Source: a virus
Length of the DNA: 40,402 nucleotides
Strand: one strand, 5' to 3'
Virus record (IMG/VR): IMGVR_UViG_3300042546_000377
Span: 1-40,402 of that record
Each line of letters begins with the position of its first letter. Within the stretch, counting starts at the first letter, position 1. Under the pieces are notes generated by a model, which searched no databases, had not been told where the DNA came from, and worked only from the letters and a program-made list of their open reading frames with translations. Below are positions 1 through 40,402 of the stretch, one piece after another. The translations under genes and the position numbers were made by a program.

Positions 1-28
1 TCCCCACCTACAGTTATTGGGGGAGCTA

Positions 29-247
29 ATGGCGCGCATTTCTCTCCAGACGCAGCTCGCCGCGATCGACGCCGCCATCCACATCCTGCGCCGCTACCAG
101 CTCCCGCCTCGTTCGCAGGCGGATCTGATCGCTGAGCAGCTGGGATCGCAGCGCGATCATGTCGCTGAGAAGCTCTCCGAGTTCAACAAGCAGACAGATA
201 ACCGTTCGCGGTCGAAGATGCGCGAGCGCTTGAGGAACGACCTGTGA
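29..247 (+). CDS. Small hypothetical phage protein (72 aa)
   Basis: Unrecognised small, charged protein that looks helical, with an ILRRYQLPP stretch near the N-terminus and a basic C-terminal tail. The ATG at 29 is chosen over a TTG at 17 because a GGGGGAG ribosome site lies just upstream of it. The stop overlaps the GTG of the next gene (GTGA), so the two are translationally coupled. It is the first gene seen of a rightward early operon, whose upstream part lies outside the window. Function unknown; early phage location only. Confidence 0.6.
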   Translation: MARISLQTQLAAIDAAIHILRRYQLPPRSQADLIAEQLGSQRDHVAEKLSEFNKQTDNRSRSKMRERLRNDL

Positions 248-474
248 GCCAAAAGCATCACGCCATCGCATTCGTCGCTCACCACGACCGCTCTCACTGG
301 GAGCGGCTGGGCTGGGTTTATCTCTACGACGAAGATCGGAACGCAGCTGTCGGCAGCGTCTACAGCTGGGCCGGCGCCGGCGCGCCTGAGTATCCGGCGG
401 ATGATCTGTTCTTGAAGATGGATCGCGAGAAGCAGCTCGCCGATTTCGACGCCGTATGGCCGGGGGATGAGTGA
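244..474 (+). CDS. Small hypothetical early protein (76 aa)
   Basis: Unrecognised acidic protein. It starts with GTG overlapping the previous stop and ends in a TGATGA overlap with the replication gene, so it sits inside a compact operon. It is rich in aromatic and acidic residues (WVYLYDEDRN, DFDAVWPGDE), without a membrane segment or obvious nucleic-acid-binding motif. The tight coupling to a DUF1376 gene suggests an accessory role in early replication, but this is inference from position only. Confidence 0.6.
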   Translation: MSQKHHAIAFVAHHDRSHWERLGWVYLYDEDRNAAVGSVYSWAGAGAPEYPADDLFLKMDREKQLADFDAVWPGDE

Positions 475-1334
475 TGACTGATCTGCCCTGGTTCAAGTTC
501 TATCATCAGGATTGGCTGGCCGGCACGACCGGCCTCTCGATGGCTGAGCGCGGATGCTACATCACGCTACTCGCCCTGATGTATGACGCAGGCGGCAGCA
601 TTCTCCGCGACGACGGTCGATTGGCTCGTCGCTGCGGCTGTCCGACCCCCAATTTCAAATCGGCTCTGCAAGCTCTGATCGACGACGGGAAGATCATCCA
701 GGACGGTGATCAGCTGACGAACGAAAGAGTGAAAAAGGAGGTCATGGCGCGTGAAAATATAGGTGCCATGGCGAGGGAAAAGGCCGCGTCACGCTGGAAC
801 AAAAGCAAAGAAAAACAACAATCGGAAAATGCAGCGGCAATGCCGCAGCAATGCAAGTCAGAAGTCAGAAGTCAGAATATATCTTCTAACGAAGATATAA
901 CGCGTGAGGCTACGCCTCTCGCCATCCTCTCCGAGTGCCTGTCTGAGCAGTCGTCGAGAGATCTAATCGAACACCGCAAGAAGCTGCGCAAACCGCTCAC
1001 CGCCAGAGCCGCCAAGCTGCTGGTCAAAGATTTCATCGCCTACGGCAACCCCGAGGAGGCGGTCGAGATGATGATCAAGAACGGTTGGCAAGGATTTCAC
1101 CCGACATGGATCACGAACCAAGCCGCCAGAGCTGGCCCGCAGAAGAGCCAGAAAGGGTGGGGCAGTCTTTACGCGGAACTGAATGGATACGGCGATGGAA
1201 TTGGTCAGAAACGAATTGATGAAGCTGTTTCTCTGCTTCCCAGGAGCGCAGTCGATGGAGCGGGAGACCGCGATGGCGACGCTGGCGGCTTACCTGGAGA
1301 CGTTGTCGAGCTTTTCGCATCCGGTCGTGGCTGA
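474..1334 (+). CDS. DUF1376 (YdaU-type) phage replication protein
   Basis: Probable replisome organiser or initiator that would bind the phage origin and recruit host replication proteins. Residues 1-80 show the DUF1376 pattern: PWFKFYHQDWLAGT, then LSMAERGCYITLLALMYD and a winged-helix-like LARRCGCP segment. A polar linker follows, then a second conserved block near residues 155-220 (HRKKLRKPLTARAAKLL, MIKNGWQGFHPTWI). ATG at 474 is preferred to GTG at 471 because it overlaps the previous TGA. The last ~50 residues are glycine- and aspartate-rich and overlap the next gene in another frame, so the true C-terminus may be poorly conserved. Family assignment is from recalled motifs; the precise replication role is inferred. 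Confidence 0.8.
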   Translation: MTDLPWFKFYHQDWLAGTTGLSMAERGCYITLLALMYDAGGSILRDDGRLARRCGCPTPNFKSALQALIDDGKIIQDGDQLTNERVKKEVMARENIGAMAREKAASRWNKSKEKQQSENAAAMPQQCKSEVRSQNISSNEDITREATPLAILSECLSEQSSRDLIEHRKKLRKPLTARAAKLLVKDFIAYGNPEEAVEMMIKNGWQGFHPTWITNQAARAGPQKSQKGWGSLYAELNGYGDGIGQKRIDEAVSLLPRSAVDGAGDRDGDAGGLPGDVVELFASGRG

Positions 1335-1728
1335 AGCCTGCAACCATTTCCGGCGCCGATCGACAAGGTTTCCGCCGACTGCCGGCGAGCTTTACGACAA
1401 ATGCGCCGAGATCCAGCATAAATTCATCCAGACGCAGAAAGCTCAACAGCTGCGTCTTACCAAGCCGGAGTTTGAGTATTCCGAAGAGCATCGCGCCCAG
1501 ATGCAGAAGCGGTTCGCGGCTTTGCTCGACGAGCTGAAGAGCGGCGTAAATTTCAACCCGCAATACGGCCTCGTCCCGAAAGGCACGAAACCCGCCAAGC
1601 CAATCGTCGAGCGCGTCGTCCCTGGATCGTTCATCGATCGTTGGGAGCGTGAGAACGGTCGCCCGTATCCGATGCGCGACCGTGTTCTCGCCCTGGTGAA
1701 CGATCAATACCGCGAGGCCGCTGAGTGA
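1183..1728 (+). CDS. Possible helicase-loader-like replication protein (181 aa)
   Basis: This reading frame overlaps the end of the DUF1376 gene by about 150 bases. It looks real because it carries a coherent helical domain: ELMKLFLCFPG, ETAMATLAAYLETLSS, VVAEACNHFRRRSTRFPPTAGELYDKC. The RFPPTAGEL segment and size resemble small phage replication proteins that act beside DUF1376 proteins, but I cannot name a family securely. Start candidates are ATG at 1183 (weak GGAA upstream), 1195 and 1219. The gene ends in a GTGA overlap with the next. A helicase-loading role is inferred. Confidence 0.65.
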   Translation: MDTAMELVRNELMKLFLCFPGAQSMERETAMATLAAYLETLSSFSHPVVAEACNHFRRRSTRFPPTAGELYDKCAEIQHKFIQTQKAQQLRLTKPEFEYSEEHRAQMQKRFAALLDELKSGVNFNPQYGLVPKGTKPAKPIVERVVPGSFIDRWERENGRPYPMRDRVLALVNDQYREAAE

Positions 1729-2273
1729 GCCGTCGTAAGCCGCCGCCGATCACGCTCGCCGGATCTCACCAGCAAGTTCTCATTGCTGGCGAGGCTGTCG
1801 ATCCGTTTGAGGGTGACAAGAAGATCACCGTCATGCGGAACGCCCGCGAGCATTCGATCAGCTACCTTCACCACCAGAAGGTCATCGACGACGATCAGCT
1901 CATCGCGGCGAATGAGTTCCGGCGCCGGTATGAGGCCGCAATGCTCGGAGCCTCACAGGCGATCGACTATAGCCGCATTCGTGTCGATGGCGGGGTAGTA
2001 GCTGAGCCTCTCACAGAACGCATGCAGGAGGCTCACAAGTGGCTTGCAGAGGCATCCTCGGTGCCGGGTGTAGGTCTCATCGGTTACGCGCTGCTCGTGA
2101 ACGTGTGCGGGGAGAGCCGCAGCCTGAAGGATGTGGCGTCTGGATGGAAAGGCGTCCACGCGCCCGGCAGCTCTCGGATGGCTGGATACATCTCGGCCAG
2201 GCTTTGCGAGGCGCTTGACGCTGTGAATGCGCATTTTGGCCTGATCGCTGTTGGCAAGACGAGGAGGCGTTGA
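1725..2273 (+). CDS. DUF6456-like phage protein (182 aa)
   Basis: Resembles the DUF6456 family of alphaproteobacterial proteins. The recognisable core is EFRRRYEAAMLGAS near residues 64-77, followed by a basic-acidic linker and a C-terminal domain (GYALLVNVCGESRSLKDVA, then SRMAGYISARLCEALDAVNAHFG) where the family has its helical bundle. The gene starts at a GTG overlapping the previous stop and is followed by a mini-HTH gene with a TGATG overlap and a GAGGAGG ribosome site. DUF6456 proteins are often associated with HTH regulators, so a DNA-binding or regulatory role is plausible but unproven. Confidence 0.7.
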   Translation: MSRRKPPPITLAGSHQQVLIAGEAVDPFEGDKKITVMRNAREHSISYLHHQKVIDDDQLIAANEFRRRYEAAMLGASQAIDYSRIRVDGGVVAEPLTERMQEAHKWLAEASSVPGVGLIGYALLVNVCGESRSLKDVASGWKGVHAPGSSRMAGYISARLCEALDAVNAHFGLIAVGKTRRR

Positions 2274-2470
2274 TGCGCCAAAGACCAAACATTTATCGGA
2301 GATTTTCCGACCCGTCCGCGCTGACAGATTACGAACAGCGTATCCTTGATCTGCGGCGGCAGGGCATGGACTGGAAACAAATCGCCGCCGCGATCGGCAA
2401 CGTAAATCCGAAATCGATCTCAATCCGATACAAAATCATCCAAGAGAAGCTGGCTGCTCAATGCGCATGA
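2273..2470 (+). CDS. Mini helix-turn-helix protein A (65 aa)
   Basis: Small sigma-region-4/LuxR-like HTH protein. After a basic N-terminus comes LTDYEQRILDLRRQGMDWKQ, IAAAIG and a recognition-helix-like NPKSISIRYKIIQEKLAAQ. It is paralogous to the protein at 3831-4016, sharing LT..E..., a central IA.A.. and an I.EKLA ending. ATG at 2273 overlaps the preceding TGA and has GAGGAGG upstream. It may act as an early transcription regulator; the target is unknown. Confidence 0.7.
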   Translation: MRQRPNIYRRFSDPSALTDYEQRILDLRRQGMDWKQIAAAIGNVNPKSISIRYKIIQEKLAAQCA

Positions 2471-2763
2471 ATAACTACGCATATCTCGCCGCAGGCATCG
2501 CGATCGGCGTGGCTGTGGTTTTCTACCAGGTAGACACGCCTCGCGCGGACAGATGCGAGACCTACAAAGTCGCGTCCAAGATTGCGACGGCCTATGTCCT
2601 GAAGCCGCCGGCGCAAGAGCCGACCGTGATCTACAAGGCCTGCCCGCAAACGACTGAAAATGTCGATCCAATTAACACGTCAGAAAAACGTGTCGAAGAA
2701 ACGCCAAAAAACGAACATGAGCCGCGTCGCCGTCATAGGCGCTGGCACAGGAGGTGGCGGTAA
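2461..2763 (+). CDS. Small membrane-anchored protein with basic tail (100 aa)
   Basis: Hypothetical protein with one N-terminal hydrophobic segment, YAYLAAGIAIGVAVVFYQV, and no signal-peptidase site, so probably anchored in the inner membrane. The middle holds two cysteines and a proline-rich stretch; the C-terminus is strongly basic (RRRHRRWHRRWR). The start overlaps the mini-HTH gene by about 10 bases; a second ATG lies two codons in. The next gene starts on its stop (TAATG). Function unknown. Confidence 0.6.
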   Translation: MRMNNYAYLAAGIAIGVAVVFYQVDTPRADRCETYKVASKIATAYVLKPPAQEPTVIYKACPQTTENVDPINTSEKRVEETPKNEHEPRRRHRRWHRRWR

Positions 2764-2993
2764 TGGGATTTTATCAAGACCAAAAAATTGAAGCGCTAAA
2801 AGCCCGCATCGCGGAACTTGAAGATGGGCTTTCGTCTGCTTGTGAATATGCCGAGAAATTTGAAGCCGCGCTGAAACGACTGCACGACGCCGCGCTGGAC
2901 ATAGACGTAAATGAAATGTCGTCTACTGAACGCGATTGGTGGCAAACAGAACTTCGCGCCGCACTGATGGCGTTGGGAGGGGAAAGTGACTGA
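2763..2993 (+). CDS. Small coiled-coil hypothetical protein (76 aa)
   Basis: Unrecognised protein with an N-terminal coiled coil (QKIEALKARIAELEDGL) and further helical segments to a C-terminal ALMALGG. ATG at 2763 overlaps the previous TAA and has GAGGTGG upstream; an in-frame GTG at 2754 is less likely. It ends just inside the next gene. This kind of short coiled-coil protein is common in early phage operons; no function can be assigned. Confidence 0.6.
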   Translation: MGFYQDQKIEALKARIAELEDGLSSACEYAEKFEAALKRLHDAALDIDVNEMSSTERDWWQTELRAALMALGGESD

Positions 2994-3429
2994 CGAACCT
3001 ACTATACGGATACGCGACGGGTCATTGGTGACGCGGGAAGAATACAACAGGATGGAATTGCAGGCCCAGAAGGCGAACGCCAACTGTCAAGTAAAGTCTG
3101 ACAGTTTGCCTGCCTACATCGATTTTATCCGCCAGCTTCGGTCCGGCAAAGAATGGTTGAACGACGGTAGGTGCTGTGGGCAGGTATGTAGTGACGGAGT
3201 GTGCTGCGCTCCGGCGTGTCTGTTTGGCGAGGCGCTGAAATACTTTCATAAGTCCGCTGACGCCATCGAAAAGCTGATGAAAGTGGTAAAACCATTTGCC
3301 GATGCCGCCGTTGATTTAGACGACGACGAATACGGGCATATTTGGGAACGCGCCGTAGCAATGAACATTGACTGCGACGACCTCCGCGCCGCCCGCGCCG
3401 CTTATCTGGGAGAGAAGCGTGAGAACTGA
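2986..3429 (+). CDS. Hypothetical early protein (147 aa)
   Basis: Unrecognised. GTG start at 2986 within the end of the previous gene, preceded by GGGAGGGGAAA. The centre holds a cysteine cluster (CCGQVCSDGVCCAPACLFG, seven cysteines within about 18 residues), which may bind metal. The C-terminal half is acidic (FADAAVDLDDDEYGHIW) and ends in ARAAYLGEK, encoded by a 28-bp sequence that is repeated 136 bases downstream. Function unknown. Confidence 0.6.
   Translation: MTDEPTIRIRDGSLVTREEYNRMELQAQKANANCQVKSDSLPAYIDFIRQLRSGKEWLNDGRCCGQVCSDGVCCAPACLFGEALKYFHKSADAIEKLMKVVKPFADAAVDLDDDEYGHIWERAVAMNIDCDDLRAARAAYLGEKREN
3389..3416 (+). repeat. 28-bp direct repeat, copy 1
   Basis: Perfect 28-bp match to 3525-3552, beginning CCGCCCGCGCCGCTTATC and ending GGGAGAGAA. 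It encodes ARAAYLGEK at the end of the 147-aa protein. The two copies lie in the same reading sense, 136 bp apart. Confidence 0.9.
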
Positions 3430-3562
3430 AAAATTCCTTGATGTTATGACTGGAATTCTCGTCGGGTGCATATTGACTACGTTCCTTTATGGGGCCGTAA
3501 CGCCTTGCGGTTGGTGCAGCATAACCGCCCGCGCCGCTTATCTGGGAGAGAAAGATGGCTGA
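3419..3562 (+). CDS. Small transmembrane protein with duplicated 3' end (47 aa)
   Basis: Short gene with a GTG start overlapping the previous gene. It encodes MRTEKFLDVMTGILVG followed by hydrophobic CILTTFLYGAV, then a cysteine-containing PCGWCS, and ends with ARAAYLGEKDG. The last part is encoded by the second copy of the 28-bp repeat also found at the end of the upstream gene. The repeat copy supplies the GGGAGAG ribosome site used by the next gene. Probably a small inner-membrane protein; function unknown. Confidence 0.45.
   Translation: MRTEKFLDVMTGILVGCILTTFLYGAVTPCGWCSITARAAYLGEKDG
3525..3552 (+). repeat. 28-bp direct repeat, copy 2
   Basis: Second perfect copy of the 28-bp repeat. 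It encodes the same ARAAYLGEK peptide at the end of the 47-aa gene and provides the ribosome site of the gene starting at 3555. This suggests duplication of a gene junction, or cargo inserted between duplicated ends. Confidence 0.9.
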
Positions 3563-3827
3563 GACGAAGGAAGAGCGTCGAGCCAGAAATCTCCGAATGC
3601 GGGAGAAGATGGCGCAGGATCCAGACTACGCCGCCCAGGTTCGCGCGCGGGTTAAGGCGGCCAAAGATCGATACGAGGCCAAGCTCAAAGCTGACACGCC
3701 AGAGGGCGCAGCACTGAGGGCCAGGCGTCAGATGGCGGTTGATAAGTTCAAGGCAGGGCAGCAGGCGCCAGCTCATCGCAAGCCTGGTCGGATTGTTTCT
3801 CTATGTGGTTGGAACGGGTGGGGCTGA
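3555..3827 (+). CDS. Basic hypothetical protein (90 aa)
   Basis: Highly charged, lysine/arginine-rich and probably helical (ETKEERRARNLRMREKM, RARVKAAKDRYEAKLKA), with a hydrophobic C-terminus (IVSLCGWNGWG). ATG at 3555 has GGGAGAG upstream, inside the direct repeat. The basic character suggests nucleic-acid binding; no family recognised. Confidence 0.6.
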   Translation: MAETKEERRARNLRMREKMAQDPDYAAQVRARVKAAKDRYEAKLKADTPEGAALRARRQMAVDKFKAGQQAPAHRKPGRIVSLCGWNGWG

Positions 3828-3830
3828 TCA

Positions 3831-4016
3831 ATGAGCGATTTAGTCAGAGTTAATTCCAAGCCTCCGGTTGATCAGCTGACGCCGGTCGAGACCAAGGTCT
3901 GGGAGATGTTCGAGGCCGGCAAAACGGTCGATGAGATCGCACAGGCGCTGAGCATGAAGGTCGTGTCCGTGCGCCGCCGGATGCCTGTGATCAAGGAGAA
4001 GCTCGCATGTCAGTAG
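3831..4016 (+). CDS. Mini helix-turn-helix protein B (61 aa)
   Basis: Paralogue of the mini-HTH protein at 2273-2470. It has LTPVETKVWEMFEAGKTVDE, then IAQALSMKVVSVRRRMPVIK with a LuxR/sigma-4-like recognition helix. GGGG lies upstream of the ATG at 3831. It overlaps the DUF3310 gene by 10 bases, and the DUF3310 ribosome site AAGGAG lies inside this gene. Probably a small transcription factor of the early operon. Confidence 0.7.
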   Translation: MSDLVRVNSKPPVDQLTPVETKVWEMFEAGKTVDEIAQALSMKVVSVRRRMPVIKEKLACQ

Positions 4017-4267
4017 AGGATATGGTCAACAGCCCGAAGCACTACATGGCAAGCCCGTCAGGCATCGAGGTCATCCAGCTCACCGAGCATATGAATTTTT
4101 GCCTGGGCAACGCGGTCAAATATATCATGCGCTGCGACCACAAGGGCCGGTCGATCGAGGATCTGCGGAAAGCTGTTTGGTATATCCAGCGCGAGATCCG
4201 GCGCCGGGAGTTAGCCGCGCAGGCGAACGCCAATCATATCAAGAAAAATGATCCCGTTGACCTCTAG
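4007..4267 (+). CDS. DUF3310 protein (86 aa)
   Basis: Matches the DUF3310 family (often labelled SaV-like or nucleotide-kinase-like) common in phages. The diagnostic pattern is present: VNSPKHY near the start, then GIEVIQLTEH, FCLGNAVKYIMR, and K.R..EDLRKAVWYIQREI. The family's biochemical activity is not settled. It has AAGGAG upstream of the ATG and overlaps both the previous gene and, convergently, the XRE gene on the other strand (57 bases). Confidence 0.85.
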   Translation: MSVEDMVNSPKHYMASPSGIEVIQLTEHMNFCLGNAVKYIMRCDHKGRSIEDLRKAVWYIQREIRRRELAAQANANHIKKNDPVDL

Positions 4268-4429
4268 CGTGTCTTTGATCAGCTGGATTGTCTCTTCCGA
4301 AATCGGCACCTCTCGCTCGCTCTCAGCGCGCTTAAGCGTGGCGATGGATATGCCGGCAAGCTCAGCCAGCTCGTCCTGCTTCATAACGAGGAGATGCCTG
4401 GCGGCTCTGATTTGGGCTGGTGTTATCAT
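4211..4429 (-). CDS. Small XRE-family HTH regulator (72 aa)
   Basis: Compact one-domain repressor-type protein of a kind common in alphaproteobacterial prophages. It shows ITPAQIRAARHLLVMKQDEL, then AELAGISIATLKRAES (the HTH) and a short C-terminal beta segment. It runs against the flow of the surrounding operon and converges on DUF3310. The secreted repeat protein is divergent, 63 bases away, so the shared interval is a likely control point. It may repress itself or its neighbour; this is inference. Confidence 0.8.
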   Translation of the reverse strand: MITPAQIRAARHLLVMKQDELAELAGISIATLKRAESEREVPISEETIQLIKDTLEVNGIIFLDMIGVRLRG

Positions 4430-4437
4430 CAGGCTGT

Positions 4438-4464
4438 GTTATACCAGTGAGACAAATGTATCAA
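4438..4464 (-). promoter_or_regulatory. Possible promoter of the XRE gene
   Basis: On the reverse strand TTGATA (4464-4459) and TATAAC (4443-4438) could be -35 and -10 boxes, but the spacer is only 15 bases. Transcription would start only one or two bases before the ATG at 4429, giving a leaderless message, as for lambda cI from PRM. Weak support. Confidence 0.35.
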
Positions 4465-4492
4465 GGTTGCGGTGAGTAGATCGGGGGATAAT

Positions 4493-4741
4493 ATGCGCAA
4501 GATCATCATTTTACTGGCATTCGTGTCAACGCCTGCGGCGGCGCAAACCGCGCAGTTTTACGGCGCCGATGGAGATTACCTCGGCAACATGCAGCCGGCT
4601 GGGCAGAACAATTTCATCTATGGCCGCAACGGCGACTACATCGGCTCGACGGCTCCGGCTGGGCAGAACACGCTGGTTTATGACGGGCAGGGTAATTACG
4701 TCGGCGCGGTTATTAACAGCGGGCCGCGTGGGCGTAATTGA
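4493..4741 (+). CDS. Secreted repeat protein (82 aa)
   Basis: Exported protein with a clear signal peptide (MRKIIILLAFVSTPAAAQ, cleavage likely after AAA or AAAQ). The mature part has three copies of a ~20-residue unit: YGADGDYLGNMQPAGQNN, YGRNGDYIGSTAPAGQNT and YDGQGNYVGAVINSG. ATG at 4493 is preferred to the GTG at 4472 because GGGGGATA lies just upstream and it starts the signal peptide. The repeats suggest a small beta-rich envelope or secreted protein. It sits with its own XRE regulator between early and packaging genes and is followed by a strong terminator, so it may be lysogenic cargo. Confidence 0.7.
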   Translation: MRKIIILLAFVSTPAAAQTAQFYGADGDYLGNMQPAGQNNFIYGRNGDYIGSTAPAGQNTLVYDGQGNYVGAVINSGPRGRN

Positions 4742-4812
4742 CGGCGACCGGGCTAAATGAGAGATTATGAGAGACGGCGCACTAGCGCCGTAAGCGTTAC
4801 CCAGATTTGCGT

Positions 4813-4844
4813 GGCCGGTGGCATGTTCCGCCGGCCTTTTTCTT
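4813..4844 (+). terminator. Rho-independent terminator
   Basis: GGCCGGTGG (4813-4821) pairs with CCGCCGGCC (4828-4836), with one G-U wobble and a 6-base loop, followed by TTTTTCTTT. It closes the early/secreted-protein transcription unit before the packaging genes. Confidence 0.85.
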
Positions 4845-4868
4845 TGGGCGCATCTCCATATCGTGTCA

Positions 4869-4974
4869 CAAAGGTAGCAGCTCACCGAGTAGGTAGAGCG
4901 CCTTTGAGCGACAATACTGCGGCCTCGTTTGCACGCCTCTCTCCGGGCGTCTGACCTCGGCAGATGGGGCCGCA
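4869..4974 (+). other. Stretch of strong inverted repeats before the small terminase gene
   Basis: Two potential hairpins occupy the gap between the terminator and the small terminase start. The first pairs CAAAGG (4869-4874) with CCTTTG (4901-4906) and encloses a D-arm-like GCTC/GAGC stem (4880-4883 with 4896-4899). The second pairs TGCGGCC (4918-4924) with GGCCGCA (4968-4974) and encloses ACGCC/GGCGT (4933-4937 with 4946-4950). No complete tRNA can be folded. It could be a leader RNA, a packaging-site structure or a small RNA; the function is unknown. Confidence 0.45.
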
Positions 4975-5015
4975 ACCAATCCAACAGAACGGCAACAACG
5001 CATGAGGGCAGTCTA

Positions 5016-5630
5016 GTGGCTACTCCCGAACCAGCAAAGAAGCTGAGCCGGACAGAGCGACTGCTGAACACGCGCCAGGCTGGAACGCCGGCAGCAAAGC
5101 AGGCGCAAAGCCCCGGAAAGCCTGGACAGAGAGCCAGCAAAAATTCTGCGGCGCCTGAACAATCTGTCACCCATAACCAGGTAGTAGAGAAGAAGACAGG
5201 AAGACCGTCTAGCTACACTGAGGAGATGGGACTGCGGATCTGCGAGCATATCACGCAGGGCAAGCCATTTACCTGGGAGAAGCTCCGAGAGGAGGGTCTG
5301 CCTAGTCCAAGCACGATATTTAGATGGCTGGAAGACAACGAGAGCTTCCGGTTGAAATACGCGCGCGCTCGTGAAATCCAGGCGACGATCTTTGCCGACG
5401 AGATCCTGACGATCGCAGATACATGCGAGGATCCCAACAAGGCGCGGCTCCAGGTAGATGCGCGCAAGTGGCATGCATCCAAGACCGCTCCGAAGGTCTG
5501 GGGCGATCTGCAGCGCGTTGAGGTGAATACCACCATCAACGTAGCAACGGCGCATGCAGAGGCTCTTATGAGGCTTGCAGGGCAGGCCAAGCAGATAGAG
5601 ACAGACTACAAAGACATCACGCCAACGTAG
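5016..5630 (+). CDS. Terminase small subunit, Sf6-like (204 aa)
   Basis: Probable DNA-recognition subunit of the packaging motor. After a long basic, proline/alanine-rich N-terminus comes the typical core: GRPSSYTEEMGLRICEHI, then G.PFTWEKLREEGLPSPSTI as a helix-turn-helix, FRWLEDNESFRLKYARAREI and a C-terminal oligomerisation-like region. GTG at 5016 is the preferred start; an upstream ATG at 5001 is out of frame, and the in-frame ATG at 4929 lies inside the inverted-repeat stretch. The large subunit is unusually distant (3.2 kb), separated by a 633-aa gene, a moron and a homing gene. Confidence 0.8.
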   Translation: MATPEPAKKLSRTERLLNTRQAGTPAAKQAQSPGKPGQRASKNSAAPEQSVTHNQVVEKKTGRPSSYTEEMGLRICEHITQGKPFTWEKLREEGLPSPSTIFRWLEDNESFRLKYARAREIQATIFADEILTIADTCEDPNKARLQVDARKWHASKTAPKVWGDLQRVEVNTTINVATAHAEALMRLAGQAKQIETDYKDITPT

Positions 5631-5984
5631 CACAGCATCCTAACCTGTATTGCGTATGGCTAGACATGCATGCAGATCAATGCGTTGCTGCATGGTTGAT
5701 GTGTGTATGTGTGGAGATATGTGGGAGATCGGCGCTCCAGGGCGCGAGGGGGTGGCCGCGGCCCCCCTGGGGGCTGACCACCGGCGGCCCGGCCCTGACA
5801 CAGCACCCTCTCTTGCTGTTCTCAAAAATCCCTCTGCCTATTCTCAAAAATCTCCCCAAAAAAATACAAAAAATTTGGACGAAAATACCCGTTTTCCCGG
5901 CATTTCATCCAAGTTTTGTGAAATCGAGCCGTTTGTACTGCAAACGATGTGGCTCCGTTAGATCGTGGAATTGAAGGCTCCGAA
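5631..5984 (+). other. Intergenic region with GC-rich hairpin and A-rich repeats
   Basis: No convincing gene. A GC-rich block contains a compact hairpin: GCCCCC (5761-5766) with GGGGGC (5769-5774) inside GGTGG/CCACC (5751-5755 with 5778-5782). Downstream is an A-rich tract with TTCTCAAAAATC repeated at 5819-5830 and 5841-5852, exactly 22 bases apart (two helical turns). Its place next to the small terminase makes it a candidate packaging (pac/cos) or regulatory region; this is inference. Confidence 0.45.
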
Positions 5985-7886
5985 ATGGCTGATGGCTATC
6001 GCCCTTTTGGGCTGCTCAACGACGCTGACGAGGAGGATCTCGCTCGTTATCTGCAGGCTGGCGGCGGTGGCGTTTCTCCGAATGCCGAGGCCTCTCCTGG
6101 TTACGATGCGATTGGTCGTGTCGCGTATGGCATGACTGGCGCCGGCGGCGTCCAGGACGCAGCTGGTTTGCTTGGCGGGCCGTCGCTGAAGGAGAACCTG
6201 GCGGCGGGGAATAATCTAGATGCGACGCTGCAGGCGGTGGGCATGGCTCCCGTTGTTGGCGGCGCGTTGAAGGGTCTGCTCGGCGGCGCGAAGCTGGCGA
6301 TGGCTGTGCCGGCGATGTCGAAGGCTGAGAAGCTGGCGGCGGCGCGGGCGAAGGTTCCTGAAGAGCTGTTGAAGGTCGGCGACGCGGCGAAAGCGAATGC
6401 TGCGACGTTGCGTGGCCGCACGGCGTATGGGCCTGAGACTGATCTGGTTTTCAACGGCAAGCAGCCGCATGAATTTACGCCCGAGGATTGGGGCGCGTTT
6501 GGACAGCAGCACGGCGTCCCGATGGGGCCGGCGACGAATGCGGAATTTGAGGCGAGCCTCGTCCCGTATAAGACCGCGTCGGGCAGGGAGTTTACGGTTC
6601 CTGGCGGCGTAGAAGACGCCAACAAGCCGATGACGTACTATGATCTGCTGCACCTGAAGGCGCAGGGGATCGACCCGAATGATCTAGATCCAGATCTGCA
6701 CCGGCAGCTGCATAATCGCATGGTGAATGCGGTGACGCCGGCGTATGGGCAGCTGGGCAAGGAAGGGATCTACAATCGCTTCCTGATGGGTCTGCTCAGC
6801 CCGAATAATCCGCTCACGCCGAATGAATTTGCTGTGGCGGCGACGATGGCGAAGGAGGGCCAAGGCGACATCGCGCGCATGGCCGGCATGACGCCCTGGT
6901 CGCTGGACGAGATGCCGCCGAGTTCTGCGCAGCGTCCTGTTCGCGATGAGATCTCAAAGGAGATCGCGTCGAAATATGGCCTCCAAGCCGGCAGCAAGGG
7001 CGGGTTGGGCGCATCAGGCTCTGTCGATTACACGCGCGTTTCTGATTTCGCGAAGATGATGGAAGAGCGGCCAGATTTCTTCGAGTTCCGAGGGCAGGGC
7101 GAGGGCGGTCGCGACAAGGCGTCGCAATGGCTCAACCACGTTTCTCGCATCGCCTCTCAGGTTCCTGGTCTGTCGGCGAAGACGGGGTCGTTTGGAGCTG
7201 TTTGGCAGAAGCCGAATGATGCGGCCATCTCGGCGATCGACCGGCACATGGCGACTGAATTTACCGGCCAGCTGTTCGAGAACGCAAAAGAGCAAAAAGC
7301 GTTTGAGAAAACGGTCGTCGATAAGTTCAACGAGGGCAAGCCTCGCAAAGACCGCATAAAGGGCTATGCTGATGTGGTTGACGCTCCTGGTGGACGCGGT
7401 TTCTTCGTTGACCAGGTTATGAATGTCGTGAACAAGCACGGCGGCGCCAAGTTCCGCAACGCCAAGGGCGACATAAATCCGAATGTCCCGGAAGAGATGC
7501 GGGGCATTGATTGGGTGCGCGAGCCGCAGGAGGTGACAAAGGTCTCTCCCGCTTATCTGCGCGCCCTGGAAGAGAACGACCGCATCGCCCGACAGAATAA
7601 CCAGGGTCTATTTGCTAACCAGTGGATGCTCTGGGATCGGATCCGCAATCGCGTCGAACCGCACGAGATCATGTATCCTGGTCTCGAAAAGGTTCCGCGC
7701 ATGAGCCAGGCGCAGCATCGCGCGGCTCTCGCTGAGCATAATAAGGCAGGCTATTTGACCTCGCCCAACCCGGTTCGCCCGGTAATCAACCCGTCGAGCC
7801 TGGCCTATTTCAGCCTCGGCGCCGGCGTCCCGCTGGGTCTGCTGTCGAGCCAGGCAGGCTCTGACGAGGGCGCGCCGACCTTTTAG
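5985..7886 (+). CDS. Large phage protein of unknown function (633 aa), possible virion/ejection protein
   Basis: Not recognised with certainty. The N-terminal ~130 residues are alanine/glycine-rich with amphipathic or weakly hydrophobic stretches (VGMAPVVGGALKGLLGGAKL), as in internal or ejected podovirus proteins. The middle is a soluble-looking domain with ordered motifs (FLMGLLSPNNPLTPNEFAVA, SQWLNHVSRIASQVPGLSAK). The C-terminus again has a hydrophobic SSLAYFSLGAGVPLGLLSS. ATG at 5985 is chosen; an in-frame GTG at 5949 is possible. Its ends resemble those of the 556-aa protein at 29943-31613, supporting a virion role. Its place between the terminase genes is unusual. Confidence 0.6.
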   Translation: MADGYRPFGLLNDADEEDLARYLQAGGGGVSPNAEASPGYDAIGRVAYGMTGAGGVQDAAGLLGGPSLKENLAAGNNLDATLQAVGMAPVVGGALKGLLGGAKLAMAVPAMSKAEKLAAARAKVPEELLKVGDAAKANAATLRGRTAYGPETDLVFNGKQPHEFTPEDWGAFGQQHGVPMGPATNAEFEASLVPYKTASGREFTVPGGVEDANKPMTYYDLLHLKAQGIDPNDLDPDLHRQLHNRMVNAVTPAYGQLGKEGIYNRFLMGLLSPNNPLTPNEFAVAATMAKEGQGDIARMAGMTPWSLDEMPPSSAQRPVRDEISKEIASKYGLQAGSKGGLGASGSVDYTRVSDFAKMMEERPDFFEFRGQGEGGRDKASQWLNHVSRIASQVPGLSAKTGSFGAVWQKPNDAAISAIDRHMATEFTGQLFENAKEQKAFEKTVVDKFNEGKPRKDRIKGYADVVDAPGGRGFFVDQVMNVVNKHGGAKFRNAKGDINPNVPEEMRGIDWVREPQEVTKVSPAYLRALEENDRIARQNNQGLFANQWMLWDRIRNRVEPHEIMYPGLEKVPRMSQAQHRAALAEHNKAGYLTSPNPVRPVINPSSLAYFSLGAGVPLGLLSSQAGSDEGAPTF

Positions 7887-8065
7887 TGAATAACCCGCTC
7901 ATAAGCGTCCACGAACCGCTGGGCCTTGCCATCGGTTTCTCCGACGAGCGAGCGGATCTCGTCGTCGATCGCCTCGTATTCTGGCGAACCCCAGGGATGC
8001 TTGGTCTGCTGATCAAGCAAAACGCGGATTTTCTCGCCTACGGCCTCAAGTTCTTCGTCGGTCAT
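7883..8065 (-). CDS. Reverse-strand moron, acidic 60-aa protein
   Basis: Small acidic protein (MTDEELEAVGEKIRVLLDQQ..., ETDGKAQRFVDAYERVIH) encoded against the packaging genes. It has an AGGAG ribosome site before the ATG and a near-consensus promoter directly upstream, the marks of an independently expressed moron. Its 3' end just overlaps the 633-aa gene. The protein is predicted helical, with no membrane or DNA-binding motif that I recognise. Expression during lysogeny, for example in defence, superinfection exclusion or host modification, is inference from the architecture only. Confidence 0.7.
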   Translation of the reverse strand: MTDEELEAVGEKIRVLLDQQTKHPWGSPEYEAIDDEIRSLVGETDGKAQRFVDAYERVIH

Positions 8066-8085
8066 ATCGGATCTCCTGACCCACT

Positions 8086-8115
8086 ATTGTATGACACCAA
8101 AGGATCACAGGTCAA
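8086..8115 (-). promoter_or_regulatory. Sigma-70-type promoter of the moron
   Basis: On the reverse strand TTGACC (8115-8110) and TACAAT (8091-8086) are separated by 18 bases. A start near 8079 would give a leader of about 14 bases carrying AGGAG before the ATG at 8065. It is one of the best promoter matches seen in the window. Confidence 0.75.
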
Positions 8116-8118
8116 GGA

Positions 8119-8190
8119 ATGACTGATCTCGCCGCCGCGCTCGACATCTTCATCGCGGCGTATCGCGACGAGCCGATAAATATGGTATAA
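8119..8190 (+). pseudogene. Relic of the original terminase large subunit 5' end (23 codons)
   Basis: Short frame encoding MTDLAAALDIFIAAYRDEP and ending in NMV and a stop. It parallels the first 20 residues of the present large terminase (MDISEAYATFVEAYRNNPVA), sharing A...F..AYR..P. This suggests that the homing HNH gene landed here, leaving the old start as a stub while a diverged 5' end now lies downstream of the HNH gene. It shares no long identical DNA stretch with the present start. Relict status is inferred from the peptide similarity. Confidence 0.6.
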
Positions 8191-8200
8191 AAAACGAAGC

Positions 8201-8259
8201 GACCGGGTGCTGGTAACACCCTGGCCGCCTCTGACCGCCAAACCCGTAGGAGGGGTTCG
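8201..8259 (+). ncRNA. Structured leader of the HNH gene
   Basis: Between the relic and the HNH gene GGGTG (8205-8209) pairs with CACCC (8217-8221), extended by CC/GG across a bulged T, with loop CTGGTAA. A second hairpin, AACCC (8241-8245) with GGGTT (8253-8257), places the AGGAG ribosome site in its loop. This may be a regulatory or homing-associated RNA leader. No group I intron core elements are present here. Confidence 0.45.
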
Positions 8260-8796
8260 ATGGCTAATAAGCTCAATATCACTGCTGATGCTCTTCGTTC
8301 AATACTGACATATGACCCGGCGACGGGTGATTTCTTTTGGAACGACAGACCGGCGACCGAGTTCAAGAACGATCGGCTGTATAAATCTTGGCGCGCAAGG
8401 TTTAGCGGGAAGCCGGCGGGGACAACTGACCCGCATGATTATGGCCGCATCAACATAGGCGGTAGGGTTTATTTCAAGCACCAGCTGGCGTGGCTCTACA
8501 TTTACGGAGAGCCGGCTGACGACGAAATTGATCACATAGATCAAAATCGCTCAAACAATAGGATTGAAAATCTTCGCCTTGCATCACGAAGCCAGAACGC
8601 CAGTAATGCTGGTATGCGCAAGCATAACAAGCTTGGCGTGAAGGGTGTTTGCATGGATATGGGATTTTACAGAGCGCAAGTAAAAGTCGACGGGAAACTT
8701 GTTTACAGCAAGCGTTTTCTGACGATCCAAGAAGCAAAAGAAGCCTACGATGCTGAAATCAAAAAGCATCACAAGGAATTTGCAAGGACGGATTAG
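8260..8796 (+). CDS. Homing HNH endonuclease with AP2-like domain (178 aa)
   Basis: Selfish DNA endonuclease. The N-terminus has the common LRSILTYDPATGDFFW start. The HNH core is HQLAWLYIYGEPADDEIDHI followed by D.NRSNNRIENLRLASRSQN, giving the H..., DHID and N...N residues. The C-terminal LGVKGVCMDMGFYRAQVKVD, with a later EAKEAY, is the AP2-like DNA-binding domain. AGGAGGGG lies upstream of the ATG. The stop shares bases with the GTG of the large terminase gene, so HNH and terminase are coupled. A relic of the old terminase start lies upstream, showing insertion into that gene. Confidence 0.9.
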   Translation: MANKLNITADALRSILTYDPATGDFFWNDRPATEFKNDRLYKSWRARFSGKPAGTTDPHDYGRINIGGRVYFKHQLAWLYIYGEPADDEIDHIDQNRSNNRIENLRLASRSQNASNAGMRKHNKLGVKGVCMDMGFYRAQVKVDGKLVYSKRFLTIQEAKEAYDAEIKKHHKEFARTD

Positions 8797-10184
8797 TGGA
8801 CATATCCGAGGCATACGCCACATTCGTTGAGGCGTATAGGAACAACCCGGTAGCGTTTGTCCGCGTAGTGCTAAATGCAGAGCCGATGCCTTGGCAATGT
8901 GATCTGATGAATGCTGTCGCGGCTGGAGAGCGGCGCATCAGCGTTCGCGCTGGACACGGCATTGGAAAATCGACGTGCTGTTCTTGGATTTTGCTTTGGA
9001 CGATGATGACGAGAATGCCTCAAAAGGCAGTCGTCACAGCCCCGACAGCTGGTCAGCTATTTGACGCTCTTTTCTCTGAGTTAAAGCATTGGGCAAATAA
9101 AATGCCCGATGTTTTACTGCAGAGCATAGAAATATATTCGGACAGAATAGTCCACAAAGCAGCACCGGAAAGCTCGTTCATCACAGCAAGAACCAGCTCT
9201 GCGGAAAGACCAGAAGCGCTGGCTGGTGTGCATTCGGAAAACGTCCTGCTGATATGCGACGAGGCGAGCGCTATTCCAGAGGCGGTGTTTGAAAGCGCCG
9301 CCGGATCGATGTCTGGTCACAACGCGACGACGATCCTGATCGGCAACCCGACGCGTAACACTGGATTATTTTTTAGAACGCACCACCAGCTCAAGGGCGA
9401 TTGGAAAACGATGCATGTCTCATGCGTCGATATTCCGTTGGTGAGTTCAGACTTCGTCGAGCAGATCAAAAGCACATATGGCGAGAACTCGAATGCGTTC
9501 CGTGTTCGCGTTCTTGGTGAGTTTGCTCTTCGTGATGATGATAGCCTTATTGCAGCTGATCTTGTGGACAGCGCTATGTCGCGAGACGTTGCGCTCGACC
9601 CTCAAGCGGATCTCATCTTTGGCTGCGACATTGCGCGTTACGGATCGGATAGATCGGTAATTTGCAAACGACGCGGTAACGTCGTCATCGAGATGCGCCA
9701 TTGGTCTGGCGAGGATCTGATGGGAACGGTGGGGCGGATTGTCCATGAAGCGAATATGGACAAGCCCGCTGAGATTTGCGTGGACAGCATTGGCCTTGGC
9801 GGCGGTGTCGCCGATCGTCTGCGCGAATTGGGTTTTAATGTTCGCGATGTCAACGTCTCCGAGAGCAATGCGCTCAATCAGCAGGCGTATCGACTGAGAG
9901 ATGAACTCTGGATTGCAGCTAAAGATTGGCTGGAGACCAGAGCGGTTAAATTGCCGAAGGATGATGATCTCCGCGCTGAGCTAATCGCGCCGAGTTATGC
10001 ATTCGCCTCAAACGGCAAGATCAAGGTCGAGAGTAAATCTGAATTGAAGAAACGCGGCATGCGCTCGCCGGATTTGGCCGACGCGCTGTGTCTCACGTTT
10101 GCTGGTCAAGGCGCCATGGTTGGTGGCCGATCAATGAAATGGATCACCGGCAAGCCTCTGCAGCGCCGCGTCTCTATTTGCTAG
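8796..10184 (+). CDS. terL: Terminase large subunit (462 aa)
   Basis: ATPase-nuclease motor that packages and cuts phage DNA. Walker A is RAGHGIGKST (51-60), Walker B is VLLICDEAS with D155 and catalytic E156, and the coupling region is TTILIGNPTRNTG. The RNase-H-like nuclease has D278 in FGCDIARYGSDRS, D330 in VDSIGLGGGV and D426/D429 in SPDLADAL. It starts with GTG on the HNH stop. The 5' half looks more AT-rich than the 3' half and the rest of the head module, which suggests co-conversion with the HNH gene. It is followed by the portal gene after an 11-base gap. Confidence 0.93.
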   Translation: MDISEAYATFVEAYRNNPVAFVRVVLNAEPMPWQCDLMNAVAAGERRISVRAGHGIGKSTCCSWILLWTMMTRMPQKAVVTAPTAGQLFDALFSELKHWANKMPDVLLQSIEIYSDRIVHKAAPESSFITARTSSAERPEALAGVHSENVLLICDEASAIPEAVFESAAGSMSGHNATTILIGNPTRNTGLFFRTHHQLKGDWKTMHVSCVDIPLVSSDFVEQIKSTYGENSNAFRVRVLGEFALRDDDSLIAADLVDSAMSRDVALDPQADLIFGCDIARYGSDRSVICKRRGNVVIEMRHWSGEDLMGTVGRIVHEANMDKPAEICVDSIGLGGGVADRLRELGFNVRDVNVSESNALNQQAYRLRDELWIAAKDWLETRAVKLPKDDDLRAELIAPSYAFASNGKIKVESKSELKKRGMRSPDLADALCLTFAGQGAMVGGRSMKWITGKPLQRRVSIC

Positions 10185-10195
10185 GAAAGAACTGA

Positions 10196-12559
10196 ATGGC
10201 ACGTCGTCGTCGCCGTCGTTCGTCTCCATCTCCGATGGATGCGGATCAGGCCGCATATCTCGAAAACTCTGCTCCCGTGCCGGGGGATGAAGATTACGCG
10301 GAAGACATGGCCGAAGGTGGCGTCGAGGATGACGCTGACGAGGACAATAATTCTTACGGCCCTGGCAATGCGGATATGCGCCAGAAGCTCAATCCGCTCG
10401 ACGAGACTGAGTTCCAGAACCGGGTCGGCATCGCCGTTCAGGCTGCAGAAAATTATATCGACACCCTAATTACGCCGATCCGCGTCCAGGCCGCTGAGTA
10501 TTATCGCGGCGCGCCGTTCGGCGACGAGGAGGCGGGCAGATCTCAGGTGGTGCTTACGGAGGTGCGCGACACCATCCAGAGCATCATGCCGAGCCTCATG
10601 CGCATTTTCACGTCCGGCCAGCGGATTGTTGAATACATGCCGCGCACGGCTGAAGACGTCCCGACTGCTGAGCAGGCGTCGGATGCGGTTAATTTCATCT
10701 TCAACGAGATGAACCCCGGCTTCCAGATCCTTTACAGCGCGTTCAAGGATGCGTTGCTTAAAAAGGTCGGCGTCGTCACCTGGTGGGCGGAAAGCGAAGA
10801 CCGCGTCATTGAGCGTCATTTCTCTGGCCTGCAGAGAGAAGAGCTGCTGCTGATGATGCAGCAGAACCCGAATGCTCAGCTGGTGTATGCGAACCCGGAG
10901 CCTGTAACGGATCCGATGACGCCCGAGACTTACTCGGTTTGCGTGCGTCTCGTTGACCAGGAGAGGAAATATCGTGTTCGCGCATTGCCTCCTGAGTGCT
11001 TTATCTGCGATCGGCGCGCTCGTGACACCGACAAATTCTTCGACCTTGTCGGATACCGTGACCTCGTTACGGTCTCAGAACTCATCGAGATGGGATACAA
11101 CGAGGAAGATGTAATCGAACACGGCTCACCCGGAGAGGACAATCTCTGGATCGCTCAGATGGAAGAGTTTGAGCGCAACCGTGGCATGTATTTCCCGACA
11201 GACAACGACGACCCGACGATGCGTCGCGTGAAGTATATGAAAATCTTCATGCGCATCGATAAGGACGGGGATGGCATTGCGGAACTCCGCTGCATTGAAT
11301 GCATTGGCCGCGACTGCTTTGTCCTGAAAGATGAGATCGTCGATCACGTCCCGTTCGCTGTGTTCTGCCCCGATCCCGAGCCGCATGCGATCTTTGGACA
11401 TTCGGTCGCTGACGTCACGATGGATCTCCAGCGCATCAAATCGCACGTCATGCGCGCGACGCTGGACAGTTTGGCTCAATCGATCTTCCCCCGCACGGCG
11501 ATCGTCGAGGGCCAGGTCAATATCGACGACGTCCTGAACAAAGAGGTTGGCGCCGTCATCCGCATGCGCCAGGCCGGAGCTGTTCAGGATCTCTCCACCT
11601 CCTTCGTCGGCCAGCCGGCGATGGGCATCATTGAATACATCGACGAGATCAAGGCGCAGCGCACGGGCGTCACCCCGGCGAGCCAGGGTCTTGATGCTGA
11701 TCTCCTACAATCGACCACGAAAGCCGCGGTCACGGCGCAGATTTCGGCCTCCCAGGAGCGCATTGAGCTGATCGCCCGCACGTTTGCTGAAAACGGCATG
11801 AAGCAGCTGTTTGGCGGTCTCCTGAAGATGATCTGCCGCCACCAGGACAAGCCGCTCCTGGTTCGCTTGCGCGGCGATTATGTCCAGGTCGATCCGACGA
11901 CCTGGGATCCGAATATGGACTGCTCGGTCTCGGTGGCCTTGGGCCGTGGCGATGACGCGCAGCAGATGGCGTTCCTGACGACGGTCGCTCAGAAGCAGGA
12001 ACAGATCATCCAGATGATGGGTTTGGACAACCCCCTGGTTAAGCTGTCGCAGTATCAATCGACGCTGAGCCAGATCGTGCGGAAAGCGGGTTACAAAAAC
12101 CCCGACGCATTTTTCTCCCCGATCAGCCAGCAGCAGGAGGCGATGCTCGCCCAGCAGCAGGCTGCAATGAAGGCGCAGCAAAAGGATCCCAACGTCCTGC
12201 TCGCCGAGGTCGAGATGGCGAAGGCGCAGGCTGAGACCTACGCCAAGCTCCAGCAGCTCGCGATCGATCGCGCCCAGCTTCAGCTGGATGCGGATCTCAA
12301 GCGCGACCAGATGGAAGCCGACATCATCCTGAAGGCTGCGGACATTGCCGCGAAGAGCGGCGTCCAGGTCGATTGGCCCTCAATCATTGAGATGACCAGG
12401 AAGCCTCGCCAGGACATCCAGAACCTGGCTCAGACGCTCATCGACAACGAGAAGATCGCCTCGGCGCAAGTTCTCTCTCAGATCGGCATGGGCCAGGCGC
12501 CGCAACAGCAGCAGCCAATGCCGCAGCCTAACGCTCCGGCGCCGGCGATGCCGCAATGA
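10196..12559 (+). CDS. Portal protein, SU10-like (787 aa)
   Basis: Dodecameric head-vertex channel through which DNA enters and leaves. It has a very basic N-terminus (ARRRRRRSS), an acidic linker, then a portal core from about residue 70 with AAENYIDTLITPIRVQAAEY and VVLTEVRDTIQSIMPSLMRI typical of phiSU10-type portals. Other landmarks are LKKVGVVTWWAE and GVTPASQGLDADLLQSTTKA. The C-terminal ~170 residues are glutamine-rich coiled coil (QQQEAMLAQQQAAMKAQQK), as in the barrel of long portals. The stop overlaps the next gene by 4 bases. Confidence 0.85.
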   Translation: MARRRRRRSSPSPMDADQAAYLENSAPVPGDEDYAEDMAEGGVEDDADEDNNSYGPGNADMRQKLNPLDETEFQNRVGIAVQAAENYIDTLITPIRVQAAEYYRGAPFGDEEAGRSQVVLTEVRDTIQSIMPSLMRIFTSGQRIVEYMPRTAEDVPTAEQASDAVNFIFNEMNPGFQILYSAFKDALLKKVGVVTWWAESEDRVIERHFSGLQREELLLMMQQNPNAQLVYANPEPVTDPMTPETYSVCVRLVDQERKYRVRALPPECFICDRRARDTDKFFDLVGYRDLVTVSELIEMGYNEEDVIEHGSPGEDNLWIAQMEEFERNRGMYFPTDNDDPTMRRVKYMKIFMRIDKDGDGIAELRCIECIGRDCFVLKDEIVDHVPFAVFCPDPEPHAIFGHSVADVTMDLQRIKSHVMRATLDSLAQSIFPRTAIVEGQVNIDDVLNKEVGAVIRMRQAGAVQDLSTSFVGQPAMGIIEYIDEIKAQRTGVTPASQGLDADLLQSTTKAAVTAQISASQERIELIARTFAENGMKQLFGGLLKMICRHQDKPLLVRLRGDYVQVDPTTWDPNMDCSVSVALGRGDDAQQMAFLTTVAQKQEQIIQMMGLDNPLVKLSQYQSTLSQIVRKAGYKNPDAFFSPISQQQEAMLAQQQAAMKAQQKDPNVLLAEVEMAKAQAETYAKLQQLAIDRAQLQLDADLKRDQMEADIILKAADIAAKSGVQVDWPSIIEMTRKPRQDIQNLAQTLIDNEKIASAQVLSQIGMGQAPQQQQPMPQPNAPAPAMPQ

Positions 12560-12840
12560 GTGAACTCGACGCTGAGCAGCTCGCGCGCCAAGCGCAGAAT
12601 ATTCTGAACTCCGACGCATTCAAAATCGCGATGGAGAAGATGGACGCCTACACGATCGAGATGTGGGCAAACGGGAATTTTAAGACGCCAGCAGAACGAG
12701 AAGAAGCCTATGGCCTCGTGCGCGGCGCAAGGACGTTCCGAGCGCGCCTGATTGGCCTGCTTGAGGACGCGAAACTCAGCAAGGCACAAGCCGAGACGCG
12801 GGAAAAACTCGCCCGCTCGCAAGGCACGCCCGCTCGCTGA
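12556..12840 (+). CDS. Small head-module protein (94 aa)
   Basis: Hypothetical helical protein between portal and scaffold, overlapping the portal stop (ATGA). It begins with LDAEQLARQAQNILNSDAF and continues with YGLVRGARTFRARLIGLLED and a lysine-rich tail. Similar small proteins with a GLVRGARTFR-like segment occur beside SU10-type portals and may assist head assembly; I cannot name a characterised family. Confidence 0.65.
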   Translation: MSELDAEQLARQAQNILNSDAFKIAMEKMDAYTIEMWANGNFKTPAEREEAYGLVRGARTFRARLIGLLEDAKLSKAQAETREKLARSQGTPAR

Positions 12841-12857
12841 GCAACCCAGAGAAATAG

Positions 12858-13877
12858 ATGTCTGATGGAACTCAGACGGCGCCGGCAAGCGAAAGCACCG
12901 GCACCGTAGAGGAAGCTGCGTCCAAAATCGAAGCGCTACTGTCGGGTAAGAAGCCCGAGAAACGGTTAGCGGCTCCGGCAGAGGAGGCGGCGCAACCGGC
13001 CCCGGAAGCTGAACAGGCGGAAGAGGCTGAAACCGAGGATCTCGCGCCAGAGACGACGGCGTCCGACGAGGACGACGAGGCGCCTGATGCTCACCCCGAA
13101 CCCGATGATGAGGCTGAAGGCTCCGACGAGCCAGACCCGCTCTACACCGTTAAAATAAACGGCAAGGAAGAGAAGGTCTCGCTCAAAGAAGCTCTAAACG
13201 GCTATCAGCGGCAGCAGGATTATACGCGAGCCAAGCAAGAGTTCGCCGCCGAGAAACGTCAATTTTCGACAGAACTGGACGCTGCTCGTCAGGAGCGTGA
13301 GGTCTACTCACAGCTGCTGCCGGCGCTTGTCCAGCGGATGCAGTCGTCTATGCCGTCTGCGCCCGATCAGTCGCTGATCGACATCGACCCCTCGGCGTAT
13401 CTTCGTCAAAAAGAAGCATATGAGCAGGCAATGGGTGATCTCCAGGCCGCGACCTCTGAGAGGCAGCGTCTGGAGCAAGAAACCAAGGTCGAGCAGCAGC
13501 GTAGGCTCCAAGCCTTTGTGGCAGAGAACGCGGCGAAGCTCCCTGAGTTAATCCCAGAGTGGAAAGATCGCAAAGCCTATGAGCGCGATCGCCCCAAGGT
13601 TCGGGACTATCTCGTCAGTCGCGGTTTCTCCGATGAGGAGATCAACCAGGCTTACGACGCCCGCCTTGTCGCGATGGCTGCTGACGGCATGCGCTGGCGC
13701 GAGCTGCAGAAAAGCAAGTTCAAGCCAACGGCGCCGCCGGCTGAGAAGGCTCTGAGACCGACCCCGCCAAGCACATCTGCTCCGAAGGTAAATCGCGACG
13801 CGCAGGCTGCGCGCAATCGTCTCGCTAAATCTGGCCGGGTGGAAGACGCCGCTGCGGCCATTCGCGCACTCCTTTAA
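12858..13877 (+). CDS. Scaffolding protein (339 aa)
   Basis: Probable internal scaffold for procapsid assembly. It has an extremely acidic, alanine/glutamate-rich N-terminus (to about residue 95), a short ordered segment (YTVKINGKEEKVSLKEALNG), a long coiled coil (about 120-230) and a C-terminal basic helix-rich tail (SGRVEDAAAAIRALL). It sits directly before the capsid gene, the standard scaffold place. Function is inferred from composition and position; sequence motifs alone would not prove it. Confidence 0.8.
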   Translation: MSDGTQTAPASESTGTVEEAASKIEALLSGKKPEKRLAAPAEEAAQPAPEAEQAEEAETEDLAPETTASDEDDEAPDAHPEPDDEAEGSDEPDPLYTVKINGKEEKVSLKEALNGYQRQQDYTRAKQEFAAEKRQFSTELDAARQEREVYSQLLPALVQRMQSSMPSAPDQSLIDIDPSAYLRQKEAYEQAMGDLQAATSERQRLEQETKVEQQRRLQAFVAENAAKLPELIPEWKDRKAYERDRPKVRDYLVSRGFSDEEINQAYDARLVAMAADGMRWRELQKSKFKPTAPPAEKALRPTPPSTSAPKVNRDAQAARNRLAKSGRVEDAAAAIRALL

Positions 13878-13889
13878 TGGACTAGAAAA

Positions 13890-13946
13890 ATGGCTACCGT
13901 AACCCGTTACGATTACTCTTCGTCGATCCGCGAAGATCTTGAGGAT
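13890..13946 (+). CDS. Major capsid protein, exon 1 (19 codons)
   Basis: Encodes MATVTRYDYSSSIREDLED, the N-terminus typical of DUF5309/SU10-type capsid proteins, then meets an intron. Reading on without splicing gives a TGA two codons later. The exon ends at the T of GAGGAT, which pairs with the intron guide sequence, and ends exactly on a codon boundary. Confidence 0.88.
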
Positions 13947-14175
13947 TGATTTAGTCCTCGTAAAATCGGGTGAACTGCAGGAAACCCTGACCGGATAAGC
14001 CGAAGGCAATCTGCAGCCAAGCCGCCTGATGTAAAAGGCAGGCGGAAGGTTCAACGACTAGACGGTGACGAAAGAATAATCCGTCCACGAGCGCCCGACA
14101 GCGCAAGCTGATGAAATAGTCTGAGCTGCATGGAAACATGCAGAGGTCGGTCATAAACAGGCCGGCGATAACAAG
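13947..14175 (+). ncRNA. Group I intron in the major capsid gene (229 nt, no ORF)
   Basis: Self-splicing RNA candidate. P1: exon GAGGAT (13941-13946) pairs with GTCCTC (13954-13959), placing the conserved U-G pair at the 5' splice site. A P4-like pairing joins CTGCAG (13975-13980) and CTGCAG (14011-14016), followed by the typical AGCCAAG. P6 is CCGCCTG (14022-14028) with CAGGCGG (14039-14045). P7: GACTA (14056-14060), in the R-like GGTTCAACGACTAGAC, pairs with TAGTC (14117-14121), in the S-like GAAATAGTCTG. P8 is GACGG (14061-14065) with CCGTC (14081-14085). P9 is CTGCATG-GAAA-CATGCAG (14126-14143), with a GNRA loop. The terminal G is 14175; splicing joins LED to LIIYNISP in frame. The exact 3' site was chosen by protein continuity. 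Confidence 0.92.
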
Positions 14176-15120
14176 CTGATCATCTATAATATCTCGCCGA
14201 CCAAGACGGCGTTTATGAACAATGTTGGTCGCACGACTGCGGACAACACCTACCACGAATGGCAGACCGACATCCTCGCTGACGCCAACGGCTCGAACGC
14301 CGCTGTCGAAGGCGCTGATGCCACGGACACCGCTTTCGTGGCCCCGTCGCGTTGCGGCAATTACACCCAGATTTCGACGAAGACGCTCAACGTCTCCGGC
14401 ACGTCTGGCGCGGTTGACGCGGCTGGCATGAAGACGATTGAGGCTTACCTCATCGCCAAGCACGGCAAAGAGCTGAAGCGCGACATGGAGACGATCCTCC
14501 TGTCGAACCAGGCTGCGGTCGCTGGCGACGCCTCGACGGCTCGCAAGCTGGCCGGCTTCCCGACGTGGATCAAGACGACTGCTCAGACGCCTGCCGGCAA
14601 CGGCATCGTCGTCGGCACCGTCACTGGCCCGGCGTATTCGGGCGGCGCTTCGACGGTTTCGGGCGCTCCGACGACCGCCTGGACGCTGACGAGCGGCTCG
14701 GCTGCTTTCACGGAAACCAACCTGAAAGACGCCATCCGCAACATGTATCAGAAGGGTGGCGAACCCAAGATGATGCTCGTGTCGCCGGTCAATAAGGCCC
14801 GCGTCTCCGGCTTCGCTGGTCTCTCGCAGACGCGCGTTAATACCGAAGTCAAAAATGGTCAGGCGACCATTGTTGGCTCGGCTGACGTGTATCTGTCGGA
14901 TTTTGGTTCGCTGGACATCGTCCCGTCGCTGTTCTGCAATGGCGCGTTCGCGTATTTCGTCGATCCTGATTACGCCAAGGTCGCCTATCTGCGTCCGTTC
15001 CAGCGCACGGAACTGGCCCGCACGGGTGACGCGAAGCGTTCGCAGCTTCTCGCGGAATACACCCTGGTCGTGAATAGCCCCTACGCTCACGCGGTTGTGG
15101 CGAACATCACGAACAGCTAA
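14176..15120 (+). CDS. Major capsid protein, exon 2 (SU10/DUF5309-like; 333 aa in total)
   Basis: Main shell protein of the head. Exon 2 begins LIIYNISPTKTAFMNNVGRT followed by NTYHEWQTD, the hallmark region of DUF5309/SU10-type HK97-fold capsids. The centre has ISTKTLNVSGTSGAVDAAG, and the end has YLRPFQRTELARTGDAKRSQ and LLAEYTLVV, typical of the family C-terminus. Joined to exon 1 it gives a continuous 333-residue protein. The first ATG in this exon (14215) is inside the conserved domain and is not the true start. A terminator follows directly. Confidence 0.92.
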   Translation: MIIYNISPTKTAFMNNVGRTTADNTYHEWQTDILADANGSNAAVEGADATDTAFVAPSRCGNYTQISTKTLNVSGTSGAVDAAGMKTIEAYLIAKHGKELKRDMETILLSNQAAVAGDASTARKLAGFPTWIKTTAQTPAGNGIVVGTVTGPAYSGGASTVSGAPTTAWTLTSGSAAFTETNLKDAIRNMYQKGGEPKMMLVSPVNKARVSGFAGLSQTRVNTEVKNGQATIVGSADVYLSDFGSLDIVPSLFCNGAFAYFVDPDYAKVAYLRPFQRTELARTGDAKRSQLLAEYTLVVNSPYAHAVVANITNS

Positions 15121-15145
15121 GTCGCGTTAAATCTTCAATCTGAGA

Positions 15146-15172
15146 GGGGTCGGTTCGCCGGCCCCTTTTTTT
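15146..15172 (+). terminator. Rho-independent terminator after the capsid gene
   Basis: GGGGTCGG (15146-15153) pairs with CCGGCCCC (15158-15165), one G-U wobble, loop TTCG, followed by TTTTTTT. It probably reduces read-through after the highly expressed capsid message. Confidence 0.9.
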
Positions 15173-15183
15173 ATGGGCGATCA

Positions 15184-15510
15184 ATGGCCGAAAATTACAG
15201 AAAGCTGGACGTCGAGAATTTCGACTATGACCCGGCAAATGGCGTTCGTCAGCGTCTCGTCATCGAGCAAGACGGCGGTGTCCATCTCGAAAGCACCCAG
15301 GATGTCAGCCACATCCTGAAGGCGGCGCACGAAAGCCGCATGGAACATTCCAAACACGAAAAGCTCGGCGACGACGTCAAAATCGCTTCTGTCCCGATGC
15401 TGATCCGAGCCGACCTGATGAAAAAGGGCATTTGGCAGGACAAAAAGCGCCTGTTCCAGTGGCTGATGAATGAAGGTCGGCCCTTCCTGACTAGGGATAT
15501 TTCGCTTTGA
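15184..15510 (+). CDS. Hypothetical protein downstream of capsid (108 aa)
   Basis: Unrecognised soluble protein with NFDYDPANGVRQRLVIEQDG near the start and a charged helical C-terminal half (LIRADLMKKGIWQDKKRLFQ). It lies right after the capsid terminator and was probably joined directly to the adaptor gene before an HNH gene was inserted after its stop. Possibly a head-completion protein by position. Confidence 0.65.
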   Translation: MAENYRKLDVENFDYDPANGVRQRLVIEQDGGVHLESTQDVSHILKAAHESRMEHSKHEKLGDDVKIASVPMLIRADLMKKGIWQDKKRLFQWLMNEGRPFLTRDISL

Positions 15511-15938
15511 CGACCTTGATCGACAAGCTGTTCGATAAGCATGTCACGCCAGAGCCTAATTCTGGATGCTGGCTGTGGGATGGGTCTTTAAACGCAGATG
15601 GTTACGGCAACGTCCGCAGAGGCAAAATAACGCATAAAGCCCATCGTTATGTGTATGAAAAATCACACGGGATGCTCGGCGATGGGATTTGTGTTTGTCA
15701 TAAGTGCGATGTTCCTAATTGTGTAAATCCAGATCATTTATTTGCAGGCACACATACCGAAAATATGCGTGATCGGGCAATTAAAGGACGCAATAACTGG
15801 ACAAAATTGAGCCTTGCTCAGGTGCAAGCCATCAAAGACGACGCAAGAATGCAAAAGTTAGTAGCAAGAGAATACGGTGTATCTCGTGCGCTTGTCTGCC
15901 TGATTAAATCAGGGAAGCTGCAAAGGGTTGGAGCATGA
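15507..15938 (+). CDS. Homing HNH endonuclease (143 aa)
   Basis: HNH_3-type endonuclease. It opens with the typical PEPNSGCWLWDG, then KAHRYVYEKSHGML, CVCHKCDVPNCVNPDHLFAG and N..D...KGRNN, giving the zinc/HNH core. The C-terminal KLSLAQVQAIKDDA and REYGVSRALVCLIKSGK form a small HTH for DNA recognition. It starts with TTG overlapping the upstream stop (TTGA) and ends ATGA with the adaptor gene, so it is wedged between two genes without disrupting either. It is more AT-rich than its neighbours. It could help mobilise the nearby ORF-less capsid intron; this is inference. Confidence 0.88.
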   Translation: MTTLIDKLFDKHVTPEPNSGCWLWDGSLNADGYGNVRRGKITHKAHRYVYEKSHGMLGDGICVCHKCDVPNCVNPDHLFAGTHTENMRDRAIKGRNNWTKLSLAQVQAIKDDARMQKLVAREYGVSRALVCLIKSGKLQRVGA

Positions 15939-16630
15939 CTGTCTACGCTGACCCTACATTTGCTGCGAATTATCAGGGTTTATGCTCTAAAATAAGTGAC
16001 ACGCTCAATCGTCAGGATCTGACGTCCGTTATCCCGGATTTCACCGTCATGGCGACGACGCGGATCTCGCGCGACATGGCGCGGATCAAGCATCCCGGAT
16101 CCATCACGCGCGCGATCGCCAGCGTCGTCAATGATTACGCGCCGCTGCCGACTGATTTCCTCTCCATGTATCAGCTCATGGATCAGGACACGCAGATGGC
16201 CCTGATCTATATCACGCCCGATCAGTCGATGACGATCCAGGCGCAGGGCTGGTCGCCTCAGACGACGATCGTCCCGGTTCTGGCGCCTTACTACACGCCG
16301 ACGCAGAACACGATCTACTACACGATCATGGGCAAGACGCTGCGCATGGTGCCGCCTCCGGCAAGCGCAACGCCGGCTACCCTTGAGATGTGGTACTACT
16401 CAAATCTGCCAGCGATCTCAACGGGCAACCCGGCGAACTGGGCGCTGACGCAATATCCCGACCTCTACCTGTATGGATCCCTGGTTCATACGGCGCCGTA
16501 TCTCAAAAACGACGAGCGCATCCAGGTCTGGGAAGGCATCTATCAATCAATCCTAAATGACATTGAGGTCGAGGCGGATCGCTCCATCCGCCCGCAGACC
16601 AAACTTGTCGCCGCTCGCAAGAGCTTCTGA
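15935..16630 (+). CDS. Head-tail adaptor protein, SU10-like (231 aa)
   Basis: Probable ring protein joining portal to tail. It follows the phiSU10-type adaptor pattern: an N-terminal helical segment (SKISDTLNRQDLTSVIPDFT, then RISRDMARI), a beta-rich centre (IYYTIMGKTLRMVPPPASAT) and a C-terminal helical part (PDLYLYGSLVHTAPYLKNDE). The ATG overlaps the HNH stop. Its place after capsid fits. Confidence 0.8.
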   Translation: MTVYADPTFAANYQGLCSKISDTLNRQDLTSVIPDFTVMATTRISRDMARIKHPGSITRAIASVVNDYAPLPTDFLSMYQLMDQDTQMALIYITPDQSMTIQAQGWSPQTTIVPVLAPYYTPTQNTIYYTIMGKTLRMVPPPASATPATLEMWYYSNLPAISTGNPANWALTQYPDLYLYGSLVHTAPYLKNDERIQVWEGIYQSILNDIEVEADRSIRPQTKLVAARKSF

Positions 16631-16640
16631 GAGGTAAATC

Positions 16641-16883
16641 ATGCCCGCTACTCAACTCTCCTCGCTTACCCCTGACACGGCGGCGTCTGTCACGACGTCT
16701 GACACGGCCCCGAATGTCTTCACCCAGCTCTACATCGGCGGCGCCGGCAACGTGGCTGTCGTCACTGAGAACGGCGACACGGTCACCTTCACGGCTGTCC
16801 CGGTTGGGACAACCCTTTCGATCCGCGTCAAACAGGTCAAGGCGACCGGCACCACGGCGACTAACATCGTCGGCATGCTCTGA
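16641..16883 (+). CDS. Small structural-module protein (80 aa)
   Basis: Hypothetical threonine/valine-rich beta protein (TSDTAPNVFTQLYIGGAGNV, LSIRVKQVKATGTTATNI). GAGAGG lies before its ATG. Small proteins of this type are common beside adaptor and fibre genes and may decorate the virion. No family recognised. Confidence 0.6.
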   Translation: MPATQLSSLTPDTAASVTTSDTAPNVFTQLYIGGAGNVAVVTENGDTVTFTAVPVGTTLSIRVKQVKATGTTATNIVGML

Positions 16884-16893
16884 GGGGTAAACT

Positions 16894-17301
16894 ATGTCTG
16901 TCGTCTACTCATCGACACTCAAAAATAACCGCATGCAGCTGGTGGCCGATCTGATCGCCGGCAAGACTGCGGCGTCGTCTGTCGGCTCTGCGACGGCTGG
17001 AACGCTCGTCATCGGCACCTCGTCGCTGTCTGGCGCTACTGGCGTCTTGGTGAGCTTCACCCTCGGCACAACGCCTGGCACGGTTTCCAGCGGCGTCCTG
17101 ACGATCTCTGGCGCCCCGCTGACGGCTACGGCCTCTGGCACAGGCACGGCTGCGAAGGCTGAGCTGCGCGACAACGCAGGCAATGTGATCGTCTCCGGCC
17201 TGACTGTCGGCACCAGCGCCTCTGACATCATCATCAATGCGACGGCGATCTCGTCGGGACAGTCGGTGACGTTAAGTTCGGGTACCATTACGCACGGATA
17301 A
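16894..17301 (+). CDS. Small beta-rich structural protein (135 aa)
   Basis: Low-complexity Ser/Thr/Gly/Val-rich protein with a defined N-terminus (YSSTLKNNRMQLVADLIAGK), the usual beginning of small phage decoration or tail proteins, then beta strands (SGVLTISGAPLTATASGTGT). GAGGGG lies upstream of its ATG. It precedes the first tail fibre. Specific role unknown. Confidence 0.6.
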   Translation: MSVVYSSTLKNNRMQLVADLIAGKTAASSVGSATAGTLVIGTSSLSGATGVLVSFTLGTTPGTVSSGVLTISGAPLTATASGTGTAAKAELRDNAGNVIVSGLTVGTSASDIIINATAISSGQSVTLSSGTITHG

Positions 17302-17312
17302 GGTAGTCAAAA

Positions 17313-19121
17313 ATGCCTTCAAAGATGTATAACCGCGCGCGGATGACGGTGACGTCAACCGGCACTGGCGCTCTGTCTCTTGGCGTTGCTGTCGCCGGCT
17401 ACCAGACGTTCTCGTCTGCTGGCGCGCAGAACAGCGACACCGTCAGCTACACGATCGAGGACGGCGTCAACTGGGAGATTGGAACCGGCACGTTTAACTC
17501 GGTTGCTGGCACTCTCTCGCGCACGGTTACACAGTCTTTTGATGGCACCACCTACGGCACGGCTGCGATCAGCGTAACGACAAGCGCACAGGTTTATATC
17601 ACAGCGCTGGCGGCTGATATTGTCGTCTCCGGCGGCGCGCTTGGAACGCCATCCTCTGCGACGCTGACGAACGCCACCGGCCTGCCTCTCGCCACCGGCG
17701 TCACCGGCACACTCCCGGTTGCGAACGGCGGCACTGGTATAACGAGTTTCGGCACGGGCGTAGCCACAGCTCTCGGCAACGCAGTCAACGGCGCTTCTGG
17801 CCTGTGTGTGCAGGATGCGTCAGGAAATTTAGGACTGGGTGTTACGCCGAGTGCTTGGGGTGCGTTTACGGTTCTTCAAAACAAGAACTTTTCACTTTTG
17901 GGCTACGATTACGGCCAAGGGTTGTTAGTGCTTAATGGCTACTATGATGGTTCTGTTTGGAAAGCCATTAGCACAGGTGCATCAACTCAATACAAACAGT
18001 TTGTGGGCCAGCATATCTGGTATACAGGAGCCTCCGTTTCCGCAGGCAATCCCATCAGCTTCACGCAGGCGATGACGCTGGATGCTTCGGGCCGGTTGGG
18101 TATTGGCGCTACGTCACCTTCTGTTCCTTTAGTAGTCGGAACAAACTACGCTAGTTTTCAAGCAAGTCTTGTTAATTTTAACGGAATAGGAGCGGCCCAA
18201 TTTAACCAAGCTGGTATGGTAAGTATTGCGGCAACCAATGCTACCGCCGCAAACGTAGGTGGTTCTCTTTCTTTTAGTGCGTTTGACGGTAATATTAGCG
18301 CTCCCTACTCTTGTGCTACAATTTCCGGTCGTAGAGAAAGTGGCACCGCTGGTAACTATAGTGGCTATTTTGCAGTAGCTACAACGACCAGCAATGGAAC
18401 CATAGACGAAAGAATGCGCGTTGATAGCGCGGGTAACGTAGGTATCGGGACGGCTACACCTAGTTCTTACGGTAAATTTGCAGTTCGAGGCTATGTTGCT
18501 GGCGGCGGCTGGAACTATTCGACATCGTTTTCTGATGCTGTATATAGCACCTTTTCTATCGGTCACGCTTCTGGTTTAACTTTGCTTAATACCGATGCGG
18601 CTATGGTATTTGCGGCAGCTTCAGTTGAACGTATGCGAATTGACGCCAGCGGGAACCTGCTGGTTGGGACGACGAGCCAAGGCGGATCATACAACGGACG
18701 TTTTGTTACATCCACTGGCTCTGGACTTAACGGAATACTTGTTAAAGATACGCAAGCAAATGGCGCTATTGCCAGCTTTGTGAATAGCAGCAATGCTTTA
18801 GCCGGTGCTATTACAATTAGCGGCATTACGACGACTTACGGAACATCGTCTGACATTAAATTGAAAGAAAACATTATAGACGCCGCACCTGCTCTTAGCT
18901 CAATAATTTCTATGCCGATCAGACAATTCGATTGGAAAGCAGACGGTTCGCATACTGACTATGGCGTCGTAGCGCAGGAAGCTAATGAATATGCGCCTGA
19001 AATGGTTGCTCAGAGAGATGTTTGGCAGGTGGACTACGGACGCATCACGCCGCGTCTGATTAAAGCTTTCCAAGAACTCGCCGCAAAAGTCACCGCCCTA
19101 GAGGAACAACTTAATGGCTAA
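17313..19121 (+). CDS. Tail fibre with S74 intramolecular chaperone (602 aa)
   Basis: Receptor-binding fibre or spike. The N-terminus (MYNRARMTVTSTGTGALSLG..., then NGVNWEIGTG-like motifs) is a common attachment region. The long middle carries repeated VGIGT.TPS- and MRID.SGNLLVG-type beta-helical motifs. The last ~90 residues, from SSDIKLKENI at about residue 512, form a Peptidase_S74 chaperone domain that aids trimerisation and usually cleaves itself off; the SD..LK motif and C-terminal coiled coil are visible. From about 17810 to 19000 the DNA is visibly more AT-rich, a sign of exchange of the host-range part. Confidence 0.85.
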   Translation: MPSKMYNRARMTVTSTGTGALSLGVAVAGYQTFSSAGAQNSDTVSYTIEDGVNWEIGTGTFNSVAGTLSRTVTQSFDGTTYGTAAISVTTSAQVYITALAADIVVSGGALGTPSSATLTNATGLPLATGVTGTLPVANGGTGITSFGTGVATALGNAVNGASGLCVQDASGNLGLGVTPSAWGAFTVLQNKNFSLLGYDYGQGLLVLNGYYDGSVWKAISTGASTQYKQFVGQHIWYTGASVSAGNPISFTQAMTLDASGRLGIGATSPSVPLVVGTNYASFQASLVNFNGIGAAQFNQAGMVSIAATNATAANVGGSLSFSAFDGNISAPYSCATISGRRESGTAGNYSGYFAVATTTSNGTIDERMRVDSAGNVGIGTATPSSYGKFAVRGYVAGGGWNYSTSFSDAVYSTFSIGHASGLTLLNTDAAMVFAAASVERMRIDASGNLLVGTTSQGGSYNGRFVTSTGSGLNGILVKDTQANGAIASFVNSSNALAGAITISGITTTYGTSSDIKLKENIIDAAPALSSIISMPIRQFDWKADGSHTDYGVVAQEANEYAPEMVAQRDVWQVDYGRITPRLIKAFQELAAKVTALEEQLNG

Positions 19122-19446
19122 CACCTACACTTGGGTAATCTCACAACTCGACTGCTACCCACAACACGACGACCGCACGGACGTTGTGTTCACCGTCCAC
19201 TGGCGTCGTCAGGCGACTGACGGCTCCGGCCACAACGGCGATATATACGGTTCGCAGGCCGTGACGCTTGATCCTGACGCGCCGTTCACGCCCTATGCTG
19301 ATCTCACGGAAGCACAGGTTATCGGTTGGCTTGAGGAAGCATTTGGCACGGAAACGCTCGCGGCGCAGGTCGCAGCGCTCGACCAGCAGATTGCTAACCA
19401 GATCAATCCGCCAGTCGTCAACCCGCCGCTTCCCTGGGTAGCCTGA
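19114..19446 (+). CDS. DUF7936-like tail-associated protein, copy 1 (110 aa)
   Basis: Small protein found next to fibre genes in many phages. The pattern is YTWVISQLDCYPQ, then DVVFTVHWRRQATDG, GDIYGSQAVTLDP, FTPYADLTEAQVIGWLEEAF and a C-terminal LDQQIANQINPP..PPLPW. It overlaps the fibre stop and is followed by a second, diverged copy. Function unknown, possibly a fibre chaperone or structural part. Confidence 0.75.
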   Translation: MANTYTWVISQLDCYPQHDDRTDVVFTVHWRRQATDGSGHNGDIYGSQAVTLDPDAPFTPYADLTEAQVIGWLEEAFGTETLAAQVAALDQQIANQINPPVVNPPLPWVA

Positions 19447-19772
19447 TGAACACTTATGAGTGGACGCCGGAGCGTCTCGACGCATACCCACAGAAAGACG
19501 GCTTCGATAACGTCGTGTTCGTCGTCTACTGGCGCGTGACTGCGACTGACGGCGAGCATGAGGCGACTGTGTCTGGCTCGCAAATGGTTGAGCTGGATCC
19601 CGAAGGCGATTTCACGCCCTACGACAAGCTGACAAAGGATCAGGTTTTGTCCTGGGTTCAGTCGTCAATGGGGCAGGGCAAGATCGCTGAGATCGAGGGC
19701 TACCTTGATCAGCAGATCGCGAACCAGATTACGCCGCCGGAAGCATCTCCGGCATTACCTTGGGGGAATTGA
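19446..19772 (+). CDS. DUF7936-like tail-associated protein, copy 2 (108 aa)
   Basis: Tandem paralogue of the preceding gene: YEWTPERLDAYPQ, NVVFVVYWRVTATDG, FTPYDKLTKDQVLSWVQ and LDQQIANQITPP...ALPW align along the whole length. It begins right at the stop of copy 1 and overlaps the next small gene (TGATG). The divergence points to an old duplication with possible partner specificity for the two fibres. Confidence 0.75.
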   Translation: MNTYEWTPERLDAYPQKDGFDNVVFVVYWRVTATDGEHEATVSGSQMVELDPEGDFTPYDKLTKDQVLSWVQSSMGQGKIAEIEGYLDQQIANQITPPEASPALPWGN

Positions 19773-19933
19773 TGGAAGGCCAGGAAATTAACATCAAGCT
19801 GACGGTTGCTCAGTGGAATGTCGTCATGGCGGCTCTGGGTGAATTGCCGCTCAAGGCCAGCATTGATGTATTCAGCGCGATCCGTGCGCAGGCCGACGCT
19901 GCTATGAAGCCGTCCGAAACTCAGCCCGAGTAA
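19772..19933 (+). CDS. Small helical phage protein (53 aa)
   Basis: Short gene encoding MEGQEINIKLTVAQWNVVM followed by AALGELPLKASIDVFSAIRA and an acidic tail. The ATG overlaps the previous stop (TGATG). The LTV..WN.V..ALGE.P pattern is frequent in short phage proteins near tail genes. Function unknown, but coding is well supported by overlap and pattern. Confidence 0.65.
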   Translation: MEGQEINIKLTVAQWNVVMAALGELPLKASIDVFSAIRAQADAAMKPSETQPE

Positions 19934-19939
19934 TAGCCC

Positions 19940-20974
19940 ATGCTTGGCTTCTCGCCGCTCGCATCAGCGCCCATCGGGGCTACAGCGGCGACGGGAGCCA
20001 CCCTCTATCTATCTGCTACTGAGGCTGCGGATACCGCCGCCGTAGCGGTTGATGTCGTCGCGTCGGCGAGCCTTGCTGTCACGGAAGCTGCAGACACAGC
20101 GTCTGTCAGCGTATCGCTTACAGCCTCGGCCAGCCTAGACGTCACTGAGGCGACTGACACCGCCTCTGGATCTGTTTCCGCCACTACGTTCGTCAACCTA
20201 CTGGCGACTGAGGCGCAGGACACGGCCTCTGGCTCGGCTCAGATCAATCCGGCCTATGCGGATCTCGCCGCGACTGAGGCGGCTGACACCGCGTCGATCA
20301 CGACAGCCATTGTCGCGTCTGCCGATCTTGCTGTCACCGAGGCGCAGGATACTGCGTCAGGATCAGCGGCTGCAATAACGCAGGCGAGCTTGGCGGCGAC
20401 TGAGGCGCAGGACGTTGCCTCCTTTGCGGGCCAGGTATTCGACGCCTGCTCGTTTGCTCTGGTTGAAGCGCCAGACACGGCGAGCATCCAGGTTGGCGTC
20501 ACGGCATCCGCCGCTCTGATAGCCTCAGAAGCGCCCGACAGCGCGTCTGGCGGCGTTGTGGTTCAGTGGGCGGTTATTCCCTCTGGCCCGTCTGTATGGA
20601 CGCCGCAAGCTAATGGCGAGGCCTTCTGGCAGGGCGTCAACCCGGCTCTCCCGCCAAGCAATGTCACGCAGATCGGCGGCGCTCTTGGCTGCGCTTCTAT
20701 CGGTGGCGCTCCGATAGCTGCAACCGCATCGCCTCCCTCTGGCGGCGCTATTGGCGCGCTCTGGACGCAACCGGCATCTAGCGTGGCTTACTGGGACAAA
20801 ATAACCCCGCTGCAGCCGCAGGCGAATGTTCGCCCGACAGGCGCGCTTGGTGGTGCGCCGATCGGCGGCATAGCTGTGTCTGATGGCGTCGCGGATACCC
20901 CGACAGAGACGCCAGGATCTGCAGTCTGGACGCCAATCACATCGTCATTCACACCGCAACAACAGGCGGCTTAA
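19940..20974 (+). CDS. Repeat-rich virion protein (344 aa)
   Basis: Starts with MLGFSPLASAPIGA, then has about nine imperfect 20-22-residue repeats centred on TEA.DTASGSV (for example LAVTEAADTASVSVSLTASA), to about residue 210. The C-terminal third has W.P and AYWDK-type motifs and two GALGCASIGGAPI-like motifs. The N-terminal GFSPLAS..IGA form is typical of phage tail/fibre-associated proteins. The repeats may build an elongated, tunable stalk. Confidence 0.7.
   Translation: MLGFSPLASAPIGATAATGATLYLSATEAADTAAVAVDVVASASLAVTEAADTASVSVSLTASASLDVTEATDTASGSVSATTFVNLLATEAQDTASGSAQINPAYADLAATEAADTASITTAIVASADLAVTEAQDTASGSAAAITQASLAATEAQDVASFAGQVFDACSFALVEAPDTASIQVGVTASAALIASEAPDSASGGVVVQWAVIPSGPSVWTPQANGEAFWQGVNPALPPSNVTQIGGALGCASIGGAPIAATASPPSGGAIGALWTQPASSVAYWDKITPLQPQANVRPTGALGGAPIGGIAVSDGVADTPTETPGSAVWTPITSSFTPQQQAA
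20000..20560 (+). repeat. In-frame tandem repeats (~63 bp, about nine copies)
   Basis: Degenerate repeats within the 344-aa gene, each encoding a version of TEAxDTASxSVxxxASAxLxV. The unit is about 21 codons. They are diverged in DNA but conserved in protein pattern, so they are maintained rather than newly expanded. Boundaries are approximate. Confidence 0.75.
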
Positions 20975-20977
20975 ATC

Positions 20978-22408
20978 ATGGCTAATACGTTTACCCCGAC
21001 ATACAATCTGACGAAGCCGGAGATCGGCTCGGATACGAATGCCTGGGGCGCGCATTTGAATGCCGATCTGGATACGATCGACGCCAACATGGTGTCTCGC
21101 ATCCTGACGAGCGCGCAGACGCTGGCGGGCGCGATCAACCTCCCGTCGAACGGCTTGAATGTCGGCTCCGGCCAGCTGCGCGTGACGGGCGGCAATGTCA
21201 CGGCCTCGGGCGGCCTGACGGTGTCGGGCGCGACGTTGCTCTCCACGACGCTGACGGTAAGCTCTAACGTCACCTTCCAGGGCGCATTCACGTTGAGCGG
21301 CTCCGGTGCAACGATCCTTGGCGGTTCGCTTTCAGTCACTGGTGCAACAGCTCTTGCCTATAACGGCCTCAACGTCGGAGCGGGGCAGCTGAATTGTTCC
21401 GGCGGCAATGTCAGCACGACGGGCAATCTCGCCGTCTCTGGCACAACCGCTCTCACTGGCAATGCGGCTCTGTCTGGAACGCTGTCGGTTGCCGGTGCAA
21501 CCACGCTCGCCTCCAATGGCCTCAACGTCGGCTCTGGGCAGCTCCAGGTTACGGGCGGCAATGTCACGGCCACTGGCTCAATAACAGCTGCCGGGTTAAG
21601 CGCGGGAGCAGGCACTCTGTATGCTGGCGGCGCGGCGACGCTTGCTTCCACGCTCGGCGTGACGGGAGCCACGACGCTCTCCAGCACTCTCGGCGTCTCT
21701 GGCGCTACGACGCTTTCCAGCAGCCTTAATGTGATCGGCGCGACGACGTTGGCCTCTAATGGCTTAACAGTCGGCTCAACTCAACTTGTCGTTTCTGGTG
21801 GCAACGTCAGCATGTCGGGCAATCTGTCGGTGTCCGGCACGATCTCCGGCGCGGCTTCTCTCTCGACGCTAAGCGCATCTGGAGCGACATCCCTTACCTC
21901 GACGCTCGTCGTCAGCGGCGCGGCCACGCTGTCCAGCAATCTGTCAGTCTCTGGCACCACGTCAATGACGGGCAATCTATTGATCGTCAGCGGCTCCAGT
22001 GAGCGCGCAATCACGCTCGGCAGCTCTGGCGGATATTTCTACGGCAACGCCTCGGCGGCTGGCTGGAAGAATAGTGGCGGCTCTAACCTGGCTTACTGGG
22101 ACACGTCCGGCAATTTCACAGCCGCTGGCAACGTCACCGCTTACTCCGACGCCAAGCTCAAAAAGAACGTCGAAACGATCCAGGATCCGATGTCTCTGGT
22201 TCGTCGTATGCGCGGCGTGTTCTATGATCGCATTGAGGACGACAAGGCCGGCGTCGGCGTCATCGCTCAAGAGATGCAAGAGGTTCTGCCCCAGGTTGTG
22301 CATACCAATGACGGCACCCTCTCGGTTGCATACGGCAATATCTCCGGCGTCCTGATTGAGGCTCTGAAAAGCATCGACGACCGCCTGGCTGCTGTGGAGG
22401 CGCGCTGA
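20978..22408 (+). CDS. Second tail fibre with S74 chaperone (476 aa)
   Basis: Long fibre built of repeated LxVSGATTLSSxLxV and NGLNVGSGQLxVTGGNVxxxG units, suggesting a trimeric beta-helix or stalk. The N-terminus (FTPTYNLTKPEIGSDTNAWG, then LNADLDTID) is typical of phage fibre proteins. The C-terminal ~87 residues, from SDAKLKKNVE at about residue 390, form an S74 chaperone with VGVIAQEMQEVLPQVV and a closing coiled coil. The following glycine-rich gene starts on its stop. Confidence 0.85.
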   Translation: MANTFTPTYNLTKPEIGSDTNAWGAHLNADLDTIDANMVSRILTSAQTLAGAINLPSNGLNVGSGQLRVTGGNVTASGGLTVSGATLLSTTLTVSSNVTFQGAFTLSGSGATILGGSLSVTGATALAYNGLNVGAGQLNCSGGNVSTTGNLAVSGTTALTGNAALSGTLSVAGATTLASNGLNVGSGQLQVTGGNVTATGSITAAGLSAGAGTLYAGGAATLASTLGVTGATTLSSTLGVSGATTLSSSLNVIGATTLASNGLTVGSTQLVVSGGNVSMSGNLSVSGTISGAASLSTLSASGATSLTSTLVVSGAATLSSNLSVSGTTSMTGNLLIVSGSSERAITLGSSGGYFYGNASAAGWKNSGGSNLAYWDTSGNFTAAGNVTAYSDAKLKKNVETIQDPMSLVRRMRGVFYDRIEDDKAGVGVIAQEMQEVLPQVVHTNDGTLSVAYGNISGVLIEALKSIDDRLAAVEAR

Positions 22409-23232
22409 TGCTACCTAATGGCGGCAATCGGCCTCCGCTAACTATGCAGGACATCAATGGCCCATCCGGCTTCAATGGGCGTGGCAATAACCTGAATGCT
22501 TATCGCGGCACGTTGTTCTACCGCCCCGACAATAGTTCAGGTTATTTCCCTGCTGGCGCCATTGCCTTCACAGACTTTTATTCTACGCAGGGAACAAGCC
22601 CCGTCGTTCCTGGCAACGCAACCTACACTTCTGGCTCATCAATTACTCTGCCGTCATTATTCAACAAACTGTATGTCAGGTGTTATGGCGCCGGTGGTGG
22701 CGGTGGTGGTGGCTGCTACGTTCCGAATTACAATGAAGCATATGGTGGATCTAGTGGTGGAGCCGGCGGCTCTACAACTTTCTGGGCTGGGTCTGGATTT
22801 GCTGTGACGGGACAGGGCGGCGGTGCCGGTGGTGGCGCTGGACTTACAATAACAAATGCCCTCGGCGGCGTTGTGCAAGATGGCAACGGCTCTGCTGGCG
22901 CGTCTGGCTCTGGTGGATCTGGTGGCTCTGCTGGCGGTGGCGGTGGCCGCGCAGGCGGCGTTCATAGCAATGGCGCCGCATATCCTTACACATTGTATCG
23001 GCAGGGTGGTGACGGCGGATCCGGCGGCACGGGCGGCAACAGCGGCGAAATACTTGTGATGGACATCGACAGTATGGGCTGGGCCACAATCAAAAATTAT
23101 TATGGCTTATCTGTTCCGATTTCCATTGGCGCAGCAGGAGGCGGCGGCTCTGGAGGAGTAAAGCTTGGTTCTGGCGCTGCCGGTAATGGATCATCAGGAT
23201 CTGGTGGTTGGATTTACATCCGTTGGACGTGA
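22408..23232 (+). CDS. Glycine-rich probable tail-tip adhesin (274 aa)
   Basis: N-terminal ~90 residues resemble a fibre-attachment domain (MQDINGPSGFNGRGNNLNAY, AIAFTDFYSTQGTS). The rest is glycine/serine-rich, with several poly-glycine runs (GAGGGGGGG, GGAGGGAG, GGSAGGGGGRAGG) and aromatic residues between, ending SGGWIYIRWT. The layout recalls polyglycine-sandwich adhesins such as S16 gp38, but no homology is claimed. Coupled to the preceding fibre by TGATG. Probably a receptor-recognition protein. Confidence 0.7.
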   Translation: MLPNGGNRPPLTMQDINGPSGFNGRGNNLNAYRGTLFYRPDNSSGYFPAGAIAFTDFYSTQGTSPVVPGNATYTSGSSITLPSLFNKLYVRCYGAGGGGGGGCYVPNYNEAYGGSSGGAGGSTTFWAGSGFAVTGQGGGAGGGAGLTITNALGGVVQDGNGSAGASGSGGSGGSAGGGGGRAGGVHSNGAAYPYTLYRQGGDGGSGGTGGNSGEILVMDIDSMGWATIKNYYGLSVPISIGAAGGGGSGGVKLGSGAAGNGSSGSGGWIYIRWT

Positions 23233-23239
23233 GGAATAA

Positions 23240-23593
23240 ATGATCGAAGAGCTAATCTCCCGCGTCTTTGCAACTCGCAACGCCGTCCATCTCGCTCACT
23301 GGGCGGAGACGTCTGGTTTCCGGCACAATGTCCTCGGCGAGTTTTACGACAGCCTGATCGACAAGGTGGACACCATTGTTGAGGCGCACCAAGGCGCATA
23401 CGGCCTGATCGGCGACGTTAAGCAGCAGACTGTGGATCCTGACGAGATCGCCGAGTATATCGCAGCCGAGGCGAAATGGATCGACAAAAACCGCGATAAT
23501 ATCGCTGGCAACATCCGAGCGATCTCAAACCTCGTTGATGATCTCGTCGATGAATATCTGACGACGCACTACAAGCTGACGAAGCTCTCTTAA
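23240..23593 (+). CDS. DUF5856-like helical protein (117 aa)
   Basis: All-helical protein with a ferritin/Dps-like look: [20 protein letters not shown], then [20 protein letters not shown] and a C-terminal helix. The pattern matches the DUF5856 family found in phages near structural genes. GAGGAATAA lies before the ATG. The family function is not established; metal binding or an assembly role is speculative. Confidence 0.75.
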
Positions 23594-23604
23594 AGGATAC
23601 TGCA

Positions 23605-25626
23605 TTGCCCTTTGTCCCGATGAGGGTGCAGCCTGGCGTCGTTCGTCAGGCAACGCCTTACGACGTCCCTAACACCTGGTGGGACACCTCCAATGTGCGT
23701 TGGCTGTCTGGCGCGATGATGCCGATCGGTGGATCGACGCGCATCACGCAGCAGGCGCAATCTGCTAAGATCCGAGGCCTATTTCAATGGCGCGACAGCT
23801 CGTCTCGCGAATGGACGGCTATCGGGACTGAGACAGGCATCCAGGTTCTCTTTGGCGTTCTCAGTGATGTGACGCCATCGAACTTTGTCTCCATGCTGTC
23901 GATCGGCGGCGGCGGTTACGGCACTCTCATTTACGGCGACACGCAGACGATCTGGGATCCGTTCGGCACGACGGTAAACACGTCGAGCATCGTCACGGTG
24001 TCGATTGCATCGCCTGGCGTTGTCACCTGGACAAACCACGGCCTGACGACAGATGATGCCATCAAGTTCACGCTCTCTGGCGGCGGCGCGCTTCCGACAG
24101 GGTTGTCTGCAAATACCCCGTATTATGTCATTCCAGTGGATGCGAATACGTTCAGGCTCTGCGGGCCTTCGACTGTCACCGGCTCGATCTCCGGCACGAC
24201 GCTGACGGTTTCGGCTGTCTCCAGCGGCATCCTGGCTGTCGGCGATTTCATCAACGGCACCGGCGTCACCGGCGGCACCTACATCACCGCCCTCGGCACT
24301 GGCTCTGGCGGCGTTGGCACCTACACTGTCAATACATCGCAAACGGTATCCAGCACGACGATCACGGCGATTGGCAAGAACAAGACGCCGATCAATACCA
24401 GCGGCTCGTCTAGCCCGACGATCACCGCCTCTCAGATTGTCGGCCAGGATACATACGGCAGACAGCGCAATTACAACCCGCCGATCTTCCGCAAGCCCGA
24501 TCACTGGACGTTCGCGTCGTTCGGGCAGGATCTTCTGTCTGTCTGCTCCTCGGATGGCCGACTGCTCCACTTGGCTCCGACGAATACTAACGTCCCCCCG
24601 ATGGACGTCCCGTCGAATGCCCCGACAGGCAACTACGCCGTGGCTGTCACGGCTGAGCGCGCCGTCATGCTTATGGGCGCAGGCGGCAACCCGCGCCGCA
24701 TAGCCTGGAGCGATTTCGAGAATTACAACGGCTGGACGTTCAACACGACGACGGGCCAGGCGGGCTATATCGATCTGGAAGCAACCTCGCCGATTATTAC
24801 CGGCGTTCGCGTCAAAGAGGGCATCCTTGTCCTAACGCAGCACGAATGCTTCCTGGTTCGCTATGTGGGCGCACCGTATTTCTATGGCGCTGAAAAGCTC
24901 GGCACGACGACGTTCTCGGCTCCAAATGCGATCGCTTCTGGCGGCTCATCGACTGTTTGGTTCGGCCAGTCTGGCTTCTGGCGCTACGACGGCGGCGCAA
25001 TCCGGCAGATCCAATGCCCGATGTTCGGCGACATCAAGAACAATTACGATCCGCTGTATGGGAACTATCGCGCGCACATGCACGAAAGCGGCGTCTTCCC
25101 TGAGTTCTGGTTTGAATACCCGGATTTGAATGCGCCTAATGGCGAGTGCAACAACTATGTGATCTGGAACTACGCCGACAACATCTGGATCCGAGGCCAG
25201 CGTCAGAGAACTGCGGCGGTTGGCGCGAATACTGCGGCTTACCCGATCGCGGCTGGTATCGACAACTATGTCTACCAGCAGGAAGATGGTTGGCTAGAGA
25301 ACGGATCAAGCCGCGTCGGTTCTGTTTGGGCTGAGACGTCTATTCTGGATTTCGGGCAGGGTGATCAGAACATCGACATCAATCAGGCGCTAGTGTCTAC
25401 CGATCCCGATAGCGTCGGCACGAACTACCAGATCAAGTTCTACTCCCGATATGCCCCGACGCAGACAGAGACGCTTTACGGCCCATATGTGCCGAGGGTG
25501 GATGGCTACACTGACACACGCGTGACGGGCAAAGACGTTCGCCTGCGGGTGGAGGCGACGAGCGACAACTATTGGAGCGTCGGCCAGATCCGGTTTGATG
25601 TCGTCAAGGGTGGAGGCGCTCGATGA
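23605..25626 (+). CDS. Large tail protein, possible nozzle/propeller (673 aa)
   Basis: Large beta-rich protein. The N-terminus ([38 protein letters not shown]) and repeated short WxxxDxGRLLxL-like motifs recall the propeller-type tail hub or nozzle proteins of podoviruses. An inserted domain at about residues 130-250 ([20 protein letters not shown] ... [20 protein letters not shown]) resembles a small beta module often inserted in phage structural proteins. The start is TTG with AAAGGATA upstream; ATG at 23617 is the alternative. Role inferred from position and composition. Confidence 0.65.
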
Positions 25627-25874
25627 CGACGCCGACAAAGCCGACAGCCTTCCCATCTTTTGGCGCGGCTCCTCAAAAATACGACGCAATCTGGATGACG
25701 TCGTTCCTGTCTCAGCTTGCGCGTCGCATTGGTCTGCTCGCCGGGCCGAATATCATCCAGCCGCAGATCCTGCTGCAATCGCCAAACGGCACTGTCTACG
25801 AGATCACTGTGGATGATGCTGGGAACCTAATTAGAACCGTCGCAACGCGCGGCGTCGTCCAGCCGCCGATGTAA
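25623..25874 (+). CDS. Small tail-module protein (83 aa)
   Basis: Hypothetical protein with a helical N-terminal half ([20 protein letters not shown]) and a beta C-terminal half ([20 protein letters not shown]). It overlaps the previous stop (ATGA). Its constant pairing with large tail genes in such phages suggests a virion part; no characterised family recognised. Confidence 0.6.
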
Positions 25875-25884
25875 GGAAATAAAA

Positions 25885-27393
25885 ATGGCTAACGAATGGA
25901 TGTATATGCTTCCGGCGCTCACCAGCCAGAACAGCAACACGGCGACTAGCTCAAAGACCAACCAGGATCAGACCAGCGCGACAACGCAGAGTTCGTCCAC
26001 CAACGCGAACCAGACCGGGCAGAGCCAGGGCGGCAATTTTGGCCTATCGCTCAATCAAATCCCGCAATGGCTGGAAGATGCATCGCGAGCCGGCGTCGGC
26101 AGCGCTCAGAACTTGCTCAGCCAGCCCACGCAGGCCTATGGCGGCGATCTGACCGCTGGCCTCAACCAGTATCAGACGCAAGCTGGCAATATGTTCCAGA
26201 ATGCTGTCGATCAGTTCTCGCCGTATTTTGACCAGGCGAAATCGACGATCCAGTCAGGCCTGCAGGCGGCGCCGCAGATACAGGCTCAGTCGTTAAAAAA
26301 TGGCTTGTCGGGCATCTCCGACTACATGAACCCCTACATCCAAAACGTCGTCAACAGCGTCCAGGATTTTAGCCGGCAGAACCTTGATCAATCGCTCAAG
26401 CAGACCGCCGACCAGGCTATTGCCGCTAGGGCGTTTGGCGGCTCGCGTCACGGCGTCCAGGAAGGCGTCGCGACGGCTCAGAACAACCTGAACACCAACA
26501 ACCTGGTCGCCAATTTACTGAACAGCGGCTACGGCCAGGCGACGAATATGCTCAGCCAAGACGTGCAGAACAACCTGACGGCTCAGCAGGGCAATCAGTC
26601 GTCGTTCCAGAACTACCTGAACAATCTGCTCAGCGGCGGCGGCGCGATCGCCAATCTCGGCACGGCGGCGCAGAACTCGCTGAACACCGGCATTGGCAAT
26701 CTGCTGAACTTTGGCAACCTTGCCCAAGGGACTGAGCAGAATGCAAACACCGCCGCCTACAATGAGTGGATGCGCCAGCAGGGCGTCCCACTCCAGCTGC
26801 AGCAGCTCTACAACCAGACGCTCAGCGCAGCGCCGCACTCGACAGCTCAATCAAATGTCGGGAACCAGTATCAGAACACAAACCAGAACACGACCGGCAC
26901 ATCCACGGGACAGTCGAACACCAACTCCACGATGAGCGGCACGTCGTCCGGCAACTCAAACACGAACAGCTCTGGCTGGTCGATGTCTCCCGGCGGCCCG
27001 CAGCAGAGCAGCAATCCGATTATGACGGGCCTGGGCGGTCTGATGGGGATCGGCAGTCTGTTCGCTGCGCCGTCTGGCGGCATGAGCGCGGCGTCTGGGA
27101 TTGGATCGGCTCTGTCTGCTGGCTTGGGTTTCTTGTCGGACAAAAACATGAAAACCGACGTCAAGAAGCTCGGCAAGGATGAGGAAACCGGCCTCGACAT
27201 CTACAGCTATCGCTACAAGGGCGATCCGAAAACCTACCCGAAGGTTGTCGGCCCGATGGCCCAGGATATTGAGAAGCATTATCCCGGAGCCACGAAACGG
27301 CGCGGCGATCGCCTGACGGTGCATCCTGGCGCCATGAACTCACTGGCCGGCAAGTTCGCCGGAGGCGAGGCTTCTGCGCGGGGGCTGCTGTAA
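25885..27393 (+). CDS. Ejection/DNA-transfer-like protein with truncated S74-like C-terminus (502 aa)
   Basis: Serine/threonine/asparagine/glutamine-rich virion protein, of the kind often annotated as DNA transfer protein p32 in podoviruses. It has a Q/N-rich N-terminus, amphipathic helical stretches (MFQNAVDQFSPYFDQAKSTI) and a low-complexity tail (NTNQN, GTSTGQSNTNSTMSG). The C-terminal ~85 residues begin SDKNMKTDVKKLGKD and include YPKVVGPMAQDIEKHYPGA, a short S74-like domain without the usual closing coiled coil. An HNH gene starts on its stop. Confidence 0.7.
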   Translation: MANEWMYMLPALTSQNSNTATSSKTNQDQTSATTQSSSTNANQTGQSQGGNFGLSLNQIPQWLEDASRAGVGSAQNLLSQPTQAYGGDLTAGLNQYQTQAGNMFQNAVDQFSPYFDQAKSTIQSGLQAAPQIQAQSLKNGLSGISDYMNPYIQNVVNSVQDFSRQNLDQSLKQTADQAIAARAFGGSRHGVQEGVATAQNNLNTNNLVANLLNSGYGQATNMLSQDVQNNLTAQQGNQSSFQNYLNNLLSGGGAIANLGTAAQNSLNTGIGNLLNFGNLAQGTEQNANTAAYNEWMRQQGVPLQLQQLYNQTLSAAPHSTAQSNVGNQYQNTNQNTTGTSTGQSNTNSTMSGTSSGNSNTNSSGWSMSPGGPQQSSNPIMTGLGGLMGIGSLFAAPSGGMSAASGIGSALSAGLGFLSDKNMKTDVKKLGKDEETGLDIYSYRYKGDPKTYPKVVGPMAQDIEKHYPGATKRRGDRLTVHPGAMNSLAGKFAGGEASARGLL

Positions 27394-27863
27394 TGACGCC
27401 GGAAGACATAATGGCAGTATTCCCCGATCGCATATCGCCAGAGCCAAATAGTGGATGCTGGATATGGGACGCGGCTGTCGCGTCACACGGTTACGGAACA
27501 TACGGTAAGAACAAAACAGCGCACAGATATTCTTGCGAATTATCACATGGCACAATTCCGCATGGGATGATGGCGCTGCACAAATGCGACAACAAGCTGT
27601 GCGTAAATCCGCAACATATTTATATCGGAAGCAAGAAAGATAATTCCCTTGATGCTTATTCGCGCGGTCAAATGGATCATGTGAGGCATCCTGCTTGCGA
27701 AAAACATCCAATGGCTAAACTCAAGCCCGAGCATGTTGCAGAAATACGCTCGATTGTTGGAAGATTTAAGCGCGGACAGCGCTCGGAAATGGCTATCCGT
27801 TTTGGCGTATCACCGGCGACAATCAGTGACGTCAAGGCAGGCCTGTCATGGAGGACGGCATGA
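27393..27863 (+). CDS. Homing HNH endonuclease (156 aa)
   Basis: Same family as the HNH protein at 15507-15938: PEPNSGCWIWDA, AHRYSCELSHGTIP, ALHKCDNKLCVNPQHIYIG and a C-terminal HTH (SEMAIRFGVSPATISDVKAG). TAATG start overlap with the upstream gene and ATGA stop overlap with the lysozyme-like gene show insertion between two virion genes without loss. Visibly more AT-rich than the neighbours. Confidence 0.88.
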   Translation: MTPEDIMAVFPDRISPEPNSGCWIWDAAVASHGYGTYGKNKTAHRYSCELSHGTIPHGMMALHKCDNKLCVNPQHIYIGSKKDNSLDAYSRGQMDHVRHPACEKHPMAKLKPEHVAEIRSIVGRFKRGQRSEMAIRFGVSPATISDVKAGLSWRTA

Positions 27864-28516
27864 AGCTAACAGCAGATGATATTGCCTACCTTAGACAGGC
27901 GGCGGCCCGCGATCATTACAATCCCGACGATGCGCTTAAAGTATTCAACCACGAAAGCTCTGGTCGTCCAGACGTCTGGGGCGGCAAAGGCGGTAAATAC
28001 TACGGCATCTTTCAGGCCGGCCCAGCTGAAAGAGCGCAGTTTGGTATTGATACGAAGAACCCGAGCGCAAAAAATCAGATTGATGCGTTCGGTAAATTTC
28101 TGGCCGCGCGCGGCTTCAAGCCGGGCATGGGCCTGCAGGATCTCTATTCAACCGTCCTCGCCGGCTCTCCTGGTCACTACAACCGCAGCGACGGCGCCGG
28201 CACTGTCGCCGAGCATGTCGCCAAGATGTCTGGCGGCTCTCCGCTTGCTTACTCAGGAACCTCCAAAGCACAGCCGAGCAACATCGGCGAGCTGATCGGA
28301 TTGCTTGACGCTGAGCGATCGGCGCCGGCCTCCGAGCCTGTCCCTATGCCGACCGTCCCGACTGGCCTCGTCGGTATTCGCAAAGCTGCGATGGGCCTCG
28401 CTGACGAAGCGCAGGACGAGCAGGACGATCAGGACACCGCCGCGTTTCAGCAGGCCATGCTGGATTTCCACAATCGAAACCACGCCCAGGCTCTCGGCCT
28501 GCTGGGAGGTGAATAA
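27860..28516 (+). CDS. Virion-associated lysozyme/transglycosylase-like protein (218 aa)
   Basis: Probably locally degrades peptidoglycan during DNA entry. The N-terminal domain has the lytic-transglycosylase-like FNHESSGRPDVWGGKGGKYY followed by GIFQAG, with the candidate catalytic glutamate in NHESSG. The C-terminus is acidic and helical. ATG at 27860 overlaps the HNH stop and has GGAGG upstream; an upstream ATG at 27848 is less likely. It is followed without gap by two probable ejection proteins, as in podovirus internal-core operons. Confidence 0.7.
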   Translation: MKLTADDIAYLRQAAARDHYNPDDALKVFNHESSGRPDVWGGKGGKYYGIFQAGPAERAQFGIDTKNPSAKNQIDAFGKFLAARGFKPGMGLQDLYSTVLAGSPGHYNRSDGAGTVAEHVAKMSGGSPLAYSGTSKAQPSNIGELIGLLDAERSAPASEPVPMPTVPTGLVGIRKAAMGLADEAQDEQDDQDTAAFQQAMLDFHNRNHAQALGLLGGE

Positions 28517-29943
28517 TGCCGCTTCCTCTTGATGAATTTTTCCGCCGCATAACCGGCCAGCCGATGGCTCTGCCTGGCGCCGTCGCCCCCACTGGCCCTG
28601 TTACCGCCCCGACGCCGACCACCGCCGCTGTCGCAGCGCCGACGTTGCGGGAGACGCAGCAGCAGGATTTCAACAACGCCGCGCTAAGCCGTATGGGCCA
28701 GCTCGGCATGATGCTTGTCGCCGCCGGCCAGCGCATGACGCCGCGTGAGCGCGCGACGATCCTGGCGCAGGCGCCGCAGTATATGGACGGCATCCAGAAC
28801 GACATGCAGATGGCGGCGCAGGCCCGTCTGATGAATACTCGCGCGCAGCAAGAGCAGGGCGATGTCGAACGCCGCAATGCTCTCTTTGAGCGCATGAAAT
28901 CCGAGCCTGGCTTCGCCGAGAAATTTGGCGTCACGCCGGAAGCGCTTGCGACCCTGTCGCCGTCCTCCCTGGAGCAGATTGTCGTCCACCGCGCGACGCA
29001 GGATCCGCTCGACCGCGCCGCCAAGCTCGCAGCGATCGCCTCCGCGTCCAAGCCAAAATTTGAGAAGGTCGGCACGAACCCGCTCGGCGAGGATCAATAT
29101 GGCTGGATCTACCCTGACGGGACGATCAAGCCTTATTCCGCCGGCGGCGGCAACGCCATGCCCTCCCTGGACGCTGTTGCGCAGCAGGCGAACGGCAAGA
29201 GCGGCAAAGACGCGCTTGAGGTCATCAAGAAATCATACCCGTCGCTTGCGTCTGAGGTCGAAGGCATTGTCAGCGGCCAGCAGCCGTTCCCGACCAGGAA
29301 GCTCGGCACACAGGCTGGCGCTGTCCTGAATAGCTTGGTCAGCATGGTTGACCCGTCCTACAACGCCGCGACGTTTGACGTGCGCAAAAAGGCGCAGCTG
29401 GATCAGGCGAGCAATCAGCCCAATTCCGCCGGCGGCATGCGCAAGAACGCCGAGGTTGGCCTGCGCCATTTCAAAGCGCTGATGGATTATTCCAACGCTC
29501 TCCCGCAGAACGACTACGGTTTTCTCTCCGGCGCCAAGAACTCTTACGACGTCTACGCAATGAAACGTAAGGCGGATGAGGGCGATCCGAATGCGATTGC
29601 CGCGATGAATTATCTGCAGACGATGGAGATCGGCGGCGACGAAATGGCGAAGGCTCTCGGCATTGCGTCAGAGGGTGGCCGCGAGAAGATCAAAGAGCTG
29701 TTTGATCCTGCGCTTGGCAAAGCCGCTGTCCAAGCTCGCATCCGCAACCAGATCCGCCTGCTGGGCGAGAAGATCGGCGTCCAGGATGAAGAGTGGCGGA
29801 ACACGATGGGGCCGACCTCGCAGTCGCTGATCAAGCCGGAGATCGCTGAGATCCTGAAGCTGGGCGAAGATCCTAAAGCGCAGCCCGCCAAGCCTCAGAA
29901 CAACCTCCCGCATGGCGTTAGATCAATTACAAGGATCAACTGA
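28516..29943 (+). CDS. Probable internal/ejection protein (475 aa)
   Basis: Proline/alanine-rich N-terminus, then long helical segments (RETQQQDFNNAALSRMGQLG; RATILAQAPQYMDGIQNDMQ) and a middle region with the EKVGTNPLGEDQYGWIYPDG motif seen in phage internal proteins. Starts on the previous stop (TAATG, GGAGGTGAATA upstream) and ends on the next ATG. Position after the virion lysozyme and before the 556-aa protein suggests membership of the ejected core. No catalytic motif seen. Confidence 0.65.
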   Translation: MPLPLDEFFRRITGQPMALPGAVAPTGPVTAPTPTTAAVAAPTLRETQQQDFNNAALSRMGQLGMMLVAAGQRMTPRERATILAQAPQYMDGIQNDMQMAAQARLMNTRAQQEQGDVERRNALFERMKSEPGFAEKFGVTPEALATLSPSSLEQIVVHRATQDPLDRAAKLAAIASASKPKFEKVGTNPLGEDQYGWIYPDGTIKPYSAGGGNAMPSLDAVAQQANGKSGKDALEVIKKSYPSLASEVEGIVSGQQPFPTRKLGTQAGAVLNSLVSMVDPSYNAATFDVRKKAQLDQASNQPNSAGGMRKNAEVGLRHFKALMDYSNALPQNDYGFLSGAKNSYDVYAMKRKADEGDPNAIAAMNYLQTMEIGGDEMAKALGIASEGGREKIKELFDPALGKAAVQARIRNQIRLLGEKIGVQDEEWRNTMGPTSQSLIKPEIAEILKLGEDPKAQPAKPQNNLPHGVRSITRIN

Positions 29944-31613
29944 TGCCCACATACGAAATCGTCGGGCCTGACGGCGGCACCTACCACATCGACGCCGATA
30001 GCGAAGATGCGGCTCTTTCCGCTTTTCATCCTGATGCAGGCTTTGTCCCTGGCATGATGCGCAAGTTCAAGCAGGGCGCTGCGCTCGGCTTTGGCGATGA
30101 GGCATCTGGCTTGCTCAAAGGGATCTTTGGCGGTCGCGGCGCAGTCGGCAACACGTTCGGCGAGCGATACACCAACGCGCGCGACTATGAGCGGCGCGCA
30201 CTGGATGCCGCAGATAAATCGACCGGCTGGTATGGCACTGGCGCCGAGGTCGTCGGATCCATCCCCGCGTCGATCGCCGGCGGCGAGGTATTCACCGGCC
30301 TGCGCGGTCTCATGGCCGGCAAAAAAGCGGTTGAGGCGGGTGTCCCGCTGCTCACCAGAGCTGGAGCATCATTGCCTGTGGCTACGGAGGGCGCTGGCGC
30401 GTCTTTGCCGGCTGTCGCTGGATCTGTCGCCCCCAGAGCTGCAGTCGCTCCTGCGGCTTCCAGAGCCAATTATGAGGCGCTGAAAAACAGCATGGGCGCG
30501 GGCGCTGTCACTGGCGCCGTCCAGGCTGCAGGCGACGCTGACACGATCGCCGAGATGCCGGATCAGATGCTGAAAGGCTCCCTGGTCGGCACGGTAGGCG
30601 GCGCAGCTGGTCATGCCCTCGGCGCCAGCGTCAGAAACGCAGCTGCTCTGACAAATGCTGCAGAGCGGGTCGCTCGCTCGCCATCGACGCAGAGCCTGAA
30701 GGATACGGCGCAGGCTTTTTACGATCGGTTTGAGAACTCCGGCGGTCGATACACGCCAGCCTTTGTCGGCGACATGCGCGACGCCCTGATGAAAAAGCTG
30801 CAGTCTGAGGGCTGGTCATCGTCCATCACATCTAAGCCGATCGGCGTGATGCGAGAGTTGGACAAGCTCAAGCAGATGCAGGCGATGGGTCTCGGTATGC
30901 CGACGCCGACACAGATCCAAAACGTCAGGAGCATGATCCAGAATATCCGCCGCGCCGACGACGACAACGAGGCGCGCTTTGGCTCAATGCTGATGGATGA
31001 GTTCGACAAGCTCCTCACCAACCCCGCCGACCACCATTTTGTCGGTGGAGACGGCAGGGTATCGGCGGCGAACCTGGCTGAAGGCAACAGGCACTGGAGA
31101 TCCTACTCCAAGGCTAACGAGCTGGACGACGCAATGTGGCGCGCACAGAACCGCGCCGGCTCGACCTATTCCGGCGGCAACATCAACAACGCCATGCGCC
31201 AAAACCTCCGCAGCGTATGGGAGAAAAACGGCACCCAGGCCTATACGCCTGACGAAAACGCGGCGATGGAGGTTGGCGTCAGAGGCAACACGGCAGAGAA
31301 CGCGGCGCGAAAGATCGGCAATTTTTCACCGCTGAAAGGGCCGGTATCGGCTCTCGCTCTGGGTTCAATCCTGCATGATTATCCTGAACTCGCGCTCGCC
31401 ATCACAGGCGTTACGCATGGCGCAAAAGTTCTCGGAGATCGACTGACGAGGCGCAACGTCAACGAGGCGATGCGCGTTGTTAGGGCAGGCGGAACCAGAA
31501 ACCCTGTTCTGCCTCCTCCGAATGCGATCCAGCGCGGCGCTGCTCGTGCGACGCAACCGTTCGGCGGCATAGCCGGAGCCGCTGCTGTTCGAGGTCTCCT
31601 CGACGAGCCGTAA
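29943..31613 (+). CDS. Probable internal/ejection protein (556 aa)
   Basis: N-terminal beta element (YEIVGPDGGTYHIDADSEDA), a common start for ejection proteins, then long hydrophobic alanine/glycine stretches (residues ~95-235, including GSLVGTVGGAAGHALGASVR) able to cross membranes, and a helical C-terminal part (MRQNLRSVWEKNGTQAYTPD). The overall plan resembles podovirus ejected proteins that form the DNA channel. The following terminator marks the end of the virion operon. Confidence 0.7.
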   Translation: MPTYEIVGPDGGTYHIDADSEDAALSAFHPDAGFVPGMMRKFKQGAALGFGDEASGLLKGIFGGRGAVGNTFGERYTNARDYERRALDAADKSTGWYGTGAEVVGSIPASIAGGEVFTGLRGLMAGKKAVEAGVPLLTRAGASLPVATEGAGASLPAVAGSVAPRAAVAPAASRANYEALKNSMGAGAVTGAVQAAGDADTIAEMPDQMLKGSLVGTVGGAAGHALGASVRNAAALTNAAERVARSPSTQSLKDTAQAFYDRFENSGGRYTPAFVGDMRDALMKKLQSEGWSSSITSKPIGVMRELDKLKQMQAMGLGMPTPTQIQNVRSMIQNIRRADDDNEARFGSMLMDEFDKLLTNPADHHFVGGDGRVSAANLAEGNRHWRSYSKANELDDAMWRAQNRAGSTYSGGNINNAMRQNLRSVWEKNGTQAYTPDENAAMEVGVRGNTAENAARKIGNFSPLKGPVSALALGSILHDYPELALAITGVTHGAKVLGDRLTRRNVNEAMRVVRAGGTRNPVLPPPNAIQRGAARATQPFGGIAGAAAVRGLLDEP

Positions 31614-31726
31614 TGCCGGACGACGAGATCCAATTCATCAAAGGGCTGTGCCTCATCGGTGCAGCCCTTTTTCTTTGCCGTTTGCTCTTTGGCATCGGCC
31701 AGCTGCTCCGCTGGGAAATACAATGA
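31613..31726 (+). CDS. Possible tiny membrane protein (37 aa)
   Basis: A short frame between the last virion gene and the endolysin, TAATG-coupled upstream and ATGA-coupled downstream. It encodes an acidic start (MPDDEIQFIK) and one hydrophobic helix (GLCLIGAALFLCRLLFGIGQ). That coupling and its transmembrane form suit a small holin-type or antiholin protein. However, a near-perfect terminator lies within it, so the frame may be accidental. Confidence 0.4.
   Translation: MPDDEIQFIKGLCLIGAALFLCRLLFGIGQLLRWEIQ
31640..31676 (+). terminator. Strong Rho-independent terminator at the virion/lysis boundary
   Basis: AAAGGGCTGTGCC (31640-31652) pairs over 13 bases (two G-U wobbles) with GGTGCAGCCCTTT (31658-31670), loop TCATC, followed by TTCTTT directly after the TTT of the stem. 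It lies within the 37-aa frame, just upstream of the endolysin gene. Confidence 0.85.
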
Positions 31727-32151
31727 TCAATTCTCGCAATCTCGCTGATCTCAATCCTGTCGTGCAGGACATGGCGAAAAAATTCATCGCCGCTGCGAAG
31801 AAGGAGGGCATCGATGTCCTGGTTACTAGCACTTATCGTGATGGTGAGAGCCAGAATGCTCTTTACGCGCAGGGCCGCACAAAGGCGGGTCGTATTGTTA
31901 CGAACGCGAAAGCCGGACAGTCCTGGCACAATTACCGCCTCGCGTTTGACGTCGTCCCGCTGGTGAACGGCAAGGCGATGTGGAACGACATGCGCACGTT
32001 TCAGCGCCTCGGTCAGATCGGCAAGAGCGTCGGCCTGGAATGGGCCGGCGATTGGAAGACGTTCAAAGAATACCCGCACTTTCAATGGACGGGCGGTCTG
32101 ACGCTCGCCCAGCTCCGCGCTGGGAAACAACCTCCGACGAAACTCGCATGA
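31723..32151 (+). CDS. Endolysin, M15 L-alanyl-D-glutamate-type peptidase (142 aa)
   Basis: Cuts peptidoglycan peptides at lysis. It shows the M15/VanY zinc-site pattern: QSWHNYRLAFDVVP with H69 and D76, and EYPHFQW with H119. STYRDGESQNALYAQGRT is the typical preceding block. No signal peptide, so a holin is needed for release. ATG at 31723 is chosen because it overlaps the previous stop and starts the domain; the longer frame from 31648 runs through the terminator. The stop overlaps the small lipoprotein gene. Confidence 0.88.
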   Translation: MINSRNLADLNPVVQDMAKKFIAAAKKEGIDVLVTSTYRDGESQNALYAQGRTKAGRIVTNAKAGQSWHNYRLAFDVVPLVNGKAMWNDMRTFQRLGQIGKSVGLEWAGDWKTFKEYPHFQWTGGLTLAQLRAGKQPPTKLA

Positions 32152-32291
32152 TCAGAGAACTTGCTCACTCAATTCTCGCGCTTGCAGTCCTGCTTTGCAT
32201 CTTGATCGGAGCCGCGTTCCTGACGGGATGCGAGACGGCAAAATATGTTGAGTGCGTGGCACGAGACAATACCCGCAACCCCTGCAACTAG
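32148..32291 (+). CDS. Small lysis-cassette lipoprotein (47 aa)
   Basis: N-terminal hydrophobic segment (LAHSILALAVLLCILIGAAF) followed by a lipobox LTGC, so probably lipid-modified; the mature part is only about 20 residues (CETAKYVECVARDNTRNPCN). ATGA overlap with the endolysin. It could be an accessory lysis protein or a divergent outer-membrane spanin fragment, but a clear spanin pair lies downstream. Confidence 0.6.
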   Translation: MIRELAHSILALAVLLCILIGAAFLTGCETAKYVECVARDNTRNPCN

Positions 32292-32300
32292 GAGCAAAAT

Positions 32301-32474
32301 ATGTTGACCTCTTGGAAAACAACTATTCCCGGCATTCTGGCGCTTTTGGCTGTCGCCTGGAACGCTTGGCAGACCAAAACAATCAATATCGATGACGTCA
32401 TCGCCGCTCTGGTCGGCGTTGGTCTTGTCCAGGCGAAAGATTGGAATGTCACCGGCGGAAATAAAAGCCTGTGA
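32301..32474 (+). CDS. Probable holin (57 aa)
   Basis: Small membrane protein, TSWKTTIPGILALLAVAWNA followed by a loop, a second weakly hydrophobic stretch (DDVIAALVGVGLVQAKDWNV) and a polar end. TAGGAG lies upstream of its ATG. This WKTT..GI.ALL...W...GLV.AKD pattern is very common next to phage endolysins and is usually called holin-like. It ends in a TGATG overlap with the i-spanin gene. Confidence 0.65.
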   Translation: MLTSWKTTIPGILALLAVAWNAWQTKTINIDDVIAALVGVGLVQAKDWNVTGGNKSL

Positions 32475-32683
32475 TGACGATCCTGATCATCGGCTTGCTG
32501 GGCGCTTTTGGCGTGACCCTGTTTATTTTCGCTCTCTCCCTGGAGCGCGAGAAGGGTGTGCTTTCCGAGCGTCTGCGCAAGCTGGAGGAGCAGGCGGCGA
32601 TCGACAAGAAGCGCGCCGAGATCATTGCCCAGGCGAGGACAGATGATGAAACGATTGATCGCCTTAACGGCGGCACTTTTTAA
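32474..32683 (+). CDS. i-spanin (Rz-like, 69 aa)
   Basis: One N-terminal transmembrane segment (TILIIGLLGAFGVTLFIFAL) followed by a periplasmic coiled coil (LEREKGVLSERLRKLEEQAA ... ), the plan of inner-membrane spanins. The o-spanin lipoprotein gene begins inside its 3' end in another frame, the usual Rz/Rz1 arrangement. ATG at 32474 overlaps the holin stop. Joins inner and outer membranes at the final lysis step. Confidence 0.75.
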   Translation: MTILIIGLLGAFGVTLFIFALSLEREKGVLSERLRKLEEQAAIDKKRAEIIAQARTDDETIDRLNGGTF

Positions 32684-32855
32684 TCTCGCTGCCTGCCAAT
32701 CGACGGGGGGCGGCGGTTGCCCGCCCCTGGTCAATTATTCCGCCGACCAGATGAAGCGAGCCGCCGCTGAAATGCGAGCGCTCCATAAAGACGCCGAGCT
32801 GCGCCGCCTGGTTACTGACTATGGCAAATTCCGCGATGCTTGCAGGGTGAAATAA
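32646..32855 (+). CDS. o-spanin (Rz1-like lipoprotein, 69 aa)
   Basis: Outer-membrane lipoprotein: signal segment MKRLIALTAALFNLAAC with lipobox LAAC, then a short glycine/serine stretch and helical domain (YSADQMKRAAAEMRALHKDA). Overlaps the i-spanin gene by 38 bases in another frame. An ATG three bases upstream (32643) is also possible. Larger than minimal Rz1 proteins but the architecture is clear. Confidence 0.75.
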   Translation: MKRLIALTAALFNLAACQSTGGGGCPPLVNYSADQMKRAAAEMRALHKDAELRRLVTDYGKFRDACRVK

Positions 32856-33133
32856 TGGACGAAGAACCGACCGGCCACATTAGATGGGATTTCTCTTTAG
32901 GGAATATCGTGAACCTTGTGGCTTTGGCCGGCGCCGGCTTTATCGCCTGGGGGTCGATGACTGAACGATCTGACGCAACCCACCAGGGTCTGTCGCATCT
33001 GACGGTCGCGCAGAAAGACATCGAGACCCGTGTAAGAGATTTGGAAACTGGACAAGCCAGATCCGCAGAGAAGCTGGAAAGCATCTTAAAGTCTGTTGAG
33101 CGAATAGAGGCCGCAATAGAGAAGCGAAGATAG
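32855..33133 (+). CDS. Membrane-anchored coiled-coil protein (92 aa)
   Basis: Short soluble start (MDEEPTGHIRWDF), transmembrane segment (IVNLVALAGAGFIAWGSM) and a long C-terminal coiled coil (TRVRDLETGQARSAEKLESI...). Coupled to the o-spanin by TAATG. This plan is common at the end of alphaproteobacterial phage lysis cassettes; it may be an accessory holin or an envelope protein. No enzyme motif. Confidence 0.65.
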   Translation: MDEEPTGHIRWDFSLGNIVNLVALAGAGFIAWGSMTERSDATHQGLSHLTVAQKDIETRVRDLETGQARSAEKLESILKSVERIEAAIEKRR

Positions 33134-33150
33134 AAAGAGGGCCGTAGCCC

Positions 33151-33348
33151 TCAATCAGCTTTCGCGGCGCAATGCCCCTCATGGTTGAGGGGACAGAAAT
33201 ACCCGGCTGGAGGAAACTCTAGCCGGGCCTTTTTTGTTTCTGGCGGGTCGAGAAACGTATGAACGAGGGCCGCCACCCCGAGGATGACGACCAGCCCGAT
33301 CAGGAAGACGATCATCGCCGCCTCGAAGATTTCAAGGGCGGCTCTCAT
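33151..33348 (-). CDS. Small membrane protein next to attP (65 aa)
   Basis: Reverse-strand gene with a transmembrane segment (AAMIVFLIGLVVILGVAALV) followed by a short tail with cysteines/histidines (YFCPLNHEGHCAAKAD), possibly metal-binding. It starts inside the end of the upstream reverse gene (ATGA overlap). The 3' half carries the terminator of the opposing operon. Position beside attP suggests lysogenic cargo. Confidence 0.65.
   Translation of the reverse strand: MRAALEIFEAAMIVFLIGLVVILGVAALVHTFLDPPETKKARLEFPPAGYFCPLNHEGHCAAKAD
33202..33236 (+). terminator. Terminator of the rightward lysis operon
   Basis: CCCGGCT (33202-33208) pairs with AGCCGGG (33221-33227), followed by CCTTTTTTG. 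Two further small hairpins precede it (AGGGC-CGTA-GCCCT near 33138-33151 and CCCCTCA-TGG-TTGAGGGG at 33176-33193). It lies within the coding region of the reverse-strand 65-aa gene. Confidence 0.8.
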
Positions 33349-33665
33349 GCCGCCGCCTTACGCTTGGCCGGCTTCTCTTCGATCGTCTCCAGCTGATCCG
33401 AGATGATCTTGCTGAGCGCCTCGAGTTTAGGGTTGGCCGGCGCCTGCGTCTCAGAGACGAGGCCATAATGGTCGCCTGACTGCTGGGTCGGCGCCAGGGG
33501 AGCGAGATCCAGGTTCCAGGCGACGCCGAGCATGCGCTGGGTGTCGTCATAGATCCACGGCTTGTTGGCCCGGCCATCGAACACTTGCTGAGCGACGATC
33601 GAGTTAATGGCGACGGTCAGGCGCGAGATGGCGCGCTGGTCGTTGATGATAGCCTCAAAGCTCAT
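33345..33665 (-). CDS. Hypothetical cargo protein next to attP (106 aa)
   Basis: Unrecognised soluble protein. N-terminal helix (IINDQRAISRLTVAINSIVA), an aromatic centre (KPWIYDDTQRMLGVAWNLDL) and a lysine-rich C-terminus. AGGAGATG lies upstream of its ATG. With the 65-aa membrane protein it forms a two-gene reverse unit between the lysis genes and attP, where accessory genes are often carried. No clear promoter was found. Confidence 0.65.
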   Translation of the reverse strand: MSFEAIINDQRAISRLTVAINSIVAQQVFDGRANKPWIYDDTQRMLGVAWNLDLAPLAPTQQSGDHYGLVSETQAPANPKLEALSKIISDQLETIEEKPAKRKAAA

Positions 33666-33933
33666 TTTGACATCTCCTGGCCGCCCAGGGAGATGCGAAC
33701 CCTCACGCGCGGCGGGCGGCCAGCCGGGGGAGAGTTATTGGTGCCGGGCGATCCCCAGTGGCGGGCGCCGGTAATTTTTGAGCGAGAGAACAGGCGGCGA
33801 ACAATGTAGTGAATTTTGTGGGAGATCTGTCCCACAAAACTCCCACATGGCCCGTTTTGTTCTAGTTTTTGTTCTGGGGGTCTTGCCGAGGCGCTAGAGA
33901 AGCTGTAATGATTTCTGTGCTTTACAAAAGCGC
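33666..33933. other. Non-coding attP-proximal region
   Basis: No convincing gene. It contains CTGGCCGCC/GGCGGCCAG-type inverted repeats near the start of the cargo genes, and a perfect 10-base inverted repeat TTTTGTGGGA (33814-33823) / TCCCACAAAA (33830-33839). The latter includes integrase arm-site-like heptamers. It could also end integrase transcription. Confidence 0.6.
33817..33847. promoter_or_regulatory. Candidate integrase arm-type sites, left arm
   Basis: Heptamer TGTGGGA at 33817-33823, inverted at 33830-33836 and inverted again at 33841-33847. Two more direct copies lie at 34036-34042 and 34047-34053 on the other side of the att core, as expected of tyrosine-integrase arm sites. 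Confidence 0.5.
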
Positions 33934-33971
33934 GCGGGCGTAGTTCAGTGGTAGAACGACAGCTTCCCAAG
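33934..33971 (+). other. attP core: 5' half of a tRNA-Gly(CCC) gene
   Basis: Starts GCGGGCGTAGTTCAGTGG and continues through the D-arm to the anticodon loop CTTCCCAAG, then leaves the tRNA sequence (ATGCGC follows instead of the 3' half of the stem). This is the usual identity block of phages that integrate in a tRNA gene. The integrase gene ends 34 bases away. It keeps the 5' half, so integration would replace the front part of the host tRNA gene. Confidence 0.85.
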
Positions 33972-34004
33972 ATGCGCTTCCAGCAAGCATAGATCCCAGA
34001 CATA

Positions 34005-35093
34005 TCAATCATTTGCAGCCTTATCCTGCTTGTCCTGTGGGATGATTGTGGGAGACGCGGCTGCGTCCAGAGCGGCGCGCACGTCCTCGGCGGCGAGGTG
34101 GGCGTAGCGCTGGGTCGTCGTGATCCGCTTGTGGCCGAGAGCCTTGCTCGCCGCCATCAGGTTGCCTGTCTTGCGCACGACACGAGAGGCGGTCGTGTGC
34201 CGGATGTCATGCAGGCGCAGATCGGTGACGCCGGAATTTTTCCTGGCTCTCCAATAAGCGGTGGAGAGGGTGTCGGGGCAGATCGGAACGCGGGAGCCGA
34301 GCGGCGCGTTGGCGAACTCATGGCGTTTGACGACATAGGTAAAGACGCGGGTAGGGTGATTGCCCAGCTCGCCCTGAAGGATCGCCATAGCGGCCTTTGG
34401 CAGCGGGCGCCGATCGACCGTCCCGCCCTTGCCGCGAACCGTCATGGTGGCGGTGTTCATGTCCACGTCGTTCCAGACCAGGTTGCAGGCCTCGGCGCGC
34501 CGGATGCCGGTGGAGAGCAAGAACTTGATAATTGGCAGAAAGTCTTGCCGGAAAGCGGCGAACAGGCGCTGCTCCTCGTCGGCTGACATCTCGCGGACGC
34601 GCTCAGCGTCCTCTTTCAGGAGATGCTCACGCCAGTTAATCCGCTTCACCGGCTGCTCAAGGAACTCGGCGTAACGCAGGATCGCGCGCATTGGCTCGGT
34701 GACCGAGCGATTGACGGTGCCGGCGGTAACATCCTCAGCGCGGCGCTTGGCGACGAGCTGGGCCACGACCTGGTTGTCGATCGTGGCAAGCGCTCTTTTC
34801 GAGCCGATCTGCATGTTAAGCCATTTCAAAAAACGCACGACATCCTTGTGGTCTTTGCGATGCTGGCCCTTATGCTCCCACCAGGTGGTTGCGGCCATGC
34901 CAAACGTCCACGGGATCGTCCCGTTCAGCTGTTTCAGATACTCAGATTTCTCGGCTTTGATTTCCGCAAGCCGCCTTTCGGCTTTCCCCCGCTCATTTTC
35001 ATGTGTAGTTCCGTGAAATCGATGACCTTGAAGCCGGAAGTCGAAATGCCAGACGTCTCCACGCTTGATGAGGCCTGTGATTTTGGCTGGCAT
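34005..35093 (-). CDS. int: Tyrosine integrase (362 aa)
   Basis: Site-specific recombinase for integration and excision. It has an N-terminal arm-binding domain (RGDVWHFDFRLQGHRFHGTT), a core-binding helical domain (about 60-160) and a catalytic domain with R198 in STGIRRAEACNL, H295-x-x-R298 in LHDIRHTTAS, H321 in ALGHKRITTT and nucleophile Y330 in QRYAHL. All active residues are present. It lies next to the tRNA-Gly-type att core. The 5' end overlaps the HTH gene by 160 bases. Confidence 0.93.
   Translation of the reverse strand: MPAKITGLIKRGDVWHFDFRLQGHRFHGTTHENERGKAERRLAEIKAEKSEYLKQLNGTIPWTFGMAATTWWEHKGQHRKDHKDVVRFLKWLNMQIGSKRALATIDNQVVAQLVAKRRAEDVTAGTVNRSVTEPMRAILRYAEFLEQPVKRINWREHLLKEDAERVREMSADEEQRLFAAFRQDFLPIIKFLLSTGIRRAEACNLVWNDVDMNTATMTVRGKGGTVDRRPLPKAAMAILQGELGNHPTRVFTYVVKRHEFANAPLGSRVPICPDTLSTAYWRARKNSGVTDLRLHDIRHTTASRVVRKTGNLMAASKALGHKRITTTQRYAHLAAEDVRAALDAAASPTIIPQDKQDKAAND
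34036..34053. promoter_or_regulatory. Candidate integrase arm-type sites, right arm
   Basis: Two direct TGTGGGA heptamers, 11 bases apart, inside the end of the integrase gene and on the opposite side of the att core from three more copies. Confidence 0.5.
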
Positions 35094-35284
35094 AGTGTGA
35101 TCCTCCCCGAAATAAACGCATCAATGTCGGCGGGCCTGAACCTGTAAGCCGGGCGGGTCTTATTGCCGACATTCACGAAAGGGATTTTCCCTTCCTTGAT
35201 TATCTTCCGCATCTGACGGCTGCATATGCCGAGGATGCCGGACGCCTCTTCCAGGTTCATCAATTTAGCCATAGCTTCCGCCAT
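34934..35284 (-). CDS. HTH (MerR/excisionase-like) protein (116 aa)
   Basis: Small DNA-binding protein with NLEEASGILGICSRQMRKII followed by KEGKIPFVNVGNKTRPAYRF and DIDAF, the HTH_17 pattern of excisionases. Just upstream of the integrase gene, it is a likely recombination directionality factor. The last ~53 codons overlap the integrase start in another frame. AAGGA lies upstream of the ATG; a second ATG is four codons in. Confidence 0.8.
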   Translation of the reverse strand: MAEAMAKLMNLEEASGILGICSRQMRKIIKEGKIPFVNVGNKTRPAYRFRPADIDAFISGRITLCQPKSQASSSVETSGISTSGFKVIDFTELHMKMSGGKPKGGLRKSKPRNLSI

Positions 35285-35320
35285 CGCAGTATTCCTTTTA
35301 CCCTTGCTGATACTTTAGTG

Positions 35321-35629
35321 TCAATGCCCGTCCTTTTTATTGACCGGCGTCATAAAATCATTGATGTCCACGACGTTGTTTTCCTTTATCTCGCCGCTGA
35401 CGACGATCGCTTGGAAAACCTCCTCGGTCGCTTCTTCCAGAAAATCGATCACATCTTCCACATCGTAGCCCCTAGCAGAGCAGTTGGCGGCGATGAGCAG
35501 GGCGAAGGCGTTGACCACGTCTTGGCCCTTTGACGATCCGATGGCGGCGCCGATTTTCTCATAGAGCGCGAAAGCAGGCTTGAGCCGGTCTCGCTGCTCC
35601 TTGCTCAACATAAAAACGACGCCATTCAT
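35321..35629 (-). CDS. Hypothetical leftward-operon protein (102 aa)
   Basis: Soluble mainly helical protein (LSKEQRDRLKPAFALYEKIG; VVNAFALLIAANCSARGYDV; DVIDFLEEATEEVFQAIVVS). Its start overlaps the HNH stop (ATGA). Predicted cytoplasmic; no DNA-binding or catalytic motif recognised. Conserved place between HNH genes and integration genes suggests early expression. Confidence 0.65.
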   Translation of the reverse strand: MNGVVFMLSKEQRDRLKPAFALYEKIGAAIGSSKGQDVVNAFALLIAANCSARGYDVEDVIDFLEEATEEVFQAIVVSGEIKENNVVDINDFMTPVNKKDGH

Positions 35630-36003
35630 TCGTATAGGCTCCTCGGCGGCAGCTTTTGTTTTTCTATGCGCGCTTGTTTTTCAGCTCTCGGGAAGCCTCT
35701 GGACTGGATCTTTTTTCCGCTCGTCTCAATGCCAATCGCCCGCATTTTGATACGTTTCGCGCGAGCGATTGCCTTAACGTCCTCAATCGTTTTTTCTCTT
35801 GCGCAAGCCTCGTGGACTGGCCGGAGGTTTTCATCGACCTCATTCGTTCCGCCCAAGCCAAGCGGTCGCATGTGTTCGACGACCCAGCGCTTGCCCTTAA
35901 TCTCCATGCCACAAAGAGCGCACGTCCCTTTGTGCTTCTCGAATAGCTTGAGCCGCTGAGAAGGCGTAAGTCTCTTTCGTTCGGTCGTTCCGACATCAGT
36001 CAT
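35626..36003 (-). CDS. HNH nuclease, non-homing type (125 aa)
   Basis: HNH protein with a zinc-ribbon-like CALCG and a second cysteine in HEACAREK. Core KGTCALCGMEIKGKRWVVEH, then MRPLGLGGTNEVDENLRPVH gives the EH, N and H residues. The basic C-terminus (RAKRIKMRAIG, RAEKQARIEKQK) can bind DNA. Such proteins often occur as phage early or packaging-linked nucleases rather than mobile genes. ATGA overlaps on both sides. Confidence 0.8.
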   Translation of the reverse strand: MTDVGTTERKRLTPSQRLKLFEKHKGTCALCGMEIKGKRWVVEHMRPLGLGGTNEVDENLRPVHEACAREKTIEDVKAIARAKRIKMRAIGIETSGKKIQSRGFPRAEKQARIEKQKLPPRSLYE

Positions 36004-36491
36004 CTAGCCCTTGCGAACTCGCCATTATGCTTTGATGCAAAATCCACATAAGCTGCATGAGCTGCTTCTGCAGTTTCATATTGGCCTAGATGATAGTTCC
36101 GGCCTCTTATCCGTATTCGTCCAACCCATTTGTTGCGCCGCGTCTCATAAAATACGCCCTTGAACCCAGATTTATTTGCTTTCGACAATCTGGAATTTGC
36201 GCAATTTTGGGACTGCGTGCATGATCTTAAATTTGACCATCTATTGTCAGATCGATCGCCATTGGCATGGTCAACATTTCCAACCGGCGCTGTTCCGGTC
36301 ATGTAGATGAATGCCAATCTATGGGCGCCGTAAACTTTCCCATTAATCTTGATCGCGACATAACCGTTGTGTGTTGGCGTCCCGGCAGCGTCGCCAGATT
36401 TAATCTGACCACGTCTGTCAGTAAGCCACACAAACCGGCCCGCACCAGGATCGTAATAAAGTACGGCCTTTAGGCCTGTTTGAGTAATCAT
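36000..36491 (-). CDS. Homing HNH endonuclease with AP2-like domain (163 aa)
   Basis: Similar in plan to the HNH gene in front of the large terminase: LKAVLYYDPGAGRFVW, GAHRLAFIYMTGTAPVGNVD followed by HANGDRSDNRWSNLRSCTQS, and an AP2-like C-terminus (SGFKGVFYETRRNKWVGRIR...). ATGA overlaps at both ends show insertion between NinB and the other HNH gene. Selfish gene; likely target is this gene junction. Confidence 0.88.
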   Translation of the reverse strand: MITQTGLKAVLYYDPGAGRFVWLTDRRGQIKSGDAAGTPTHNGYVAIKINGKVYGAHRLAFIYMTGTAPVGNVDHANGDRSDNRWSNLRSCTQSQNCANSRLSKANKSGFKGVFYETRRNKWVGRIRIRGRNYHLGQYETAEAAHAAYVDFASKHNGEFARAR

Positions 36492-36880
36492 TCGCCTGTC
36501 TCTTGCAAATGCGAAAACCTGACATTTTTCTGCTGACCAAAGGCGTTCGCAAGATCGAGCAAATTACTAAACTCTTCTTTGCTCAAATCTGAGGTTCTCA
36601 GCCCAAGAGGGACATAACCACCATCTATTCCAGGGATGACGCGGGCCTTTCTCAACGCCGATGTCAGCATATCTTTCCAGTCTGCTGGGCTGAGCTTTTC
36701 ATCATACCAAACCACCTGACGGCTGATGTCGGTCAGCATGCTCCAGAGCAAATCGTTCTGCGGCAGAGAACGGCGCGGCGCCTTAAACTCCAGGCGGGTG
36801 CCGGGTGGAGCCTTCTCCACCCAGCTGCTGGCCCGTTGCCGGTCGTCCTTAGTCCGCAAAGTCATCATTGCTCTGGTCAC
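36488..36880 (-). CDS. ninB: NinB-like recombination protein (130 aa)
   Basis: Related to lambda NinB/Orf, a mediator that loads annealing proteins on SSB-coated DNA. Motifs: APRRSLPQNDLLWSMLTDIS (the family RS..QN..LW..L), W...LSPADWKDML..A, and a C-terminal TSDLSKEEFSNLLDLANAFG. GTG start at 36880 with GGAGAG upstream. It works with the ERF and SSB-like proteins upstream in the operon. Confidence 0.85.
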   Translation of the reverse strand: MTRAMMTLRTKDDRQRASSWVEKAPPGTRLEFKAPRRSLPQNDLLWSMLTDISRQVVWYDEKLSPADWKDMLTSALRKARVIPGIDGGYVPLGLRTSDLSKEEFSNLLDLANAFGQQKNVRFSHLQETGE

Positions 36881-36913
36881 GTCATTACTCTCCGAAATGC
36901 ATGCGCCTGTTGC

Positions 36914-37174
36914 CTAAAATGGCACGGTGTCGTCCAGCTCCTGAGACAAAGGGCGGCTCGTCTGATGGCCCTCCGAGCGCTGTTTGGTTTTCGGCTTCAC
37001 GCGGAACGAGAGAAATGTGCCTCCGGTCTTGCTGCTTTTCTTGATCCAGGCGTCGCAGAAATAATCGGCGCCATTGGCGTCGTAGAACGAGCCGGTGTAA
37101 TCCGGGTGCTTGTCCTCGGTCTTGCGATCGTTTTTGAACAGAACGCCGGTGTTCGAATTGTCATAGTCGCTCAT
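36914..37174 (-). CDS. Possible phage single-strand-binding protein (86 aa)
   Basis: Small protein with a beta-rich OB-like N-terminal part (NTGVLFKNDRKTEDKHPDYT; ADYFCDAWIKKSSKTGGTFL) followed by a basic/polar linker and an acidic, SSB-style tip LDDTVPF. Similar tips (DDDIPF) bind partner proteins in bacterial SSB. It starts on the ERF stop. The DUF736-like OB fold is inferred from pattern; the SSB role from the tip and neighbours. Confidence 0.6.
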   Translation of the reverse strand: MSDYDNSNTGVLFKNDRKTEDKHPDYTGSFYDANGADYFCDAWIKKSSKTGGTFLSFRVKPKTKQRSEGHQTSRPLSQELDDTVPF

Positions 37175-37827
37175 TACGCAGCCTTTCCTTTGATTGTGGC
37201 CTGTTGATCACGGTAAGCATCTTGAAGAACGACGACGTCCGCTTTGTGCATGCGCTCGCGCAGCTTTGCGGTCTTCTCGATCCAAGTCAGCATCGCGTCT
37301 GTTGATGTGCAGAGAGACAAGCTGGCAAGCAGAGTGTCGCGCTCACGGGCGCTATCAGCCACCGCCATTAGCTCAACAGGAGCCGGCTTTGCTTTTGCGG
37401 GGATAGCCTGCTTGTTTGACTGACTGTCGCCGTCAGCGTCTTCCTCGCCGGTCGGGATCTTGAACAGCTGACGCATGAAATATTTTTCGGCGAACGACTG
37501 CGCCGCCGCGTAGGCCTGCGGGCCGTTAGCCAGGACGCCCTGAGAGCGGGTGACGGGGCCGTATTGCTTGCCGCTTTTGTGGTAGATGTAGAAATCAAAC
37601 GAGACGTTGAGCCATTTGCCGTCGCTCTCAGCCGAGCGCTCGTTCATCATCAGGATCAGGCCGGCGTCTGCTAGCAGCGGCCCCATGTCCTCGTAGAACT
37701 TGTCGATGCTCACATATTTGTAGCCGCCGTGTTTATTGACATGCTCTTTGACAGCCTTTTTCACCGCAGAGCAGACATCAACAACCGGGCCGGCAATTTC
37801 CGGCGGCATGGTCAAAATCGCTTCCAT
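37174..37827 (-). CDS. erf: ERF-family single-strand annealing protein (217 aa)
   Basis: Recombinase that anneals complementary single strands, as P22 Erf. The family core is present: YKYVSIDKFYEDMGPLLADA, then LILMMNERSAESDGKWLNVS, TRSQGVLANGPQAYAAAQSF and AEKYFMRQLFKIPTGEEDAD. The C-terminal half is a flexible linker and helical tail. ATG at 37827 overlaps the previous stop (TAATG); the longer frame from 37842 is less likely. It forms a recombination cassette with YqaJ exonuclease, SSB-like protein and NinB. Confidence 0.88.
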   Translation of the reverse strand: MEAILTMPPEIAGPVVDVCSAVKKAVKEHVNKHGGYKYVSIDKFYEDMGPLLADAGLILMMNERSAESDGKWLNVSFDFYIYHKSGKQYGPVTRSQGVLANGPQAYAAAQSFAEKYFMRQLFKIPTGEEDADGDSQSNKQAIPAKAKPAPVELMAVADSARERDTLLASLSLCTSTDAMLTWIEKTAKLRERMHKADVVVLQDAYRDQQATIKGKAA

Positions 37828-38087
37828 TACATATCCCTCCAAACACGAATACCGCCATCAACTTTGCGCGAACTGAAATAGCGTTTTTCTTTGCCAAGCC
37901 GTTGCAGCCTAAAATTCAATGAGTGCGTCTGCATATAAAATGCACTACGAAATCCATTGATGTTTGCGATGTCAGCTGAAGGAACAAAAAAACTGTCACC
38001 GCTTTCCATTTCAGCTAATGGAAAATCGTATTTCTTGGATCGAGGCTGTCTTTCTCGAAAAATGTTTTTCTCGATTGCGTATGTCAT
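37827..38087 (-). CDS. Hypothetical recombination-operon protein (86 aa)
   Basis: Unrecognised basic protein with FPLAEMESGDSFFVPSADIA, then RSAFYMQTHSLNFRLQRLGK and a C-terminal beta end (VDGGIRVWRDM). The MESGDSFFVP...I pattern occurs in small phage and plasmid proteins of unknown role. Located between the YqaJ C-terminal part and ERF, overlapping both neighbours by 1-4 bases. Confidence 0.65.
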   Translation of the reverse strand: MTYAIEKNIFRERQPRSKKYDFPLAEMESGDSFFVPSADIANINGFRSAFYMQTHSLNFRLQRLGKEKRYFSSRKVDGGIRVWRDM

Positions 38088-38590
38088 TTGCCCTTGTCCT
38101 CCGAAATGGTGATCGAGCCGCTCTTGCTGCGCTTGGCGCGAATGCCGGCGCCGTAAGCCTCAATGACGTCGTCCTCGATAAGCTCTTTGAGATCTGCAGC
38201 CGCTTGGGTGAAAACCTTCGCGTAGCCTCGATTGCGCAGCCACAGGCTCGCATTGCTGGCCCAGCTGTTCGATTGGCTCATATCGACCTTGCGAATAGCC
38301 TCGACGGGAGCCGGAATGCTGACGGCTACAGGCGGCTCGCCGGTCTGGACGCATTCCCAGAACTTGCGCTCAGCCTCGACAAGCTGCGCCTGGTAGATCG
38401 GCTCGGCGACGATCTCAAAAACCACCCATTTGGCGTTGCCAAAAAAGACCGACAGATATGCCTTCTCGGCGCCGGTCACATACATGCAATGCTGCACTTG
38501 CGGGAAATAACGAGCCTTGATCTCATCCTCTCTTGCGAACGCAGTAACGTGCTTGGCCTCGAAAATGGCTTTAGGCATCGGTCTCTCCAT
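38084..38590 (-). CDS. YqaJ-type exonuclease, C-terminal part (168 aa)
   Basis: Second part of a lambda-type exonuclease. It begins with PKAIFEAKHVTAF, carrying the catalytic E-x-K, and continues QVQHCMYVTGAEKAYLSVFF and FEIVAEPIYQAQLVEAERKF. The N-terminal part with the catalytic Asp is a separate frame that overlaps by 20 bases. Starts available are ATG at 38590 or at 38578; the latter overlaps the stop of the first part and would allow re-initiation. One extra base relative to an uninterrupted gene would explain the split. Confidence 0.8.
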   Translation of the reverse strand: MERPMPKAIFEAKHVTAFAREDEIKARYFPQVQHCMYVTGAEKAYLSVFFGNAKWVVFEIVAEPIYQAQLVEAERKFWECVQTGEPPVAVSIPAPVEAIRKVDMSQSNSWASNASLWLRNRGYAKVFTQAAADLKELIEDDVIEAYGAGIRAKRSKSGSITISEDKGK

Positions 38591-38873
38591 CTAGGGTGCA
38601 ACGCATCCAGTCGTGTTCAGGGTGGATGCGCTGATCGCCGTTGCTGGTGACGACCTTGCCGGTCTGCTCTTCAAACCACTGGATGTTGAAAGCCTCTGTG
38701 AAGCTGCCCATGCGCACCGGGAGGATGCCAGATAGATCCTCCGGCTCTATCTCGCCGCGCTTCTCTTTCCATAGGCGCAGGATCTTCTCAGGATCCCCGC
38801 CCATAATCACGTTTGCGTCTGACCCGCCGATCCCGTCGCGCCGAAACGCATGCCATTCGTCGCTGTGTTTCAC
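38571..38873 (-). CDS. YqaJ-type exonuclease, N-terminal part (100 aa)
   Basis: First part of the exonuclease: SDEWHAFRRDGIGGSDANVI, MGSFTEAFNIQWFEEQTGKV and HDWMRCTLDGETDA, which carries the catalytic Asp in TLDG, then a TAA. The expected next residues, KAIFEAKH, lie one base out of phase: skipping the T of TAA restores the frame. Either a frameshift mutation, a programmed +1 shift at a stop codon, or a two-part enzyme. Starts with GTG overlapping the previous stop. Confidence 0.8.
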   Translation of the reverse strand: MKHSDEWHAFRRDGIGGSDANVIMGGDPEKILRLWKEKRGEIEPEDLSGILPVRMGSFTEAFNIQWFEEQTGKVVTSNGDQRIHPEHDWMRCTLDGETDA

Positions 38874-39100
38874 GCGACCTCCTTTGCCAATGACGTGGCG
38901 AGCTTGAGGTTGAACGCGCGCACAGCGTCCTCGTATGCGCGGATGACGGTCTCGTCGGCTGTGGGGATCTTGATGCTGACCTCGTCCAGGGTGGACGCAG
39001 CCTCGTCAAAGAAGACCAACGTCGGCCCACCGTTTGTGCGGTGAAGACCGACGCGGATCTTGCCGCCGGCGATGAAAGGGTAGGGGCCGACCAGCCTCAT
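38870..39100 (-). CDS. Hypothetical early leftward protein (76 aa)
   Basis: Small protein with a beta-rich N-terminal half (YPFIAGGKIRVGLHRTNGGP) and a helical C-terminal half (ADETVIRAYEDAVRAFNLKL). TAATG and GTGA overlaps on both sides. It precedes the exonuclease and may be a regulator of recombination; that is inference from position. Confidence 0.65.
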   Translation of the reverse strand: MRLVGPYPFIAGGKIRVGLHRTNGGPTLVFFDEAASTLDEVSIKIPTADETVIRAYEDAVRAFNLKLATSLAKEVA

Positions 39101-39198
39101 TAGTGGTCGCCCAAAACGATGATGCCGACCGTGTAGATCGCCGACAAAACCAGGAACGGCGCTGCGAAAAGCAGCGTGGCAAACTGAACCTCAGACAT
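39100..39198 (-). CDS. Tiny membrane protein, first gene of the leftward operon (32 aa)
   Basis: Encodes MSEVQFATLLFAAPFLVLSA and a further hydrophobic IYTVGIIVLGDH, so almost wholly one transmembrane helix. GGAGAG lies before the ATG and the stop overlaps the next start (TAATG), supporting expression. As the first gene after the leftward promoter it would be made first; roles such as host membrane takeover are speculative. Confidence 0.65.
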   Translation of the reverse strand: MSEVQFATLLFAAPFLVLSAIYTVGIIVLGDH

Positions 39199-39223
39199 GA
39201 CGCTCTCCGTGATTTGTTCGCGT

Positions 39224-39252
39224 AGCGTCTAACAACTCAGTTGTTATGTCAA
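39224..39252 (-). promoter_or_regulatory. Leftward early promoter
   Basis: On the reverse strand a perfect -35 box TTGACA (39252-39247) is followed by exactly 17 bases and GACGCT (39229-39224), a weak -10 that keeps the conserved A2 and T6. The 17-base spacer is precisely the operator palindrome. Confidence 0.6.
39230..39246. promoter_or_regulatory. Operator O1 (17-bp perfect palindrome)
   Basis: TAACAACTCAGTTGTTA, a perfect 8-1-8 inverted repeat placed in the spacer of the leftward promoter. It matches O2 (39870-39886) at 14 of 17 positions. Likely bound by the XRE repressor and/or the Cro-like protein. Confidence 0.8.
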
Positions 39253-39271
39253 GGACAATATAACAAGAAAT

Positions 39272-39300
39272 TTGATTATATCTAACGAAACATATATATA
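39272..39300 (+). promoter_or_regulatory. Rightward promoter before the 74-aa gene
   Basis: TTGATT (39272-39277), 17-base spacer, TATATA (39295-39300). It is divergent from the leftward promoter. Transcription would run through the 74-aa gene and into the antisense strand of the repressor gene. Confidence 0.65.
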
Positions 39301-39328
39301 GCCAGCCCATCAGAAAATGTGTTACGTT

Positions 39329-39348
39329 CCTGAATTGTTCCATTCAGG
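39329..39348 (+). promoter_or_regulatory. Inverted repeat at a ribosome site
   Basis: CCTGAAT (39329-39335) and ATTCAGG (39342-39348) can form a 7-bp hairpin ending just before the GGAGG ribosome site of the 74-aa gene. Possible translational or operator control. Confidence 0.45.
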
Positions 39349-39360
39349 GTGGAGGGGTAG

Positions 39361-39585
39361 ATGCTGGACAGAGATTTGAGAATGCAGGCGATGACGCTGG
39401 CTACCCAGCTGCCGGACGACGAAATGACGGCTCGGCGGGTCTATGCGATGCTGGGGGAATTGATTGACGGCTGGATCTTTAAGGACAGCGTTATTCAGTC
39501 CTCGGCGCTGCCCAGCAACCCGATTGGCTCCTGCGCCCAGGTGGAGGCAAGGTGCATGGGTAAAGACGAGACGTTTCCTATATAA
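39361..39585 (+). CDS. Small immunity-region protein (74 aa), convergent with repressor
   Basis: N-terminal part looks genuinely coding and helical (DLRMQAMTLATQLPDDEMTA RR... LGELIDGWIF), with a strong GGAGGGG ribosome site and a good promoter. The last 91 bases overlap the end of the repressor gene on the other strand, and that portion looks less ordered. Family not recognised. Its transcript would be antisense to the repressor message. Confidence 0.55.
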   Translation: MLDRDLRMQAMTLATQLPDDEMTARRVYAMLGELIDGWIFKDSVIQSSALPSNPIGSCAQVEARCMGKDETFPI

Positions 39586-39791
39586 ATGAAATCTAACGTG
39601 GCCCCGGTGAGAGAGCAGATTTTAACTGCAAACTCCACCGGGATGACGCCGATCCCGTTTTCCCAGTTTGAATATCTGGACTGAGAAACGCCCACGAGCC
39701 GCCCCATTTGTATCTGGTGCTTACAGCCCTTCGCCTCGCGCAGAAAGCGGAGGCGGTTGCCGATCGCCCTGGGGCTAAACTCGTTACTCAT
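39495..39791 (-). CDS. XRE-family phage repressor, short form (98 aa)
   Basis: Probable lysogeny repressor. HTH region: AIGNRLRFLREAKGCKHQIQ, then MGRLVGVSQSRYSNWENGIG and IPVEFAVKICSLTGATLDFI, a pattern of alphaproteobacterial XRE regulators ending in a YIGN.SSLP motif. It lacks the C-terminal LexA-like peptidase domain of classical cI, so RecA-stimulated self-cleavage is not expected. Divergent from the Cro-like gene with the operator region between. Confidence 0.8.
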   Translation of the reverse strand: MSNEFSPRAIGNRLRFLREAKGCKHQIQMGRLVGVSQSRYSNWENGIGVIPVEFAVKICSLTGATLDFIYIGNVSSLPMHLASTWAQEPIGLLGSAED

Positions 39792-39798
39792 GCGGTCT

Positions 39799-39814
39799 GT
39801 TAATAAGCATTAAC
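39799..39814. promoter_or_regulatory. Palindrome GTTAAT-AAGC-ATTAAC
   Basis: Perfect 6-4-6 inverted repeat 8 bases upstream of the repressor start codon. It differs from O1/O2, so it may bind a different regulator or serve autoregulation. Confidence 0.5.
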
Positions 39815-39827
39815 TTTTGGCTCGTCC

Positions 39828-39840
39828 ACAAAATATTTGT
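39828..39840. promoter_or_regulatory. Small palindrome ACAAA-ATA-TTTGT
   Basis: Perfect 5-3-5 inverted repeat between the repressor start and O2. Possible weak operator or part of a repressor promoter. Confidence 0.3.
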
Positions 39841-39861
39841 TCGGAAAATACTCAGGCCACC

Positions 39862-39890
39862 TTGCAGACTAACAACTAGCTTGTTACTCT
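39862..39890 (+). promoter_or_regulatory. Rightward early promoter
   Basis: TTGCAG (39862-39867), 17-base spacer, TACTCT (39885-39890), directly before the Cro-like gene. The spacer contains almost all of operator O2, mirroring the leftward promoter. Confidence 0.55.
39870..39886. promoter_or_regulatory. Operator O2
   Basis: TAACAACTAGCTTGTTA, a 6-5-6 inverted repeat matching O1 at 14 of 17 positions, set within the rightward promoter and 9 bases before the Cro-like start codon. Confidence 0.75.
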
Positions 39891-39895
39891 GAGGT

Positions 39896-40126
39896 ATGAG
39901 CAAATCACTTTACTCCGTTGCCGCTGTTGTTGACGCCTTGGGCGGAACCAAGGCCGCCTGCCTCATCCTGGGGGTGGGCCAATCAGCCATAGGCAACTGG
40001 CGCGGCGCAGATCGCCTGCCTCCCCACACGTTCCCGACAATCTCACAGGAGCTGCTGAAACGCGGCCTCGCAGCTGATCTCAGCCTCTGGCGCTGGGATC
40101 GGAAGCGCAAGGCCGTTGGCGAATAG
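39896..40126 (+). CDS. Cro/YdaS-like regulator (76 aa)
   Basis: Small HTH protein: YSVAAVVDALGGTKAACLIL, then GVGQSAIGNWRGADRLPPHT, the YdaS/Cro-like HTH, with a short C-terminus. Divergent from the repressor, with O2 just upstream and GAGGT as ribosome site. Likely antagonist of the repressor at the operators. Followed by a double-hairpin region before the rusA gene. Confidence 0.8.
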   Translation: MSKSLYSVAAVVDALGGTKAACLILGVGQSAIGNWRGADRLPPHTFPTISQELLKRGLAADLSLWRWDRKRKAVGE

Positions 40127-40130
40127 GAAC

Positions 40131-40206
40131 ACCCGCACAGCGTCCTCCCTCGCTGCGGGTTACTGGCGGGTCTCGTTTCGTTTCCGCGAGACCCGCCCTT
40201 TTTCTT
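40131..40206 (+). terminator. Tandem hairpins: terminator/attenuator between cro-like and rusA genes
   Basis: The first stem pairs ACCCGCA (40131-40137) with TGCGGGT (40154-40160), extended by GCG/CGC with a bulge. The second pairs GGCGGGTCTCG (40165-40175) with CGAGACCCGCC (40187-40197), followed by CTTTTTCTTCT. Because TGCGGGT can also pair with ACCCGC of the second stem, alternative folding is possible. This could be an attenuator or antitermination site controlling the rightward genes. Confidence 0.75.
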
Positions 40207-40219
40207 CTAGGCGGTGATT

Positions 40220-40402
40220 ATGATTGCTCCTCCCATACATGGCCGCAACATCGCCTCGGAGACGACCTTCTCCTTACCGTTGGCGCCGACAGCAAATCGC
40301 CTGTTCGTCGCGTTTCTGAGAGGCGGGAAGGCGGCTCGCGCCAAAACGAAAGATTATCTCGCTTGGTCTCGCGAAGCCTCTGAGCGTCTCGCTGAGCAGC
40401 GC
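40220..40402 (+). CDS. rusA: RusA-type Holliday-junction resolvase, 5' part (61 codons, cut by window)
   Basis: N-terminus of a RusA family resolvase: TFSLPLAPTANRLFVAFLRG, then KTKDYLAWSREASERLAEQR, matching the usual PLPPTANR...K..Y..W start. The catalytic aspartates lie in the missing part. The frame continues past the window edge; joining the last base directly to position 1 does not give a RusA continuation. It would resolve recombination junctions and branched DNA. Confidence 0.8.
   Translation, partial: MIAPPIHGRNIASETTFSLPLAPTANRLFVAFLRGGKAARAKTKDYLAWSREASERLAEQR

Follow-up and report, generated by a model that had tools for sequence, protein, structure and literature searches.

A split capsid gene and the ends of its intron

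In this uncultured bacterial virus, the gene for the shell protein (the major capsid protein, SU10-type) is split by a small group I intron. We analysed a single stretch of 40,402 nt, hereafter the window, which is IMG/VR record IMGVR_UViG_3300042546_000377 (positions 1–40,402). Starting from ATG 13890, the capsid frame spans 19 codons (MATVTRYDYSSSIREDLED) before a TGA stop at 13947–13949; downstream of this stop it picks up in phase within the SU10_MCP domain (Pfam PF17236), as an earlier note made from the sequence alone had described. The intron opens with this in-frame UGA and closes ...ACAAGCUG, with the omega-G at 14178 (Table 1). The Rfam model Intron_gpI (RF00028), the covariance search proposed as a check in that note, scored 81 bits (E 3.3e-20) against a gathering cut-off of 50, well clear of noise, and an Rfam search of the 40-kb window gave no match besides the group I intron.

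Table 1 Features of the split capsid gene, its intron and the intron sites of the lineage
Feature	Position	Strand	Detail
Exon 1, major capsid gene	13890–13946	+	In-frame ORF, ends ...GAG GAU
Group I intron	13947–14178	+	ORF-less; RF00028 match, empty-site alleles, best-scoring join with T before and G at the end
Exon 2, major capsid gene	14179–15120	+	SU10_MCP, PF17236; stop included
P1	13940–13960	+	Exon UGAGGAU (13940–13946) with internal guide GUCCUCG (13954–13960); U·G (U13946 with G13954) at splice site
P10, possible	13947–13950	+	UGAU with 3' exon AUCA (14179–14182)
P3	13966–14098	+	13966–13972 with 14092–14098; 98% of cells paired, double changes in 4 pairs
P4	13975–13981/14010–14016	+	P4 and P5 together span 13975–14016; 100% paired, double changes in 4 pairs
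P5	13986–13988/14004–14006 and 13992–13994/14000–14002	+	Within P4
P6	14022–14045	+	14022–14028 with 14039–14045
P7, guanosine-binding helix	14056–14121	+	GACUA (14056–14060) with UAGUC (14117–14121); invariant in 8/8 aligned introns
P7.1	14061–14085	+	14061–14065 with 14081–14085, between P7 and P3; double changes in 3 pairs
P8	14099–14110	+	CAGC/GCUG
P9	14126–14143	+	CUGCAUG GAAA CAUGCAG; 100% paired, double changes in 6/7 pairs
P9.1	14146–14166	+	GUCGGUC/GGCCGGC; alignable in some relatives only
Site A	After codon 19		Site of the window intron
Site B	After codon 46, within the next codon		CAYGAGT before, GGCAG after
Site C	Near codon 109		TACCT before, CATCGCC after
Site D	Near codon 261		TACCT before, CAGTGAT after

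Intron-free relatives in IMG/VR have a capsid protein 95–98% identical to that of the window. Ten relatives (L005–L012, L014 and L023) have no insertion at site A, and there GAY runs straight into ATCAT(C/T) without an extra codon. An insertion is present in the window and in L003, L004, L013, L015, L016, L017, L025 and L047, and all site-A introns finish in CTG directly before ATC or ATT. Empty alleles and the common CTG end therefore place the intron at 13947–14178, giving 232 nt where the earlier note had counted 229 bases. Scored with an HMM of intron-free capsids, the join at 14178 reached 446.6 bits versus 440.3 for a join at 14175. When a 40.7-kb relative that lacks the intron (~87% identity across the capsid region) was aligned by blastn, the alignment broke exactly at 13945/14179. 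Of the splice sites first proposed, the 5' site after 13946 is thus upheld, whereas the 3' junction at 14175/14176 is ruled out by the empty alleles, the join score and the blastn break, the true site being 14178/14179, 3 nt downstream. The rejected junction (LED-LIIYNISP in place of LED-IIYNISP) would add a Leu that intron-free alleles lack, and by eye we found no P10 pairing of its 3' exon CUGA with the guide. A U as last exon base, facing a guide G, and G14178 as last intron base agree with group I introns and are backed by the empty alleles. Exon 1 ends in GAU in all nine site-A intron alleles and in GAC in 8 of 11 empty alleles; this fits the U requirement of the U·G pair, and co-transfer of the flank would look alike.

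Against PF17236, exon 2 alone scored 282.1 bits and the joined exons 292.7, level with the intron-free capsid of L006 (292.6). The joined product spans profile positions 7–292 of 292, the full length of an SU10-type capsid, and reads ...REDLED-IIYNISP, with the same N-terminus from exon 1 as intron-free alleles L005–L011. The continuous SU10-like capsid predicted from joining the exons is therefore recovered intact, with the junction corrected as above.

Elsewhere in the window, a 556-aa protein (29943–31613) matches phrog_21712, labelled major head protein, though the capsid gene lies elsewhere; the label is probably wrong and the family one of structural or ejection proteins. Integrase and ERF recombinase genes (34005–35093 and 37174–37842, both on the − strand) make a temperate lifestyle probable for this phage.

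Fold and covariation of the ribozyme

Helices P1, P3–P9, P7.1 and P9.1 can all be written with zero mismatches. P1 with its U·G pair, P6, P7 (GACTA/TAGTC), P8 and the GAAA-capped P9 had been recognized in the earlier note and were all found; to these we add P3, P4, P5, P7.1, P9.1 and a possible P10, the last of which is complementary in the window, weak in distant relatives, and consists of just 4 bp lying 3 nt off P1. The folding energy (z = −3.9) beat that of 200/200 shuffles.

We assessed covariation in eight distinct introns, four from site A and four from other capsid sites. The window-derived structure paired 88.9% of cells in this set, compared with 31–42% for slid versions. Both-side changes occurred in 32 of 66 pairs versus 15.4 in shuffles, counts that in so small and related a set are not probabilities, and with which the slide control and a four-row alignment agree. 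The intron thus has the P3–P8 and P4–P6 core and the pseudoknotted P7 of a group I intron, backed by covariation, and P7.1 supplies the extra helix between P7 and P3 that marks class IA. Judged from its sequence, it is a phage-type group I intron, class IA-like with P7.1. In the site-C intron of L017, two hairpins are visible by eye between P7 and P3. The covariance score, covariation, the U·G pair of P1, intron-free alleles and the restored protein together confirm that the major capsid gene contains a compact group I intron devoid of an ORF.

Introns at other sites and in other capsid genes

Within this lineage the same capsid gene has introns at four sites, A–D (Table 1), each present or absent between relatives. 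They occur in the combinations A+B (L013), A+D (L015 and L016), A+C (L017) and C+D (L048), and about half of the lineage contigs, picked by capsid sequence alone, bear an intron. An HNH ORF lies inside the site-A intron of L015, L016 and L025 and a LAGLIDADG ORF inside the site-B intron of L012, L013 and L018, the link between endonuclease and site being positional; the window intron (site A) and the L014 intron (site B) are ORF-less. Such a mix of ORF-plus and ORF-less introns is what endonuclease gain and loss usually produce. There is no ORF in the 232 nt of the window intron, hence no endonuclease of its own of the kind that defines a mobile intron.

The 40-kb phage has four free-standing HNH genes, at 8260–8796, 15507–15938, 27393–27863 (+) and 36000–36491 (−). 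The second of these, two genes past the capsid gene, is present or absent among relatives independently of the intron. We rejected collaborative homing through this gene: it is absent from the intron-bearing L004 and L017, and has homologues in the intron-free L005, L007 and L011. L048 (contig RFXM01000059.1), whose capsid is closely related to that of the window, was binned with a Methylocystaceae MAG, which hints at a methanotrophic alphaproteobacterial host; a binning effect could explain this placement.

Sites in SU10-type capsid genes at large were mapped by joining exons under the rule that U precedes and G ends the intron, and scoring the product with the capsid HMM. Insertions fell at ~10 profile positions (26, 28, 31, 34, 53, ~88, 109, 115–117, 244–251 and 297), with three mapped introns per gene in L075 and in L117. 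The SU10-type capsid gene of L144 seemingly lies in four exons, and that of L187 (about 2060–4080, − strand) seemingly in five, that is, with four inferred introns whose junctions are unrefined. From a core-only tree, in which 13 of 30 distinct introns were left out as their core was not found automatically, well-supported pairs alone were used. The introns at sites C and D of L048 are related (168 bits, clade support 0.999), both sitting behind ACCU facing guide GGGU; so are those at profile positions ~88 and 251 of L075 (252 bits), both behind GACU facing guide GGUC. These two same-gene pairs would fit guide-directed reverse splicing, with ectopic recombination as an alternative.

We also scanned for introns without regard to the host gene. 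A 20-nt core of the window intron recovered 14 IMG/VR stretches, 13 of them in SU10-type capsid genes, some just 35–55% identical; a looser core gave 63 matches, ~24 clearly in SU10-type capsid genes. A 16-nt P7 motif shared by phage introns recovered at least 119 loci, of which, among the matches listed, 19 interrupt SU10-type capsid genes. Among these matches, SU10_MCP was found in 17 of 118 downstream exons and, with SU10 removed, other capsid families matched 8, 4, 3, 3, 2 and 1 times (overlap possible); by comparison, DNA polymerases A and B had 6 matches between them, and gp32 had 3. These counts therefore make capsid genes ~21–33% of hosts and the commonest host class (25–38 of 118 exons), among the matches listed, for a short motif and as raw counts not scaled to gene abundance. 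Loci L133–L250 include group I introns in Phage_capsid_4, Phage_capsid_2, HK97-type, Gp10A-like, Gp13-like and Gp23 capsids.

Scanning with the motif of the C/D-type introns recovered just one further contig, L132. At another site of its SU10-type capsid gene (profile ~34) lies a 930-nt insert (7842–8771), which carries the C/D-type core motif and is large enough to hold an endonuclease. In L070 (2527–4353 of a 77-kb record), two adjacent weak group I matches of 41 and 39 bits, neither in a capsid gene, may form a twin arrangement. A search of named phages for close DNA relatives of the window intron turned up no more than short stretches of the core, in Alteromonas, Enterococcus and Bacillus phages.

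It is conceivable, if on balance somewhat doubtful, that major capsid genes, SU10 type foremost, are the preferred home of a group I intron lineage in uncultured phages, which would move by endonuclease homing and by guide-matched site-to-site transfer (reverse splicing or ectopic homing). Both RNA target and template may come from the very strong late transcription of the capsid gene.

Proposed splicing, alternatives and known systems

We hold it very likely that 13947–14178 is a phage-type group I intron that removes itself and belongs to a mobile population homing in and out of the capsid gene. This reading builds on the sequence, its covarying structure, the exact empty site, the presence/absence polymorphism and the endonuclease-bearing relatives; from these we infer that the intron splices in vivo, homes and moves between sites, and what the stop codon does. 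Two guanosine-initiated transesterifications would excise the intron from the capsid pre-mRNA and join 13946 to 14179, so that the spliced message would encode an SU10-type capsid protein of normal form, 332 aa long. Ribosomes on exon 1 would halt at the UGA, the first intron codon, short of the ribozyme core, which would therefore be free to fold. An in-frame stop lies within about the first 25 nt of all mapped introns, and the same reasoning has been given for phage introns (PMC3984707). The population would home in and out of the capsid gene, now and then shifting to a new site in the same gene.

An ORF that begins at 14215, together with the missing endonuclease of the window intron, could instead point to a dead remnant, leaving either a truncated 301-aa capsid started from the internal ATG or a pseudogene. 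However, the core is intact, scores on par with its relatives and has kept its pairing in P3, P4, P7 and P9, through compensatory changes in P3, P4 and P9. Moreover, exon 1 has kept its frame and agrees with intact alleles, and a start at 14215, with no evident Shine-Dalgarno-like stretch before it, would drop the conserved REDLED-IIYNISP block; we therefore consider decay highly improbable. An artefact of assembly, or a chimera, is a concern for any record derived from a metagenome, but is barely credible here given that the insertion is identical in L003 and L004 and 99.6% identical in L017, all independent contigs, and that diverged versions sit at the same base in L013, L047 and L015.

The intron might also be retained because it regulates capsid synthesis, setting its timing or holding it down, with splicing responding to translation or growth state. 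Capsid genes are unusually common as hosts among the matches listed, and the splicing of T4 introns keeps pace with translation (PMC3984707 and references therein). However, close relatives do without the intron, its insertion point differs among phages, and the pattern fits a mobile element gained and lost, so retention for this purpose seems unlikely. The tie of capsid production to RNA splicing drawn in the earlier note is a prediction from sequence, and control of capsid output by splicing is at most a possibility.

Capsid-gene introns are already known, and what is added here is their repeated occurrence at ~10 points in one capsid family; a literature search found no paper on introns in SU10-type capsids. 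In mycobacteriophage LittleE, splicing of a group I-like intron in the major capsid gene was proven by RT-PCR and N-terminal sequencing (PMC3706429). That intron likewise interrupts a virion major capsid gene, is absent from sister phages, and has U before it and G at its end, but it is 819 bp long with a LAGLIDADG-type ORF on the opposite strand, and occupies a single site in an HK97-type capsid (PMC3706429). Delta and Zeta crAss-like phages also have several group I introns per MCP gene, detected via endonuclease domains, but these gut phages are large and their capsid is of the crAss type (PMC7886860); the present phages are small and podovirus-like, with mostly ORF-less introns and base-exact empty sites. 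The T4 td, nrdB and nrdD introns resemble ours in being phage introns of group I that interrupt protein genes, and in their P7 extensions and early in-frame stop, but their hosts are nucleotide-metabolism or replication genes (PMC3984707). Jug phages (PMC12363816) and the ICP1 tape-measure gene (PMC10448857) also contain numerous short group I introns, with several in one gene and polymorphic endonucleases, and splicing there was observed in RNA; the host genes are others (terL, nrdD and tape measure).

The complete genome deposited for Phage C72C1 (OQ984150.1) has a group I intron of 81.8 bits (L002, 2769–3019) between two halves of the major head protein, which is annotated as two proteins, with three small opposite-strand ORFs annotated on the intron. 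Capsid genes are markers and are annotated automatically; such introns hide the gene start and yield false short capsids. The intron hosts given in a review are polymerases, ribonucleotide reductases and terminases, with capsid genes unmentioned (PMC3984707); here, capsid genes are the top host class among the matches listed, with one family struck at ~10 positions. The many alleles with no intron, with an intron or with an endonuclease, at sites exact to the base, form a natural data set on intron gain, loss and movement.
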